Of a stretch of 64,000 bases of DNA, positions 1 to 64,000 are shown one piece after another. Made by a program: the position numbers and the translations under genes. This stretch comes from Typha latifolia (taxonomy: Eukaryota; Streptophyta; Magnoliopsida; Poales; Typhaceae). How positions within the stretch are numbered: the first letter of the stretch is position 1; the number at the start of each line of letters is the position of its first letter. The stretch is taken from contig CM034105.1 of the NCBI GenBank assembly GCA_019914945.1, forward strand, positions 9,362,001 through 9,426,000, read 5' to 3'. The notes below the pieces were generated by a model. That model made no database searches. It was not told the DNA's origin and worked only from the letters and a program-made list of their open reading frames with translations.

Positions 1-293
1 CACCTAGGCTTTCGCCTTAGATAGAATATAACTAGGTCTCGCATAGGTGACTTGCCAGAGGATCTCGCATCATTTGTCAGTATGTTAATTTGACTTTTAT
101 ATTCAAAATTATTTACATGTTGATGAATCAGTGAATTCTAATCATGAATTGAAATATTAGGCGATCCTTATCCTTATTGTCGAAATGGATTGGCTGATTT
201 GGCCCATCCTCGATCTGAATCATCCGAAATGGAAGACTGATACGGGCAATATGCATCGTTTCTTTAAGCAATCCCAAAATCGATACTTAGAAC
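1..293. other. No gene recognised; window start
   Basis: AT-rich, non-coding-looking sequence up to the first hAT-like repeat. No exon with conserved protein similarity was seen. It may be intron or upstream sequence of the SNAPC3 gene whose first recognised exon is at 1921. Confidence 0.4.
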
Positions 294-1016
294 CAAGGTT
301 TCCAGTATCGAAATCGGGATCGGTATCGGCCATCCGAAAAAATGATACGTATCGGCCGTATCGGTAGCTCATATTAGATTGATTAATTTTTTAATTACGT
401 AAAATTTTAAATATTATTCAAAAATACAGACAAATTTCTAAAAAATTAGAAAAAATGAGAGGAAAATAAAACTTACGTATGGAGCCTAAAAATTAAAAAA
501 ATGTATTGACTTACTTAAAATTCAAAATTTTGATGAATATCAAGCTCTCTTTCCTCTCCCTCTCAAAATTTAAACTTACTCAAAGATTACTCACGTAGAC
601 ACGGTTCCTATTTTTTCTTTACTTCTTTCCCTTCTCTCTCTCTCTCTCGGGTTCTCAGTATCTGGTGCTGTTGTTTCACCGCAGTAGCAACAATAGAAGT
701 CGTCGGATCTACTCGGTATAGGAAGAGAAAAAGAGAGGGAATTAGAGGAATTAAAAATTGAAAAAAAAATAAAAAAACTCATCCGAGATCGCTGGAGGTT
801 AAGGTTGTTGGATCTTCGTCGGAGAATGTCGCTAGAGGTCGAGGTTGTCAGAAATCTACTCGGTCACTAGTGGAAGAAGTGAGAAAGAAGAGAAAAAGAG
901 AGAGAAAAAAGGAAAGAAAGAAAAGAGAGAGGGAGTAGGTGGAGAGGTGGGGTTCGGGTCGGATCCCGCTTGTTCCCGCCAATTTTGGATGGGATCGGCC
1001 GAAACAGCCAATCTTG
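294..1016 (+). mobile_element. hAT-like non-autonomous element, copy 1 (TATCGG-rich)
   Basis: The left end starts CAAGGTTTCCAG and is followed by clustered ATCGGGATCGG and TATCGGCC words. The right end reads GGCCGAAACAGCCAATCTTG, an imperfect inverted match to the left end. The same left end, TATCGG cluster, AT-rich middle and pyrimidine or purine tracts recur at 3337-4344, so this is a second copy of that family in the same orientation. No convincing target duplication is visible for this copy. The short ORFs inside are low-complexity and not genes. Confidence 0.55.
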
Positions 1017-1920
1017 TTCGATACAGATCAAGTGATGGCCAATACCCTAGTGGAAACTGAGAACTATGCTTAAAACTTTGATTCTAATAGCTTACTATAA
1101 TTCTTAACAACAATGCATTAGTATATTCTTTAGATTGTATGTGTCAATTTGAACTTCTTTAACTATTATTTCTTTTGTTTGTTTATTCTTTAACTTTCTT
1201 GAATTTTGGTCGCACCTGCCTAGTGCCTAGGTGCTACATTATCGCTTGCCCGCACATACTCTGCAGCCTTATAGAACCTCGAACTATAGCTTGATAAATG
1301 ACAACTATCACCAACAACATAATAATCACCGAAAAAGTTAATGAAGAAGCATAACCAGGCATATTGCAATAATTAAATAATTAAAAGGGACTAGAGACTG
1401 GTGAGTGATGCACTTATGAGGTCTGTATATGGTGTATGCTTCTCGAGGGCTTCTGCATATGGGGCCATATGGAGCATTTGTGTATGTGCCGATATGCAGT
1501 CCGACAACGTACTAGGGCTGCAAATGCATATGTTAGGCGACTTATCCACTGCAACCACCTATGCAGATGCTAGTCTGCCTTTTAAGCAGTGATCCCTAAT
1601 ACATTTATTAATGCCTTTAATGGGGAAGATTATTTTCTGCATGATAACTGACTTACCATGACTTACTGCTATTCAGCTTGTTCCCCAATATTTTTCCTTT
1701 TTAGTATTCACACTTGTTCATACTCAATTTGTAATCTCTAGGTCTTGTACTGCCTTTAAAGCTGATTTACGATCTAAGCATGATAGCAGTTAACTGAAAA
1801 TGATTATCATATCTGTATGCCATGCTTCTGACAGAGAATTGGGTAGAATTGTTAGATGAATATTATTTGAATCTTGAAATGTTTTGTCATCTTACAAATC
1901 TATATCTTATTTTGTTCCAG
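1017..1920. other. Non-coding stretch before first recognised SNAPC3 exon
   Basis: AT-rich intron-like sequence that ends in a pyrimidine-rich tract and an AG acceptor at 1919-1920. N-terminal SNAPC3 exons were looked for here and not recognised; they may lie upstream of the window or be too diverged to see. Confidence 0.4.
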
Positions 1921-2011
1921 TGGCAATTCTAAATCTCTTGAAGGCACAATTACAAGCTCTGAGAAAATTGAAAAGATGAGATCCCTTAGGTTTATAACAT
2001 CTCCATTGAAG
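1921..2011 (+). CDS. SRD2: SNAPC3 exon (first recognised)
   Basis: Acceptor TTGTTCCAG ends at 1920 and donor GTTTGA starts at 2012. After one split-codon base the exon reads a 30-codon open frame containing [12 protein letters not shown], which fits the basic stretch before the conserved SNAPC3 core. A rival frame ([17 protein letters not shown]) hits a stop inside the exon. Weaker than the other exons because this region is poorly conserved. Confidence 0.6.
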
Positions 2012-5000
2012 GTTTGAATTGGAAGCTTATAGTTCTTAATACTATGCACAAATTCTTTTTGAATAAAGTCACCAGTTGGTTATATCATATATTCGCACAT
2101 GCTTTGCTTGTGATTACTTTTACAACTTGTCTATTCAATTACCTAATTACATCATAATAACTACATGTAGAAGGATCCAGGTGCTCATCACTTCTTACAT
2201 TTCCTGTCAAATTCAAATTGGGGTCATTAAATTTTCTGAGGAGAGCTATTTCAGTTTAGTCAAAGAGTTGGACTTCAAATAAACAATGAGCTAAATATCA
2301 TATACTTTTGTTTAATAAGAAAATTCTTTGTAGGTTAACCAAGAAGTAATTGGAGAAAATAGGTGTTAAGTTATTTTGTGACGTAGCTAGTTTTATGGTG
2401 CTTGTTAATTGGCCTAGAATTTTATGTTTTCAATGTTCATCATTAGGAACATTCACATTATCTGGGATAGTTTGGTGTCAAGTTAATGTTAATTATGCCC
2501 AAGATAAGAAATGTTTCCTCATCCTATTGAGATGAAAGTGATTACAAGTTTTAATGCACATTGTATAAAATAACAAAAGCTTAAAAACATAGTGTTGAGT
2601 TCCTTTGTTTTCTAATGTGGCCTAGGGATGAAGAAACATGCCGATACGGAAAAAATAAGGAGATACCTAGATCCACCCGCTAGAGAAAAGATAGGGTCTC
2701 AGTAAATTTATTTATTTATCTCCAAGTACCATTTTTGTACTAGCATGACTAAATAGATAGGAAATATAGAAAATAACCAACCAAATCGTGGGGAAAAAAA
2801 AATCAAACTTACATAGATTATGGGAGACAAACGAAGCGTGAAATCTACCACAAAAGAGAGAATAAGGGAGGAGAAAAGGGTGAGGGATAAATGTGGAATC
2901 CTCCACAAAGATTATTTCTCAAATTTTCATCTGTTCTCAGAATTTCCATCACCTTTATATATAGAGATGATGAGATTACATCAGCTCATAAATTGATCTT
3001 ATTCAGATCTTCCCTAAACTAATATATAACTAAGTTGGACTCTTTTAACTTAAAAAGTAATCAAACCTTAACAAAGTTAACTTAAAACAAATTAACAATC
3101 AAATTTTTTAAATTTTTAGGAGTTTTAACTAAATTTGACACTCTAAAATCAAATCAAAATTTTCCTAAATAAAAATACGCCTGGAAATAAAATTAAATGA
3201 AAATCTAATTTCCATAATTTTTCCTTCTGTCTTTAGATGGAGACACTCTAGATTATAACCCTATGATAATAAGATGAATTAGCTTTGTCTTATATGTTGC
3301 ATAGCTGTACTTGCAAATTATGACCTATCTGATAATCAAGTTTCCAAAAATCGGTATCGGGATCGGGATTGGCCGTCCGGAAAAATGATACGCATCGGCT
3401 GTATCGGCCATATCGGCTGTATCGGCCGCCTATATCGGATCAGACTATTTTAATTAAATAAAATTCTAAATATTATTAAAAATGTTGAGAAATTTCTAAA
3501 AATTTTAAAAAAATTATAAGAACTAACAAATAATAATTACTCACATATAAAGCCTAAAAAGTAAAAATCTCTTTTCCTTCTCTTCTTTTTATCCCTCTTA
3601 ACTGTTAGTCTAAAGTATCCATTCTCTTCCACACTTCTTTTTTTCTATCTTTTTATTTCTTTCTCACCCTCTTTTTTTTAATCTTTTGCTCTCCCTCACT
3701 CTCTCTTCCTTTTTCCCTCTCTCTCTCTCATACCCTCTTTTTTTTTAATCTTTACCTCTCTCTCACTCTCTCTTCCTTTTTCCCTCTCTCTCTTGTACCC
3801 TCTTTTTTTTAATCTTTCCCTCTCTCTCACTCTCTCTTCCTTTTTCCCTCTCTTTCTCATACCCTCTTTTTTTTTTTTTAATCTTTCCCTCTCTCTCACT
3901 CTCTCTTCCTTTTTCCCTCTCTTTCTCATACCCTCTTTTTTTTTTTAATCTTTCCCTCTCTCTCACTCTCTCTTCCTTTTTCCCTCTCTCTCTCATACCC
4001 TCTTTTTTTTAATCTTTCCCTCTCTCTCTCTCTCTCTCTCTCACTCTCTCTTCCTTTTTCCCTCTCTCTCTCTCATACCCTCTTTTTTTTTAATCTTTCC
4101 CTCTCCCTCACTCTCTCTTCCTTTTTCCCTCTCTCTCCCTTTCTCTCCCTCACTCTCTCTTCCTTTTTCTCTCTCTCTCTCTTCCTCTTTCTCTCTCTCT
4201 CTCTCCCTCTCTCTCTCTAGCTGTTGGCATACAGTTGCCTGCTACTGCTGCAGGTGGCTGCAAGTACATGCCGAAACTGGGTGGAGCCGATCCCGATCCG
4301 TTTCGGCCGATCCCACTCGGGATTGGCCGAAACTGGAATCCTTGCTGATAATTTGAAGCTTTGGAGAAATTTATAACTAAATAGCATCTATCTATGATTT
4401 CTTTTCTAGTTTAATTTCCAGAGGTTCATGGTCCTTGTCTTCTAAGCCTAGCTGGTTGCCATCTCTTTTGTACAGGACCTACTATCAAATTGTGTTCAAA
4501 TTTTATTTTTGATAATTCGCTTATAGAAAAGATCAGCGAAGGCATGCTTTAGAGTTAGGTCCTTTTATTATGATTCATCACTTTTTGGGAAATCAAAATC
4601 ACATGGACTTTTTGATGGCAAAGTCAGTCCTCAATCCATATATTAATACTTGGATGAGTACTAAGCAAAGTGTTCATCTAATTGTAGAAGTTGAAATGTC
4701 GCATAGAGCCGACCAAGATGATAGTTAAGGTCCTTGACCTTGTTTTGAGAGAGTTACTCAATCACTTTACTCTGTCCAACTGTAACAAGAACATCTTATT
4801 TATAATTGTTCAAAACATTGTAAAGCTTTTGACAGCTGGTTATAAAATTTTTCTTTTGATTCTTCACTGCTGAGACCAGAAAAATTTCTGTTTGGGTTTC
4901 AGTATTGTAGCAATTTGTTTAGTCAGGCACTGCTGATATTTGGGTCTTTAGTATCTTCTTGCATTCTATTTCTCATTGCCTTTGTGCTTCTGTACAATGT

Positions 5001-8000
5001 TGAGACATCTTGCCTTTTTTAGCATCTTGCAACTTTTAACTTTTTAATGGTATATCAACCTTTCCTTTTATTTTCTTTTGAGTGTTTCGGTTTGGAAGAT
5101 AAAAATATGGCATTTGATAAGTAACTGTTGGAGGATCGAATAATTTGAATAAGGAACATTGTAGTTATATTCTCTGTATTGTTGTCTAAATAGAGCAACG
5201 TGTTTGGTGTTTTCAAAGGATTTTCTGCCTCATGCATATTTTGTTTCTTGTTTCTCTAGGGAAAGCCTCGGAAGTCACAAGAACACAAACCACTGTACTG
5301 CCCTGAAGTTATCCTGTGTGTGGAAATTTATCACAGGAATAACAATTCAGTAAAGGTATTGAAGGAGTATCTTGAGTTTACAAGAAATGCATTTGCAGGA
5401 TTGTTGCAGGATTGCTTTTCTTTTCTCCAGTCTATGTTCAAGGTGTTTTGTCATGCTGTAAGTAGATAGGGAGATCCAATGGATTATCACTTTCGTGCTG
5501 AGTAGTGTAAGTAGATCAATAGCATGAGTATGATCGTCCTCTTACTTGAATGTGCTATAGTAGGCTAGGATTGTTTGTGGCAGCTGCCATACTCTGCCTT
5601 GGGGTCCCCATTGTGCCTGCCATGTGGCTATCCATCATTATCCACCACCACTACAATAGCGTGGTGGTGAGAAAGGAAAACTTTCATGGCAGTCCCATGG
5701 AGGTTCTAGCGAATGCTTTTTAGTAGTTAGAACAATTGTCGCCATGGTGGCTGTCATGTGCCCATCTGCCATTGCCCACCGCCACAATAATAGCATGACA
5801 GTAAGAAAGTGAAACTTTCATGCTGCCGCCATGGTGGCCAGATCAGCTGCTTTTGGGAATAATGCCATTAACTATACTTGATGAGAATCTTCTCAATATA
5901 ATTGAACTTAGTTAATGATGCTCTGGTCATGTCTAACGGTATTGATGCCAAGTATCACATTTTGACTCCTATGTATTCACACCAAAGTTTGAACACAACA
6001 TTTCTTGCAATCTTCTATTAGTTGCATATAGTTATCAACTATCAAGAGTCAACAAATCATCAACATACAAGAAAATGTCAGTTGTCTATACTTGGGAAAC
6101 TTGTGACAGACATATGAGTGTGCCTTATGCATAGGACAAAACCACCTTAATGCAAAACATGGTGGAGAAAGATGAAAGAGAAAAATAAGAAGGGAAGGAA
6201 TGGGGTTTCACACCTCCACCCTAAGAAATGGTTTCACACCAAAATTCTCTAGAGAACAAAATCACATGAACTTTCATTAACCTCCAAAGAAAATATAATG
6301 GGTCTATATATAGACCTATAATGGAATTAATCAAAAAATACTCTACATAGGAAATAAACAAAAGACACTCTAAATAAATCAAAATCAGAACCAGATCCTT
6401 ATAGGAGGGATCATCAATTGTCGGCGCCTTCTGCGCTGGTACAGATGTCATCGCGTCCTATCAGTGATGTTCGCATCATTCTCCTCGGGTGGGAGAGAAG
6501 TCGACTCCGTCGAGTGTGCTGTTCTGTTGCTCTCATACTGCTCTAAGGTATCAGGGTGATGCACCTTCAAATCGTGATGATCAAGCCACGTGTCATCAGA
6601 TATAGGTCGTCCTTTCCAACATACTAGATATCATTGGAATCCACCTTCTCTAGTTGAAATAATTTCTTCATCTAAAATTTTATCAATTTCATCTGTTGTG
6701 TTAGGTAGAATATTGGGAAGTGGAGGTAAAGAGGGCCTCTCATAAATAGGCTCATTGGTAGGCTCAGTATTCAGTGGGTTATCTAGGGTAAAATCTGGAC
6801 CTTTATAAGCTACTAGATCCTCAATATTAAAAGTAGAACTAATACCGAAATCATTGGGGAGATCTAGAACATAAGCATTATCATTAATTTTCTTGAGAAT
6901 TTTAAAGGTCCCAAGACTTCGTGCATGCAACTTTTTTACAGTTCTAGGTGGGAATCGTTCCAGACGTATCCGGACCATCACAGTCTCCAACATTAAATTC
7001 TTTCAATCTCCTTTTTAGATCAGCTCGAATTTTATAATTAGTATTATTTTGAGCAATTCTGTTACTGATTTCTTTATGCAAGTCATGAATATGTGATGCG
7101 AATGCAGATGCAGACTCAGACAACCTATGATAATGGGACATATGAATGGGATCTATATGTTGTCTGGGTTTGTAACTATATACTACCTTAGTTGGACTCA
7201 GACCTATTGATTTATTAATAGAATTATCATATGCAAATTCAGCAGTTGGCAGTTTTTGATCCCAGTCTCTTAAATTCTCGCCGACAAGAGTTCTCAGTAG
7301 GTTACTAAAGCTCCTATTGACTACTTCAGTTTGCCCGTCAGTTTGTGGGTGGAAAGCGATTGAATACTGAAGCTTGGTTTCCATCTTATGTCATAAAGTT
7401 TTTCAAAAATAGCTAGTGAATTTCACATCCCTATTTGATACAATAGTTTTTGGTAGCCCGTGCAGCTTAACGATTTCATCAAAATAGATTTTAGCAACTC
7501 CAGAGGCGTCAAAAGTTCAGGAACAGGATATAAAGTGGGCCATCTTTGAAAATCGATCCACCATCACAAGAACGGAATCATGCTTTCGGATGATTTTTGG
7601 AAGTCCAAGTATGAAGTCCATACTAACATCTTGCCAAGAACAATTAGGAACAGGTAAAGGCGTGTATAATCTTGCCAAGAACAATTAGCGAGTTGACATG
7701 CATGACATCGACTAACAAGTCTCATAATATCTCTCTTTAAGCTTGGCCAGAAAAATCGATGTTCCGTAGCTTCAATAGTTTTCACATGCCCAAAATGTCC
7801 AGCTAAACCCCCTAGCATGCAATTCCCAAGTTAAAAATACCCTTAACGAGGTGCTGGGAATGCATAACTTTCGAGACTTAAATAGATAGCCATCCTGCAA
7901 GATGAAACCATCTATTTCTTGAGTCGCTCCATCACTTAATAAATTGTAAACTTTATGAAAATTCGGACATGATTCATAATCAGTTTTGATTTTATCAAAC

Positions 8001-11000
8001 CCTATTACTTCTGCATTCATCCTTGAAAGAAGAATCATGCGGTGACTCAGTGCATCAACCGCTTTGTTGTCTACTCCAAACTTATGTCGCAAGGTGTACG
8101 TATAGTCTTGGAGAAATTTAACCCACCTGCCATGTCTAGTGTTAAGCTTTTTCTGGGAGTTAAGGTAGGGAAGAGCTTCATGGTCAAAGAAAATTATGAA
8201 TTCTTGAAAAAACAAATAATGTCTCCAGTGGCGAAGAGATTGAACCATAGCATAAAATTCCTTATTGTAAGTGGTATACTGTTGTCTAGTTTCATTCAGC
8301 TTTTCACTAAAGTAGGTAATCAGATGACCTGCTTGGCTCAAGATTCCTTCTATACCAACTCCGGAAGCGTCACAAGTGACCTCAAAAACTTTAGTAAAAT
8401 CGGGGAGTCGTATAATAAGGGCTTCTATAATTTTCTTTTTGATTTCAGTGAAAGCTTTAGTGGCACTTGCTGACTACTCAAATTCAACTTTCTTGAGGCA
8501 TTATGTTATCGGAGCCATAATGGTACTAAACCCCTTGATAAATCAACGATAGAAGGTAGCGAGCCCATGAAAACTTCTCATGTCTCTTATGGTACAGGGT
8601 TCAGGCCATTCATTAATAGCTTTGACCTTATCAGGGTCAACAGATACTCCTTTATATGAAACTATGAAACCCAAGAAAATATCTTTGTTTGTCAGAAAGG
8701 TACATTTCTTAGGGTTTGCATACAGTTGCTCTCTCCACAAGACAACGCATACTTGACGAAGATGATCTATATGTTGCTCCCGAGATCGACTATAGATAAG
8801 GATGTCATCAAAGTATACGACTAAAAATTGTCCTATAAAAGGTCGTAATATTTGAGTCATCACTCTCATGAAAGTACTCGGAGCATTAGTCAAGCCAAAA
8901 GGCTTAATCGTCCATCGTCAATTTTCTCCTAGTTCTTCGTCTTTGGTAATTTGTGTCAAAAAGGGGGGGAGTTAGTTTAGAAGATATCGTTTGTTTAGAG
9001 GGAATAAGGAGTGAGTTTAGGAGTTTAGAGGGAGTATATTGAATATTAATTTGCTTAGTGACTTGACTTGTTTTATTGTGTTTGCTTGATGACTTAGACT
9101 TGCATTATTGTGTTTGAATTGTTTAGTGACTTTCATTATTGTTTAGTGAATATATGATCTTACACTTCAAGTTATTTTCACTAGATTTTGGATTGTTTTT
9201 TTTTTTTATTTGCGTTATTGAAGTGTTAAAATTTTTAGACTTATTGAATGCTCCTTTAGGATTCTTTGTAACTATTGTAAACTAGATATTTTGTCACAAT
9301 TTGCCAAAAGGGGAGATTGTTAGATTTTTAGTGTTGGCAATTGTGTACAAAATATTCTAAGTATTTTTATACATGCACATGAGCATTTATATAAGTTTAG
9401 GAAGTATTTGGTTTGAAGAATTGAAATATCAAAAGAGAAAAGTTTTCGTATTCACACCACGTTCACATGCGAGCACATGCGTTTGCACAGACAGAGAGTG
9501 ATGTTCACAGCGCGTTCGAACGTGAGCACAAGCGTTCGCACAGACAGAGAGTGCTGTTTCTGTGCGCGTTCAAATGCAGTTAAGGGCCGTTCGAACGCAC
9601 CCTGCTACGTTCACAACGCGTTCACACATGCAGAGGAGTGTTCTTGCCCGTTCGAACGCAACCTGTGAAAATCAAGCCGCCACGTTCGAACGTAGTTGGG
9701 TCTGTTCGAACGCACCTGAGATTAAGTCAGGCCGTTTGAACGCAACCAGGCTGCGTTCGAATACACTTACGTACGAACGTAGTTTGCAATTTTTGGACTT
9801 TCGTGAGTTTGGATAAGACTTGAATTTTGGTCTATCTTGGATATATATAAAAGCATTGTGATACCCTAACTCTAGGGTGGTTGGTGAAATAATTTGAAAG
9901 AGAATTTTTGAGGCTACATCGTTTCTTCAACCAACAAGGTCCGACTCTTCTATAAGGTTTAAACTTTCGTCTTAAGGGCTATCTAGACGAAAGATCAATC
10001 TCGAGGGCTACTGATGTTAGATATCAATCACGAGAAGCGGTGAATCATGAGTTCTAGCGAGCAAGACTGAGAGGAACAATATCGTGGAGATCGACGGGTT
10101 GTTTTATGAGTCAGTCTTGTAACTGTCATTATTCTAGTGATTAGTTTTGATCCGGGTTTGGATCCGTGATTTTTTCCCGTCTGGGTTTTTCCACGTTAAA
10201 ATATTGGCTTTCATCTCTGCTTTTGTTTTCTAATATTTCTTTTGATTTTTACTTAAGCAAATGAGTGATATCATTGTCTAGGGTTTAGATATATACGTGT
10301 GTCTAAGGATTCTTTCAATTTGTATCATAGCAAGTTCTCTTACCCTTAGGGCTAGATCAGATAGGCATGGATTTTCATAGAGATGGGCAATTGTTTATTA
10401 GACCTATTCTAGATGGATCAAATTATCGATATTGGAAAACTAGGATGAGAGCTTATTCGAAGTCTATAGATGAGTGAGTATGGATTACTGTTGTGAACGG
10501 TTAGAGTCTACCAATGTACTTGGTGAATGATAAGCTTGTTGAGAAACTGATGGAGTCGTGGGATATGGCAGATTATGAAAAAGTTGGATGGAATAGCAAG
10601 ACAATAAATGCAATTTTTAGTTGCATTTCTCAGAAAAATTTAGAAGAATTTCTATTTGTGAGATAACAAGAAAACCTTGGACGATCTTAGAAACTACTTA
10701 CGAATGAACTATGGCTGTAAAACTTTCGAAACTTAAGAGGTTGACTACTAGTTTTGAAACTCTACATATGGAGGAGAATGAGACATTTGATGAGTTTTAT
10801 GCAAAGCTGAGTTATATAGTCAACTATAGTTTCAATTTAGGAGAGAATTTTTGAAAACAGAATTATTCGTAAGATCTTTAGGTCTCTCCTAAAAAGGTTT
10901 CAGACAAAAGTTACAGCTATTAAGGAAAATAAGGACATCGATTCTATGAAGGTTGAACAATTGGTAGGAAATTTATAAATGTTTGAGTCTAGCCTTTCAA

Positions 11001-14000
11001 AACCTAAGAAGTCTAAAGGGATGGTTCTAACCACTGTTGAACAAAATTTAAAGGAGTCCGATGATGAAGGTGATTTAGATGTTGAGATGTTGGCCATGTT
11101 TATTAAAAATTTTGAAGGAGAATTCTTGAGGCTACATTGTTTCTTCAACCAACAAGGTCCGACTATTCTATAAGATTTAAACTTTCGTCTTAAGGTTTAT
11201 TTAGACGAAAGATCAATCTCGAGGGCTACTAAGGTTGGGTATCGACCACGAGAAGCGGTGAATCGTGGGTTCTAGCGAGCAAGAGGAATAAAGTCGTGGG
11301 AATCGACGGGTTGTTTTGTGAGTCAATCTTGTAACTGCCATTATTCTAGTGATTGGTTTTGATCCGAGTTTGGATCCGTAGTTTTTTTTCACGTTAAAAT
11401 CTTGGCGTTCATCTCTGCTTTTGCTTTTTAATATTTCTTTCAATTTTTTTTTTAAGCAAATGAGTGTTATCATTGCTTAGGGTTTAAATACATATGTGTG
11501 TCTAGGTGTTTTTTTAATTGGTATCAGAGCAAAAGAAAAACCTAAAAAATGAAAAGTAATAAAAACATGCAAACCAAAACATAAATCCCTAAAAAACCAG
11601 TCCAAAGCACAAATCTCTAAAGAAGTATAAAGATACTCAAATTTCTGTATATCTAAAGGTTTTGTAAACAAATCACCTAACTGTTTCTCCGTCTCAACAT
11701 GTTTCAGTGCTATTACTTTGTTTTTAACTAACTCCTGTATAAAATGATGTCGGATATCATTGTGTTTTGTACGCGAGTGTTGAACATATTTTTTCGATAT
11801 ATTAATAGCATTTATATTGTCACAAAGCACCATCAATACCATAGTCTTTGACCATCTATTTCATCCACAATAATTGAGAGCAACAACTACTCGCTGCAAT
11901 TTACTCGGCCTTTGCAATGGATATCGAGTTTCGTTTCTTACTGTGTCAAGCAACCAGATTATTTTCAACATAAAAACAGCCACCTGAGATACTTTTCTGT
12001 CATCACATGAATCTGCTTAATCAGAATCTGTGTATATATGATAGCACCCGAGTCATAAGTAAACCAGATATCCAATTCAACTGTGTCACTGACATATTTT
12101 ATGATACGTTTCACGGCAAACAAATGTATCTCCTTAGATTCAAACTGAAATCTAGCACACACACACCCACACTAAATGCAATGTCTAGTCTAGTAGCAGT
12201 TAAGTGCAAAAGACTACCAATTATGCTCCTATATAGTGCCTGATCAACACTTTTTCTTGAAATATCTTTTTCTAGTTTGGTAGTTGTACTCATATGAGTT
12301 CTGATATGTTTTGCATTTTCTAACCCAAATTTCGTCACAAGATCTTTATCATAGTTGCTTTGAGCGATAAAAATCTCTCTCCAATTGAGTAATTTGAAGT
12401 CACAAAAAGAACTTTAACTCACCCATTATACTCATTTCAAAATGATTGTGCATGAGATCTGCAAACTTCTTAACTAAAGATTGACTCATTGCCCCGAAGA
12501 CATTGTTATCTACATATATTTGTGTCACAACTAAACTCTTGTTCTCACGTGTAATGAATAATGTCTTATTCACTTTCCCTTAAGTGAACACCGCATCCAT
12601 TAAAAAGTGGTCAACTTCTCATACCAAGCTCTTGGAGCTTGTTTCAGCCCGTAGAGAGCCTTTTTTAATTTAAACACATGAGAAGAAAATTTATAATCTT
12701 CGGAACTTATAGGTTGTTCCACATATACATAATCTTTGGAGAATTTTACCTCATAATCTTTATCACAAAATTGATTGATGCACAGTAGATTTGCTTTCAA
12801 GCCTTTAACATAAAGGACATTTTCAAGAATAGGAACACCTAGAGTACTTACCTTTCCCTTACCTATTACCTTGATTGAATTACCATCTTCAAATGTCACA
12901 ACTTTCCTTTCATGTTCTTCAAGATTAGAACATAAAAATTTGTCATCCGACATATGTCTTGAACAACCACTATCTAAATACCATAAGTTAGAATTTAAAG
13001 TTTTTAAGGCAGTATGCACAACATAACATTTCAAGTCACTTTTCTTGTCCCATATGGCTTTTGATTTTACCCCATAAATGCACTCCTAGGTTTTTATAAA
13101 AATTTGCAATGAGATCGAATATGCCCTAGAATTTTGCAATGAAAGCATGTTTGAACAAACCCTTTTTTACTCACCTTTTGTTGATGAGTGTATCTAAAGT
13201 TTACCTTGGCCGTCGTTAAAGATTTATCGGTTTGTTGATTCAACTTCAGTTTAGAGACATTCATCTAGAATTGCTTTGTAAATGTGGTTGATGACCTCAG
13301 GTTTTCTTCCTTTTATATACTTGCAGAAACAAAGATAGTTTTATTATTATTTGAATTACCAGTGTATCTAATACCATACTTGCCTTTTCTAGAAATCTGA
13401 GCGTTTAAAATCTCGTCAAGTTTGTTCTTTCCTTTAAGAAATGTCACTTCCTTCTGCAATCACTCTAGTTCAATTTCATCAGCCTTCATCTTATCTTTTG
13501 CATCGTCAAGTTGTTGAGTAAGGTTTTTGACATGTTCAAGTTCCAATTTGTACTTCTCAAATTAATTTCTTTTTTATTCGATTACCTTGAGTCGTTGAAG
13601 TAGTCTAAGATTGCTTTTCTTGAGTTTGAACGACTCTAGGTACAAGTCATTATATGGCTTTTGTATTTCTGATTCTTCTTCCTCAGCTGATAACACATTC
13701 TGATCATCGGTACTATCAGAATCAACAACAAAGTCAGTATTAAAAAGAAAGGAGATGAAAGCTACTAAGTTCTTTTCGTCTTTCTCAGAATCATCATCAG
13801 ATTTATCTTAGTCATCCAAAGTGACTTTCATAGCTTTACCCTTTCTCTTAAGACGATTAGGGCATTCTTGTGCGATGTGTCCAAAACTAGAACATTCAAA
13901 ACATCGAACTTTATTATCATAATTTTTATTTTTCTGTTTCACATTGTTGTTGTTCACCCTAGTATTCAAACACGGCCAACATCTCAACATCTAAATCGCC

Positions 14001-17000
14001 TTCATTATTAGACTCCTTTAAATTTTGTTCAACAGTGGTTAGGGCCATCCTTTTGGACTACTTAGGTTTTGAAAGGCTGAACACAAACGTTTGTAGATTT
14101 CTTACCAATTTTGTTCAACAGAAGTTAGGGCCATCCTTATTTTCCTCAATAGCTGTAACTTTCGCCTGAAACCTTTTTGGGAGAGACCTAAGGATTTTAC
14201 GAACAATTATATTTTTAGGAATTTTCTGTCCTAGGTTGAAATTGAAGTTGATTATATCATGCAGCTTTGCATAGAACTCATCAAATATCTCATTCTCCTC
14301 CATATGTAGAGTTTCAAAACTAGTAGTCAACCTCTGATGTTTCGAAATTTTTACAGTCACAGTTACTTCGTGAGTAGTTTTTAAGATCGGCCAAGTTTTT
14401 TTTGCTATCTGACAAATATAAATTCTTTTAAATTCTTCCAAGAAAACACAACTAAAAATTGCATTTATTGCCTTGCTATTCTATCCAATTTTTTTATAAT
14501 CTGCCCTATCACACGACTCCAACGGTTTCTCAACAAGCTTATCATTCACCAAGTACATTGGTGGACTCCAACCGTTCACAACGACAATCCCTACTCGCTC
14601 ATCTATAGACTTCAAGTAAGCTCTCATCCTAGCTTTCCAATATCGATAATTTGATCCATCTAGGATAGGAGGTTTAATAGATAATTGCCCATTTCTATAA
14701 AAATCTATGCCTATTTGATCTAGCTCTAAGGGTGAGAGAACCTGCTGTGATACCAATTAAAAGAACACTTAGACACACGTATATATTTAAACCCTAGGCA
14801 ATGATATCACTCATTTGTTTAAGTAAAAACCAAAAGAAATATTAGAAAACAAAAGCAGAGATGAAAGCCAATATTTTAACGTGGAAAAACTCAAACGGAA
14901 AAAAATCACGGATCTAAACTCGGATCAAAACTAATCACTAGAATAATGACAATTGCAAGACTGACTCACAAAACAACTCGTCGATCTCCACGACATTGTT
15001 CCTCTCAGTTTTGTTCGCTAGAATCCACGATTCACCGCTTCTCGTGATTGATATCTAACCTCAGTAATTCTCGAGATTGATCTTTCGTTTAAATAGCCCT
15101 TAAGATGAAAGTTTAAACCTTGTAGAAGAGTTAGACCTTGTTGGTTGAAGAAACGATGTAGCCAAATCCAAGTCTTATCCAAACTCACGAAAGTCTAAAA
15201 ATTGTAAACTACGTAAGTGCATTCGAACGCGGCCCGGTTGCGTTCGAACAACCTGATTTGGTCTCAGGTGCGTTCGAACGGATCCAACTACGTTCGAACG
15301 TTGTAGCTTGGTTTTCATAGGTTGCGTTCGAATGGGCAAGAACACTCCTCTGCATATGTGACGTGCTGTGAATGAGCAGGGTGCATTCGAACGACCCTTG
15401 ACTGCGTTCGAACGTGCGCAAAAACAACATTCTCAGTCTGTGCAAACGCCTGTACGAACGCCACTCTCTGTCTGTACGAATGCCTGTGCTCGCGTTCGAA
15501 CGCGCTGTGAACGTGGTGTGAACGCAAAGCCTTTTCTCCTTTGATCTTGCAATTCTTCAATCCAAATACTTCCTAGACTTTTATAAATGCTTATGTACAT
15601 GTCAAATGCTCATGTACATGTATAAAAACACTTAGAATATTTTGTACACAATTGCTAACAATAAAAATCTAACAAGGGACAGTGAAAACACAGAAATAAA
15701 CTCAGGGCCAGAAATGGAACTTAATCCATTCAGGAATTTCCAGAAAGACGAAATAGAAACACTAATCATGAGAACCCAAAATGGGGAACAAGTTGTAAGG
15801 AAAGGGAAAATATTTGTAAGAAATACTGAGGCCTATTTTATATACAGAAATCAAGATTCTAAGATACACAATTATGCAACATGGCCACTACAATTAGTAA
15901 GACCCATGACTCCTAAGGAAAAGAACATCGAACAAGCAGCTGTTAGCAGATACTATGGCGAAACCAAAAGAGCAACAAGCATCATTTTAAAATCTAGTCA
16001 ACCAGACGAATGGGGAGACACTATTAGAAAAGAAATTCTTAAAGGAACTTTTAAAAATAATTGAGAAAAATCCAAAACCAGAAGAACTCTCATATACAAA
16101 ATTGAAATAGCTTTAAATGGGGAAAAAACCAATGGATGACTAAAGATTAAATTCAGAATAAATTGAAGACGATTTTCTGAAGACAATAATCCGAAAAATT
16201 GCATATGTAATTAAAAATCAGAAGATTCTCCGACGAGTGAGCATCGTCTTATTTGCAAGTGAAATAGACGATCTTCCGACATCGCCTTACTAGAGCTAAG
16301 AGGCATCAGTTATCAATCTGTTGTATTCGGGGATCCTCGCATCAAAATATGATTTGCTTCGGTCCAAAACTCCCTTCGCTCGAGCAAAAGAAAAGCACTT
16401 GCTCTAGTAGAATTTAGTCTCCTTCTCGCTCAAACAATTTCCACTTACAAACCGGTCGGGGTTTTACATCTCCTTACTAAAGATGTGACGGAACTTAAAG
16501 TTGAGCTTGGAGAAGTATGACTGAGGTTCTCAAGGAGGGAGCTACAGAAGAGAAGCAAAAAACCTATCCACTCTCAAAACAAAAAACAATAAAGTTAAAC
16601 CATGAATACAAACAAAAACACCTCCATCAGAAGGTTTATTCTGATAACCTTGAGTCATGCAGAACTTAGGAAAACAGTATATCCCATTAATATTGTTGAA
16701 AGAACTCAGAAAATTTTCTATTGTCAAGCCATTGTTGTTGCAAAGGAAAACTACGAGAAAGAAGGGTACCACTATCATGTAGGAATACTTGCGGATAATG
16801 CTTCCAAAAATACTGCGACTAAATTCGTAAGGAAAAAATTTGATGAATGGGATGGAAGAGTTATCCATGTAAAATTTCATAAGTCATGGGCAAGTGTTGT
16901 TTCTTACATTCTTAAAGAAGATGAAAAACCATTGATATGGGGAGATTTTAGTTTGGCTCAACTCAAAGATATTTGTAACAAAAAAAAAACCAGCATAAAA

Positions 17001-20000
17001 AGATAGAAAAACCTACACAGGGGGAGCTTCTGGAACGATTAGAAGAAAAAAAAGATATACTAGAAATCTATGACGACGACCTACTTAGAGAAAAGATACT
17101 TTCCGCACTCCTGAGAATTAAGGAAGCCTTTGAGGATCTAGTTATAAGAAAAATGAAAACAGAAACTTGGGAAAGTAGAATTAAGGCTTACTTAGAAGAA
17201 AAGGGAAATCCAAAGGAATACACTATTGAAGAACTACAGGAAAAGTATCTACTTTTGGACTGGATAGCATATCAATTGTGCTTCAGAAGACCTTTAAAAA
17301 CAAAACAACTTTTCTTATATGGGGAACCAAGTACACAAAAAACTTTAATTTTCTAACTTTTACAAAAAGTTTTGAATATATACTTTGTTAGTTCCAAAAG
17401 GAATGATTTTACGAGAGCGAATAACTATTATGATTTATGGGTCTTTGATGAATTTCATGAACCAAGTGAAGACTCTGGGATTCAAGGTACGACAAAAGAG
17501 GGAACCGCTTTTGCTAATACCATTTTAAAAGTACTAGATGGACAAGAATGTAGACTTGATTCAAAATATGCTAGGATTTTTACCAAAAGGCAAAATGTAC
17601 CCATTATTATGATTGCGAACAGTCTGCCCTCAGCTATGCTGAAACATGGACCCTTCAGAGCAAGATTTGAAGGGGTTGGTTTCAAGTTAGAGAGGGAAAA
17701 TTTTGAAAATTGGAAATATTGGAGTGAGAAAAAAAAGACAGTTTGGTAAAGGTTTAGGAAAGATAGGATTTGCTGGGATGTTGAGAAGAAATAGGAAATT
17801 TGGTAAGAAGTTTAGGGAAAGAAGGAATTGGTTGGGATTTAACAGAAATTAAGAGCCAAAAATGAAAATTTTTGAAATTTTGAAACATTGAAAATTTCTT
17901 TTTTTTTTTTTTTTTACACCAAAGAGACATGCTATTTTCTCTCTTTCTTTTATTTCAGCAGAAGAGACGTGTTGTTTTCTCATTTTTTTCTCTTTTTTTC
18001 TTTTTTTTTCAATCTATAAAAAATAAATAAAGATGGAACAGTAGATCACTGAATAATGCAACAACAATTAATTTTTTGAAGGACTTGGAATTTTACGCGG
18101 TGGTGATTCTGCTATGACAACACTCTTTTTGTTCCTCGTCGACGGTAATTTTCTTGCTCGTCTTGACATTCCGGTGTTCGTGGAACGATTGGTCGTGCGA
18201 AGAATAAATGTGGAGCGGCGTAGAACCTAGGAGGAGGGACGTCCATAAACTAGGATCCTTCGCTCTGATACCAAAAATGATGCAAAACGTGGTGGAGAAA
18301 GATGAAAGAGAAAAATAAAAAGGGAAGGAATGGGGTTTCACACCTCCACCCTAAGAAATGGTTTCACACCAAAATTCTCCAGAGAACAAAATCACATGAA
18401 CTGTTATTAAGCTCCAAAAAAAATATAACGAGTCTATATATAGACCTACAATGGAATTAAGCAAAAAACACCTTACATAGAAAATAAACAAAAGACACCC
18501 TAAATAAATCAAAATTAGAACCAGATCCTTATAGGAGGGATCATCAACTGTTGGCGCCTCCTGCGCTAGTACATACGCCGTCGCGTCTTATCAGTGATGT
18601 CCGCATCACACTTGTAATGCGACTGTTAACTTCATCATGTTCCTCCTTTTTTTAAACTATTTTCATATCTGAAGGCTTTTTTGGAGACTTCTAGGTTACA
18701 TATTACAGTCGTCATCTATGATGGATAATAAGTTCCTTGCCTAATTAAACCTTTTCGATTGTCTTCATTTGGTTTAGCTTGGGGCTACTTACCAGGATTA
18801 CATGTGCCAGAGTTTAGTTATGATGACACCTATCAATTTTTCATGGAGCCTTCCAATTTTTGCTGATTTATCTACTCTGCTGAAAGGATTGGATCATGGT
18901 GATGAGCGGTGGCTTATTGGAACTTATCTTCTTCATCCTTGTTATTCGCTCTTCATTTTTGTCAATTGTAATATTGCCCGGCAAAATAGACACTAATCCA
19001 GATCATGGATATGTTTATTCATTGGTCATGAGACTCATAACATCATGCTTGAAGCAGATAGTTAACAAAGTACAGTCCATTCCTGAAAAAACTAGCTTCC
19101 ACTTCTTTGAATTTTTTAATTCTACTACTATAGCAAGTCTCCTGAATATACACTACACTAATATCTTTAGCTCATCATAGTATTTTAATTACATTTCAGA
19201 AAATATGTCAGGTTGAAAATAGAAACTGTCTTTCTGATCCTGAGAAAATTTAAAACTGAATGTTAATGAAGACAGTGATTCCTGATTTAACACAGAATAA
19301 AAGTATCTCATTTTTCTTTTACTTTCAAGATGTATGTATCTTCTAAACTGCCTAGCTAGTAAGATTAGGATAATTGCTACGTGTTAGATGGCATATCATT
19401 TGTTTGAATGTTAATCATATACAATTTTTCATCTCTCAATATTTATTATTGTGGTATTTTGATGCAGACCCAAGAATTTCTAGTTTTGGGTAGCCAAATC
19501 CTTACGGAGCTAAGGGACAATATTTACTGTTTGACGGATAAACTGATGGAGACAGCAGGGCAACATGATCCTTCTGGTTATTTCCTCATTGAAGTATAGC
19601 CTATGTTTATGTTCAACTCGAATTATTGATTATTCCAGATATATTACTAATGTTACTAATGCTCGTTTTGTTTGTCACTCTTTTCTCAATGCAGGATACC
19701 TTCTGCAATGATTTGAGAAATCCTTCTGCTAATGACTATAGTAAACCTATATTTGACTGGCTTAAGAGTTGCAAGTCTGAGGCAGAAGAGAAGTGGGAAG
19801 TCATAATGTCTGGTATATTGAAGAAAAAGCAAAAGGAGTTGTTAGGGGATTTAGAGATATCCAAGATACCTAACTTTAAAGCTGCGGAGATGCATAAAAC
19901 TCAATTTTCTGACCTGAGATTTCGACTTGGTGCTGGATATTTATACTGTCATCAGGTGCATTCTTCTCTCTTAACAGTGCAGTAAAACTTCACATTCTTT

Positions 20001-22203
20001 CAATTTTTACAGTTTTATACTGGTAATATTCTCACTCAGACAGACTGCATCTTTATTTTCTTCCTTTTTACTGCAAGTTTTGTGATTAATCTAACCATAG
20101 TTGTAAAATGACCTAATTACCATTACTTACTAAATGTTAAAGCAAATAATATTACCAGAGGAACAAAAGGGTATTTTAGGTACTCTTAGGTATTGAAAAT
20201 AAAGTTTATGGCTCGATCAGAGTATGCCCAAACTGCTTAGCATGAACTATAGTAATAAGAGAAAATTACAAATAACACCCTACATTTTGACTATATTATA
20301 AATAAAACTCTCTTTTCATTACTTATAAATAAAGCCTCCTATTTTCTAAATAAATATAGCTCTAGAATCTTTTCATTACTCTTCTCAGATCTTTCATACT
20401 AACACTTAACATCTATGGAGGCTTGGGCGAATAAATAAAGCCTCCTATTTTCTAAATAATAGGTTTATGACTTTTATGACTCCATCCCAAGCAGAAACTT
20501 GGTGCAACTGTGCAAGATTCTAGAGGTATATGCTTGGGCGTGCATGCTTTCGAACAGAGAAGTTAGCTCTGATAAACTAGGAAATTCGTCTGAAGTCTGT
20601 TGAGTGGAAATTTTCATAGTTCTTCCGAACTCTGAAGTCTGTGAAAAGACTTCAATTTTCAATATTTTAGGTAAACCCAATACAGACGTGGAAAATGATT
20701 TTTATGGTTGAGATATCAAACTTAAAAAGAGTAATGGCTATGAAGCAAGGGGTAGGTTTTCATCCCAGGAAAAAACTTGGTGCAACTGTGCAAGATTCTG
20801 GAGGTATTTGCTTGGGCATGCATGCTTTTGTGAAGATATTCGATTCAGACAATAATCAATTAACGATGATTACGAAACTTCCTGTATTGATAATTCATAT
20901 TTTTTATCAATTATTTGAGATAATGATCCTCGTTTTCTTGTATTTGTATCCTATCGATCCGCCCTACTTTGAGCTGGTGCACATCTCTATTTTGTCATCA
21001 ATAATTTTGTATTAGGAACTCTTTTATTTCCATATGGACAATCAAAATGATCAGAATACTTCTTTTTTTGTATTTCTATCCTCTCTTTTTTCCCTGTTTT
21101 TGCTCGACATTTGAATTTATATTTGTGTTTCTAACTAGAAGGTATGGTTCGTGTGATGTTAATGCTTATCTCTTGCATCCAAGAGATTATAGGTCCATGT
21201 CTTGCCAGATCCACATAGGCAGGAGCCTTGTGCACTGGGACACATTCTATTTGTGTTGATAGCTAGAAACCACCTAATCAATCACTGTCTCCTGTGACCT
21301 GTACCACTTGTGTGATGTAGTTCTATGGAGAACTTTTGACTGCTTGATAATGCCACTACTGCAAACTTTGCTTGTTTTATAGTAGGATAAAAATTATTGA
21401 ACAAAATAATTTAATGAAATGGAAAGTCTGAGGGTAGCAGAAGAGTGAATGTTTAAACTTCAAAGGAGGAATATCAGGGAAGACCTTAGTCCGATTCATT
21501 GGCCTTCGGTAAATGGCTGTAATCCTGTGTGATCTGCGATTTCCATCATAAACTAATCTGATTTATCCTGCTATGGTGGCTGTAATCCTGTGTGAATAGC
21601 TTGTATGTTTATGCTGTTTGAAATTCACTGGCCACTTGTTACTTCAAGTGGCCGACAGACTTTCAAGTTTCCTTTGAGGACAAAATTTTCAGTTGATAGG
21701 AAATCCTATTATCCTGGGTCGCCAATAGGTTACACCATTTTAGATGACCTTATAAATGACATCACACTGTTCTTTTACAATCTATGTTAACTTTGTTCTT
21801 TTTGTTTGAATTTGCCAAGAAAAAGTAGTTGACGTTTCTATTTACAGTTTGTTAATAATGAATATTCAATTCTGTCATAACAAGCTCATGGTATTTATGG
21901 TGCAATAAAATGGTGCAGGGAAATTGCAAGCATATGCTAGTGATAAGGGACATGAGATTAATACACCCTGAAGATGCACAAAATCGGGCAGATTATCCTC
22001 TCCTCACTTTTCAACTCCGCCCTCGGTATAGAAAATGCTCCGTTTGCAAGATATATCTTGCAACAAAGATGACGGTGGATGATGTGTGGGCCCCGAAGAA
22101 CCCTTGTTATTTCTGCATCAAATGCTACTTCCTCCTTCATTACAAGGAAGATAACTCCTTATTGTATCCGCATAGTGTATTTGATTATTATCATGAAGAA
22201 TAG
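1921..22203 (+). CDS. SRD2: snRNA-activating protein complex subunit 3 (SNAPC3/SRD2-like), C-terminal part, 5 exons
   Basis: This is the SNAP50/SNAPC3 subunit of the complex that binds the upstream sequence element of snRNA promoters and supports Pol II and Pol III snRNA transcription in the nucleus; the Arabidopsis member is SRD2. Exons 1921-2011, 5260-5355, 19468-19593, 19695-19955 and 21919-22203 join in one frame: the first has one leading base completing an upstream codon, the others are whole codons. Family blocks visible are [78 protein letters not shown] and a C-terminal CxxC...CxxC zinc-binding region (CSVCK...CYFCIKC). All introns are GT-AG. The 14 kb intron at 5356-19467 contains the GYP1 retrotransposon. 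The N-terminal part is not recognised in this window. The joined exons are open, so this copy looks functional. Confidence 0.88.
2012..3328. other. SNAPC3 intron sequence, no gene seen
   Basis: AT-rich intron sequence between the first recognised exon and the second hAT-like element. Nothing protein-like or repetitive was recognised. Confidence 0.5.
3337..4344 (+). mobile_element. hAT-like non-autonomous element, copy 2, with 8-bp target duplication
   Basis: Ends CAAGTTTCC...GGAATCCTTG form short imperfect terminal inverted repeats (CAAG start, fitting the hAT YARNG rule). The flanks carry an exact 8-bp duplication CTGATAAT at 3329-3336 and 4345-4352, the size hAT transposases make. It has the same TATCGG-rich left end as copy 1. 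The middle is filled by a long pyrimidine minisatellite. There is no transposase. It lies in a SNAPC3 intron. Confidence 0.72.
3562..4220 (+). repeat. Pyrimidine minisatellite and (CT)n block inside hAT-like copy 2
   Basis: A unit of about 65-80 bp, made of a T run, AATCTTTCCC, (CT)n with CACTCTCTCTTCC, then TTTTTCCCTCTCT and CATACCC, repeats about six times between 3660 and 4130 and grades into pure (CT)n up to about 4219. The apparent ORFs in the complement (Arg/Glu/Lys-rich) are by-products of the repeat. Confidence 0.85.
4353..5259. other. SNAPC3 intron sequence, no gene seen
   Basis: Unique-looking AT-rich intron sequence that ends in the pyrimidine tract and TTTCTCTAG acceptor of the next exon. 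Confidence 0.5.
5260..5355 (+). CDS. SRD2: SNAPC3 exon with [11 protein letters not shown] block
   Basis: Acceptor CTCTAG ends at 5259, donor GTATTG starts at 5356, 32 whole codons. It encodes [18 protein letters not shown] and continues [14 protein letters not shown], the start of the conserved SNAPC3 core. The next exon, 14.1 kb downstream, continues directly with [10 protein letters not shown]. Confidence 0.88.
5617..5845 (+). repeat. Two-copy tandem duplication in intron
   Basis: A segment starting CTGCCATGTGGC at about 5617 recurs, diverged, from about 5751 (CTGTCATGTGCC). Both copies contain a CCACC-rich stretch, AGAAAG..AACTTTCATG and a closing CCATGG, with a period of about 134 bp. 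It is more GC-rich than its surroundings. Origin unknown. Confidence 0.6.
6148..6478 (-). repeat. GYP1 left LTR (3' LTR of the - strand element)
   Basis: Direct repeat of 18278-18608 with no length change. Ends are TGATGC...GCATCA (the left terminus here has mutated to TAATGC). It contains two GGTTTCACAC blocks shared with the GYP2 LTRs and a TATA palindrome at 6301-6316. Confidence 0.9.
6301..6316 (-). promoter_or_regulatory. TATA-box palindrome in GYP1 LTR
   Basis: GGTCTATATATAGACC is a perfect 16-bp palindrome around a TATATA core. Close forms occur at the equivalent place in the other GYP1 LTR (18431-18446) and both GYP2 LTRs (42622-42637, 44501-44516). Conservation in all four LTRs fits the LTR core promoter. 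Function is inferred. Confidence 0.6.
6631..8915 (-). pseudogene. Ty3/gypsy pol relic (RT, RNase H, integrase), frameshifted
   Basis: Read on the - strand in order. RT C-terminal half about 8915-8543, with [11 protein letters not shown] and catalytic YFDDILIYS. RNase H about 8350-7990, with [17 protein letters not shown] and a [11 protein letters not shown] end. Integrase zinc region about 7820-7690, with GHFGHVKT and RCHACQ. Integrase core C-terminal part about 7384-7010, with [15 protein letters not shown]. Integrase C-terminal domain about 7010-6631, with [16 protein letters not shown] and FNIEDL. At least three frame changes and stops separate the blocks, so it is dead. The N-terminal half of RT, protease and gag are missing: the copia block begins directly at the break near 8915. 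The type resembles chromovirus-like gypsy elements. Open frames on the other strand here are antisense shadows. Confidence 0.88.
8916..9317 (+). mobile_element. Copia 3' internal end with polypurine tract
   Basis: AT-rich sequence that ends in CCAAAAGGGGAGAT (9304-9317) directly before the TGTTAG start of an LTR. This is the usual copia polypurine tract, so the LTR at 9318 is a 3' LTR for this stretch. The upstream copia pol is deleted: gypsy RT sequence stops near 8915. Confidence 0.72.
9318..10317 (+). repeat. Copia LTR, + orientation
   Basis: About 1000 bp, TGTTAG...TTTCA, preceded by a polypurine tract and followed by a degenerate Met-type primer site. It is the inverted counterpart of 14758-15674. 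It holds six TTCGAA cores within about 9515-9770, mostly as CGTTCGAACG-like palindromes. Confidence 0.85.
10318..11106 (+). pseudogene. Copia primer site and gag relic, + strand
   Basis: The LTR is followed by a degenerate TGGTATCAGAGC-type primer site, then gag sequence ([17 protein letters not shown]) that closely matches the - strand gag at 14740-14481. It is interrupted by stops and frameshifts and ends near [18 protein letters not shown]. It then passes into LTR sequence at a short match shared by gag and LTR (GGAGAATTCTTGAGGCTACA and its LTR version), which suggests recombination there. Confidence 0.75.
11107..11516 (+). repeat. Truncated copia LTR (3' part), + orientation, with primer site
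   Basis: Matches the last 400 bp or so of the LTR at 9318-10317 and is followed directly by ATTGGTATCAGAGC (11517-11530), a well-preserved Met-type primer binding site. After this the sequence switches to the 3' end of a copia pol on the opposite strand. Confidence 0.8.
11477..12600 (-). pseudogene. Copia RT/RNase H 3' end relic
   Basis: On the - strand, 12338-12160 reads RT tail sequence with [20 protein letters not shown], and 11842-11640 reads the RNase H end ([18 protein letters not shown], ending [10 protein letters not shown]). Stops and frame changes separate them. It continues the - strand copia element whose gag lies at 13808-14756. Confidence 0.85.
12600..13034 (-). pseudogene. Copia protease joined to RT remnant by internal deletion
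   Basis: The open frame starts with the pre-protease region and the aspartic protease motif ([15 protein letters not shown]), then [14 protein letters not shown]. It jumps within about 30 residues to the RT motif [18 protein letters not shown]. The whole integrase and the N-terminal half of RT are missing at this joint while the frame stays open. A 145-residue fusion frame results; it lacks the RT active site. Confidence 0.85.
13035..13807 (-). pseudogene. Copia gag-protease linker relic
   Basis: Decayed sequence between the gag zinc knuckle and protease of the - strand element. It contains Lys/Glu-rich, coiled-coil-like fragments with stops and frame changes. Confidence 0.5.
13808..14756 (-). 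pseudogene. Copia gag relic with CCHC zinc knuckle
   Basis: From 14756 downwards: [18 protein letters not shown] (DUF4219-like start), then at 14441-14115 the UBN2 gag region ([36 protein letters not shown]), and at 13990-13808 a zinc knuckle [16 protein letters not shown]. Stops between the three blocks break the frame. Confidence 0.85.
14746..14757 (-). other. Copia primer binding site
   Basis: On the - strand TGGTATCACAGC directly follows the LTR end. It differs by one base from TGGTATCAGAGC, complementary to the initiator tRNA-Met 3' end, the usual plant copia primer. Confidence 0.75.
14758..15674 (-). repeat. Copia LTR, - orientation
   Basis: About 917 bp. Its 5' end TGTTAGA (on the - strand) abuts the rep-side sequence at 15674/15675. 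It is the inverted counterpart of 9318-10317 and holds eight TTCGAA cores between about 15220 and 15510. Confidence 0.87.
15675..16064 (+). pseudogene. Unknown ORF upstream of the rep-like gene, truncated by the copia LTR
   Basis: After the LTR boundary an open frame of about 129 codons runs to a TGA at 16062-16064. The start is lost: the apparent ATG at 15642 lies inside the LTR. The product is charged, with blocks such as [16 protein letters not shown] and [11 protein letters not shown], and has no motif I recognise. The same frame continues after the stop with plausible protein and two more TGA codons up to about 16200. It could be a second gene of the CRESS-like donor or another captured piece. 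Function unknown. Confidence 0.45.
16065..16601 (+). other. Spacer between the unknown ORF and the rep-like gene
   Basis: About 540 bp, including a decayed tail of the upstream frame to about 16200. No CRESS-type origin nonanucleotide was found by eye on either strand. It is slightly richer in GC than the flanks. Confidence 0.4.
16602..17852 (+). pseudogene. rep: CRESS-DNA-virus-like Rep (HUH endonuclease + SF3 helicase), broken endogenous copy
   Basis: Rolling-circle Rep proteins nick and join single-stranded DNA and unwind it. From the ATG at 16602, motif I is ILITLS (residues 13-18), motif II is HYH (57-59) within YHYHVGI, and motif III is YILK (Tyr 102, Lys 105). A charged linker follows, then a helicase with Walker A GEPSTQKT (17321-17344), Walker B VFDEF (about 17441-17455) and motif C IIMIANS (about 17603-17623). 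Order and spacing match CRESS-virus Reps. Breaks: a frame change at the A-run near 16981-16990, an in-frame TAA at 17354-17356, Gln for the invariant Walker A Gly, and another frame change at an A-run near 17733-17740, after which an Arg/Lys-rich tail continues in another frame to 17852. It is antisense to GYP1 and sense to SNAPC3. I cannot assign a virus family. Confidence 0.85.
17853..18261 (-). other. GYP1 leader next to primer site, with pyrimidine tract
   Basis: The part at about 18100-18230 aligns weakly with GYP2 44045-44200 (AGCGGCGTAGAACCTAGGAGG versus its GYP2 version), so it belongs to the retrotransposon. The stretch 17890-18010 is T-rich with a two-copy repeat around AGAAGAGACGTGTTGTTTTC and is absent from GYP2. 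On the - strand a short frame may be the start of a lost gag-like leader. Confidence 0.5.
18262..18273 (-). other. GYP1 primer binding site
   Basis: On the - strand TGGTATCAGAGC, four bases after the LTR end, matches the initiator tRNA-Met type primer. It fixes element orientation and makes 18278-18608 the 5' LTR. Confidence 0.85.
18278..18608 (-). repeat. GYP1 right LTR (5' LTR of the - strand element)
   Basis: 331 bp, TGATGC...GCATCA, direct repeat of 6148-6478 with about 28 differences by eye, most of them transitions. TATA palindrome variant at 18431-18446. Confidence 0.9.
18609..19467. other. SNAPC3 intron end, no gene seen
   Basis: Resumes the original intron after the CACTT target copy. 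It ends with TTTTGATGCAG acceptor at 19467. Short ORFs have no recognisable similarity. Confidence 0.5.
19468..19593 (+). CDS. SRD2: SNAPC3 exon with QEFLVLGSQ and DPSGYF blocks
   Basis: 42 whole codons between GATGCAG and GTATAG. It encodes [26 protein letters not shown] and [10 protein letters not shown], highly conserved in plant SNAPC3. Confidence 0.92.
19695..19955 (+). CDS. SRD2: SNAPC3 exon with FCNDLRNPS and [12 protein letters not shown] blocks
   Basis: 87 whole codons between CAATGCAG and GTGCATTC. It encodes [23 protein letters not shown], and ends [15 protein letters not shown], joining GNCKH in the next exon. Confidence 0.92.
19956..21918. other. SNAPC3 last intron, with a diverged duplicated segment
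   Basis: AT-rich intron. A segment of about 75 bp around CTTGGTGCAACTGTGCAAG occurs at about 20485-20555 and again at about 20766-20835, direct and about 90 % alike. The later copy lies in a short open frame ([19 protein letters not shown]). AAATAAAGCCTCCTATTTTC also recurs near 20330 and 20435. No protein family recognised. Confidence 0.5.
21919..22203 (+). CDS. SRD2: SNAPC3 last exon with zinc-binding C-terminus
   Basis: 94 codons plus TAG stop, after acceptor GGTGCAG. It encodes [19 protein letters not shown], then a cysteine-rich end ([26 protein letters not shown]) with the CxxC pairs typical of the SNAP50 zinc region, finishing VFDYYHEE. Confidence 0.93.
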   Translation, partial: GNCKHMLVIRDMRLIHPEDAQNRADYPLLTFQLRPRYRKCSVCKIYLATKMTVDDVWAPKNPCYFCIKCYFLLHYKEDNSLLYPHSVFDYYHEE

Positions 22204-22760
22204 AAAGTATTTGTCTTTAATTGGGGTTTAATCCCTTTTGGGCGATTTGGAGTAAAATGTCCCTAAGTTTTTCAATCGGCAGAAATAGGTCCTCTTATTA
22301 TCGAATTGCAATTTCAGGTATTTTATTTACTAATTTAGCTCTAACAAATTAAAAAAAATTGTTGTGTCCTAAAGCAGCGAATTAATATTTATTAAATTAT
22401 CTCATCTTAAGCCTTAGAAACTAAAATAATACTTTCGTGGCCTTCTCCTTAGGGTGATTTGTGAGATTATCTATTCTCTTAGTTTGCCATGTTTCTCTTA
22501 TTCTGCCATGTTTTTCTTATTCTTCTTTCATCTTCTATTATTATGACAATCCTACATTCTTATTCTTCTTCCATCTTCTATTTTTATGACAATCTTAGAA
22601 GATAGCTTCTTCATTCAATATTTCTCTTATCTTGTTCACTATTCATCTTTCTCATCTTATTCTATGATATTTTGAAAGTCTTTACTAATTAAAAAATTAA
22701 TATGATATTAAAAAAATAGAAGTCAATCCTTTTAAGAAATTTGCATTCATAAATTTTAAA
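22204..22760. other. SNAPC3 3' flank
   Basis: 3' UTR and downstream AT-rich sequence. From about 22225 it has phrases resembling the region near 48530-48610 (a repeated family that also carries a pyrimidine-rich block), so part of it is probably transposon-derived. No gene. Confidence 0.4.
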
Positions 22761-23790
22761 ACACAAATATGTGGGCTATGCAATTTATACGCATATACCA
22801 CACGTCACCTATTTAATTTATACATATTGACTATGCAAAATGTATGGTTTAATCATTAAAATTTTATAAAAATGTAATATATTATTTATGTAATTTATAT
22901 GCATTGATTATACAAAATATATGTTGCAATTTTAAATAAGGTTATAGTGCAATTTTAAATAAGGGTACGATGCAAATTTAAATAAGATGCACATCAAGAT
23001 TTTATAAAAATATAATGCATCACCTATGTAATTTATGCGCATCGACAATACAAAATATACGGTGCAATTTTAAATAAGGTGCATTGAGATTTTATCAAAA
23101 ACACAATGCATTACCTATATAATTTATGCATATCGATTATGTAAAATGTACTTTGTAATTTTTAACAAGATACGCATCGAGATTTTATAAAAAACGTAAC
23201 ATATTGCTTATGTAATTTATACACGTTGAATATACAAAATATACACTATAATTTTTAACAAGGTACATATCGAGATTTAATAAAAAAAATATCATGTATC
23301 ACTTATATAATATATATGCATCGACTATATAAAATGTTTAATAAGGTATGCATCGTGATTTAATAAAATATGTCATATATCGCCTATATAATATATATGG
23401 ATCGACTATACAAAATGTATGTTGTAACTTTTAACAAGGTACACATCGGGATTTTATAAAAAATGCGACGCATCACTTATGTAATTTATATGCGTTAACT
23501 ATGCAAAATATATACTGTAATTTTCAACAAGTACGCATTGAGACTTAATAAAAAATATTATATATCACTTATGTAACTTATATACATCGACTATGCAAAA
23601 TATACGCTTAAGCATTAAAATTTTATAAAAAATATTACTTATGTAACTTATATACATCGACTATACAAAATATACGTTTAAGCATTAAAATTTCATAAAA
23701 GATATTACTTATGTAACTTATATGCATTAGCTAGGCAAAATATATATTATAATTTTTAACAAGATACACATCTTAGACTCAAAAGAAAAC
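22760..23790 (+). repeat. Degenerate AT-rich tandem array, units about 60-100 bp
   Basis: About eleven diverged copies of a unit containing ATGTAATTTATATGCAT, CGACTATACAAAATATACG, TTTTTAACAAGGTACGCATC and GAGATTTTATAAAA. Successive ACYTATRTAA landmarks lie near 23022, 23113, 23206, 23301, 23382, 23475, 23576, 23636 and 23706. Spacing is about 90-95 bp at first, then shortens to 60-70 bp. No coding potential. Confidence 0.8.
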
Positions 23791-24589
23791 GAAAATATCA
23801 CTATACTATAGAACACATATATACACAAATTAAAAATCTGCATATGTTTAATAAATTGAATGCACTCATCTTCTAGAAATTAAAAAATAATTAACAAAAA
23901 ATCAAAATATAATGCATTAATCTTTTAGAAATTAATGCACTGAGATTGCACAAAATAGATTATAGAAATTTGCATATGTTTTTTTAGCAACAAAAATTAA
24001 AGAACAACATAATATCATGTCATGAATTAAAAAGTCTACATCTGTTTAACAAAATGAATATACTCATCTTCTAAGAATTTGCATTAATATTTAGAACAAA
24101 AATACTAAAATTATTATTGAGTATGTTACACCATAAATTATTCCTAACATAAAATAGTAAATCATAAAAACATAATAACACAACCTAACTGTAATAATAA
24201 TAAATCATCACTAGTATGTTATACCATATATATTACAATTACATCCCAATTACACAATATAATTTTATAATTTCTTGCTACTGCCTTTTCTACGCACCAA
24301 CCCATCATAGGCAATCTCAGTAGCTATATTTGTCTTGATTTTATAAAATCTCATTGGTGAAGCTCACACTACAAATACATTACAACCTTGCCTGTCTATA
24401 TAAGGTGATATAACTAATGAGTTCATAATAAGGAAAGAACAATGCTAAGAAAGAAGAGAAAGAGAGGAGAATAGGAAGAAGGGCTTGATGCGTAAGAGAA
24501 AAATTTGGGGTTGATGGTGATGAGAGAAAAAACAAAAACAAAAAGAAGAAAGATGTTTTGAGCATGTAGAGATTTAATTAAATGGTTAG
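23791..24589. other. AT-rich intergenic sequence, no gene seen
   Basis: Continues AT-rich. The end (about 24460-24540) has a purine-rich block with TGATGCG, GTTGATGGTGATGAGAG, an inverted match to the block near 48745-48805 (CTCCTCACCATCAACC). This points to a shared transposon family. Confidence 0.4.
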
Positions 24590-26240
24590 ATTGTGATGCT
24601 AATCGAGTCTAATCATATCATATCAATGGGACATTGGGCTCAATAGGTTGTGTCTATTTATTTTATCTACTTAAATAATTTAGTTGGAGTCTTAGTAGAT
24701 TAAAATTTAATTTAATTAGCTAAATCCAGGTAGTTTCGAAAAATATTTAGAAGATATTTGTTAGATATCTGAATATTATGGACCTACCTAGATAAAATCA
24801 GCAACCTCAAGATCTACAATTTTCGTTTTTAAGATTTCTCTAGATTCGAACTCTAACTACGACGAATGAAGAAATAATCCGAGAAGATAAGGAAAACTAC
24901 TTTAGTTAAATTTGTTTAGGGCTTTTTGATTTAATCTCTATAAGAAAAGGAAGATTAGGGCTTTATGGCTTGTATCTAAGAAGGATTAAGGAAGGAATAT
25001 GTGTCTACTACCCCCTATCTATCTCTAGGCCATCGGCCACCATCTTCCTTTAAAATGATCCAAGTAGATACGATCTCGATTAATTAGGTCGTATTACCCT
25101 TCCACCTTCGTCCACTATTTCAAAGACATCTTCCATTCTAACAATCTGATTGGTATGAAATCACATTCGTCGAAAAGCACTCTCTGAAGGCTATAACATA
25201 TCAAAATTTCACATCACTCTAATGGCTAGATCCGCCATAAAATCTCCTGAAAGTTCTATACATAATTATGTCTAGAACTTGATTTAAATTGGTTCAAACT
25301 GGTTCATATCAAATTCGACTACAGTCGATTCTCAACAAGGGTTTACTCTAATACCAATTTGATATTAACAGGCTTGACTCGATTCAAATCAGGTTTTGGA
25401 TAGAACTAAGTATAGAACTTTTGAGAGATTGTACGGTGGATCAAGTAGTTGGATTGGTGTGAAATTTGGACATGCTGTAGCCCCTCAGGGAGGCTTCCCA
25501 ATGATCTTATTTCACGCTAATCAGATTATTAGATTAGAAGATATCTTCATAATAGTAGATGAATGTCTGAGGGTGATACAACCTGATTTAATCGAGATCG
25601 TATATACTTGGATCTATTGCACTTTGTTTGCCCTTAATGGCTAGATTTGTGTAAAGATTAACTCGCTCTTTTAATGGATATTAGGGAATATAGATTGAAG
25701 GAGAAGTAGAGGATAAGAAGAGGGAGGCTAGAGGCCAGAAGAGACCGATCCAATGGAAGATGGTGGTGTGGTTGGCAAGGAGGGAGAAGGAAGATAGTGG
25801 CTAGTGGCCTAGAGATAGAGAGAGAGAGTGGCAGAAAACAAATATCCCTTCCTTAAACATTCCTCAGATACAAGCCATACGACTCTATTTATAAATATTA
25901 AATCAAAAAGCCCTAAATAAATTTAACTAATCTAGTCTTCCTTATCTTTTTAGATTATTCCTTCCTCTCAGTGCATATATATTCCAAATCTGGAGAAATT
26001 TTGAATATAATTATTGCAGATATTGAGGTTGCCAATCTTTTGTAGGTAGTTCCATAATGTTTGAATATCTGATAAATATCTTCTAAATATTATTTTTTTT
26101 TAAGTGCACAGAGCTGGATTTAGTTAATTAAATAAAATTTTAATATATGAAGACTCTAACTAAATTATTTAAGCAGATAAGATAAATAGACTCAACCCAT
26201 TGAGCCTAGTCTCCTTGATGTGATCTGATTTGACCTAGCT
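24590..26240. repeat. Large imperfect inverted repeat (fold-back), arms about 0.75 kb
   Basis: The left arm (about 24600-25340) and right arm (about 25385-26230) are reverse complements with substitutions and indels. Examples: the CTCAATAGGTTGTGTCTATTT stretch near 24640 pairs with the complement near 26190; the AAATATTTAGAAGATATTTG stretch near 24740 pairs near 26070; the GGCCATCGGCCACCATCTTC stretch near 25028 pairs near 25770. Near the centre (about 25346-25358) the - strand reads a TTGGTATTAGAG-like retroelement primer site. It is therefore likely two head-to-head copies of one retroelement 5' region rather than a DNA transposon. No open reading frame of note. Confidence 0.65.
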
Positions 26241-27970
26241 CACATCAAGTTGGGTTAGGAAAAAGGTAAATTAGATATTATGAATAAAATAGGCCCATAA
26301 ATCCACATATTTGCCAATATGAAAACTAAGGGGCTTTCTAGTGCAAATCGCGCTTTTTCTTCCCACAAAAATAAAATAAATAAAACCTATACATATATAT
26401 ATATATATATATATATAGACAGAGAGAGAGCGAGAGAGAGAGGTCATAGGTATTGATGATACAATAGGGAGTGGCCCCAACTCCTTCTTAGATGACAAAT
26501 TGGTGGAGGAACTCGTCGGAGCAAATGGCTTTGAAGGAGAGGCCATGCTCCAACCCAATCCATCTAGAAGCAATTGGGTGAACCTCTTGGAGAGCCCATA
26601 CCATGTGAGAAACTACTCATGCCTCCCCTTATGTGACGCCTCGCATTAATAGCGTAGGGATATTTGGCAGATAATTTCTCATAGGAATAGATGGCCTAAG
26701 ATCAATTTGTGATCCAATGATGAATCTGATGGGATGAGTCATCCAATCCTACTTGTTGCCTCACCTACCCCTACTTATAAAGATGCACTACTAAGTAAGA
26801 AACCCCACAAACCTATCTCCTCTGTATCCCTTCTCCTTCATGTGGCCTTCCATCTCTTATATAAAGTGGCACAAGAAAGGTGACAACCCTCGCACTCCAC
26901 CTCTCAAACTATCCTCCAACCTCCTATTTTCAAAATTCCTATTTCTATTGTGGAGACGAGGACCACAAAGTATCCTCCTATAGAAATCCTACCCTCTAGC
27001 TTGGGTTGGAACATAGTAGTCCACTAGGCTTCGCTCACCTTGTCCATAAGGTGTTGCTGAAAGGAAGTCATCGATCTCTCCTCTTTCTCCTTTGCCGTAC
27101 TTTGGTCCCAACTTGGACTACCAACCTTCCTAGCGACGTGGTCGGTAATTCTAGTTGGGGCAAATGTTTTGCCTCTAGTTTCGTGAGTCACCCCAAAGCA
27201 TTTCGGTGTGCGGACACCATTAGAGGTCGTTGGCTTGTCGATCTTGGTGCTAGTGACTAATGGCTCTCCCTAGCTTGAATTATTAACTTTTTGGTGGGGT
27301 TGGTGGGCTGGTAATTCAAGTTAGAGGAAATTGTCCGTCGCCAACACATGTCCTTTGCTGTGCCTCTTGAATGAGTGGATGCCCTTGAGAGCTATCGGTT
27401 GGCATTTTTCCATCGTTGACCGGATCCTTAGCCCAAATTGAGTAATCTACTTTCAAGGAACAAGTTGGTAACTCAATTTGGAAGAGGGCTCGATCTTCGG
27501 TGGTGGCCTCTCTAACCCTCTATCGATCGAAGAGCAAGGAATTCACATTTTTATAATGGGTTTTCTTCCCTTGCAAGCCTAGAACCCTTAAACTTTAAGT
27601 GTCACTACCTCTCCGATTGCCTTAACCTAGTTGTGTCGCATCGGTGTCTAACTCAAGTCCACGCCTTAGCTCTCTCTTCTTGGTTCCGCCTACCGCTTTG
27701 CTACTGGATTTGGCTCAGGTCTGACATTTTCACCTTAGTTGCATATGGTTCCTTGGCTTTGGTGTAGTGTGGTTGGTCCGATCCAATATGGTTCAAGATT
27801 TGGGCGGTGTGGTTGAATAAACTTTACTAGTTATAAGGGGTTTGACCCCACCCCCCTGCACTCGAATTAATCCACCTCGGGTCCATTTGGGTTCGTGTCT
27901 AGGTGCATTAGAGTTCCTGAACAGTTTACCCATAGTAATTTATCTGTAGACTCTAGAAATGGGCTTGAGC
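26241..27970. other. Intergenic, unclassified; contains (AT)n(GA)n at 26391-26442
   Basis: A dinucleotide (AT)n tract passes into (GA)n near 26391-26442. The rest is GC-richer than the surroundings, with short ORFs in both strands and no recognisable domain. It is probably further retrotransposon relic adjoining the gypsy protease fragment at 27975. Confidence 0.4.
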
Positions 27971-27974
27971 CTGT

Positions 27975-28150
27975 GAGCCCATGCCTTCAAGTCGCATGAT
28001 CTTGCCTCTAGACTTGAACTCCATCCAAGGTGCCCCAAAGTCAAATGTGATTGGGTTGAGTCCTTGCATCCATTGGACCACAAGTACTAGGTCCACCCAT
28101 TGAGTGTGAGCAGGTACAGGTTGAGCACGAACTCATGGCCTTAGGTCTAT
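27975..28150 (-). pseudogene. Gypsy protease-to-RT linker relic, downstream half
   Basis: On the - strand it reads VDLVLVVQWMQGLNPITFDF then MEFKSRGKIMRLEGM, the conserved stretch after the gypsy aspartic protease. It is the continuation of the fragment at 30551-30735, from which it is separated by the LTR-like insertion 28151-30550. Confidence 0.75.
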
Positions 28151-29955
28151 TGTCACGACCCAAAATAGAAATCATGGCCGGCTATGCATCTCAATATGCT
28201 TGAGATGCAAGAAGCTTTATTAATACTCTCTAAAGTGTACGATGGCAAAATAATAATAATAATAATAATAAATTAAATGAGAATGTGCTTTATTAAATTT
28301 TGTAACTAATTGCAATAAAAATATAAAACAATGTTAATGTTTTTGAGTCTCTAAACTAAATAAATAAAATGTCTAATCTAAAGCATAAAATCAAAAGAGC
28401 GGAAAGGTAAATAGGTGAATCATAAGTGGAGGTGGAGTCCGGGTACATCTCGCTCAGTCGCCCCGCTGACTATTACCTGAAATAAATACAAAAACAATAG
28501 AACCCATGAGCCAACAACTATAGCTCAGTGAGTGGAATCCACTCACTAACCAAATAAATTTTAATTCATATTAATGCTGAATAAATTTAACTAAAAGCAA
28601 CAATATCCATCACAATATGCAATAGGCATGCTCTCTAAATAATAACAATGATAACAATAGAGAGAGATGTTACAACTTGTAACCTTGCACGTTTTCAACA
28701 TATTAACATCTTTTGATATTTATACTGTCATATGTCTCAATGGGTCTAAACCCTGTGGATCCACATCAACTAGAAGTCACCTTGAGATGACGCTCGGGAC
28801 TTTTCTTCATAGTTGATCCGGTTAGGGTCATCAGAGGGTATCATCCTGTGATTAACACACTGTCTTTTCCTCTAACCGTTGAGAGAAGTTAGAGTCACCT
28901 AGAAATTTTTCTCATTCATCCTAGGACTGTTCCCTAACCCCGCCAGAGTCACCTAAGAAAGTCACCGCAGTGATTTAATTTAGGACTTTCCCCTGGACTT
29001 CCAAATAGACTTGAGTCACCACGAAAAATCGCAAACGATTTATACCGGGACTGTTCTCTAAGTCGTATAAATACTAGTCTCATTTTTCTTTTCACAAATT
29101 TCAATATTTGCACGAAGTATGGTGATGCACTAAATATAATAATTAAATGCACACAGAAAATAAAACAATTAAATTTTTGCACGTACGGATGAAATAAATA
29201 GATTTGCACACAGAATTTGCAGTAATTTAATTTTTACACATAAGGGTGAAATAAATAATTTGCACACAGAAAATTTACATGGTCTGACAAAAATACGAAA
29301 TACAGTAAAATAAACATGTGAGTGAACCCACTCACCTGAGTCTAGGCAAGACAACCGAAATCTCAAATCTCTAGCTCACGTAGTAGAAATCACCACCTTA
29401 AATAATAAATAATATTCAAATTTTTAATTTGAATAATATCAATATTTCTAAAATTTAAGAAAATAAAACTAAAAGAAAAACTAAAATGGGTTTAACCCAC
29501 CCATTGGATTGGGCTGGGCTACTGCTGGCCCGGCCCATTCCAAAAATAAGGCTAATCGGGCTGGGCCAAAGCCCAGCCAAAAAAAACTAATCGGGCTGGG
29601 TTAAGGTCCAGCCAAGAAAATGGATTGGGCTGCGGTTTAGCCTGCAGCCCATCCAATTTAATTGGTTCGAGTCGGATCTGTGGATCCGAAATCCAAACCC
29701 GAACCTGAACCCAATCCGAATTTAAAAGAAAAGGGGGTTTCCAAGAAAATGGATTGGGTTGCGGTTTAGCCCACAGCCCATCCAATTTAATTGGTTCGGG
29801 TCGGATCTGTGGATCCGAAATCCAAACCCGAACCCGAACCCAATCCGAATTTAAAAGAAAAGGGGGTTGGCTCGGGTTAAACCTGAGCCCAACCCATCCC
29901 TTCTCTCTTCTCGCGTCCGACACGAGGAAAGGAGAAAGCTAGAGAGAAATCCATC

Positions 29956-29992
<37 letters not shown>

Positions 29993-30550
29993 GGTGGAGG
30001 AGAACCCACTCACCGACGGCCGACGTCGATTGGAGCCACGAGGGCTCCCCAGAAGATATCGTCGACACCGGGCTTGGAGCACGAAGTTTCCGGTGATGAT
30101 GCCGTTGCAACCCGAAGCCACCGGCCGGCCTGATTTGCCGAAGAAGCCGAGAATCCCAATTTTAGGTATTTTCGACTTACCCCTTTAAATTTAAATTAAA
30201 CTAGAGGGATGAGAGAGGGCTCACTAGGGAGGAGTGTGGTGGTCCCAATTTCCTCCGGCGATGCTCCGGCGATCCGATCCCACAGCGACGACTCCAACGG
30301 TGAGAAAAGAAAGAAAACGGTGGAAGAGAAGAAGGCTGGGGAGGGGGTTGAGGAGAGAGAGAGGATTATGGTTTAATTTATAGATTAGAAGAGGATTAAA
30401 TCTAATCCGATTCGAATTAGATGAAATCACCCCTTATCAGCGCCTCGTCGCGTGCTGGAGAGGGAGAGGGGAGGGGCTGCACGTGCACCCTCCTCTCTTA
30501 ACCCCTAATTTATTTATTTATTTATTTTTATTTTGTTTCTGGTTCTGACA
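28151..30550 (+). mobile_element. LTR-like element A (solo LTR or large non-autonomous unit), perfect 5-bp target duplication
   Basis: TGTCACGACCC...GGTTCTGACA, flanked by TCTAT on both sides (28146-28150 and 30551-30555). 2400 bp, no pol. It is the same family, in opposite orientation, as 33775-35926. It contains an internal tandem duplication of about 129 bp (29612-29740 and 29741-29868), a (CT)n tract near 29960-29990 and a GC-richer 3' part. TG...CA ends and a 5-bp duplication fit a solo LTR of a long-LTR gypsy family. Open frames over the GC-rich part differ between copies and are not taken as genes. Confidence 0.8.
29612..29868 (+). repeat. 129-bp tandem duplication inside element A
   Basis: Two nearly identical units begin CCAAGAAAATGGATTGGG at 29612 and 29741 and run to the AAAGGGGGTT that closes each. 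Element B has a single unit, so the duplication arose in copy A and explains about half of the length difference between A and B. Confidence 0.85.
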
Positions 30551-30735
30551 TCTATACCTCGATTGCTTCACATTTTCCTTGTGTTCGTAAGACCGTTCCA
30601 TCGCCTATAGCCATATCAAAACTAATAGTTGGGCTAAGGGTTAACTAGAGTTGTTGCACCAGTTTTGACTTTACGAAGTTGTGCATGCTACCTGAGTCAA
30701 TAAGGATGGACCCTCATTGACCCAACCTCCATTTA
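30551..30735 (-). pseudogene. Gypsy aspartic protease relic, upstream half
   Basis: On the - strand it reads the retropepsin core DSGSMHNFVKSKLVQQL, then FDMAIGDGTVLRTQGKC. It continues at 28150-27975 across element A, proving A inserted into an older gypsy element. Stops are present. Confidence 0.75.
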
Positions 30736-31558
30736 AGAGATGTGTGATGCAAAAATTTAATTTTTTTGAAAATCTTAATCTTTTTGTGTTAATTATCTCT
30801 AAATAAATATAATTTAATTAAAATTCGATCAACATCCGTTTAAGATCCAATCCTCTAAATGAAGTTATTCGTATCCATTTAGTTATGATATGATTTTAAA
30901 TTTTACTATCTGTCCAATATTCGTATCCGAATTAAAAATATAAATTTAAACGTAGATTCCGCACAATCCGGTCCGTATCCCATGAGTTTTCACCTCCCAT
31001 GGAAAAGCAAGAAAATCACATCAATGGCATTCCCAAAGCTTACTGATGCTGGTCACCTAATTATTAGGTACACAACTAGCAATACAAGCCCTAAATAATT
31101 TGTAGAATTGTTACAAAAGGCAGCTTTACCCGTACCAACCGAGTCACCATTTTGCACTATGAGAAGAATAGATATAACCAATCATGAAATAGAACAGAAC
31201 TAGATCCACAGCATGTTGGCGTCCAAATTACTATGTTAGATTAATATACATCATAACATTAATAAATAAAACCAATGAATCAAGTCTAAGATCGCCATGT
31301 ACCTGTATCTGGTTAAATAAAGAAAAAGAAGAACGCCTTGCAGAGCTTTATGTACTGAAACAAGAAGAGGAAATACATAAAATCAAGCATGTAAATCTCA
31401 TACAACGAAATGCTTTGGCAGATGAAATATTATCGCCATTTTCATGTGATATAAATATAATCACTGGATTTATCATTGCAGGATCTAGGGCACAATGTAT
31501 AATATATATACAAATAAGGACAACCAAAATTTCAGAATGAGATCCACAAGTAACACAT
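30736..31558. other. 3' flank of the DUF2358-like gene
   Basis: AT-rich sequence downstream (on the - strand) of the stop codon at 31559-31561. It probably includes the 3' UTR. No other gene seen. Confidence 0.45.
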
Positions 31559-31660
31559 TCATAGGGTTGTTCTCAAAAACTGTACCACAAAATAGATTAC
31601 AGCCAAGAAAAGTGCAATCTGGTAAGTGTCTCTTTGTAGGCCATCATCTCGTTGGAAAAA
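31559..31660 (-). CDS. DUF2358-like gene exon 5 (C-terminus)
   Basis: 33 codons plus TGA after acceptor CTTGATTCAG. It encodes FFQRDDGLQRDTYQIALFLA then VIYFVVQFLRTTL, the conserved membrane-anchor-like tail. It lies 7.5 kb from exon 4, between the inverted elements A and B. Confidence 0.88.
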   Translation of the reverse strand, partial: FFQRDDGLQRDTYQIALFLAVIYFVVQFLRTTL

Positions 31661-34600
31661 CTGAATCAAGACAAAATAATCATGTTAATGTACAAATTAC
31701 AATAACAATCAAAAGCTGGTATAAAACAGATTGCTTCTTGCTTCTAAAATTGGAAAATACAATTTTGATTATATTTGTTGCGAAAAAATCTAAAATTGTT
31801 GTTGATCTGCCATAAGATAAACTATATGATGGCTCATTTTGTTGTAATAGTTTGACGGATGGCTCAATATTAGAATTGTGTCAACATTTCAAATTCCAAA
31901 ATCAAAAGCTCTTGATATCATATAACTTGTCAATAACCCTAAATAACATGTAAAGTGTTTCAGATATGATACAGGCCAGAGAAACTGTAATTTACTGAAA
32001 ACTAAACTGCTAAATATTCATAAGAAGAAAATGTTGCCCAATGAATGTTGATGAGAACATTATGAGACTAGTTCATGTAATGCAGACATGCTGACACTTG
32101 TGGACATGCATTCTTCATATTCTAAAATTCTCTTCCGATAGCCTCATTATGTTTGCATGTTCCAGAATCCAGATGCCTTATCTAGTAGATGAAAATTTTC
32201 TCCCATTTTGAAAGAATGCACCAGGCTCTTTCAACCTAGTGAGCTACAGTTCTTTTGATTGCTAGGCAATTCCAAAAATCTCCATCACATGTTACATGTT
32301 TTAGCAGTTAGGCAAGAAAAGGAATGGTATGGCTTAAACATTCCAACAGCAAACAATGTTAAAAACTAGTTAATGACATCATATGTCTGAGGGAGATCTA
32401 TTACGCATCATATGAAAACAAAAGAAATGGTCCTAATAACTATAGGTAGCAACAGATATGCTATTTAGCTTCTTTGTAGAAGAGCTAAGATGGAAAAGAT
32501 ACTTCGAGGTGGAAAAGGGCTTCAAAGTATGGTTATGTTTACAATAGGAGTCAGCTGAAATGCCAATTTAATTTAATGCGCCAAATGAGAAAGAGCTTTT
32601 CTTTTATTATATAACACTCTTTCCGAATCAGTGGTTTACAGTGAAGACAAACAGCTGGATAATTACGTAGCAAAAACTCACCTGTATTAGTATTATATTT
32701 GGAAACTCAGCCAATGAAGATTATCGTTTCATTTGGAAAGTTATTTTGGCCAAAAACTCTGGATAATGATGCTTCCGTTTTCTTATGCACAAGATTTCGA
32801 CGATGCAGATTAACAAGATCTATGCTATAATTGAATGCTTGGAACTAGATTATTTTAGTTATTTTCTTTTCTGAAAATTTACTTTTGGATCTATCTTCTA
32901 GAATATCTTGTCTCCTTTATAATTTCTAAAACTTCAGATATTAGAACTTCAGATGATTTTAAATTTAAAGAGTCCTAGTGTTGTTCCAGATTGACTTTAC
33001 ATTTGTGATTTCGTGTTATCTAGTAATTTAACTAATAACTTTATACAATGCTAAGTTGAATATAGGTAATTTTATCATGAAAAATTAAAGGAAAATTCTA
33101 TTGTGGAGAATTCCATGGATCCTAATTTTGGTCGATCCTGAGAAGGATTGGGATTTTGGCCATAATCGATTCCGATCTTATACCGAAACTAGTATGATGG
33201 CTGGTTTCCATCTAGAAGAATATAAATAGTTTCGATCTGGAAAACATCAGTAATTAATGTCCCCAACTGCCCTCTTTTTAAAATTTTCAGCTTTTACTCT
33301 CTATCTGTTACACACTCTCCTCGCACCACTCACACTTCACCGAACTCATTTAACGGCTAATGCAATAAGCTCTTCCAACTTCGCACCTTTAGTGAACTAA
33401 AGACTTTTACCCGCTCCGCTTGCTGAATTATAACTTCAAGATCATGATGAAGGTCTTAGCTTATAGGCTTCACTAGGTTATGGGAGATTTGATCCTAGAT
33501 AGCTAGACGATGTTCATCCAAGGAAGGTCCATCTTGGACAACTTCGCGGTGATGCATGAACTTCTCTCGTGGGTGAATATGACAGGGTCCTCAGTGTTGC
33601 TCATTAAACTTGACTTCGCCAAAGCCTTTAACAGTGTTCGGTAGGACAACCCTCTTTTCTATTCTTTAGGCAAGAGGATTTCTAACCAAATGGATAGAAT
33701 GGATCAAGCTTTGCCTAACCTCCTCCTAGGCTGCCACTTTCATCAACGGGTTTCCCTCTAAATCGTTCAGTCTATGTGAGAACCGAAAAAAAAAGAAAAA
33801 AAAATAGGGTTGAGAGAGGAGGGTGCAGGTGCTCTGCACGTGCAACCCCCTCCCCTCTCCCTCTCCGGCACGCGACGAGGCGCAGTGGAGATCTCGCCGA
33901 ATTCGAATCAAATTGGATTTGGATTTTTTTTTAATCTATAAATTAAACCCTAATTTTTCTTTCTCTCCTCAACCCCTCCCCTCAACCATTTCCCTTTTCT
34001 TCTTCTTCTCCTCCTTCGTTTTCTTCTTTCTCACCGTCGGAGTCATCCCGTGGAATCAGCCTGTCGGAGTGTCATCAGAGCCATCGGAGACCACCACGTG
34101 ACTCCCTGGTAAGCCCTCTCCCACACCTCAACCTTAATTTCAATTTAATAGGTTAAAATAGAAATACCAAATTTGTGGGATTTCAGCTTCGCTGGCAACT
34201 CATGCCGGCCGGCGACTTCGGGTTGCTGTCTCTCCTCCACTAGAAGCCTCTTGTCGTTGGTTTCGTACCATAGGTGTTCACCTTGGAGCCCTCGTGGCTC
34301 CAGTCGTCGTCGGCTTTTGAGTCGGCTGTTTGCGGTGGGTTCTGCTCCACCTCGTGAGGACGGCGAAGTCGCAAGAGAGTCGAGGGGCTTGAGGTGTGGT
34401 CGTTGAACCGTCGCCGGCGGTCACTCTCTCCCTCAATTCTTCTCTTCCTCGCGTCGATCGCGGGAAGGGAAGGATTTGGTTGGGCTCGGGTTTAACCCGA
34501 GCCAACCCTTTTCTTATGATTTTCGGGTTTGGGTTCGGGTTTGGATTTCGGATCCAAAGACCCAACCCGAACCACTAAAATTGGGTGGGCTGCGGGTTAG

Positions 34601-37600
34601 CCCATAGCCCAATCCATTGTTTTGGCTGGGCCTTGGCCCAGCCCGATTAGTTTTTTTTTGGAGTGGGTCGGGCCAACAGTAGCCCAGCCCAATCCAATGG
34701 GTAATTTCACCCATTTTAGTTCTTTTTAGTTTTTAAATTTTAGAAATATTGATATTATTCAAATTAAAAATTTTATTATTATTTATTATTAAAGCTGGTG
34801 ATTTTTAGCATGTGAACGAGAGATTTGAGATTTCAATTATCTTACCTAGACTCTAGTGAGTGGATTCACTCACATATTTATTTTTATTATATTTCGTACC
34901 TTTGTCAGACAATGTAATTTTCTGTGCAAATTTATTTATTTCATCCTTACGTGCAAATTTAATTGTTATATTTTCTGTGTGCATTAAATCATTATATTCA
35001 GTGCATCGCCATATCTTGTGCAAATATTAAATTTTAGTGAAAAAAAGAGACTAGTATTGGTACGACTTAGAGAACAGTCCCGGTATAGATCGCTTGTAGT
35101 TTTTCGTGGTGACACAAGTCTATTTAGAAGTCCAGAGAAAAGCCCTAAATCAGATCACTGCAGTGACTTTCTTAGGTGACTCTAGCGGGGTTAGGGAACA
35201 ATCCTAGGAAGAATGAGAAATTTCCTAGATGACTCTAACCTCTCTCAACGGTTAGTGAAAAAGACAGGGTGTGTTGATCATATAGTGACACCATCTAATG
35301 ACTCTAACCAAATTAGCTATGAAGAAAAGTCTCAAGCGTCATCTCGAGGTGACTTCTAATTGATGTGGATCCATAGGGTATAGACCCATTGAGACAAAAG
35401 ACAGTATAAACATTGGAAATATGTTAATATGTTATAACTCTATTGTTATCATTGTCATTATTTAAAGAGCATGCCTATTGCAAATTATTATGTATATTGT
35501 TGATCTTAGTTTTTATTCAACACTAATAAATTTTAGAATTTATTTGGTTTTTGAGTGGATTCCACTCACTGAGCTATAGTGGTTGGCTCATGGATTTTTT
35601 TTTTATTTTTTATTATCTCAGGTAATAGTCAGCGTGGCGACTGAGCGAGACGTACCCGAACTCCACCTCCACTTAGGACCCACCTATTTACCTTTTCGCT
35701 CTTTTGAAGTTTATACTTTAGATTAAATGTTAAATTTATTTCGTTTAGAGACTCAAAAACAATGACATTATTTTATAATTATTGCAATTAGTTTAAATTT
35801 AATAAAGCAGATCTTCTTCATTTATTTATTCTTGCCATTGTACACTGGAAGTATTAGTAAGGCTTCGTGTATCTCAAGCATATTGAGGTGCATGGCCAGT
35901 CATGATTCCTATCTCGGGTCGTGACAGTCTAGGCTAAGGACTTTGTTAAAGGGACCCCTTGTCACTCCTCTTATTCATCTTGGTTGCGGACTTGGAAGCG
36001 AGGATGCTAAAGAAGGCTCATGCTGATGGCCTCATTTAGGGCTGAGGCCTTTATCTGAAACCTATATCTTTTAGTTTGCCAACAACACCCTTCTCTTCTA
36101 CAAGGCCACATAAGACTTTATCTCGAACCTCAAATTTGTCATGACATTATTTGAACTGGTGGTTGATCTATCCACCAACTTGGACAAATCCTACCTTCGT
36201 CCCTTCCGATGGGCAGAATCAGAGGTGGATTCCTCCTATTGGGCCAATCTCTTTGGCTGCTCAATAGGCCATTTTCTAATTCAATTCTTAGGCCTTCTCC
36301 TTAAGGTGGGCCCGCTGAGCATTTTTTTTTTCATTTCTTTTTTCTTTCTTTCTCACGTGCTTTTTAATTCTCTTTTCTTATTGTTGTCAAACATAATGAA
36401 GAGAGATAGAAATCTCTCCCTCTTCATTTCATTTTTGGGGTGGTAATTTACAAGCATAAAAACTTACAAATCCAGCTCGAAATTCATCATGGTTCTAGAT
36501 AAGTGTCTTTTTTTTTTAAATTTATAGACTTCATATGTGAGTAGTATTTATTTTCTTATTTTTCTATCATATTTTCTAATTATTTAAAAAATTCTTTTAT
36601 TTTTAAATAATATCTAAAGTTGTACAAAATAAAAGATAGTCTGATCTGATACAGGTGATCAATATGACCAGACAATATGATTGATACGATCGATATATAT
36701 CGTTTTATTTTTTTGTGGTCATTCTTGATCTCAATCCTAAGTTTCAAAACCTTAGAGATTTCATATATACTTGCTCCTCCTTTCTCCCTAGTAATCATAT
36801 GGATTAGCCTTCTATTCGCCAAAGCCTGGTGCGCCATCTTTCTTTTGTTCCCTTAATCTAACCTTGCTAAACTAGAAAAGATACTTGGAGGTGGAATAAA
36901 AATTATGAGATGCCTTATCTTTACTCTTCTTGGCTGTGGATCTAAGTACCTCTATTTTTTCTATCAGCAATCTTAATATCCTGCATTACATCAAGATACT
37001 TCCAAGGCTAAAGATATAATGTTAGTTTAGAAACCATAAGTACCAGGCATAGAACCTCTCTGCTGTGAAGTAATTTTCGTTATAAACTTAAGCAGCTCCA
37101 GCTAAAGTTTATTATCTTAAGAAAAGTAAAAACCTTAGTATATGGCATACAACTAGTACTAAAATGAATGGCTAACTTGGGGTATTTCTGTAGCTTGGTG
37201 CTATAAGATTATCCAAAGACTGACTTGTATGATTTTATATAAAAGTTGACTTCTCAAATCTAAAACTCGTAGTAACTGTTCTTAGAACATTAATGACCAT
37301 AGCATAAAGATGAGTAATTGTAATTGAGTCAACGTGCCGTAGTTATCAAAATTAGATGGACATTGACTTGATTAGAGGTCGGGATACTTGGTTATTGGTT
37401 CAAACGGTATTTCACCAAGTCAGATCACTCGTTTTTTCAAAAAATATTTTAAAAATATTTAAAAATAATATATAGATAGTACTAAATAATTCAAAAAACC
37501 ATCTATAAAAGCATTACAATCCTATGCCTTCTATTACTTAGTCATTTTTAACTAATCTTTATGTCTAACAATATCAAATTTTAAAAACTTACAGTTCAGC

Positions 37601-39555
37601 ATATCACAGTTAACAGGATATTGCCCAATTCCTAAATTGTAGCACAACATATTTTATTAACTCAACATTTTCAACACATAAAAATAGACTATTAGCAAGA
37701 AACATGAAATGAAATAGAACTATAGAAGTCAATCTATTTGATAAATTAAGAATCACAAAGTTTTAAAAGACAAATATGTTATTAATTAAACGTTTCCAAA
37801 ATTTTAGGACTAAATACATAGGATAAATAATAAAATAACTAAATATTAAGGATCATTAACTTTATTAACTAAGAAACCTGGCTGGTTCGTAAAAAAATGG
37901 CCAAGTTGCACATGTTGTCATTCCAAAACAGGTTTGACCAGTTTTTACCGAGTTAGTCGCTTATCCAGTCTGATAACAAAACCAAACCGGTTTGGTGGTC
38001 GGTTCACATTTCACCGGTCCAACCTCCCGGTTCGGTCCAGGTTCTGATAATTATGCAACATATGATTAGTATCCCTGGAACTTAGTCTATAGTTTCCTAG
38101 TTATCAATTCTGAAGATATGCTAGGCCAAGCAAAAGAGTAGAATTTTTCCCTCAAATGATCCAGGTAATTGCAGAAATTTTCCTTCAAATGACCTAGGTA
38201 ATTGTATGTAGCCAGGCAGTAATCAAGAAACAAAAGTTATCAGGAACATGAAATTGGAATCATTGATAGATCATAAATACATTCTACAATCACTTGCCAC
38301 AATATTTCCCTTCCAACATTAGAACTGTACAGAAACTACAAAAATGTCATTAAGAATGTAGAACTGTGATGTAGGAAGTGAAATCATATTGTCAAGCCTA
38401 CTAAAAGCATACAGTCCCATTTCCATTGGCACAGATGATCAATGTCCAAACTGACCATAAACAAGTTAGTGTTTCATTGTCTCAAATTTATATCCCCTAG
38501 AAATGAACACAAACTCCTAGATCAAAAAAGAATAATGTGTTTCCTTTTGTAGGCCATTTTAATATCTGTTAGAAATAATATAGTGGTCCTTCATTCCATG
38601 AGTAGAATTTGAGATTGTGATTCCACTGTCAACTGCGATAATACTCTTTCTTCTTTGAAAATACACAGAAATTAGGGACTGACATTTGCCTCAGTAGCTG
38701 GTTATAAAAGTTGAATCTTTGTATAAAGCCTTTTAATCCTAGGAATCATGCCTATATATTTGATGGTAAAGTTTTATTGAGTGTAAATACTCACACTCAT
38801 GAAGACCTGGCTTAGGTGCTTAAAATGGTTTAGCTGCACTGGCAGTCCCCTAGGTAGCTAGAAGGCTAGGAGAGTAGCAGGCAAATTTATTTGTTAACTG
38901 GAAAGTGATTAACTGTAATCAGATTGATAGACAATGTGGAAACAAAGAAGGTCAGAAAGATACAATCAAACGAACCTACGAGAAAGAAAACCAAATATGT
39001 CAGCCTTACGGACAAGCAGTAACTCTAATATTACTCTGAATCAATCTCGAGATATTACGACAAGGAGAGAAGCATAGATTTAACTGCTAGATCTGATTTT
39101 TAAAATAAAGTCATGTACTTGCAAAATTTCTTACTTTCGTTGGATCCCCAGATGGGTCTGGATATATTTCCATGTTCTCCTTTTTGGCTGAAAGACGGGC
39201 CGTTGTGCTTTTTACAGCATCAATTGTGTCTTTGCCTGACTCAATGGCAGAGAAAAACCTCCTAGAAGACCAGAAGTACACCTGAGAAACGACAGTTGAT
39301 GCAGACAAGTCCCATGTCTCCATATGTTCAATAACTTGGCCACTTATCTGGTTCAAGATGAATTTGGAATCAACCCGAAGTGTCAAGTCTCCTCCAATGT
39401 TTGAGAATACTGGATTTTTAGGTCTCCCTCTGAGTGTCCATTTGATGTTCAATTCACTAGTTGACAGCATTACCATTTCTTGTACCGTCTGGCAAATGCA
39501 TCACATTATTGGGTTAGTTGAAACATATGTAAATCCTTGGACATATTATAGCCAG

Positions 39556-39587
<32 letters not shown>

Positions 39588-42500
39588 GGTGATCGACAAT
39601 GGCAGTAGCTTAAAAGTTAGGCATGGGAATCATGAGACATGTTCTAGCTCAGCAGAAATCAGGAGATTAGCATTATTTAAAGAGTCTAAATTCATCAACC
39701 GCAGATGCACCTTGCTGAGGTATGAAACTATGAATGACTACTACAAAAAACTGTATTGAATTTGAAAAGCACCGTGGCAAGTGATTTGGTTATCAACCTT
39801 TTAAGGATTTTCTCTTAAACTTTAAAAAAAGATACTTATCTTTTATTTTTGCAACAGACATTTTTCCTTCAAGGCCAAGGTTAATGATTTCAAACTTGCT
39901 TTCCCCTTCGGTCCTCAAGAGGAACTTGAAGGTTTCGAGCATTTTGTTTTGGACATTCAATTTCAATTTTTCAAATATATAAATGAATAAAAACTGAAAG
40001 AAAAGAAAGAATAGGTCCCACTTACCATAGGAGCCTGCTGCTACCAGCAGCGGCAAGTCAGATACTTCTATAGATGGCAACAGTTTATATGCCCAAAGGT
40101 ATAGAAGATCTGACAGAAGAAATGCAAAAGGTAAGAAATGATAGGAAGGAGTATGGTTGATTTTACCTAGAAGGTTTTGATTAGAAGGCTTGCCAGAAGG
40201 TTTCCTATATCTCAACGCTGCATTAAGAGAGAGAGAGAGAGAAATGCAACGGAGGGGATCCCACATTTGGTTAATCACAAGATATTGAACAAGTTGATCT
40301 CAGTAACGAATTCCTGATCAAGGAGCAGAGGTAGAAATTGGAGTAGTCATTGCAAGAGGAATTGGCATGGTGTTCAAGACATTTCCTCACTCATCTTTGG
40401 TTTTATCTTTGCTACCTCCTTAAGAAGTAGATGCATTCCGCTCCAATTCAATGATAGATAGAGGAGAAGGAATGGGGTCATTCACTAAGCAGATGTCCAT
40501 ATAGGATACTACATTCTCATCGCATGTGAAGAGTGCATTAAAGTCCCACCAACAACCTAGCCATTAGTAAGGATGAAAAAATAGAACTACTTGGCCAAGG
40601 ATCGATCAAAGAGGAGCTCAAACAGATAGGACTATGGGTGAAGAAGGTCTGAGAACATTTATTTATTAATAAAACCACAGCTGGTTAGATTACCAACTAG
40701 CAATTAAACTGATGACTTAGTGACAGCTATCCTAAGGTCCAATTTCCATTTTGTTTATGATAACTATAGCTAAAAGAGCATAATTACCACTACATTATTT
40801 CGTTGCTTGCACTATATATTATATCTAAATAAGTGATCATAATAATGTATGACTTGAATCTCAAACGAATCATATAAGAAAGAATTATTAACATGAAGGA
40901 AAGTAAGAAAGGAAACAAGAAAGAAGAAGCAGAGTTAACACTTCACCACTTTTGGGTTTTCTACAGCAATAGTAGCCCATAAAGGCCTTTTGTACTTTTC
41001 ACGTCCAACGAAGGATCTAAGTGGATCCTGCAAGATGAGTATTATGCCTTAGGAAAACAAATAACAAACATAAAGACAAACAAGTTACAGGGTATAACAA
41101 CTATTTAATACACAATAATATTTCTTATTAAGCCAGTTGCATCAATCAAAAGTTCAAAACTAGGATGAACAGAATAAAAGCATGTTTTGGAAATTAGGCA
41201 TTGGTATGTAAATCATCTAGAATAATGAGAAATAAACCATACTGCTCATTTTCTGTATAGCCTTAAACAATTCATAATTCACATTTCTAGATCTTATTGC
41301 CACAGGGCCTATCCAGCACAGAACACAATGAATTATATTAGAAATGGGCTATAAGAAGCATATCTCTCATGGTAAAGATCTAAATCATTCTTCTAAAATA
41401 AAATATACAGTAAATTTTAATCAAATAATAGAGTAAAACCAGTTCATTCCAGCAAACAATAGACATTCACATATAAAAAAAAACTATCCTTCAGCTATTT
41501 AGGCCATAAAAGCTGAAATATAAGGAATAAAATTATACTGATCATGGAATTTGGAATAATCAAGATCTTACTTGTCAAATAATTCCAACAAAATCAAACA
41601 GACCGATCCTAGAGTTGGATAGTCAAGAACTTACTAGTGAAATTATTCCCACACAATCAAATGTACTAGTAGTGTGTTCCTTACACATTTCTTTTATTTT
41701 AAAAAAGAAACCCAATGATATACTAGTGCTATTATCTGTTAGCAAATTACAATATACAGGCATCCTAAGGCCATTATGCTATAGCAGCCATTTCAACCTA
41801 CATCTGGACACATAAATTATTTGAATTCCCACAACAGTTTAGAGCCAAAAGGTCCTTAATATTTCAAGGCATTAAGTGCATATAACATTCAATAATGACT
41901 TATCATGATTTAAAGAACCCAAAAATGAATACCTAAAGAAAAGAAGCATAGAACAATAAGTGTAAAACATTTTGAAGTTTATTTACTTATTGAGGTTATG
42001 AAAAGAATTAATATTTTCCATCCTTCTAACTTTTCTGATGAGAACTCGACATGCAAAAAGAACAAATAGAAACTTTTGACGGAGCAGATGAGTTTCCTTT
42101 TATGGAGCAATCACAATTATTTTGACCAATAATACACTTATAAATAAAGTAGGTTATTTATAAAAATAATCTAAAGATAAAAGACTATAACGCAGGTTTT
42201 AATACATATATCTAAACTAAAAATCAAAGATTGGCGTGCTAAAAACTCAAATATGTCTTTAAATATCTAAATTTTTTATTAAAATTATGTTAAAGGTATG
42301 CCACTGGCACATAGGAATCGGCCAAAACTTGGATCCATGTGTACGACAATATACATATATAGGGAACATGATCTCCGTAAGATAATTACCATGGATTGAA
42401 GTGCTCAAATACACATTGATCACAGTGTAATATATTAAAGGAAAACTATTGATGTGAAACAAATGGATTGTTAGGATTCTAGGAACGATGATGGTGAAAG

Positions 42501-45500
42501 AAAGAGAAAAAAGAATGAGGTTTCACACCTCCATTCTCAAATAGGGTTTCACAACCAAAACTCACATTAGAGATCTTAAAATTTTTTTATTTTTTTATTA
42601 ACCTCGATTGAATAAAAAGTTGGCCTATATATAGACCTTACAAATGACAATAAGCAAATAACACCCTAAACAATTGCGAAAAAGCAAATATAACCCTAAA
42701 CACCATAAATAACAAATGTATAATAAAAATAATTGACTTAAACTAATTTCCTAAAGGAGGAACTACACTAATATGTGCGCCTGTGTAATATGTCATTAAT
42801 GTCCACATCATACTCCCCGAGTGGGAGAGAACTCGACTTTGTAGAGTATGTCCCTTGCAGCATTCAGGTTGCTCTAGTCTCACAGCTTTCAGGCACGCCA
42901 AGTCACTTTGATTAAGCCAAATATTAGATTCAGGGAAAGATTTCACACCCAAGTTTTTCTAATTATAAGACTTATTCTTAGTGACTTCAAGTAGTGGACT
43001 GAGACTTTTCTCATACTTCTCTAGTTTGTCGGGCTCTTGCCATTCTCAGTCAAACCACGTATCATCATGCTTAGAGATAGGTTTCACACCTTCACCCTTT
43101 AGCTAGGGTTTCACACCCAAATGATGTCAAGGCTTGTCCTCAGTTTTAGAAATGACACCACTCATGGGGACCGAGAGAAGAAGTCAATGGGAATGCAACA
43201 GCGAAGGATATGGGTTGGTGGCTGCAAGCAAGCAACGGTAGACAACGGAGTTCAGATGGCATTAGCAATGGCGAAGAGCGGGGTTGGCAATGTCGACGTC
43301 GGTGGAGAGAGATGGGTGCAGGCGTCAAAAGGGACGGCATCGTCAGTGAAGAATGAAGTCATCGGCGGCGGAGAAGGAGGGCATTGCTGTCGAGAAGCCC
43401 TGGTAACGGCGTCGTCAATGGAAGGCGTTGATGCGGCATCGCCGTCGTCGGGTGCAGCAAACAGGCCAAGGCAACGTCGTCGGGTGGAGCAATGGCGTCG
43501 AGGCGGCATCGTTGGGTGGAGCGACAATGTCGGGGCGGCATCATTGGGGTGAGGCAGAGTCGGGGAGGCGACATCAAGGTGGCGTCGTCAGGGACTTAAT
43601 GGCGTCGGGGCAGCAGTGACAGGGAATTGGGCTAGAGCTCGGTGTGAGGTGAGGGAAGGTTGGGGATGAAGATGGCTAATGGGATGAGATGATGATGACT
43701 AATGGGTTGAGGGTTTAGATTAATAAGTTTGTGAGTTTTGGATTAATGGATTTTGGGTTTAATAGGGTTGGGTTGGGTTGGAAGTATTTGGGTTAATAGG
43801 TGAGTGAGTTTGGGTTGGGTGGCTAATGAGTTTAGGCTTGGAACTGATTTCAATAGGTTGGTTTCTATTTAGGGAGGGAAAATTTCAAAAATTGGGAATA
43901 TTGGAGGGAGAAGAAAAAAAAAGGCAGTTTGGTAGCGGTTTAGGAAAGGTGGGATTTCTTGGGATGTTGAGAAGAAAAAAGAAATGTGGTAGGAAGTTTA
44001 GGGAAAGAAGGTATTTGTTGAATCTTGCTTCGCAATTCCGGAGTGATGACTGATTCTTCTAGTTCCTCTACAACGGCAATCTTCTCATGCGATAATGATT
44101 TGACCTTCGTGATGTAAGTGTTGAATGAAGGATTCGTGATGTAAGTGTCGAATGAAGGACAAGTATAGAGCGACATAGAACTTGGAAGGCGGGCCATCTA
44201 ATACACAGTGGAATTGTGATAAAGTTTGGGGAAGATGGGTAGCACGGGAAAATTAATGAGCGATGGAGACAGAAAATATGATTTGGAGAAAATTTAAATC
44301 CTAAAAAACCATTGCTCTGATACCAAAAATAATGTGAAACAAATGGATCGTTAAGATTCTAGGAACGATGATGGTGAAAGAAAGAGAAAAAAGAATGGGG
44401 TTTCACACCTCCATTCTCAAATAGGGTTTCACATCCAAAACTCACATTGGAGATCTCAAAAAAATTTCATTTCTTCATTAACCTTGATTGAGTAAAAAGT
44501 TGGCCTATATATAGACCTTACAAATGACAATAAGCAAATAACACCCTAAACAATTGCGAAAAAGCAAATATAACCCTAAACACCATAAATAGCAAATGTA
44601 TAATAAAAATAATTGATTTAAACTAATTTCCTAAAGAAGGAACTGCACTAATACATGTGCCTGTGTAATATGTCATTGATGTCTGCATCAACTGTCTAAG
44701 TACTATATGATGTTATGATATAAAAGAAAGGTGAATATTAATGTATTGTATTGTCTTTTCCCTATATGAGGTAATTCTGCAAAAGGAACGAGGACTTTAT
44801 TTCTAGGAATGATCCCTAGATTCAGATGCACATTGATCCTCAGGAATGTTCTATTTCTGTATGCTAGATCATTTGTTTCTTTATGTAGTTACCTTCCATG
44901 CTAGAGTTGATCCCTGCATGCTCTTTGATCCTTTATCAGTAGCTATTAGTTCAGTCTAGTAGCACAGTTAACTTTTGGTTGCTTTCATTAAGTTAGCTCT
45001 GCAATTCAGTTTTGAATAGTTCAACCTTAGGTGAGGTTGATTTGATATGATACTTAAAATGACTAGAAATTAGCATTATAATTTCAATTGTACTTATATC
45101 CATCACTTTGGTATTAGAACCAACACTCAGGTTCCATCTTGAAATGCTAGCTATATTCTTTCTCTATTTCAGACTTGTAATTAATCTAGTGCCCTAGAAG
45201 TTTGCTCCCCTAAGTGTGTTCTACATCACACACAAACATGGGTATGTCATGATTAGATCAATCCATGGTTTGAAGTTTGAACCATAGCACGTAAAATAGA
45301 AGTCATAAAATTCAAAGAATAGTTGTTTAAGACTTGCACGAAAGTTAGGAAATCTACAAGTGAATTTGATACACAATTTAGGTTTGGTGATGCAATTTTA
45401 ACAAAGTGATAATGCAAATCTAAAGCGTCATATAGCAAGAATTTTGTACCGAAGGGACTAAACAGGACAACACGTGCTATGAAAACACTCAAAATGGCTA

Positions 45501-45567
45501 GTCATGCTGATGTCGGAGTATGAAGACCACTGAACCACTGACATGGAGGTATGTCCATATGGGGAGG

Positions 45568-45638
<71 letters not shown>

Positions 45639-48110
45639 ACCCTATTACAAGGGAGGGAGACAAGAGGAACCACTATAACAAGGGTAGTTATAAAGGAGAG
45701 TCTGGGAAAAGAGCTACTATTTATAGTCTATTACTATTTAAGGGAGTTAAAGTTGAAGAGTCATAGTGGCAAATGTGCTGATGGGGGGTGAGTGGGAAAG
45801 AACCCATTGTCACAATGGAGGAAAGAAGCTGAGGCCACATGGTATAGATTAAAGAGAGAGAGAAAAGGAATCGTAGTTGTAAGCTACAATGATTTAGAGC
45901 ATTTTTAGCAAACAACAGCTTTCATACTATTATCCATAAAAAAACTTTGCGGATACTCTAGGATATGATTTTCTAAGTCAATCTAAAAACCAAAACAATC
46001 ATGCACGGCATATTTTCCATGGAGAAACCCCTATCAACTAAGAGTAAAAAACCAAAAATTCTCTCCAAGGATCAAAACCTGCTGCACTATAAACTTAGGT
46101 ACAAGATATACTTACAACTTCTCCCCCTGCTCAACATCTACGGTTAATGATTAAAATTCTTCTTACTTGCTAGCTCCCACAGTGAACTGCTCCTCATGTA
46201 GTGGATCGCCAACTCTGCTAAAATCTATGAAGTTCAAAAGCCTACGCCTTAGTACTTCTTTGAGGTGCCGATGTAGATGAACAATGTTTGCACCTCCGAG
46301 ATCTTCAGGATGAGGCTCTGGTGATGAAGTTGATCTTGGACCAAAGATGATCTCTTCTCTTCTCTCTATGGCTCCTAGGGTTTTTTATGTGGAAGACATA
46401 TCAAAAAAGCCTACAAATGAATAGCCTTCTTCTCTCTTATATAGATGGTGAAACACTCTTTCAATCAGACTAGGAAGCTTCAAAATCACCTTCAAAGTTC
46501 AAATCTTCACAAAATCAGGTTCGAACAGCTATGTCAGGCATTCGAATGGCTTTTTTACTAATCTATCACCTACTCTCCTAGTAATGCTCTTTTTCTATGA
46601 TTAGATCCTAGAAAGAAACATATGCTTTGTTCACGAATACCCAATTACAAATCATAACACTAACAAAGTGATAGGCTGATAGCTTAATAGGTAGGCATGC
46701 TTAGAACACACCCTTGGTATCATGTAGCCTTTATTCCCAACAGCATGAAAGTGCACTTGACATGGAATATGTTGCTTAGAAGTAATGTAGTCGCAAAGCA
46801 AATTTGTCTTATATGGTTATATTGAATTGACATTTTTGCAGAAATAATAGAGAACTGGACACTGACGATAGGTTTATTGTAGTATTGCAACAACTCTCTC
46901 TCTCTCCCTCTCTCCTCTCAATTTGAGATTTATGTATAAGAATGTTTGGACATACTTGTTAGTAGGAAATTATTGGTTTTTCAGTTTGTCATTCTTTTTT
47001 CAGTATCTTAAGAAAAAATGAATTCTTTAATACAACTTCAGTGCATCAAGAAATGATGCTCGAAATTTAATTATTTAACTAAACCTTTTTCCTTGTTACA
47101 TATCTCAAACTCTACGTAAAGAACAACTAAAATTCTGATTTTTTTCCCAAAAATGAAATAAGATCATTCATAGTTATCCAGCAAGAGTCGCCAAAACCAC
47201 TATCCGAACATGTTAGGCCTACAATGATCAGCTATTGGCTGTGCATAGTCATCCAGAGTCACATATGTTGTTTCCAGCATACGTATGTCATGCCTTTCAA
47301 TACACTGATAAACAACGCTATGGTTTCCTTATGCTCTATACTTGTACTATCTCGCAACTCGCAAGATGAAAATTCATACATCAGATATATTACAATATAC
47401 TTTATTGCAGTACACATTAATTTCGAATAAATACTCTACAATTAAGACCCATTTGTATCAAAATACAGAGAGCTGCCAAGTAGCTAGTTTTCATTCTTTA
47501 GAAACGTGGCACCAAGAAAAATGGAAGGAAAAGAAAAGTACATAACATTAAACCTTCACCCCTCATGAAAACAGAACGGGATACCAAATCACATTTATAG
47601 ATTTATAACTAATAGAGAAGTAGAACTCTAACTATAACAAGAGAAAAGAGCATAATACCTTATATTTCACTGAAATGGAAAACGACCCCAATGCACGATT
47701 CCCTTCGCGCAGCTCTAAAATATCCCGTGCAAGCTGCCTAGCGGTGGATTCCACAGCAGGACTGCTAATGCACTCGAAATCATCGCAGAGCTCCCCAAAG
47801 TTCAAGCTATCAACCAACTTGTCGGATTCAGATCTTTCAATCTTAAAATCGGATGTCTCGACCTCTTTCGACTCATCTATCACTACAGCATTCGACTCAA
47901 ACAGATCAGACCAAATACATCACCATGATCGCCAAAACGACAGAAAGAAAGGAATGGAATCGAAGGATTACCATGCAAAGGGAAGAAACAAGGATTGGAG
48001 CTCGTCGGAGGCCCAAAAAGGCGACGGAAGTGGCGCCGACGGGCGGTGCTGGCTGTAGGGCCACGCCACCTGGGGAAGCTAGAGGAGGAGGCACAGGATA
48101 GAGCGCTCAT
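31559..48110 (-). CDS. Plastid-type DUF2358-like protein, complete, 5 exons, 299 aa
   Basis: Joining 48110-47972, 47882-47659, 41027-40947, 39488-39135 and 31660-31559 gives an uninterrupted 299-codon frame with GT-AG introns. The N-terminus (MSALSCASSSSFPRWRG..., Ser/Arg-rich, few acidic residues) looks like a chloroplast transit peptide. Conserved blocks: VESTARQLARDILELREG, KDPLRSFVGREKYKRPLW, VQEMVMLSTSELNIKWTLRG, GDLTLRVDSKFILNQISGQV, VYFWSSRRFFSAIESGKDT, EIYPDPSGDPTKFF, and a hydrophobic tail YQIALFLAVIYFVVQFL followed by RTTL, probably one membrane span. It resembles an Arabidopsis protein (At1g65230, from memory) annotated DUF2358, an NTF2-like family of unknown function. Introns 2 and 4 are 6.6 and 7.5 kb and hold GYP2, a LINE and element B. 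Gene name and function are not established. Confidence 0.85.
31661..33399. other. Intron 4 sequence of DUF2358-like gene
   Basis: AT-rich intron. Near 33110-33230 there is a GATCC/GATTGG/GGCCATAATCGATTCC region somewhat like the TATCGG-rich ends of the hAT-like elements at 0.3 and 3.3 kb, perhaps a diverged fragment. No gene. Confidence 0.4.
33400..33774 (+). pseudogene. LINE reverse transcriptase relic, upstream half
   Basis: The + strand reads NFKIMMKVLAYRLH, then MFIQGRSILDNFAVMHELL and SSVLLIKLDFAKAFNSV, the early RT motifs of plant L1-type LINEs (catalytic LDFAKAF region). Stops interrupt it. It continues at 35927 after the insertion of element B. Confidence 0.8.
33775..35926 (-). mobile_element. 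LTR-like element B, inverted copy of A, perfect 5-bp target duplication
   Basis: On the - strand TGTCACGACCC...GGTTCTCACA, 2152 bp, flanked by GTCTA at 33770-33774 and 35927-35931. It aligns end to end with A, including CACCACGAAAAATCGC-type blocks near the middle and GGGCTGGG/GCCCAGCC blocks, but has only one copy of the 129-bp unit. It sits inside LINE RT sequence in intron 4. It is probably a solo LTR. Confidence 0.8.
35927..36320 (+). pseudogene. LINE reverse transcriptase relic, downstream half
   Basis: Continues the RT after element B: a GDPLSPLLFILVAD-type stretch (frameshifted here), then FANNTLLFYKAT in place of the usual FADDTLLF box, then FELVVDLSTNLDKSYLR. Changes in the catalytic box and several stops make it inactive. 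Confidence 0.75.
36321..37337. other. Intron 4 sequence, no gene seen
   Basis: AT-rich intron with T runs and no recognisable domain. Confidence 0.4.
37338..38052. mobile_element. Probable MITE with CCGGTTC-rich end (hAT-type)
   Basis: The left end GTTATCAAAATTAGA and right end with CACCGGTCCAACC, CCCGGTTCGGTCCAGG and TTCTGATAAT are loosely inverted. The middle is AT-rich and non-coding. GGTTCGGTCC-rich termini with GTTATCAAAA are typical of a common plant MITE group. Target duplication not resolved. Confidence 0.45.
38053..39134. other. Intron 4 sequence near exon 4
   Basis: Unique-looking intron sequence. No gene. Confidence 0.4.
39135..39488 (-). CDS. DUF2358-like gene exon 4
   Basis: 118 whole codons between TTTGCCAG and GTAAGAAA. 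It encodes TVQEMVMLSTSELNIKWTLR to YPDPSGDPTK. This is the core of the family domain. The open frame on the opposite strand is a shadow. Confidence 0.92.
39489..40946. other. Intron 3 of DUF2358-like gene
   Basis: AT-rich intron with an A run at about 39557-39583 and a short GA tract near 40228. The open frame at 39793-40278 has no recognised similarity and is treated as chance. Confidence 0.45.
40947..41027 (-). CDS. DUF2358-like gene exon 3
   Basis: 27 whole codons between CATCTTGCAG and GTGAAG. It encodes DPLRSFVGREKYKRPLWATI then AVENPKV. Too short for a simple ORF scan but highly conserved in plants. Confidence 0.88.
41028..42449. other. Intron 2 sequence before GYP2
   Basis: AT-rich intron of the DUF2358-like gene. 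Nothing else recognised. Confidence 0.45.
42450..42810 (-). repeat. GYP2 left LTR (3' LTR)
   Basis: 361 bp, direct repeat of 44330-44690. TATA palindrome variant at 42622-42637. Followed by ACTCCCCGAGTGGGAGAGAA, whose complement is the purine-rich tract before the 3' LTR; GYP1 has the same block at 6479-6500. Confidence 0.88.
43146..43620. other. GC-rich cargo block inside GYP2
   Basis: About 475 bp, much richer in GC than the rest of the element, full of GGCGTCGTC, GGCATCG and GGGTGGAGC words. Several frames stay open on both strands, giving Gly/Val/Arg-rich or Pro/Ser/Thr-rich peptides. This is expected from a GC-rich, stop-poor, semi-repetitive sequence, so I do not call a protein. It could be a captured gene fragment. 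It is absent from GYP1. Confidence 0.5.
43621..43853 (+). repeat. G/T-rich simple-type repeat in GYP2
   Basis: Repeats of TTGGGTTGG, AATGGGTTGAGGG and TTTGGGTTAATAGG with periods of roughly 10-25 bp lead up to the rep fragment. Non-coding. Confidence 0.6.
43854..44033 (+). pseudogene. rep: 3' fragment of CRESS-like rep in GYP2
   Basis: Aligns with GYP1 17674-17832 at roughly 85 % by eye. In the Rep frame both read VGF-x-L-x-RENF-x-NW-x-YW-x-EKK. Both then leave the frame at an A-run (8 As in GYP1, 9 in GYP2) and continue as an Arg/Lys-rich tail (GMLRR, KFRERR) in another frame. Only the end of the helicase region and the tail are present; the HUH domain and Walker motifs are missing. Orientation and position relative to the LTR and primer site match GYP1. 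Confidence 0.8.
44034..44313 (-). other. GYP2 leader region
   Basis: The sequence at about 44045-44200 aligns with the GYP1 leader (18100-18230). On the - strand a short frame (MARLPSSMSLYTCPSFDTYI...) resembles a frame in GYP1 ([19 protein letters not shown]), which could be an old gag-like start. A short internal duplication is present (GATGTAAGTGTTGAATGAAG and its repeat). Confidence 0.45.
44314..44325 (-). other. GYP2 primer binding site
   Basis: TGGTATCAGAGC on the - strand just inside the 5' LTR, identical to the GYP1 site. Confidence 0.85.
44330..44690 (-). repeat. GYP2 right LTR (5' LTR)
   Basis: 361 bp. The TATA palindrome variant is at 44501-44516 and the Met-type primer site lies next to its 3' end on the - strand. 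Confidence 0.88.
44691..47658. other. Intron 2 of DUF2358-like gene, distal part
   Basis: Contains a long (GA)n tract at about 45571-45636 whose ORFs are artefacts. The segment about 45900-46750 has a plant-LTR look (CTTCTCCCCCTGCTCAAC, a TATATAGATGG box) but no partner copy or clear ends were found, so it stays unclassified. No exon seen. Confidence 0.4.
45569..45638 (+). repeat. (GA)n microsatellite
   Basis: About 70 bp of near-pure GA dinucleotides with one AAAG interruption. Likely to be length-variable. Confidence 0.9.
47659..47882 (-). CDS. DUF2358-like gene exon 2
   Basis: 224 bp; the first two bases complete a Val codon, the last codon is AAG before donor GTATTATG. It encodes VIDESKEVETSDFKIERSES and ends ALGSFSISVKYK, joining DPLRSFVG of exon 3. 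Confidence 0.88.
47972..48110 (-). CDS. DUF2358-like gene exon 1 (start, transit peptide)
   Basis: ATG at 48110. 139 bp ending in a split codon (G, then TG in exon 2) before donor GTAATCC. A frame running on into the intron stops at 47883, which supports splicing at 47971. The 89-bp intron ends ATGCTGTAG. Confidence 0.82.
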
Positions 48111-49980
48111 TCTCGTGGTCGCCCATTTCTGGAGAGGGGAGGGAAAGAAAGGCGGGTGTTTCGAGTGATTCGGATAAGACGACTCCGTCCGCTCGTTGTC
48201 GTTCCCACTGAATTCTTAACCATTTTAACTCTGCTTACCAAAGAATATACCCAAATAGATGTGTTACAAACTTATTTACTTGATTAGGTGACTTCTATTC
48301 CACGGGATGCCATGTAAAATATCTATACATGTATACAAATATTATTATTTTAGTTAGTGATTTATATTAATATAAAGTACTTTCTCCATCAGTAATTTTG
48401 GGTATGTATATATAGGAGAGTATTGTAATACATAGATTGTGGTACTAGCAAATAAATACTTAAATCAATTTTCTAAAATCAAATTGTATCACGGGTTATT
48501 TGTAACTTAATTGCACATCTTTTACGAGCAATTTGCACCAAAAAGCTCATCAATTATCAAATTGGCAGGAATAGGCTCATCATCTTTTACGAGCAATTGC
48601 AATTTTGAGCCCTTTTTACCAATTTAGACTAATTTATCATTTCTCCAACCCAACCCAACTATTTAATCTAATTTATCTAATTAATTAAATATTTAACCGC
48701 TCAAACCCCTTTATTTTCTTCTTCTTTTAGTTTTTTTCTCCTCACACATCAAATTGGGTTTTCTCTCCTCACCATCAACCCCAACTTTCTCTCTCACGCA
48801 TCCAGCTTATCTTCCTCTTCTTCATCTTCTTCCTCTGCTTCCTTTTTTCCTCTCTACTCTCTTCATTGTCCTTCCGTTCTTACGCATCAAATCCTAATGC
48901 ACGCATCGACCATAATGTTTCGTCTTAAAGTTGTTTACATCAAACCCTAAAGCACACATCCAACTCTTTTTTGTTCAATTCTTGTTCTCTTCTTCACCAT
49001 TTTTACTATTTTTTGTTGATCTTATGGCTCCTCGGCAAAGATGCAAGAAAAATCCCGATGTTATTTCACGTAATGAGTGTTTTGAGTAATATGAAATATT
49101 TATTTTACTCTATATTTCTAAATTATTTTGTTTATCATTGTCTGTTCTTCCATATTTATTTTTCTCTATATTTCTGAATTATTTTGTTTATAATTGTTTG
49201 TTCTTCCATATTTATTTTCTTTTATGTTTAATTTTGATCATTTTAGTCAATTGTTATTTGATATCAATAATTTTGCAACTGTATAACGTAACCAATTGTG
49301 CATCTTCATTAGTTCCTCGCATGCTTAAATTTATAAAGTTTTCTGTGAGTTATACATGTCAATTTCAGACTAAACTAAAGCTAAAATTTGGGACCTTAGA
49401 AGCAATAAAAATATATAGTAAAGACTAAAGGCTTCTTCAACCCACAGATAGTGGTGAGGAACTCGAAAGTACCATGGTTTCATCATTTTCCTCTAAGTTG
49501 GTATAGTTGTAGCTCAAATTTCATATGAAATTTAACCAAAATATCATTCTATCCAAATTATCAAAATTGAATCCTAGTCAAAATAAGATGTGTATTACAA
49601 AAAGAAAAGCTCCTATAGTAGATGCAATTCACGATCACTTAGAAATTATTTTATACATGAATTACTTTTAAACATGAATGAATCTTTTATCAAGCCAAAT
49701 GTCTCTATTTTTTAATTGATATTTTATCATCCTTTAAGACAATCTCTTTTAAGTTTACTAATGTCCATTATTTTGGGTTGGAATTTAGTTAAAAGTATTT
49801 TCTATTTTTGGCAGATGTGAGTAGAAGAAAAACAAATTAGAAGATGAGCAAAATGAATACACAGTACATTTATACTCTAGATGCTACACTTGTGTCGTCA
49901 TAGAAGCTACACAAAAAATTTGTGAGGGAGCCACGTAATAATATCCTAGTGCATACTCCCATTGAAGATTGGTAGAATTT
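48111..49980. other. Upstream of the DUF2358-like gene; transposon-like sequence
   Basis: 48111-48230 is GC-richer and probably holds the 5' UTR and promoter. From about 48530 the sequence becomes repetitive: TCTTTTACGAGCAATT is duplicated at 48518 and 48582, and a pyrimidine block around 48745-48860 has an inverted relative near 24460-24540. This may be one end of the element carrying the plant mobile domain fragment. The short tandem at 49090-49230 (TATTTTGTTTATCATTGTCT-like, two copies) is diverged. Confidence 0.4.
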
Positions 49981-49984
49981 CCTT

Positions 49985-50165
49985 ACATTGATGCCAACAT
50001 GCCATTGGTGTAAGAGTTAGTCTTCTGCTGGCTACATGAAAGCCGCTTCAAGATTAAGCATCTCATTTTACCACTAACAAAGAAGGATGTAGCGGTTATG
50101 ATTGGTATGCCGATTGTTGGTCTTCCTATTGAGATAGATTACATGCCTCGATTGACGACCTATGT
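49985..50165 (+). pseudogene. Plant mobile domain (PMD/MAIN-like) fragment
   Basis: The + strand reads ESRFKIKHLILPLTKKDVAV then MIGMPIVGLPIE, which fits the PMD consensus (F-x-F/L-x-H-L-x-LPL-T-x-x-DVA-x-x-x-GLP-x-x-G). A stop lies just upstream (PLV*ELVFCWLHESRF). PMD is found in plant MULE and gypsy elements and in host MAIN proteins. It ends near the start of the gypsy integrase relic on the other strand. Confidence 0.6.
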
Positions 50166-50224
50166 TTGGTTGTCTGTCTTTGGATGGTAGGCCAAAGTGA
50201 AGTTTAATCGAGTCCCCTACAATT

Positions 50225-52385
50225 TAAAAAACTTCATCCAAAAGTTGCTCATAAATACACGATCACAATTTGAGACAATCGTGTGTGGCATGTCATGTAA
50301 CTAAGCAACATCTCTAACAAAAATTTCAGCCATTAACTTAGCTGAAAATAGATGTGACAATGCAGAAAAATGCGCATACTTGCTCAACTTGTCAATGACG
50401 ACAAAAATAACTGAAAAACTATGTACCAGTGGAAGACCCTCTATGAAATCCATAGAAATGTCTTCCTAAACATGATCACTAGGTAAAGGTTGTAGTAATC
50501 CGACCAGTTTCAATGTGGTTGTCTTAGCCCTCTAATAGACTTCGCAAGCACAGACAAAACTCCTCACATCCCGCCTCAATCCTGGCCACATGCAACTCTG
50601 TGATATCCTCCTATAACTCCTCAAGACACCCTCATGACCAACCTTTAGAGTTTGGTGGAAGTGCTCCAACAATTTCTGTCGCAATCCATCATTTGCGGGC
50701 ACTTGAATGCATCTGCGGTCCAGCAGCAAACCACCTCAATTCTCCAACTTTGGATGACACTCCGGATCATCCATCACCTTTTGCAACAATCTCAAAATAT
50801 CTAGGTCAGATATACATGTATATCTCAGCTCATCAAGAAAAAGAAAAATGTGAGAAGAATAGGTTGCAAGCTCAGCAGTATCAAGTTGGCGTGAAAGTGC
50901 ATCCGCAACTCTATTTTTCGTTCCTTTCTTGTATTGAATTTCATAATCATATCCCAACAATTTTGTGACTCATCTCTACTGTGCCGGAGTGTGAATACGC
51001 TGTCCTATAAAGTATAAAAGGCTCCTTTGATCGGTTCGGATAATAAATCGCCTATCGATCAAATAAGGCATCCACTTTGTCACCGCATGCAGAATTGCCA
51101 ACATCTCTCTCTCGTAAATCAATAATTATTGAGATTTTTGTGATAAAGCCTTACTAAGAAAGTATATGAGATGTCCTCTTTGCATTAGTACAGCTCATAT
51201 GCCAACTTCGGACGCATCACATTCCACAATGAACTTTTTGGTGAAGTCTGGTAGCGCTAGAACTAGAGCCGTCGTCATTGCTGTTTTCAATTTGTTAAAG
51301 GCTGTAGTGGCTTCATCCGTCCATTTAAAATAGTCCTACTTCAACAAAGAAGTGAGAGGAGTAGCGATCTTCCCATACCTAGTGATGAAGCGACGATAAT
51401 ATCCGGTCAGCCCCAAGAATCCTCACAATCCTATGGTGGTAGTAGGAATCGGCCAAGCAGTCATGCATGCTACCTTTTGAGGATCTGCCGCTATACTTTC
51501 CGCTGAGATGATGCGGCCTAAATACTCCACTTATGATACTCCCCATAGGCACTTGGACTTCTTGATCTACAGCTGGTTTTACTTCAACAAATTCAGCACA
51601 TCCTCCAAATGCTGCCAACGCTCCAATTCAGTCCTACTATACACCAAAATATCATCAAAGAATACCAAGACATACCTTCGCATTAGAAGCCAAAAATATC
51701 ATTCATGAGGCCTTGAAAAGTAGATGGAGCATTGATGAGACTAAAGGGCATCACCCGAAAATCATAGTGTCCATCTAGAGTTCGAAATGTAGTCTTATGC
51801 ACATTTGCCGAGTGAACTCTAATTTGATGATACCCAACCCTCAAGTCAAGCTTGCTGAATACGGTCACCCCTGCCAGCTTATCCAGCAACTCCTCTATAC
51901 CCTAAATGGGATACCGATCCTTCAAGGTAATAACGTTTAGTGCTTGATAGTTGACACAAAAATGCCATGTCCCGTCTTTCTTTCGCACTAATAGCACAAG
52001 CGATAAGTAAGAGCTACGACTTAGTTGTGTGAGGCCTTGCTCCAACATCTCGGCTACCATCTTGGACATAACTTCATTTTACACATGTGGGTACCGATAT
52101 GGCCTCACATTCGTTGGTGCAGCCTCGAGCACAATATCTATGCAATGGTCCGCCGATCTCCTTGGTGGCAACTCCTTTGATTCCTCAAATAGTCCAGCAA
52201 ATTTGTCTAATAAATTAGACAACTCGATAGTATTGTCTAGACTCATTTGAGGCTCATCTCCTGCTGGTCCTAACTGAAAAAGGTAGGCCAAATCACTCGC
52301 ACATGGCAGCCCCACCATCGGCTGCATCGCTGGAATTGGTAGAGTACGAACGCCATTAAGCCGCACCTCTTTATTTTCTTGCTTA
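50225..52385 (-). pseudogene. Second Ty3/gypsy pol relic (RT, RNase H, integrase)
   Basis: On the - strand from 52250: protease-RT linker (LLDKFAGLFEESKELPPRR, HCIDIVLEAAPTNVRPYRYP), RT at 51889-51560 ([34 protein letters not shown]), RNase H end at 50960-50736 (QYKKGTKNRVADALSR), integrase zinc region at 50729-50532 (HFHQTLKVGHEGVLRSYRR), and integrase core at about 50470-50225 (MDFIEGLPLVHSFSVIFVVI then a DRVF box). Many stops and frame changes, no gag. It is a different family from GYP1 pol. The + strand frame at 50600-50968 is a shadow. Confidence 0.85.
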
Positions 52386-52729
52386 ATTTTCATCCACATG
52401 CTCCAGAGGTGGTCGACGGTGAAGGGGAGTCCACCTACTAGAGGTGGTCGACGGTGAGAACCATGCTCGCTAAGGTCGACGACCAGGGCGAGGGGCTGCT
52501 CGGCGACTCTAGCCACGAGGGCCCAAATGCAGGCACCCCACAGCGACTCCTCGCGAAGAGGAAAGCTCCCGACCAAGTAGAGGAGGAGACGACGATGGCG
52601 GCAGTTGAAAACCTCCTCAGAAGCTGACAGGAAAAGGCTACCTAGTGTGCCCATTCCAAAAAGCGAGGAGAGCCCAAGAGTGGCCACAACTTAGAGAGCT
52701 TAATAAGGTGAATCTCTCTGGACTAGCAT
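52386..52729. other. GC-rich block beside gypsy relic
   Basis: GC-rich, with a two-copy AGAGGTGGTCGACGGTGA unit near 52403-52460. Open on the - strand in frame with the gypsy linker, but without recognised similarity. It may be part of an LTR like the GC-rich part of element A. Confidence 0.4.
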
Positions 52730-53046
52730 GCCAACGACACGAGGTCACCGGCTAGCCAACACCTCCGTGGAGGGCCGACGCAACACAAAGAGGGAGGGGA
52801 GATTCATTTGTTGAATAAAATGTTTAGCTAATTCCATGCATCGAACCAAAAAATCCTTTCTTCGTCTAATAGTTCATAAAATGCAATTAAATAAAAAGGG
52901 AGATAGAGGACTCACCCCGACACTGTTCACAAGGTCATCAAGCTTCGGCGGCGCTCCAACGCGGTGGGAAGAAGAAAGGGGGAAAGCAAGCAATGGGGAG
53001 AAGGAAAGAAAAAGAAAGAAGAGAAAGGGGAGAGAGAGAGAGAGAA

Positions 53047-53077
<31 letters not shown>

Positions 53078-53165
53078 AAGAAAAGAGAGGGGGAAGAGAG
53101 GAAAGGGGCGCACGTGCCCTTCATGTGTGCACCCAAATTATTTTTATGTTTTTTTGGATGTTACA
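52730..53165 (-). repeat. LTR-like 3' end related to elements A and B
   Basis: Shares the layout of the last 400 bp of element A: ACTCACC/GTTC-type text, GGCGGC-rich bit, purine-rich tract, GCGCACGTGC then T/A-rich end. The (GAA)n tract at about 53047-53083 lies inside. The ending may be TGTTACA near 53163. Strand and exact ends are uncertain. Confidence 0.45.
53047..53083 (+). repeat. (GAA)n microsatellite
   Basis: About 12 GAA/AAG units between a GA tract and an AAAAGAGAGGGGG tract. Confidence 0.9.
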
Positions 53166-53433
53166 TATATGAGCTAAAAACTCAAGCTCAACAAGTAAAT
53201 TCACCCAAAAGTTAGTAAAAACTAGAATCCATAAACCATGATCGGAAAACCAAAGCTCAACAATTTATAATAATAACTAGCTAGATCATTACATAAAATA
53301 TAAAGCATAAGTAATAATAATGTGAGTAACAAGATGATAAAAAGCTTAAGTTTCTTTATGTGGAACTTCTCAATCTCAAATAATTATCATATTTCTTATT
53401 TTGCATCTAAGCCTACGGATGGATATAAACTTA
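53166..53433. other. AT-rich spacer between LTR-like relics
   Basis: No gene or repeat recognised. Confidence 0.35.
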
Positions 53434-56080
53434 CTGTAACGCCCTCGCCTGGCACGAGCACGTGCACACCCATGCGCCCACACGACACGTGCGGCTTACG
53501 CGACAGAACGGGCGAGGTCCGTCACACACAGATACTCCTATGCACATACAATCATCACATCATCAAATAATATCTGCTAACATATTCATGCTCACCAAAT
53601 CCAACACCAAATAAATCATATTATCAACTAAATAAACATATTAACATATGAATATTCAAGTCCACAATAATATACACTAGATCACTACATAATTTAGTAG
53701 GACCTACACAGGCCACGACAAACTATTAAGATACAACTAAACAATAGATACACGAGTACACTATAATCTAACATGTATTATACAAATCACCGTCTGACAC
53801 AATAAAGTACAAATATAATAAACAATAATACAACTCAATTTCTATAGAAATTATCATCTATACTGTCTCGCACCTATAGCTCACCTCATTAATCTAAAAT
53901 ATCTTCTCGAGATATCTCAAGTCGCTATCACGTACTACGTATCTGAGGGGGTAAGAAAAGAAATAAAGAGAGTCATGAGCAAAAGGCTCAGTGAATAGAC
54001 CTTACTCTGAATTAGTGATGCCAAACAAAGAGTAAATCGTGTACTAGGTAATATAAATTAGAAAGAGCATCATGTTATGAATGAGTATATAAATGTATCC
54101 TCGATAATATATAAATGAAAAATAGATAATATGTCATAAGTGATAAAAGTATATAATCCTCGACAATGAATAAACATATCACCATGTCATATTATCATCA
54201 TAACTCTCTCAAATATGACACATGATGCATGCTAACCATGACCATACTATTGTACCAAATGCAACCATACATGATGTATATTGACCACTCGATAATCAGG
54301 TAACTAGATGATAATAAAATCATATGCATTTCTCATCATCTCAGTCATCAATGTCAGCTCTATATGTCATCATCATACTAGACCACTATGCATAGTCAAG
54401 ACTCGATACCCAATCTCAATATCCTGCCCGTAGGCTTAAAGCATACCTTGTCATACGCTAAGGATATATTAGTCATAATCATACCCTGCCATACGCTAAG
54501 GATATATTAGTCATAATCATACCCTGCCATACGGCCGGCCACGTCGTGCCAAAAACTTTTTTATTAAATTTTTTTTTAATTTTTTTAGGGTAGATTGTTA
54601 CAAAAACTCACATCGATATTGTGTTATGATCTTAATCTAGGGGCGGTAATCAGGTCATGTTAAACGGGTTCGAGTCAGATCGAATTCGAGTTGATCAATT
54701 TCACTATAATACAAACATGATCTAATTATTAAACGGGTTGTATGTGGTAGACAAGAATACGACCTAATTATTAAACAAGTAACACGATATGACCCATAAA
54801 ATCCATTTAATAAATTGGTTGTGTTAAAAAGAGACATTATATGACATGATAACTTACTTAACAGGACACGAAAAACATAGTAGTATTAACCCTATATAAA
54901 AATTAATATTTATTAATTTATTGTATATAAATAGTGTATTATACAAATAAAATGGGTCATTTCTAACTCAAAAGTCAAAACTCATACAACATAAAATTAA
55001 TAATTCTAATAATTCACCGTAACATAAATTCATACAACATAGTTTTAACTCTCATGACAATTACAACATAATTTCAATTTCACAATTCAACCACAAACAT
55101 CAAACATTAAATAAACAAAAATTTAAGTACTAATCTTAGTTTCAACTCTCAAATCTAACAATCTTATGACAATTAGAACATTGTTTAACATTTACAATCA
55201 ATTATAAATTACAAATAATTTAAAATAAGACCTCAATTTTATTATCTAAAGATTATGACCCTGCCAAAAAGAGTGAACCAGAATGTAAATAACTATCGAT
55301 AGAAAGAAATACAAAGTTGAGATTCTCATACCGATCTTAGCTGCATGCACTCTAACAGATGCACTAGATTAATGGAATTGACATATAATGCTATCTCTTC
55401 TATCCATGCCTAAAAGTAAACAAAGCCTTAAACACATTTAAGGTACCCAGAGTTAACATAGTAATAACTACGTCGAAACTAGTTTGAGAATTAAACCTGC
55501 AATATTATCATCGAAAGGATTCAAAAGATATTCTGACTCATCAATTAGCTCCCATGCCAAAATAGTGGGATCATCCTTGTACTCTTATACTCACAGCCGA
55601 TCTGATTAAAATCACTAATAGGTGTCACGGAGTGATAAATTTAATTTTCTTTTTATCTAGCCATTGAGAGAGATGGGTCTAAAATAGATATGTTCCTTAT
55701 ACTTCCGCCAAAGTCAACCAGAAAAGTCAACATAGTGATCTAGGTATGTCTTCTAAACTTCCATCAGGGTTAACTAAGAAAATCATTATAATAATCTAAA
55801 TAAGTTCATTCAATAAACTTCAAAGCAGACTAAGTCACCACAAAAAATCATAAAACGATCTATATCGAGATTGTTGTCAAATCCTATCTATCACAATTTA
55901 AGTTCCATTAGCTACTCATTGTCAATATACTTAGTATTTGAGCGAAGAATTACAATATACTAAGAGTACTATTGCACAAAAATAACATAATAGATGTTAT
56001 ACAAAATAATATAATAGTATGAAATACGAGACAAAATGAAACATTGCCTCAAATAGCTCAAATCGCAATTTTGTGTAGGA
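53434..56080 (+). mobile_element. Diverged LTR-like relic of the A/B family with inserted sequence
   Basis: It starts TGTAACGCCC. It has the same block order as element A: TCATGAGC..AAGGCTCAGTGA near 53970, then near 55850 CTAAGTCACCACAAAAAATC and CATAAAACGATCTATATCG, matching the A/B blocks. A 46-bp tandem duplication (CATACGCTAAGGATATATTAG units) lies at about 54450-54530. A segment starting TAGGGGCGGTAATC at about 54639 looks like a hAT-type insertion. The right end is not resolved. Confidence 0.5.
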
Positions 56081-56099
56081 TTTTATAGAGGGCAAGAAT

Positions 56100-56435
56100 T
56101 CGGATTACAAGATTTCCCCCTCCCCTCGTAACGGTGGGGGGGCGGGGAGGGAATAGGGGAAACAGTGGCATATTAATGGTTATTACAAGTTTTTTATCTT
56201 TTTCTGGAAAAAACACGGTTAGTGAATGTAAATTAAGAAATAACATCAAACACAGATCTTCAAAACACAAAAAGAAACGAGAATCAATATACTACATTTC
56301 CTTTCAATGTGGATAACATCCACATGTTTACAGCCATAAGAATACATTGTTCACATGATCAAAGATAGTTTATACAACTAAAATATATATATCCCGTGGT
56401 GTATGCATGACAAATACCTTCTAGGGGTTAAATTG
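56100..56435. other. 3' flank of thioredoxin f gene, with G-rich tract
   Basis: A C-rich tract CCCCCTCCCCTCG (about 56116-56128) is followed at once by GGTGGGGGGGCGGGGAGGG (about 56132-56150): a short hairpin-capable, G-quadruplex-capable block in otherwise AT-rich DNA. The rest should include the thioredoxin 3' UTR. Confidence 0.5.
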
Positions 56436-56570
56436 TTAGTTTGATTTTGCAGTCTCAATTGCAAGAACTAAATCATCAAATTTAGCTCCTGTTACTTCCT
56501 TTACGACTTTTCTATCCTTGAGAATTTTGAATGTTGGAACAACCTTTATGCCCAACTCTTTAGCAAGAGA
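56436..56570 (-). CDS. TRXF: Thioredoxin f exon 3 (C-terminus)
   Basis: 44 codons plus TAA after acceptor TTTCTTGTAG. It encodes SLAKELGIKVVPTFKILKDR, KVVKEVTGAKFDDLVLAIET and AKSN. Confidence 0.93.
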   Translation of the reverse strand, partial: SLAKELGIKVVPTFKILKDRKVVKEVTGAKFDDLVLAIETAKSN

Positions 56571-59500
56571 CTACAAGAAAAATAGGAGTATCAGAAAGCT
56601 GCAGTAGGGCAAAAGCCGATAGACTAAAAAAATGTAGAAGTATAGGCAACAGATGAGTGTGGCAATCGACCTTGTTTTCTTGATTGCAATCAAGCTTGAG
56701 GAACACAACATCAAGGTACTTCTCCGACAATTCCTGAAATCTAGGTGCCATCACCTTGCAAGGGCCACACCTGCAAAGTAATGAAAATAGAATAGTATTG
56801 CATGTTGGACTAACATATCTTCAGAAAGATGTCATAAACTAATGTTATACAAGTTACTCTTTCATGCTAGACAAGTTACTATATCTACTCAACTCTAATA
56901 AAACTCAGCCCTTGTGACATTCTAGATGTGGCTTAGGGAAACACAAAGTTCACAAACAATTTATGCTTAGAAAGAGATGGGCCAAGGGGTATGGTCAGGG
57001 TTATAACAGTGACCATCTCTTTAAAAGAAGAACTACTCAAATTTGCAATTTATAACTTATTTTGTGAAAGTCAGAAAAATTCTCAAGATATCATGAGAAT
57101 GTATTGTTGATGTCTTCTTATTGAATGGTCAACTGACAATATCAGAAATCGGGACATGAACATTTACAAATCTCACATAATAAACCTTTGGGTGTATATT
57201 ATGTAGTTTGCCTATTGGTAATTCTAATTAACTGTCCAAGGTGCATATCGATCTGTCTAAAGCTTGGTATTTGGTGATACTGCATATACCTGATTGGTAT
57301 GATCACTCTAAGACACTGTAGGAAATTATACGTTGGCACATAAAATTTGATTCAGATTTAATATATGGCTACAATAAGTTAGATATCTTGTGAGAGCTCA
57401 TTTTAAGAGGCTTGAACGTAAGAAAGGAGCTCGTGTTCTGTAGGATAAATTGAGGTCCAACAACCCTTGCAAAAGCTAGGTACAATTCCAAAAAGGAACT
57501 CCTTTAAAGAGGCGAGGGTTTCCAGAACCACTTGAAGTTCGTTGCAGCCTTGTCGGTAAAGCTTGATATGGTAAAAACCTGATTCTTCTTAAATCCAGAG
57601 ATCATGAACCAACATTAGGTCATTTGGTCACTAGTACAAAAGGAAATTCCTGCTTTTCAGAAAAAAAGAAAAAATTGAAGACTTTCACAAGGAGGAACTA
57701 AATCTTCCTTGTTGTGGAAAGATAGTAGGTTTTTTGGAGCTTACCAGCGAAAAGAGTGCAATAATCAGAAGATAAAGGAGTCAATTGAGTCTGAAATTAC
57801 TCCAATAGAACAATATCTGTTTTGCAGCCTCTCAAGGCAAATGGTATAGCTACCTCTTGCACAGGACTCTCTGTACTTTGTAAGCTTCTCACTGAGAATC
57901 TTAATCTCTACGATATTTAATCAAGATATTCAAATGAAATAATCAACTGATATTTGAGAGAATCCTTCAAAATAAAGAACTTCAATGAATGCCAAACTAA
58001 ATGATTAGCCATTGAATGGAGGCTACTCCTAACATTAAACTGACTTAAATCAAGTCATTAAGAGTCAGGTCAGCTTTTAACTGAGAAAAGGTTAGTTATC
58101 ACAAAAAGGAAGTTGTCATCAGCAAAGAGCAGCTTCTGGGATGGCCACAAAACCCTTTTTAAGATAACAATCATCTTCGTCTTTATGTTAATATGACGCA
58201 TGGATCGGGCGTGCCGGTTGGCACTTGCCGTGCCGGCGGCGTACTGGCACATGGCACAAGGGGTGCCACACAGCACCCCTCCTAATAATTCCGCCGCTCG
58301 CCGTCAAGCTACCCGTTGCCGATCACCGTCACCGTCCGCCGTCGCCCGAGCGCGTCCGGTGCCCTAGCCCAAGGGAGAAGATGAGATCGAGAGAGAGAGA
58401 GATCGAGATATATATATATATATCTCGATCTCTCTCTCTCTCTCTTAATTTCTCTCTCTCTCTCGATCTCATCTTCTCCCTCGGGCTAGGGCACCCGACA
58501 CGCTTGGGTGACGGCGATCGGCGAGCGGCAATGGCAGATGAGCGGCGAGCGGCAGTTGACGACGACAAAGGTGAGTATCTCGTTTTTTTTCTTCTCTTAC
58601 GGCACGTGCCGTGCTGTGGCCGGCACGACCATGGTTGATATGATGTACATTATATTATGTCCAATTGTCCATCCGTATTATGAAGCCAGGATGGTGATCT
58701 TTAAGAAAACTAGCTTAAGTATTATAATTGATAGAATAAAGCAACAAGGATTTCTTACAAGAGAGGAAAAGGAAAATATCACTATCAAACCACTGATGTT
58801 TCTACCACGAGAATAGTTGATCTTTTCTAGGGTTGATCCATCAAAACTATAATGATATGGTTATCTTCCTATGGCACTAACAAGCATAGCTAAATTACCA
58901 TTAAAGGAATAGTTAGCCTAAAATCTGTCTAGTTTAATTGAACTATTAGTATAATAAGCTAAAAGAAAGTGAAAGTTGAAAACCAAGTGAATTTCTACAC
59001 TTTAGTGCATGCCCTAGTTCCAAGAATTTACAATTAGAAAGATTATGTTCTCAAAACATATTTAATTGTATGGAGGCTCCTAAAATAATGTGCGCTGCAC
59101 ATTAAACTCATCTCCAATCAGTTTGTTCTTTGAGTAGGAAACCCTCAGCATCATTTTCAGGTTTAGGAAAACTTGAGCTTTCCATTTTCAGAAAGATAAC
59201 AAGAAAAAGAAAAAGAGCATAGAGTTTCTCCTTTCACTTTCTTGAATATTATATTTCAAAAATGGGATACTGATGATAATCTTCACAGCCTCTGAACTAG
59301 GCAACCAACTTTACTTTTCTGGCATTAAAATAAAAGGACTAGACAGAAAAATGTTGTCTTATAATCCTTTTCTAAGTTCCAAATGGAAGGAAAAAGGAAA
59401 TCTGATCAGAATTTTCCTTTCCCATGGACAACACTCTCCTATGGATTTTGGTGTCCAAGGTTGCTTTCAGAGAAAGGAAAAAACATGGGCACACAGCATG

Positions 59501-61866
59501 GTTCCGTCAATAATATATAATCTGTGGCGAAGAAGAGGAAATGTGGAATAGCGACATCCTTACTATAGAATTTGACCCTCTCGGTGAGTATGCCTTCAAT
59601 TCTCCATTTCCATTTTTAGAATGAAGCAATGAAACTTACTCTTTAATTTGCATATCATTGATTGAAACTTGAAACAAACATCATATGCAAATGCTAGTCA
59701 ATGCAAAAAAATAATAAAGAAAAAGAAAGAAAGAAAGGGAGCAAAAGAAATGACAGTTTCGAAAGAATCTAATGATTCCAGGGGAATTTACGATATGTAG
59801 TGGCAATTTTGATATTTGAAGATATTCCAGTGGCAATTATTTAAAGAAAAAAGAAAAAGTTCTAAATGCGGAGGTAAATAGCTACCTAATCATAGTTAGA
59901 GAGCAACATGACTGAATTCTAATAAAAATATTATAATAAAAGACAAGAAATGCAAAACTAAGACACACATTGGATCGAATTGCATAAGGACGTATGGATG
60001 CATGCAAATTTCCACAATAAATCTAAAACCAACAATAAAACATGGCTCATCTCGGTAAGTATGCCTTCTTGCCTGATATATACACCGGTGTGAAAGGTTA
60101 CGCTCTCATTCATCCAAGGTCCTTTTCTAAGTGAGAAGTTTTTCTTATTTTAAGCCATGAAGTAGTCGTTAAATGAGAATGAATAGAAGATATAAGATTT
60201 TCTATACAAACAACCAAACGATGCAAGAGAAGAGTTAGAAACAAATAGTAAAAGGTTGTCATAGGCAAAAAAGTAAAATATATATCAATAAGACAATAAT
60301 CATTGCTAAATATGAATCCGGAAACAAGATATCATGCCAATGATGCAAAGGCTCCACTATAGTGACCTGTTTTAAGGGCATAAAAAAGAATATAGAAGAA
60401 GCTACATATTATTCTGAACTTACTACAGAAAAATCAATTGAAAAGAGAAGATGCACTAACTACAAGTATATTAATTTGGTTATAGAACAAATTTGATGAT
60501 CCTTAAGGAATTGGACAAGGAGTATTAAAATTAATAAACCACTAAGCCAAATACTTAAGAATATTAGTATGCCAAAACCGGATCCATAATCGTCCACCTA
60601 AATATCCGTTGGCAGCAAAGACTAAAGAATTGGCAGATAGAACCTTTTGTTTTTCTCGAGATGGAAGTCATGGAAGTGAGTAGTATTAGTTCTTGAAACT
60701 CTTTTTTTTCAGATCTACCCAAAGTGTGGTTTATATGGATTATTGATCAAAGATCAAGGACAAGAACTCATAACATACAGTGAAACTCTACATATGCATG
60801 CACATAGCAATGCTTTAACAATTAATAGCAGAATTCTAAAACAGCAAAACCTGTATTAGAGTGCTTGAAAGTGATTACATAACCTAAAAATGATTTAAAA
60901 CCTTTTTAATTAAATGTAAACAAGGCTAAGAGTTTCAAAGAAGAATCCAAGTGTTAAAAGCATGATATACATTGTTTAGTCCATTGCCTAATAACTTAAG
61001 CTTTTGGGTCAAATAATTATCTAATCCTAATAATCTTGAATAGAATGCTAAATCAATATTAATAGAGAACTCGAGCACCGACTGAAGTAGCAAAAGTTTA
61101 CAGGAAGCAAGATACACCACAAATACTCGAAAATTTAGTGAGACCAACTCTTCCATGCCTTAACAATTGAAGAACATCTAAAAATGCAAGTAATGGACAA
61201 TATATGCTAAGCAATGAGTATACTTAAATTTTATCATATTCTAGAGAGATCTATAAAAACTCCAAATTTGGTCTTAAATTTAACGCGCTAAGTGCACATC
61301 AAAACAAGTCCGAGCTTTTAACAACTAGGATGACATTATGCCTAAACTGACTCAATTAATCAAATTAAGGCGTATTTTCCTCTGCATAATGTAGCAATGC
61401 CAAAATCAAGCGCAAAGTTAAGCAGCTGCCACATAATGGCAATCCCAATCTTAACTAACGGACACAAAAACTAAAACAATCTAACATCAGAACACTTGTA
61501 AAAGTACTAATTCGAAAAATATAAAGAAAATTCAAGTGTGGAAAATAAATAAAAACCTTGAGCAGTAAATGGGCAATTTTCCTACCACTGAGTGTACATA
61601 TCAAGGACGACGACCTTCTCGCCGGCGGTTTCGACGATGGGCCAGAAGGTATCCTTGTTCACCTCCGTCACGCTCCCCACCGCCGGCGCCGCGATCTCCA
61701 AGCTCGACCTCACCGCCACCGTTCTCGACGCCTCCCTGGAGACCGAGCCACATGTCCTTCCCCGATTGGGCCAATCCACCTTCCGGTTGGGCCCCACGGA
61801 GGGAGGCGAATTGGTGTGCAGGGAACGGAGGGACGGGGACGAGGAGAGAGAGAGCCGAAGCGCCAT
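56436..61866 (-). CDS. TRXF: Plastid thioredoxin f-type, complete, 3 exons, 171 aa
   Basis: Thioredoxin f passes electrons from ferredoxin-thioredoxin reductase to Calvin-cycle enzymes such as fructose-1,6-bisphosphatase in the chloroplast stroma. Exons 61866-61586, 56770-56671 and 56570-56436 join to 171 codons. Residues 1 to about 60 are a Ser/Arg-rich transit peptide. The mature part starts near AAPAVGSVTEVNKDTFWPIV. It has MYTQWCGPCKVMAP (redox Cys pair; the Trp codon is split by intron 1), FLKLDCNQENK with the extra Cys typical of f-type, VVPTFKILKDRKVVKEVTG with the cis-Pro, and ends AIETAKSN. Length and motifs are normal. Intron 1 is 4.8 kb and holds a hairpin element; intron 2 is 100 bp. 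A (GA)n tract is in the 5' UTR. Confidence 0.93.
56671..56770 (-). CDS. TRXF: Thioredoxin f exon 2 (active site)
   Basis: 100 bp after acceptor TTTGCAG. It encodes CGPCKVMAPRFQELSEKYLD then VVFLKLDCNQENK. Donor GTCGAT at 56670. Confidence 0.93.
56771..58198. other. Thioredoxin f intron 1, part near exon 2
   Basis: AT-rich intron sequence. No gene or repeat recognised. Confidence 0.45.
58199..58637. mobile_element. GC-rich fold-back element with internal hairpin, near 8-bp target duplication
   Basis: The left end CATGGATCGGGCGTGCCGG and the complement of the right end (CCATGGTCGTGCCGGCC) are imperfect terminal inverted repeats. The flanks ATATGACG (58191-58198) and ATATGATG (58638-58645) match at 7 of 8 bases. 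Inside, about 58340-58515 is a long inverted repeat whose arms share CCCTAGCCC, GGGAGAAGATGAGATCGAGAG and their complements, centred on (AT)n at about 58408-58424. No transposase. It sits in thioredoxin f intron 1. hAT-like by duplication size. Confidence 0.68.
58638..61585. other. Thioredoxin f intron 1, part near exon 1
   Basis: AT-rich intron sequence. Short ORFs have no recognisable similarity. Nothing else seen. Confidence 0.45.
61586..61866 (-). CDS. TRXF: Thioredoxin f exon 1 (transit peptide and mature start)
   Basis: ATG at 61866. 93 codons plus TG, then donor GTAGG; the last G of the Trp codon is in exon 2. Frames on the + strand here are GC-rich shadows. Confidence 0.92.
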
Positions 61867-63118
61867 GAGAGAGAGAGAGAGAGGAGGGTAGATTTAGAGA
61901 TAAAGAAAGGGGTAATCCTAGAGCTTAAAAGCGGGTGAGCTCAGCGATCGCTATTTATGATGCGGGACAGATCGGCGATCTCATCCAAGAAGATGACGAA
62001 ATGACCACTTTAACCTCCGGATAGAAGCCCGTCTGTGGCGAACAGCGGAACAATAGGCAGCAGACTAAGAGGATAGGAGGGTAACGCCGTAATTTCATCA
62101 TGCAGAACGGTGGCGGCCTTTTGGGCATCCACGGCCAAAGAGAGAGAAGCATCAACCAAACGAATCTTTCTCCTTTTAACCCACTCATAGGGTAGAACCG
62201 TCCTACGCGTCACGACCTCATTGGCTGCCGAATCTATTCAAAGATTTCGTAAGTTCAGTATCGTCGACCCTCTCCATAAATCGCGCTGGCCAAGAATATA
62301 GGAAAATTCTTGCTACTTGTTAGTAGACGTGTATATATAGTTGGGGTCATGGCTAAGACCGTGTGATGTTGAACTATCCTAGCTGGTAGTGGAGACAGTG
62401 ATCATGGAGAGTTGCATCTGGGATGTGGTGAGAGCTTCTAGTTCACAAGATCTTTGGAGGTCCATGTCCAAGTTTTCGTGGCTGAGAAAGGTAGAAACAA
62501 ACGGATGGGTAATGAGTTTGGTGTCGCTTATGGATCGAAAGCAGGGGGCTAAGAATTTAAAATCAATTACTTGGCCTTATTTACATGAAAACCAGGATGA
62601 CCATGAGAAGCGGGAGCTAAATATCAAAACACTTCTAAAGTATTCTAAGCGCTATATATAAAGCTTTATCAATATTAACCAAGTTTTATGCCTGTTTATA
62701 CCAATAAATAATAAAAAAAAGAAGTTTTTTCTTGTTTGATCACTGAAAATTATAGTTATCCTATGTGGTACTTTTATAATCTAAATCCGTTGTATTATTG
62801 CCTCGTTGTCAATACTGTTGAAAGTATTTTTCTCAATATATACTACTAAGTTATTGTTCATCCAATGAATTCATGCTCTTTCGATTTTAACTATTACTAT
62901 TAATTAATATAAACACAAATTTTGACAATATACAGGCCAATGGATATTAATATTTCTATCTTTATATGAGATTTTTTTCAGAATTAAAAAGCTAAAATAA
63001 TCAAATGTTATAATCAACCTTTTAAAAGTAGAGGATATTAGTGCTTTAGGTACTAAAAGAAAGGGATAAATATTTATTTTATTGTATAATTTTGTATTAG
63101 GTAATATAGTTAATGTAA
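61867..63118. other. Upstream region of thioredoxin f
   Basis: 61868-61886 is a GA tract in the likely 5' UTR. 61955-62213 is moderately GC-rich and open in two - strand frames but has no recognised domain, splice logic or conserved motif; it is more likely promoter or 5' UTR. From 62214 to 63118 the sequence is AT-rich with no gene that I can support. Confidence 0.4.
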
Positions 63119-63630
63119 TACCCACTGTGCCCCTCACGTGGGAAGAATTCACGTGATTACTACGTGATCCGCCAGTTAATATTTCAATGCAATATATAAA
63201 AGAAAAGCCCACATATACTCAAATAATATAGACAAAAGAAATTCATAATACTAAGGCCACAGCAAGCTCAAAATACATATCCATACAAATATAAATTAAT
63301 GCTCATGTAAGAGTTACAAGCCATCTAGCTTAATTTATATGAATATAATAAAATAAGAAACAGAGATCTATAAACCAGTCTTCGTCAGATGCTTCACGAG
63401 CTTGAGTCATCTACTAATTTGAAAATAATTGCACTAAATGATGATGAGCATAAAGCCTAGCAAATATCTACTACTATAGTCTAAAAATGGTACAATGAAT
63501 GCTGCAACATTGAGTAAATATAATATGCGCACCATGATCAAATCAATGCATCAATACCTAATACTCATCATGTTCATCTAATGCGTACATACATTAGCAA
63601 ATCGGTAACCTACTATGTATCAATCTGGAC
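63119..63630 (+). repeat. LTR-like relic start
   Basis: It starts TGTAATACCCACTGTGCCCC and contains GATGATGAGCATAAAGCCTA near 63437-63456, resembling the start and inner blocks of the relic at 53434. Ends unresolved. Confidence 0.35.
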
Positions 63631-63739
63631 TATTAAGGAGTTTTTGGCCAAACTAGCACTGTTTAAAAATTAATTTATCAAAATGGACTACCACCCAAAC
63701 TTATTATAAAAAAGGGTCAGATTAGTTGTAGCCTTACTA

Positions 63740-64000
63740 AAAACGCTTACAAGTTTAGCGTTTTAATGTTCGAGATAAAACGCTGAATTGTTCAGCATTT
63801 CTATTGCGGGTGGAAACACTGAACAGTTAAGTATTTATCTACATTAACCAGATTAACGAGTTGCCTAAATATTAGAGTTAAGCATTATAGATTGATTAAC
63901 TGTAGTACTTAAAATGCTAAACATTTTGGCATTTTACCTTTGGAAATGAAACACTGAGCAGATAAGCGTTTTCCACCTAAAACACTAAATCTATCAGCAT
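63740..64000 (+). repeat. Array of about 23-bp imperfect palindromes (AAACGCTGAA...TTCAGCGTTT type)
   Basis: At least six units: 63740-63764, 63777-63800, 63814-63837, 63911-63935, 63949-63972 and 63979-64000. Each is a short imperfect inverted repeat of AAA-CRCTRA against TYAGCRTTT around a 3-6 base centre, spaced irregularly by 12-75 bp. It runs off the end of the window. Confidence 0.7.

What the first reader, a model, noticed from the sequence alone, without database searches (positions are those of the whole stretch)
15675..18608. CRESS-virus-like Rep gene inside a gypsy LTR retrotransposon, antisense, near the primer-site leader
Seen: HUH motif HYH, YILK motif, Walker A-like GEPSTQKT, Walker B VFDEF and motif C ANS in order, lying between GYP1's copia block and its 5' LTR, on the strand opposite to the retrotransposon. 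Known: endogenous geminivirus-like rep sequences occur in several plants, but as direct integrations. Inferred: here the rep lies within the LTR boundaries, so it may have been carried by the retroelement.
Basis: partly seen in the sequence, partly recalled or inferred. Interest (0 to 1): 0.9.

Follow-up and report, generated by a model that had tools for sequence, protein, structure and literature searches.

The report
Rep-gene fragment stranded inside a retrotransposon
A two-kilobase broken piece of a virus- or plasmid-like replication gene sits inside one plant retrotransposon copy, but it most likely landed there as a repair patch, as smaller pieces did elsewhere in the genome, and was not carried by the retrotransposon.

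Summary
Between a copia LTR end (15674) and the leader of a minus-strand gypsy element (LTRs 6148-6478, 18278-18608) lies a plus-strand, broken Rep-like gene: HUH endonuclease, linker and SF3 helicase pieces at 16602-17668. The family is real: 19 database proteins match the helicase piece, including Salix purpurea at 73%, and one matches the HUH piece. The carriage idea fails. None of 36 other leader places listed runs into rep, and none of 17 rep places compared has the element in its fetched flanks. At the junction, GATTT is shared: another rep copy continues past it as rep, other LTR copies as retrotransposon interior. Rep DNA also occurs at 22 other places as pieces of 39-485 bp, sharp-edged where fetched. 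One interrupts a high-copy repeat whose other scored copies lack it. Differences from the window concentrate at third codon positions (57 of 99), so the source gene was apparently under selection between captures. I read this as repeated end-joining capture from an unclassified Rep replicon. Its source is unknown; one plant mitochondrial contig holds a broken relative.

The parts
6148..6478 (-). 3' LTR of the gypsy element
   Evidence: 92% identical to 18280-18608; 30 differences in 333 aligned sites over a slightly wider stretch, K2P 0.098
7772..8473 (-). gypsy pol remnant (reverse-transcriptase RNase H)
   Evidence: PF17917 E 1.1e-29, PF17919 E 7.7e-25
8915..8916 (.). end of gypsy interior; other material follows to the right
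   Evidence: another copy (L075, C2:8995000-8998050) matches 7942-8915 at 91% and then diverges
8916..15674 (.). rearranged nested copia material, with head-to-head LTR/gag copies (9317-11532 and 13968-15675) and pol remnants
   Evidence: self-comparison; PF14223 at 14115-14480; Pol_BBD and RVT_2 at 12600-13085; copia LTR end at about 15674 repeated over 30 times in the genome
15675..17668 (+). captured fragment of a Rep replicon
   Evidence: 15 fetched places elsewhere match sub-pieces between 15818 and 17668; 15675-15817 is matched by none of them
16602..17006 (+). rep piece 1: HUH endonuclease domain (HYH, YILK), open frame
   Evidence: relative P0020 at 51% over 79%
16979..17356 (+). rep piece 2: linker and Walker A (GEPSTQKT), in another frame than piece 1, ending in an in-frame stop
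   Evidence: L016 and L076 have no stop at that codon, L029 does not cover it
17357..17668 (+). rep piece 3: SF3 helicase Walker B, motif C and arginine-finger region, cut at GATTT
17664..17668 (.). 5-bp GATTT shared by rep and LTR leader: the junction
   Evidence: L016 continues as rep; L017, L018 and the window's second element at 43846 continue leftwards as element interior
17664..18277 (-). gypsy leader, including a primer-site-like TGGTATCAGAGC on the minus strand (18262-18273; tRNA match recalled)
   Evidence: shared, whole or in part, by 36 other genomic places; sequence
18278..18608 (-). 5' LTR of the gypsy element

Best explanation
A fragment of about 2 kb from an unclassified Rep replicon (HUH endonuclease plus SF3 helicase; virus or plasmid) was inserted into one gypsy copy by DNA end-joining, using a 5-bp overlap at the leader side. 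The gypsy gag-to-RT interior is missing, and copia material lies beside the fragment. The same replicon left many smaller fragments across the nuclear genome by separate captures. Shown: the right-hand junction, the absence of rep from the other LTR copies examined, the scattered pieces with sharp edges, an interrupted repeat at one of them, and third-codon-position bias between pieces. Inferred: end-joining as the mechanism, rolling-circle replication of the source, and the order of copia insertion and deletion.
For: Junction: at 17664-17668 the window switches from rep to LTR leader. L016 (C1:5253232) continues as rep beyond it, with similarity to P0002 up to residue 179 of 198. LTR family: 36 other places carry leader sequence and none covers rep (leftmost match 17654); 34 of the 36 reach to within 10 bases of the junction. 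In one search, of 61 loci with LTR-family sequence (several overlapping, two of them the window's own) rep DNA occurs only in L045, the window's own; a 62nd locus in that list, L011, is a rep place listed there by mistake. Left flanks of other copies align with each other as retrotransposon interior. Pieces: 17 other places for 16590-17668 and 5 for the upstream part, on 13 of contigs C1-C15. For the 15 fetched, identity outside the matched piece is 3-16 of 40 bases per side, except the right side of L016, which could not be tested because the query ends there. None of the 17 places compared (these 15 plus two at protein level) has LTR, leader or gypsy pol within the fetched flanks. Empty site: the L076 piece lies at query 449-628 of a repeat; no other row covers 453-624, and in examples such as C3:10014543/10014554 the two repeat halves are 10 bp apart. 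Selection: differences between the window and all 11 fetched rep-gene pieces fall 26, 16 and 57 on codon positions 1, 2 and 3 (binomial P 6.5e-7); without L029 23, 14 and 42 (P 2.2e-4).
Against: The left junction with gypsy DNA is not preserved: copia material intervenes, so a simple insertion cannot be shown on that side. Piece edges coincide somewhat more than random placement gives: 3 pairs within 1 bp, reached by 132 of 5000 random placements; 6 within 4 bp, reached by 98 of 5000. That could mean hotspots, or some pieces derived from one another. Two pieces (L076, L081) lie in copies of the same repeat family. L078 and L086 share 161 bp at 94%, more than each shares with the window there, so some edges may be divergence, not breaks. 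The codon test takes one third as its null and treats related pieces as independent. No source replicon was found in viral contigs or, with one piece each, in phage or plasmid records. No confident fold was obtained.
Confidence: 0.83

Rival explanations
1. The gypsy family acquired rep and carries it as an extra antisense gene.
For: Rep lies inside an LTR pair with a 4-of-5 target-site match outside it, on the strand opposite to pol.
Against: 0 of 36 other leader places run into rep (34 reach the junction). Rep DNA is found only in the window's own locus among 61 loci with LTR-family sequence. Rep pieces elsewhere have no LTR-family sequence in the fetched flanks (0 of 17 places). The gene is broken by a frame change and a stop.
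Confidence: 0.04
2. Reverse-transcriptase template switching joined a rep-containing transcript to gypsy RNA, so the chimaera was inserted as one retroelement.
For: Short homology at the junction and LTRs at both ends fit template switching as well as end-joining.
Against: It needs a rep transcript packaged antisense. The pieces elsewhere, lacking LTRs nearby, need another mechanism anyway, and a capture into an unrelated repeat is seen at L076.
Confidence: 0.08
3. The source was a mitochondrial plasmid or mtDNA-borne element, so the nuclear pieces are NUMT-like (this is a refinement of the best explanation, not exclusive of it).
For: A degenerate relative lies in a 117-kb contig of a Frankia assembly (locus 44% GC) that encodes a plant-type mitochondrial Nad2: the four best chains score 371-384 bits, the next group 154 (species of the chains recalled). 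Short scattered pieces resemble NUMTs (recalled).
Against: The host's own mitochondrial contig C60 (395,057 bp) gave no rep match. Plant mtDNA also takes up nuclear and viral DNA (recalled), so one degenerate copy there does not prove origin.
Confidence: 0.3
4. DNA transposons (Helitron or Pack-MULE type) captured and spread the pieces.
For: L076 and L081 lie in copies of one repeat family, and some piece edges coincide.
Against: The other copies of that repeat scored (40 of 4377 candidates scored) lack the rep piece, and the two pieces are different parts of rep. Terminal structures of such transposons were not looked for.
Confidence: 0.08

Closest known systems
Endogenous geminiviral elements of plants (survey PMC7758297; section 19 and passages read)
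   Same: Broken Rep genes (HUH plus helicase) integrated in plant nuclear genomes, some beside transposable elements.
   Different: All extended loci analysed in that survey carry a geminivirus Rep Pfam domain (section 19). No window piece matches such a domain; the only Pfam hits of the rep pieces are two weak unrelated ones for piece 2, E 0.07 and 0.1. Here the copies are small dispersed pieces, whereas the survey describes hotspots in the four richest genomes.
CRESS-DNA virus Reps and the red-alga and phytoplasma plasmids related to them (PMC6668415, passages read)
   Same: Domain order HUH then SF3. Relative P0020 reaches Gemini_AL1 at E 0.011 and REP_ORF2-G2P at E 0.021, both below cut-off.
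   Different: No database family places it above cut-off; Walker A has Q where G is usual (usual form recalled); no capsid gene was found in the fragment.
NUMT/NUPT-type nuclear inserts and end-joining filler DNA (recalled)
   Same: Short, sharp-edged, dispersed pieces, one in an otherwise uninterrupted repeat.
   Different: The source is a Rep replicon, not seen in the host's own mitochondrial contig.
Circular plasmid-like DNA of Carpinus mitochondria (PMC8558628, section 16 read)
   Same: About 2.9 kb, low GC, matching nuclear sequences on different chromosomes.
   Different: Its two reported ORFs are F-box-like and a methylation-factor-like protein, not Rep.

Membership tests
CRESS-DNA Rep (HUH + SF3) | HUH motif and Tyr motif in order | tested here: met
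   HYH and YILK in 16599-17006; P0020 has HYH and Y..K at the aligned places
CRESS-DNA Rep (HUH + SF3) | SF3 Walker A, Walker B, motif C in order | tested here: met
   GEPSTQKT, VFDEF, IMIANS, largely conserved in relatives that cover them; Walker A is atypical at one position (recalled consensus)
CRESS-DNA Rep (HUH + SF3) | Match to a curated Rep profile | tested here: inconclusive
   Window HUH piece: no Pfam or NCBIfam match at E 10, only unnamed PHROGs at E 0.015 and 0.17. P0020 sub-threshold to two Rep families; P0001 sub-threshold to AAA and to P4 primase C-terminus
CRESS-DNA Rep (HUH + SF3) | HUH and SF3 fold | tested here: inconclusive
   Mean pLDDT 47 (HUH piece) and 42 (P0001); fold searches run for the HUH model only, no hit at E 0.001 in two libraries
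CRESS-DNA virus | Capsid gene | tested here: not met
   The upstream frame 15669-16061 has no relative and no coding bias; the fragment is partial, so a capsid gene elsewhere in the source is not excluded
CRESS-DNA virus | Circular single-stranded genome | not testable with these tools
   only integrated fragments are in hand
Geminivirus (endogenous geminiviral element) | Gemini_AL1 domain above cut-off | tested here: not met
   (family search of the genome) gave 0 matches but its controls also rang nowhere, so it says nothing
Gene carried by an LTR retrotransposon family | Same gene at the same place in several copies | tested here: not met
   0 of 36 other leader places; 1 of 61 loci with LTR-family sequence, the window's own
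End-joining capture (filler DNA) | Sharp edges, short homology at junction, uninterrupted target elsewhere | tested here: met
   short homology was examined at the window junction only, and the left junction in the window could not be tested because copia material intervenes
NUMT | Source sequence present in mitochondrial DNA | tested here: inconclusive
   Not found in host contig C60; a degenerate relative in another plant's mitochondrial contig

The most novel reading that the evidence does not exclude
Land plants harbour, or harboured, a so far unnamed family of small Rep-encoding replicons, possibly living in mitochondria, distinct from geminiviruses. Fragments of it are repeatedly stitched into nuclear chromosomes as repair patches, so that a genome keeps a time series of a gene that stayed under selection outside the nucleus.
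Probability: 0.35. Interest if true: 0.75.

Novelty: new variant of a known kind. Interest (0 to 1): 0.5.

Why it matters
It replaces a striking but unsupported idea (a retrotransposon carrying a viral replication gene) with a testable one: an unclassified plant-associated Rep replicon whose fragments record repeated DNA capture. If the source is mitochondrial, it would offer candidate replication genes for plant mitochondrial plasmids, whose origins and functions one paper calls unclear (PMC8558628, section 16). It also warns that a nested position within LTRs is not evidence of carriage.

Tried and rejected
Rejected: carriage by the gypsy family; the upstream frame 15636-16064 as a replicon gene; geminivirus membership. 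Led nowhere: viral contig scans with pieces and alignments (7, 16, 24 and 78 candidate stretches, none confirmed); phage records with the HUH piece and plasmid records with the SF3 piece; Rfam on 18 loci and on 2 loci (0 matches); tRNAs in L088 (none); contig C61's first 500 bases against phage records (none); solved structures by sequence (none; three designed-repeat chains, best E 0.0004, judged chance from composition); structure models too weak, so the fold searches carry no weight. Ten paper searches (PubMed Central open licences only) listed no paper that I recognised as describing this Rep family. Papers were seen as listings, except five opened in part. Of these, PMC11528492 was seen in passages only and PMC9389341 gave no passage for the terms asked. 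The host species was not determined.

Counts left out or partial: one search scored 40 of 169 candidates, 40 of 236, 40 of 274, 40 of 388, 40 of 4377, so family sizes are lower bounds. The listing was cut at 40 lines per query. Of 22 other rep places at DNA level (17, 5), 15 were fetched and 7 were not; two more places are known at protein level only (L006, L008/L011). In one search the rows matching only the copia LTR end were set aside. The weakest rows (39-57 bp) may include chance matches. In one search one rep place (L011) stood in the list of LTR loci by mistake.
Full report
What is there. On the plus strand, window 16602-17668 holds three pieces of one Rep-like gene. Piece 1 (16602-17006) is an open frame with HYH and YILK in the order of HUH replication endonucleases. 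Piece 2 (16979-17356), in another frame, carries a linker and the Walker A-like GEPSTQKT and ends in a stop. Piece 3 (17357-17668) continues in the same frame as piece 2 with VFDEF, IMIANS and an arginine-finger-like end. No window piece matches a Rep family in Pfam; the only Pfam hits of the rep pieces are two weak unrelated ones for piece 2 (E 0.07 and 0.1). But the family is real. Piece 3 has 19 protein relatives at E up to 1, among them P0001 of Salix purpurea at 73% identity over 76%. Piece 1 has one, P0020, at 51% over 79%. P0020 reaches two Rep families below cut-off (Gemini_AL1 E 0.011, REP_ORF2-G2P E 0.021), and P0001 reaches AAA and P4-primase C-terminus below cut-off. Structure models were too weak to use. 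Calling it a CRESS-like Rep therefore rests on motif order, conservation of the motifs in relatives and these weak profile matches.

The surroundings. A gypsy element on the minus strand spans LTRs 6148-6478 and 18278-18608 (92% alike, K2P 0.098), with a 4-of-5 target-site match outside. A sequence like the initiator-tRNA primer site (recalled) lies just inside the right LTR, and RNase H coding remains at 7772-8473. Against another copy (L075), gypsy sequence in the window stops at 8915. From 8916 to 15674 there is rearranged copia material. The rep fragment occupies 15675-17668; pieces elsewhere match 15818-17668 of it.

Was rep carried by the element? The right junction answers. At 17664-17668 rep and LTR leader share GATTT. 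In L016 (C1:5253232) rep continues past this point towards its C-terminus. In other LTR copies the sequence continues leftwards as retrotransposon interior that those copies share with each other (the listing was cut at 40 lines per query). In one search, 36 other places carry leader sequence and none continues into rep; 34 of them reach to within 10 bases of the junction and 2 stop short. Among 61 loci with LTR-family sequence compared (several overlapping, two the window's own; list checked), rep DNA occurs only in L045, the window's own. Of 17 other rep places compared, none carries LTR, leader or gypsy pol in the fetched flanks. The gypsy copy is a landing site.

Rep pieces across the genome. 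One search found 17 other places matching 16590-17668, and one search found 5 matching the upstream part, on 13 of contigs C1-C15. For the 15 fetched, the matched stretch is 48-485 bp, and outside it identity is 3-16 of 40 bases per side; the right side of L016 could not be tested there because the query ends. The 180-bp piece at C1:10329948 (L076) lies in a high-copy repeat. In one search, 40 other rows match the left half and many places also the right half, no row covers the rep part, and the two halves are 10 bp apart in copies such as C3:10014543/10014554. That is a direct view of a clean insertion. Two further places at protein level (L006, L008/L011) are more distant, 50-64% identity.

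The source was apparently alive between captures. Between the window and all 11 fetched rep-gene pieces, differences fall 26, 16 and 57 on first, second and third codon positions (binomial P 6.5e-7 against one third). Without L029, the strongest, they fall 23, 14 and 42 (P 2.2e-4). In the first count L029 was significant alone (15 of 20), while L016, L076 and L002 were not. Neutral decay after one ancient integration would not be expected to give this, though the test treats related pieces as independent. The upstream frame shows no such bias (8 of 29 third positions) and has no protein relative.

Where did it come from? Scans of viral contigs, and of phage and plasmid records with one piece each, gave nothing. 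A prokaryote genome scan gave one locus, L077, in a Frankia assembly. Stretches of its contig are 44-45% GC, and the contig ends in a nad2 exon whose four best matches are plant-type mitochondrial Nad2 chains (371-384 bits, against 154 for the next; species recalled). So it is most likely plant mitochondrial DNA carried along in that assembly, and the rep relative there is broken. The host of the window has its own mitochondrial contig, C60 of 395,057 bp, identified by nad2 at 95%. No rep match fell on it. A mitochondrial source is therefore possible but unproven; a nuclear-replicating virus is equally open.

Mechanism and certainty. Most likely, double-strand breaks were repaired with pieces of a free Rep replicon. 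At this site the gypsy interior between leader and reverse transcriptase is missing, removed in the repair or by another event, and copia material lies beside the fragment. The right junction, scatter, sharp edges, interrupted repeat and codon bias are shown. The end-joining route and the order of events at the left side are inferred. Not explained: piece edges coincide slightly more often than random placement gives. Some edges may be divergence rather than breaks: L078 and L086 share more with each other than with the window.

Novelty. Endogenous Rep genes in plants are known (PMC7758297, section 19 and passages read), and all loci analysed in that survey have geminivirus-type Rep domains. 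This family lacks such a match, is shared with Salix and with a plant mitochondrial contig, and is dispersed as small pieces. I rate it a new variant of a known kind. Ten paper searches (listed in Tried and rejected) showed no description of it that I recognised, within the open-licence library only.

Noticed in passing
window 9317-11532 and 13968-15675: Two copia LTR-plus-gag segments lie head-to-head (78-91% complementary in pieces), a rearranged nest inside the gypsy element.
   Followed up: partly
window 42452-44690: A second short LTR element (LTRs differ at 24 of 359 sites) whose leader at 43846-44020 is 85% identical to the window gypsy leader; same orientation as the first.
   Followed up: partly
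L077 / NZ_CADDZT010000057.1: A 117-kb contig of a Candidatus Frankia meridionalis assembly looks like plant mitochondrial DNA (44-45% GC in the stretches read, plant-type nad2).
   Followed up: yes
G000:C60 and G000:C62: C60 (395,057 bp) matches plant mitochondrial nad2 at 95%; C62 (32,710 bp) matches the same exon at 81%, perhaps a diverged copy or other material.
   Followed up: no
L076 and L081: Two different, adjoining rep pieces (17242-17421 and 17420-17471) lie in copies of one repeat family, in opposite orientation relative to that repeat.
   Followed up: partly
rep pieces, window 15818-17668: Edges of separate rep pieces coincide: 3 pairs within 1 bp (132 of 5000 random placements reach this) and 6 within 4 bp (98 of 5000).
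   Followed up: partly
window 22777-23765: AT-rich tandem array with units of about 70-93 bp, copies 61-83% like the reference.
   Followed up: no
window 28151-29735 and 34506-35926: Long inverted repeat pair (77% over 1.6 kb) about 5 kb apart.
   Followed up: no
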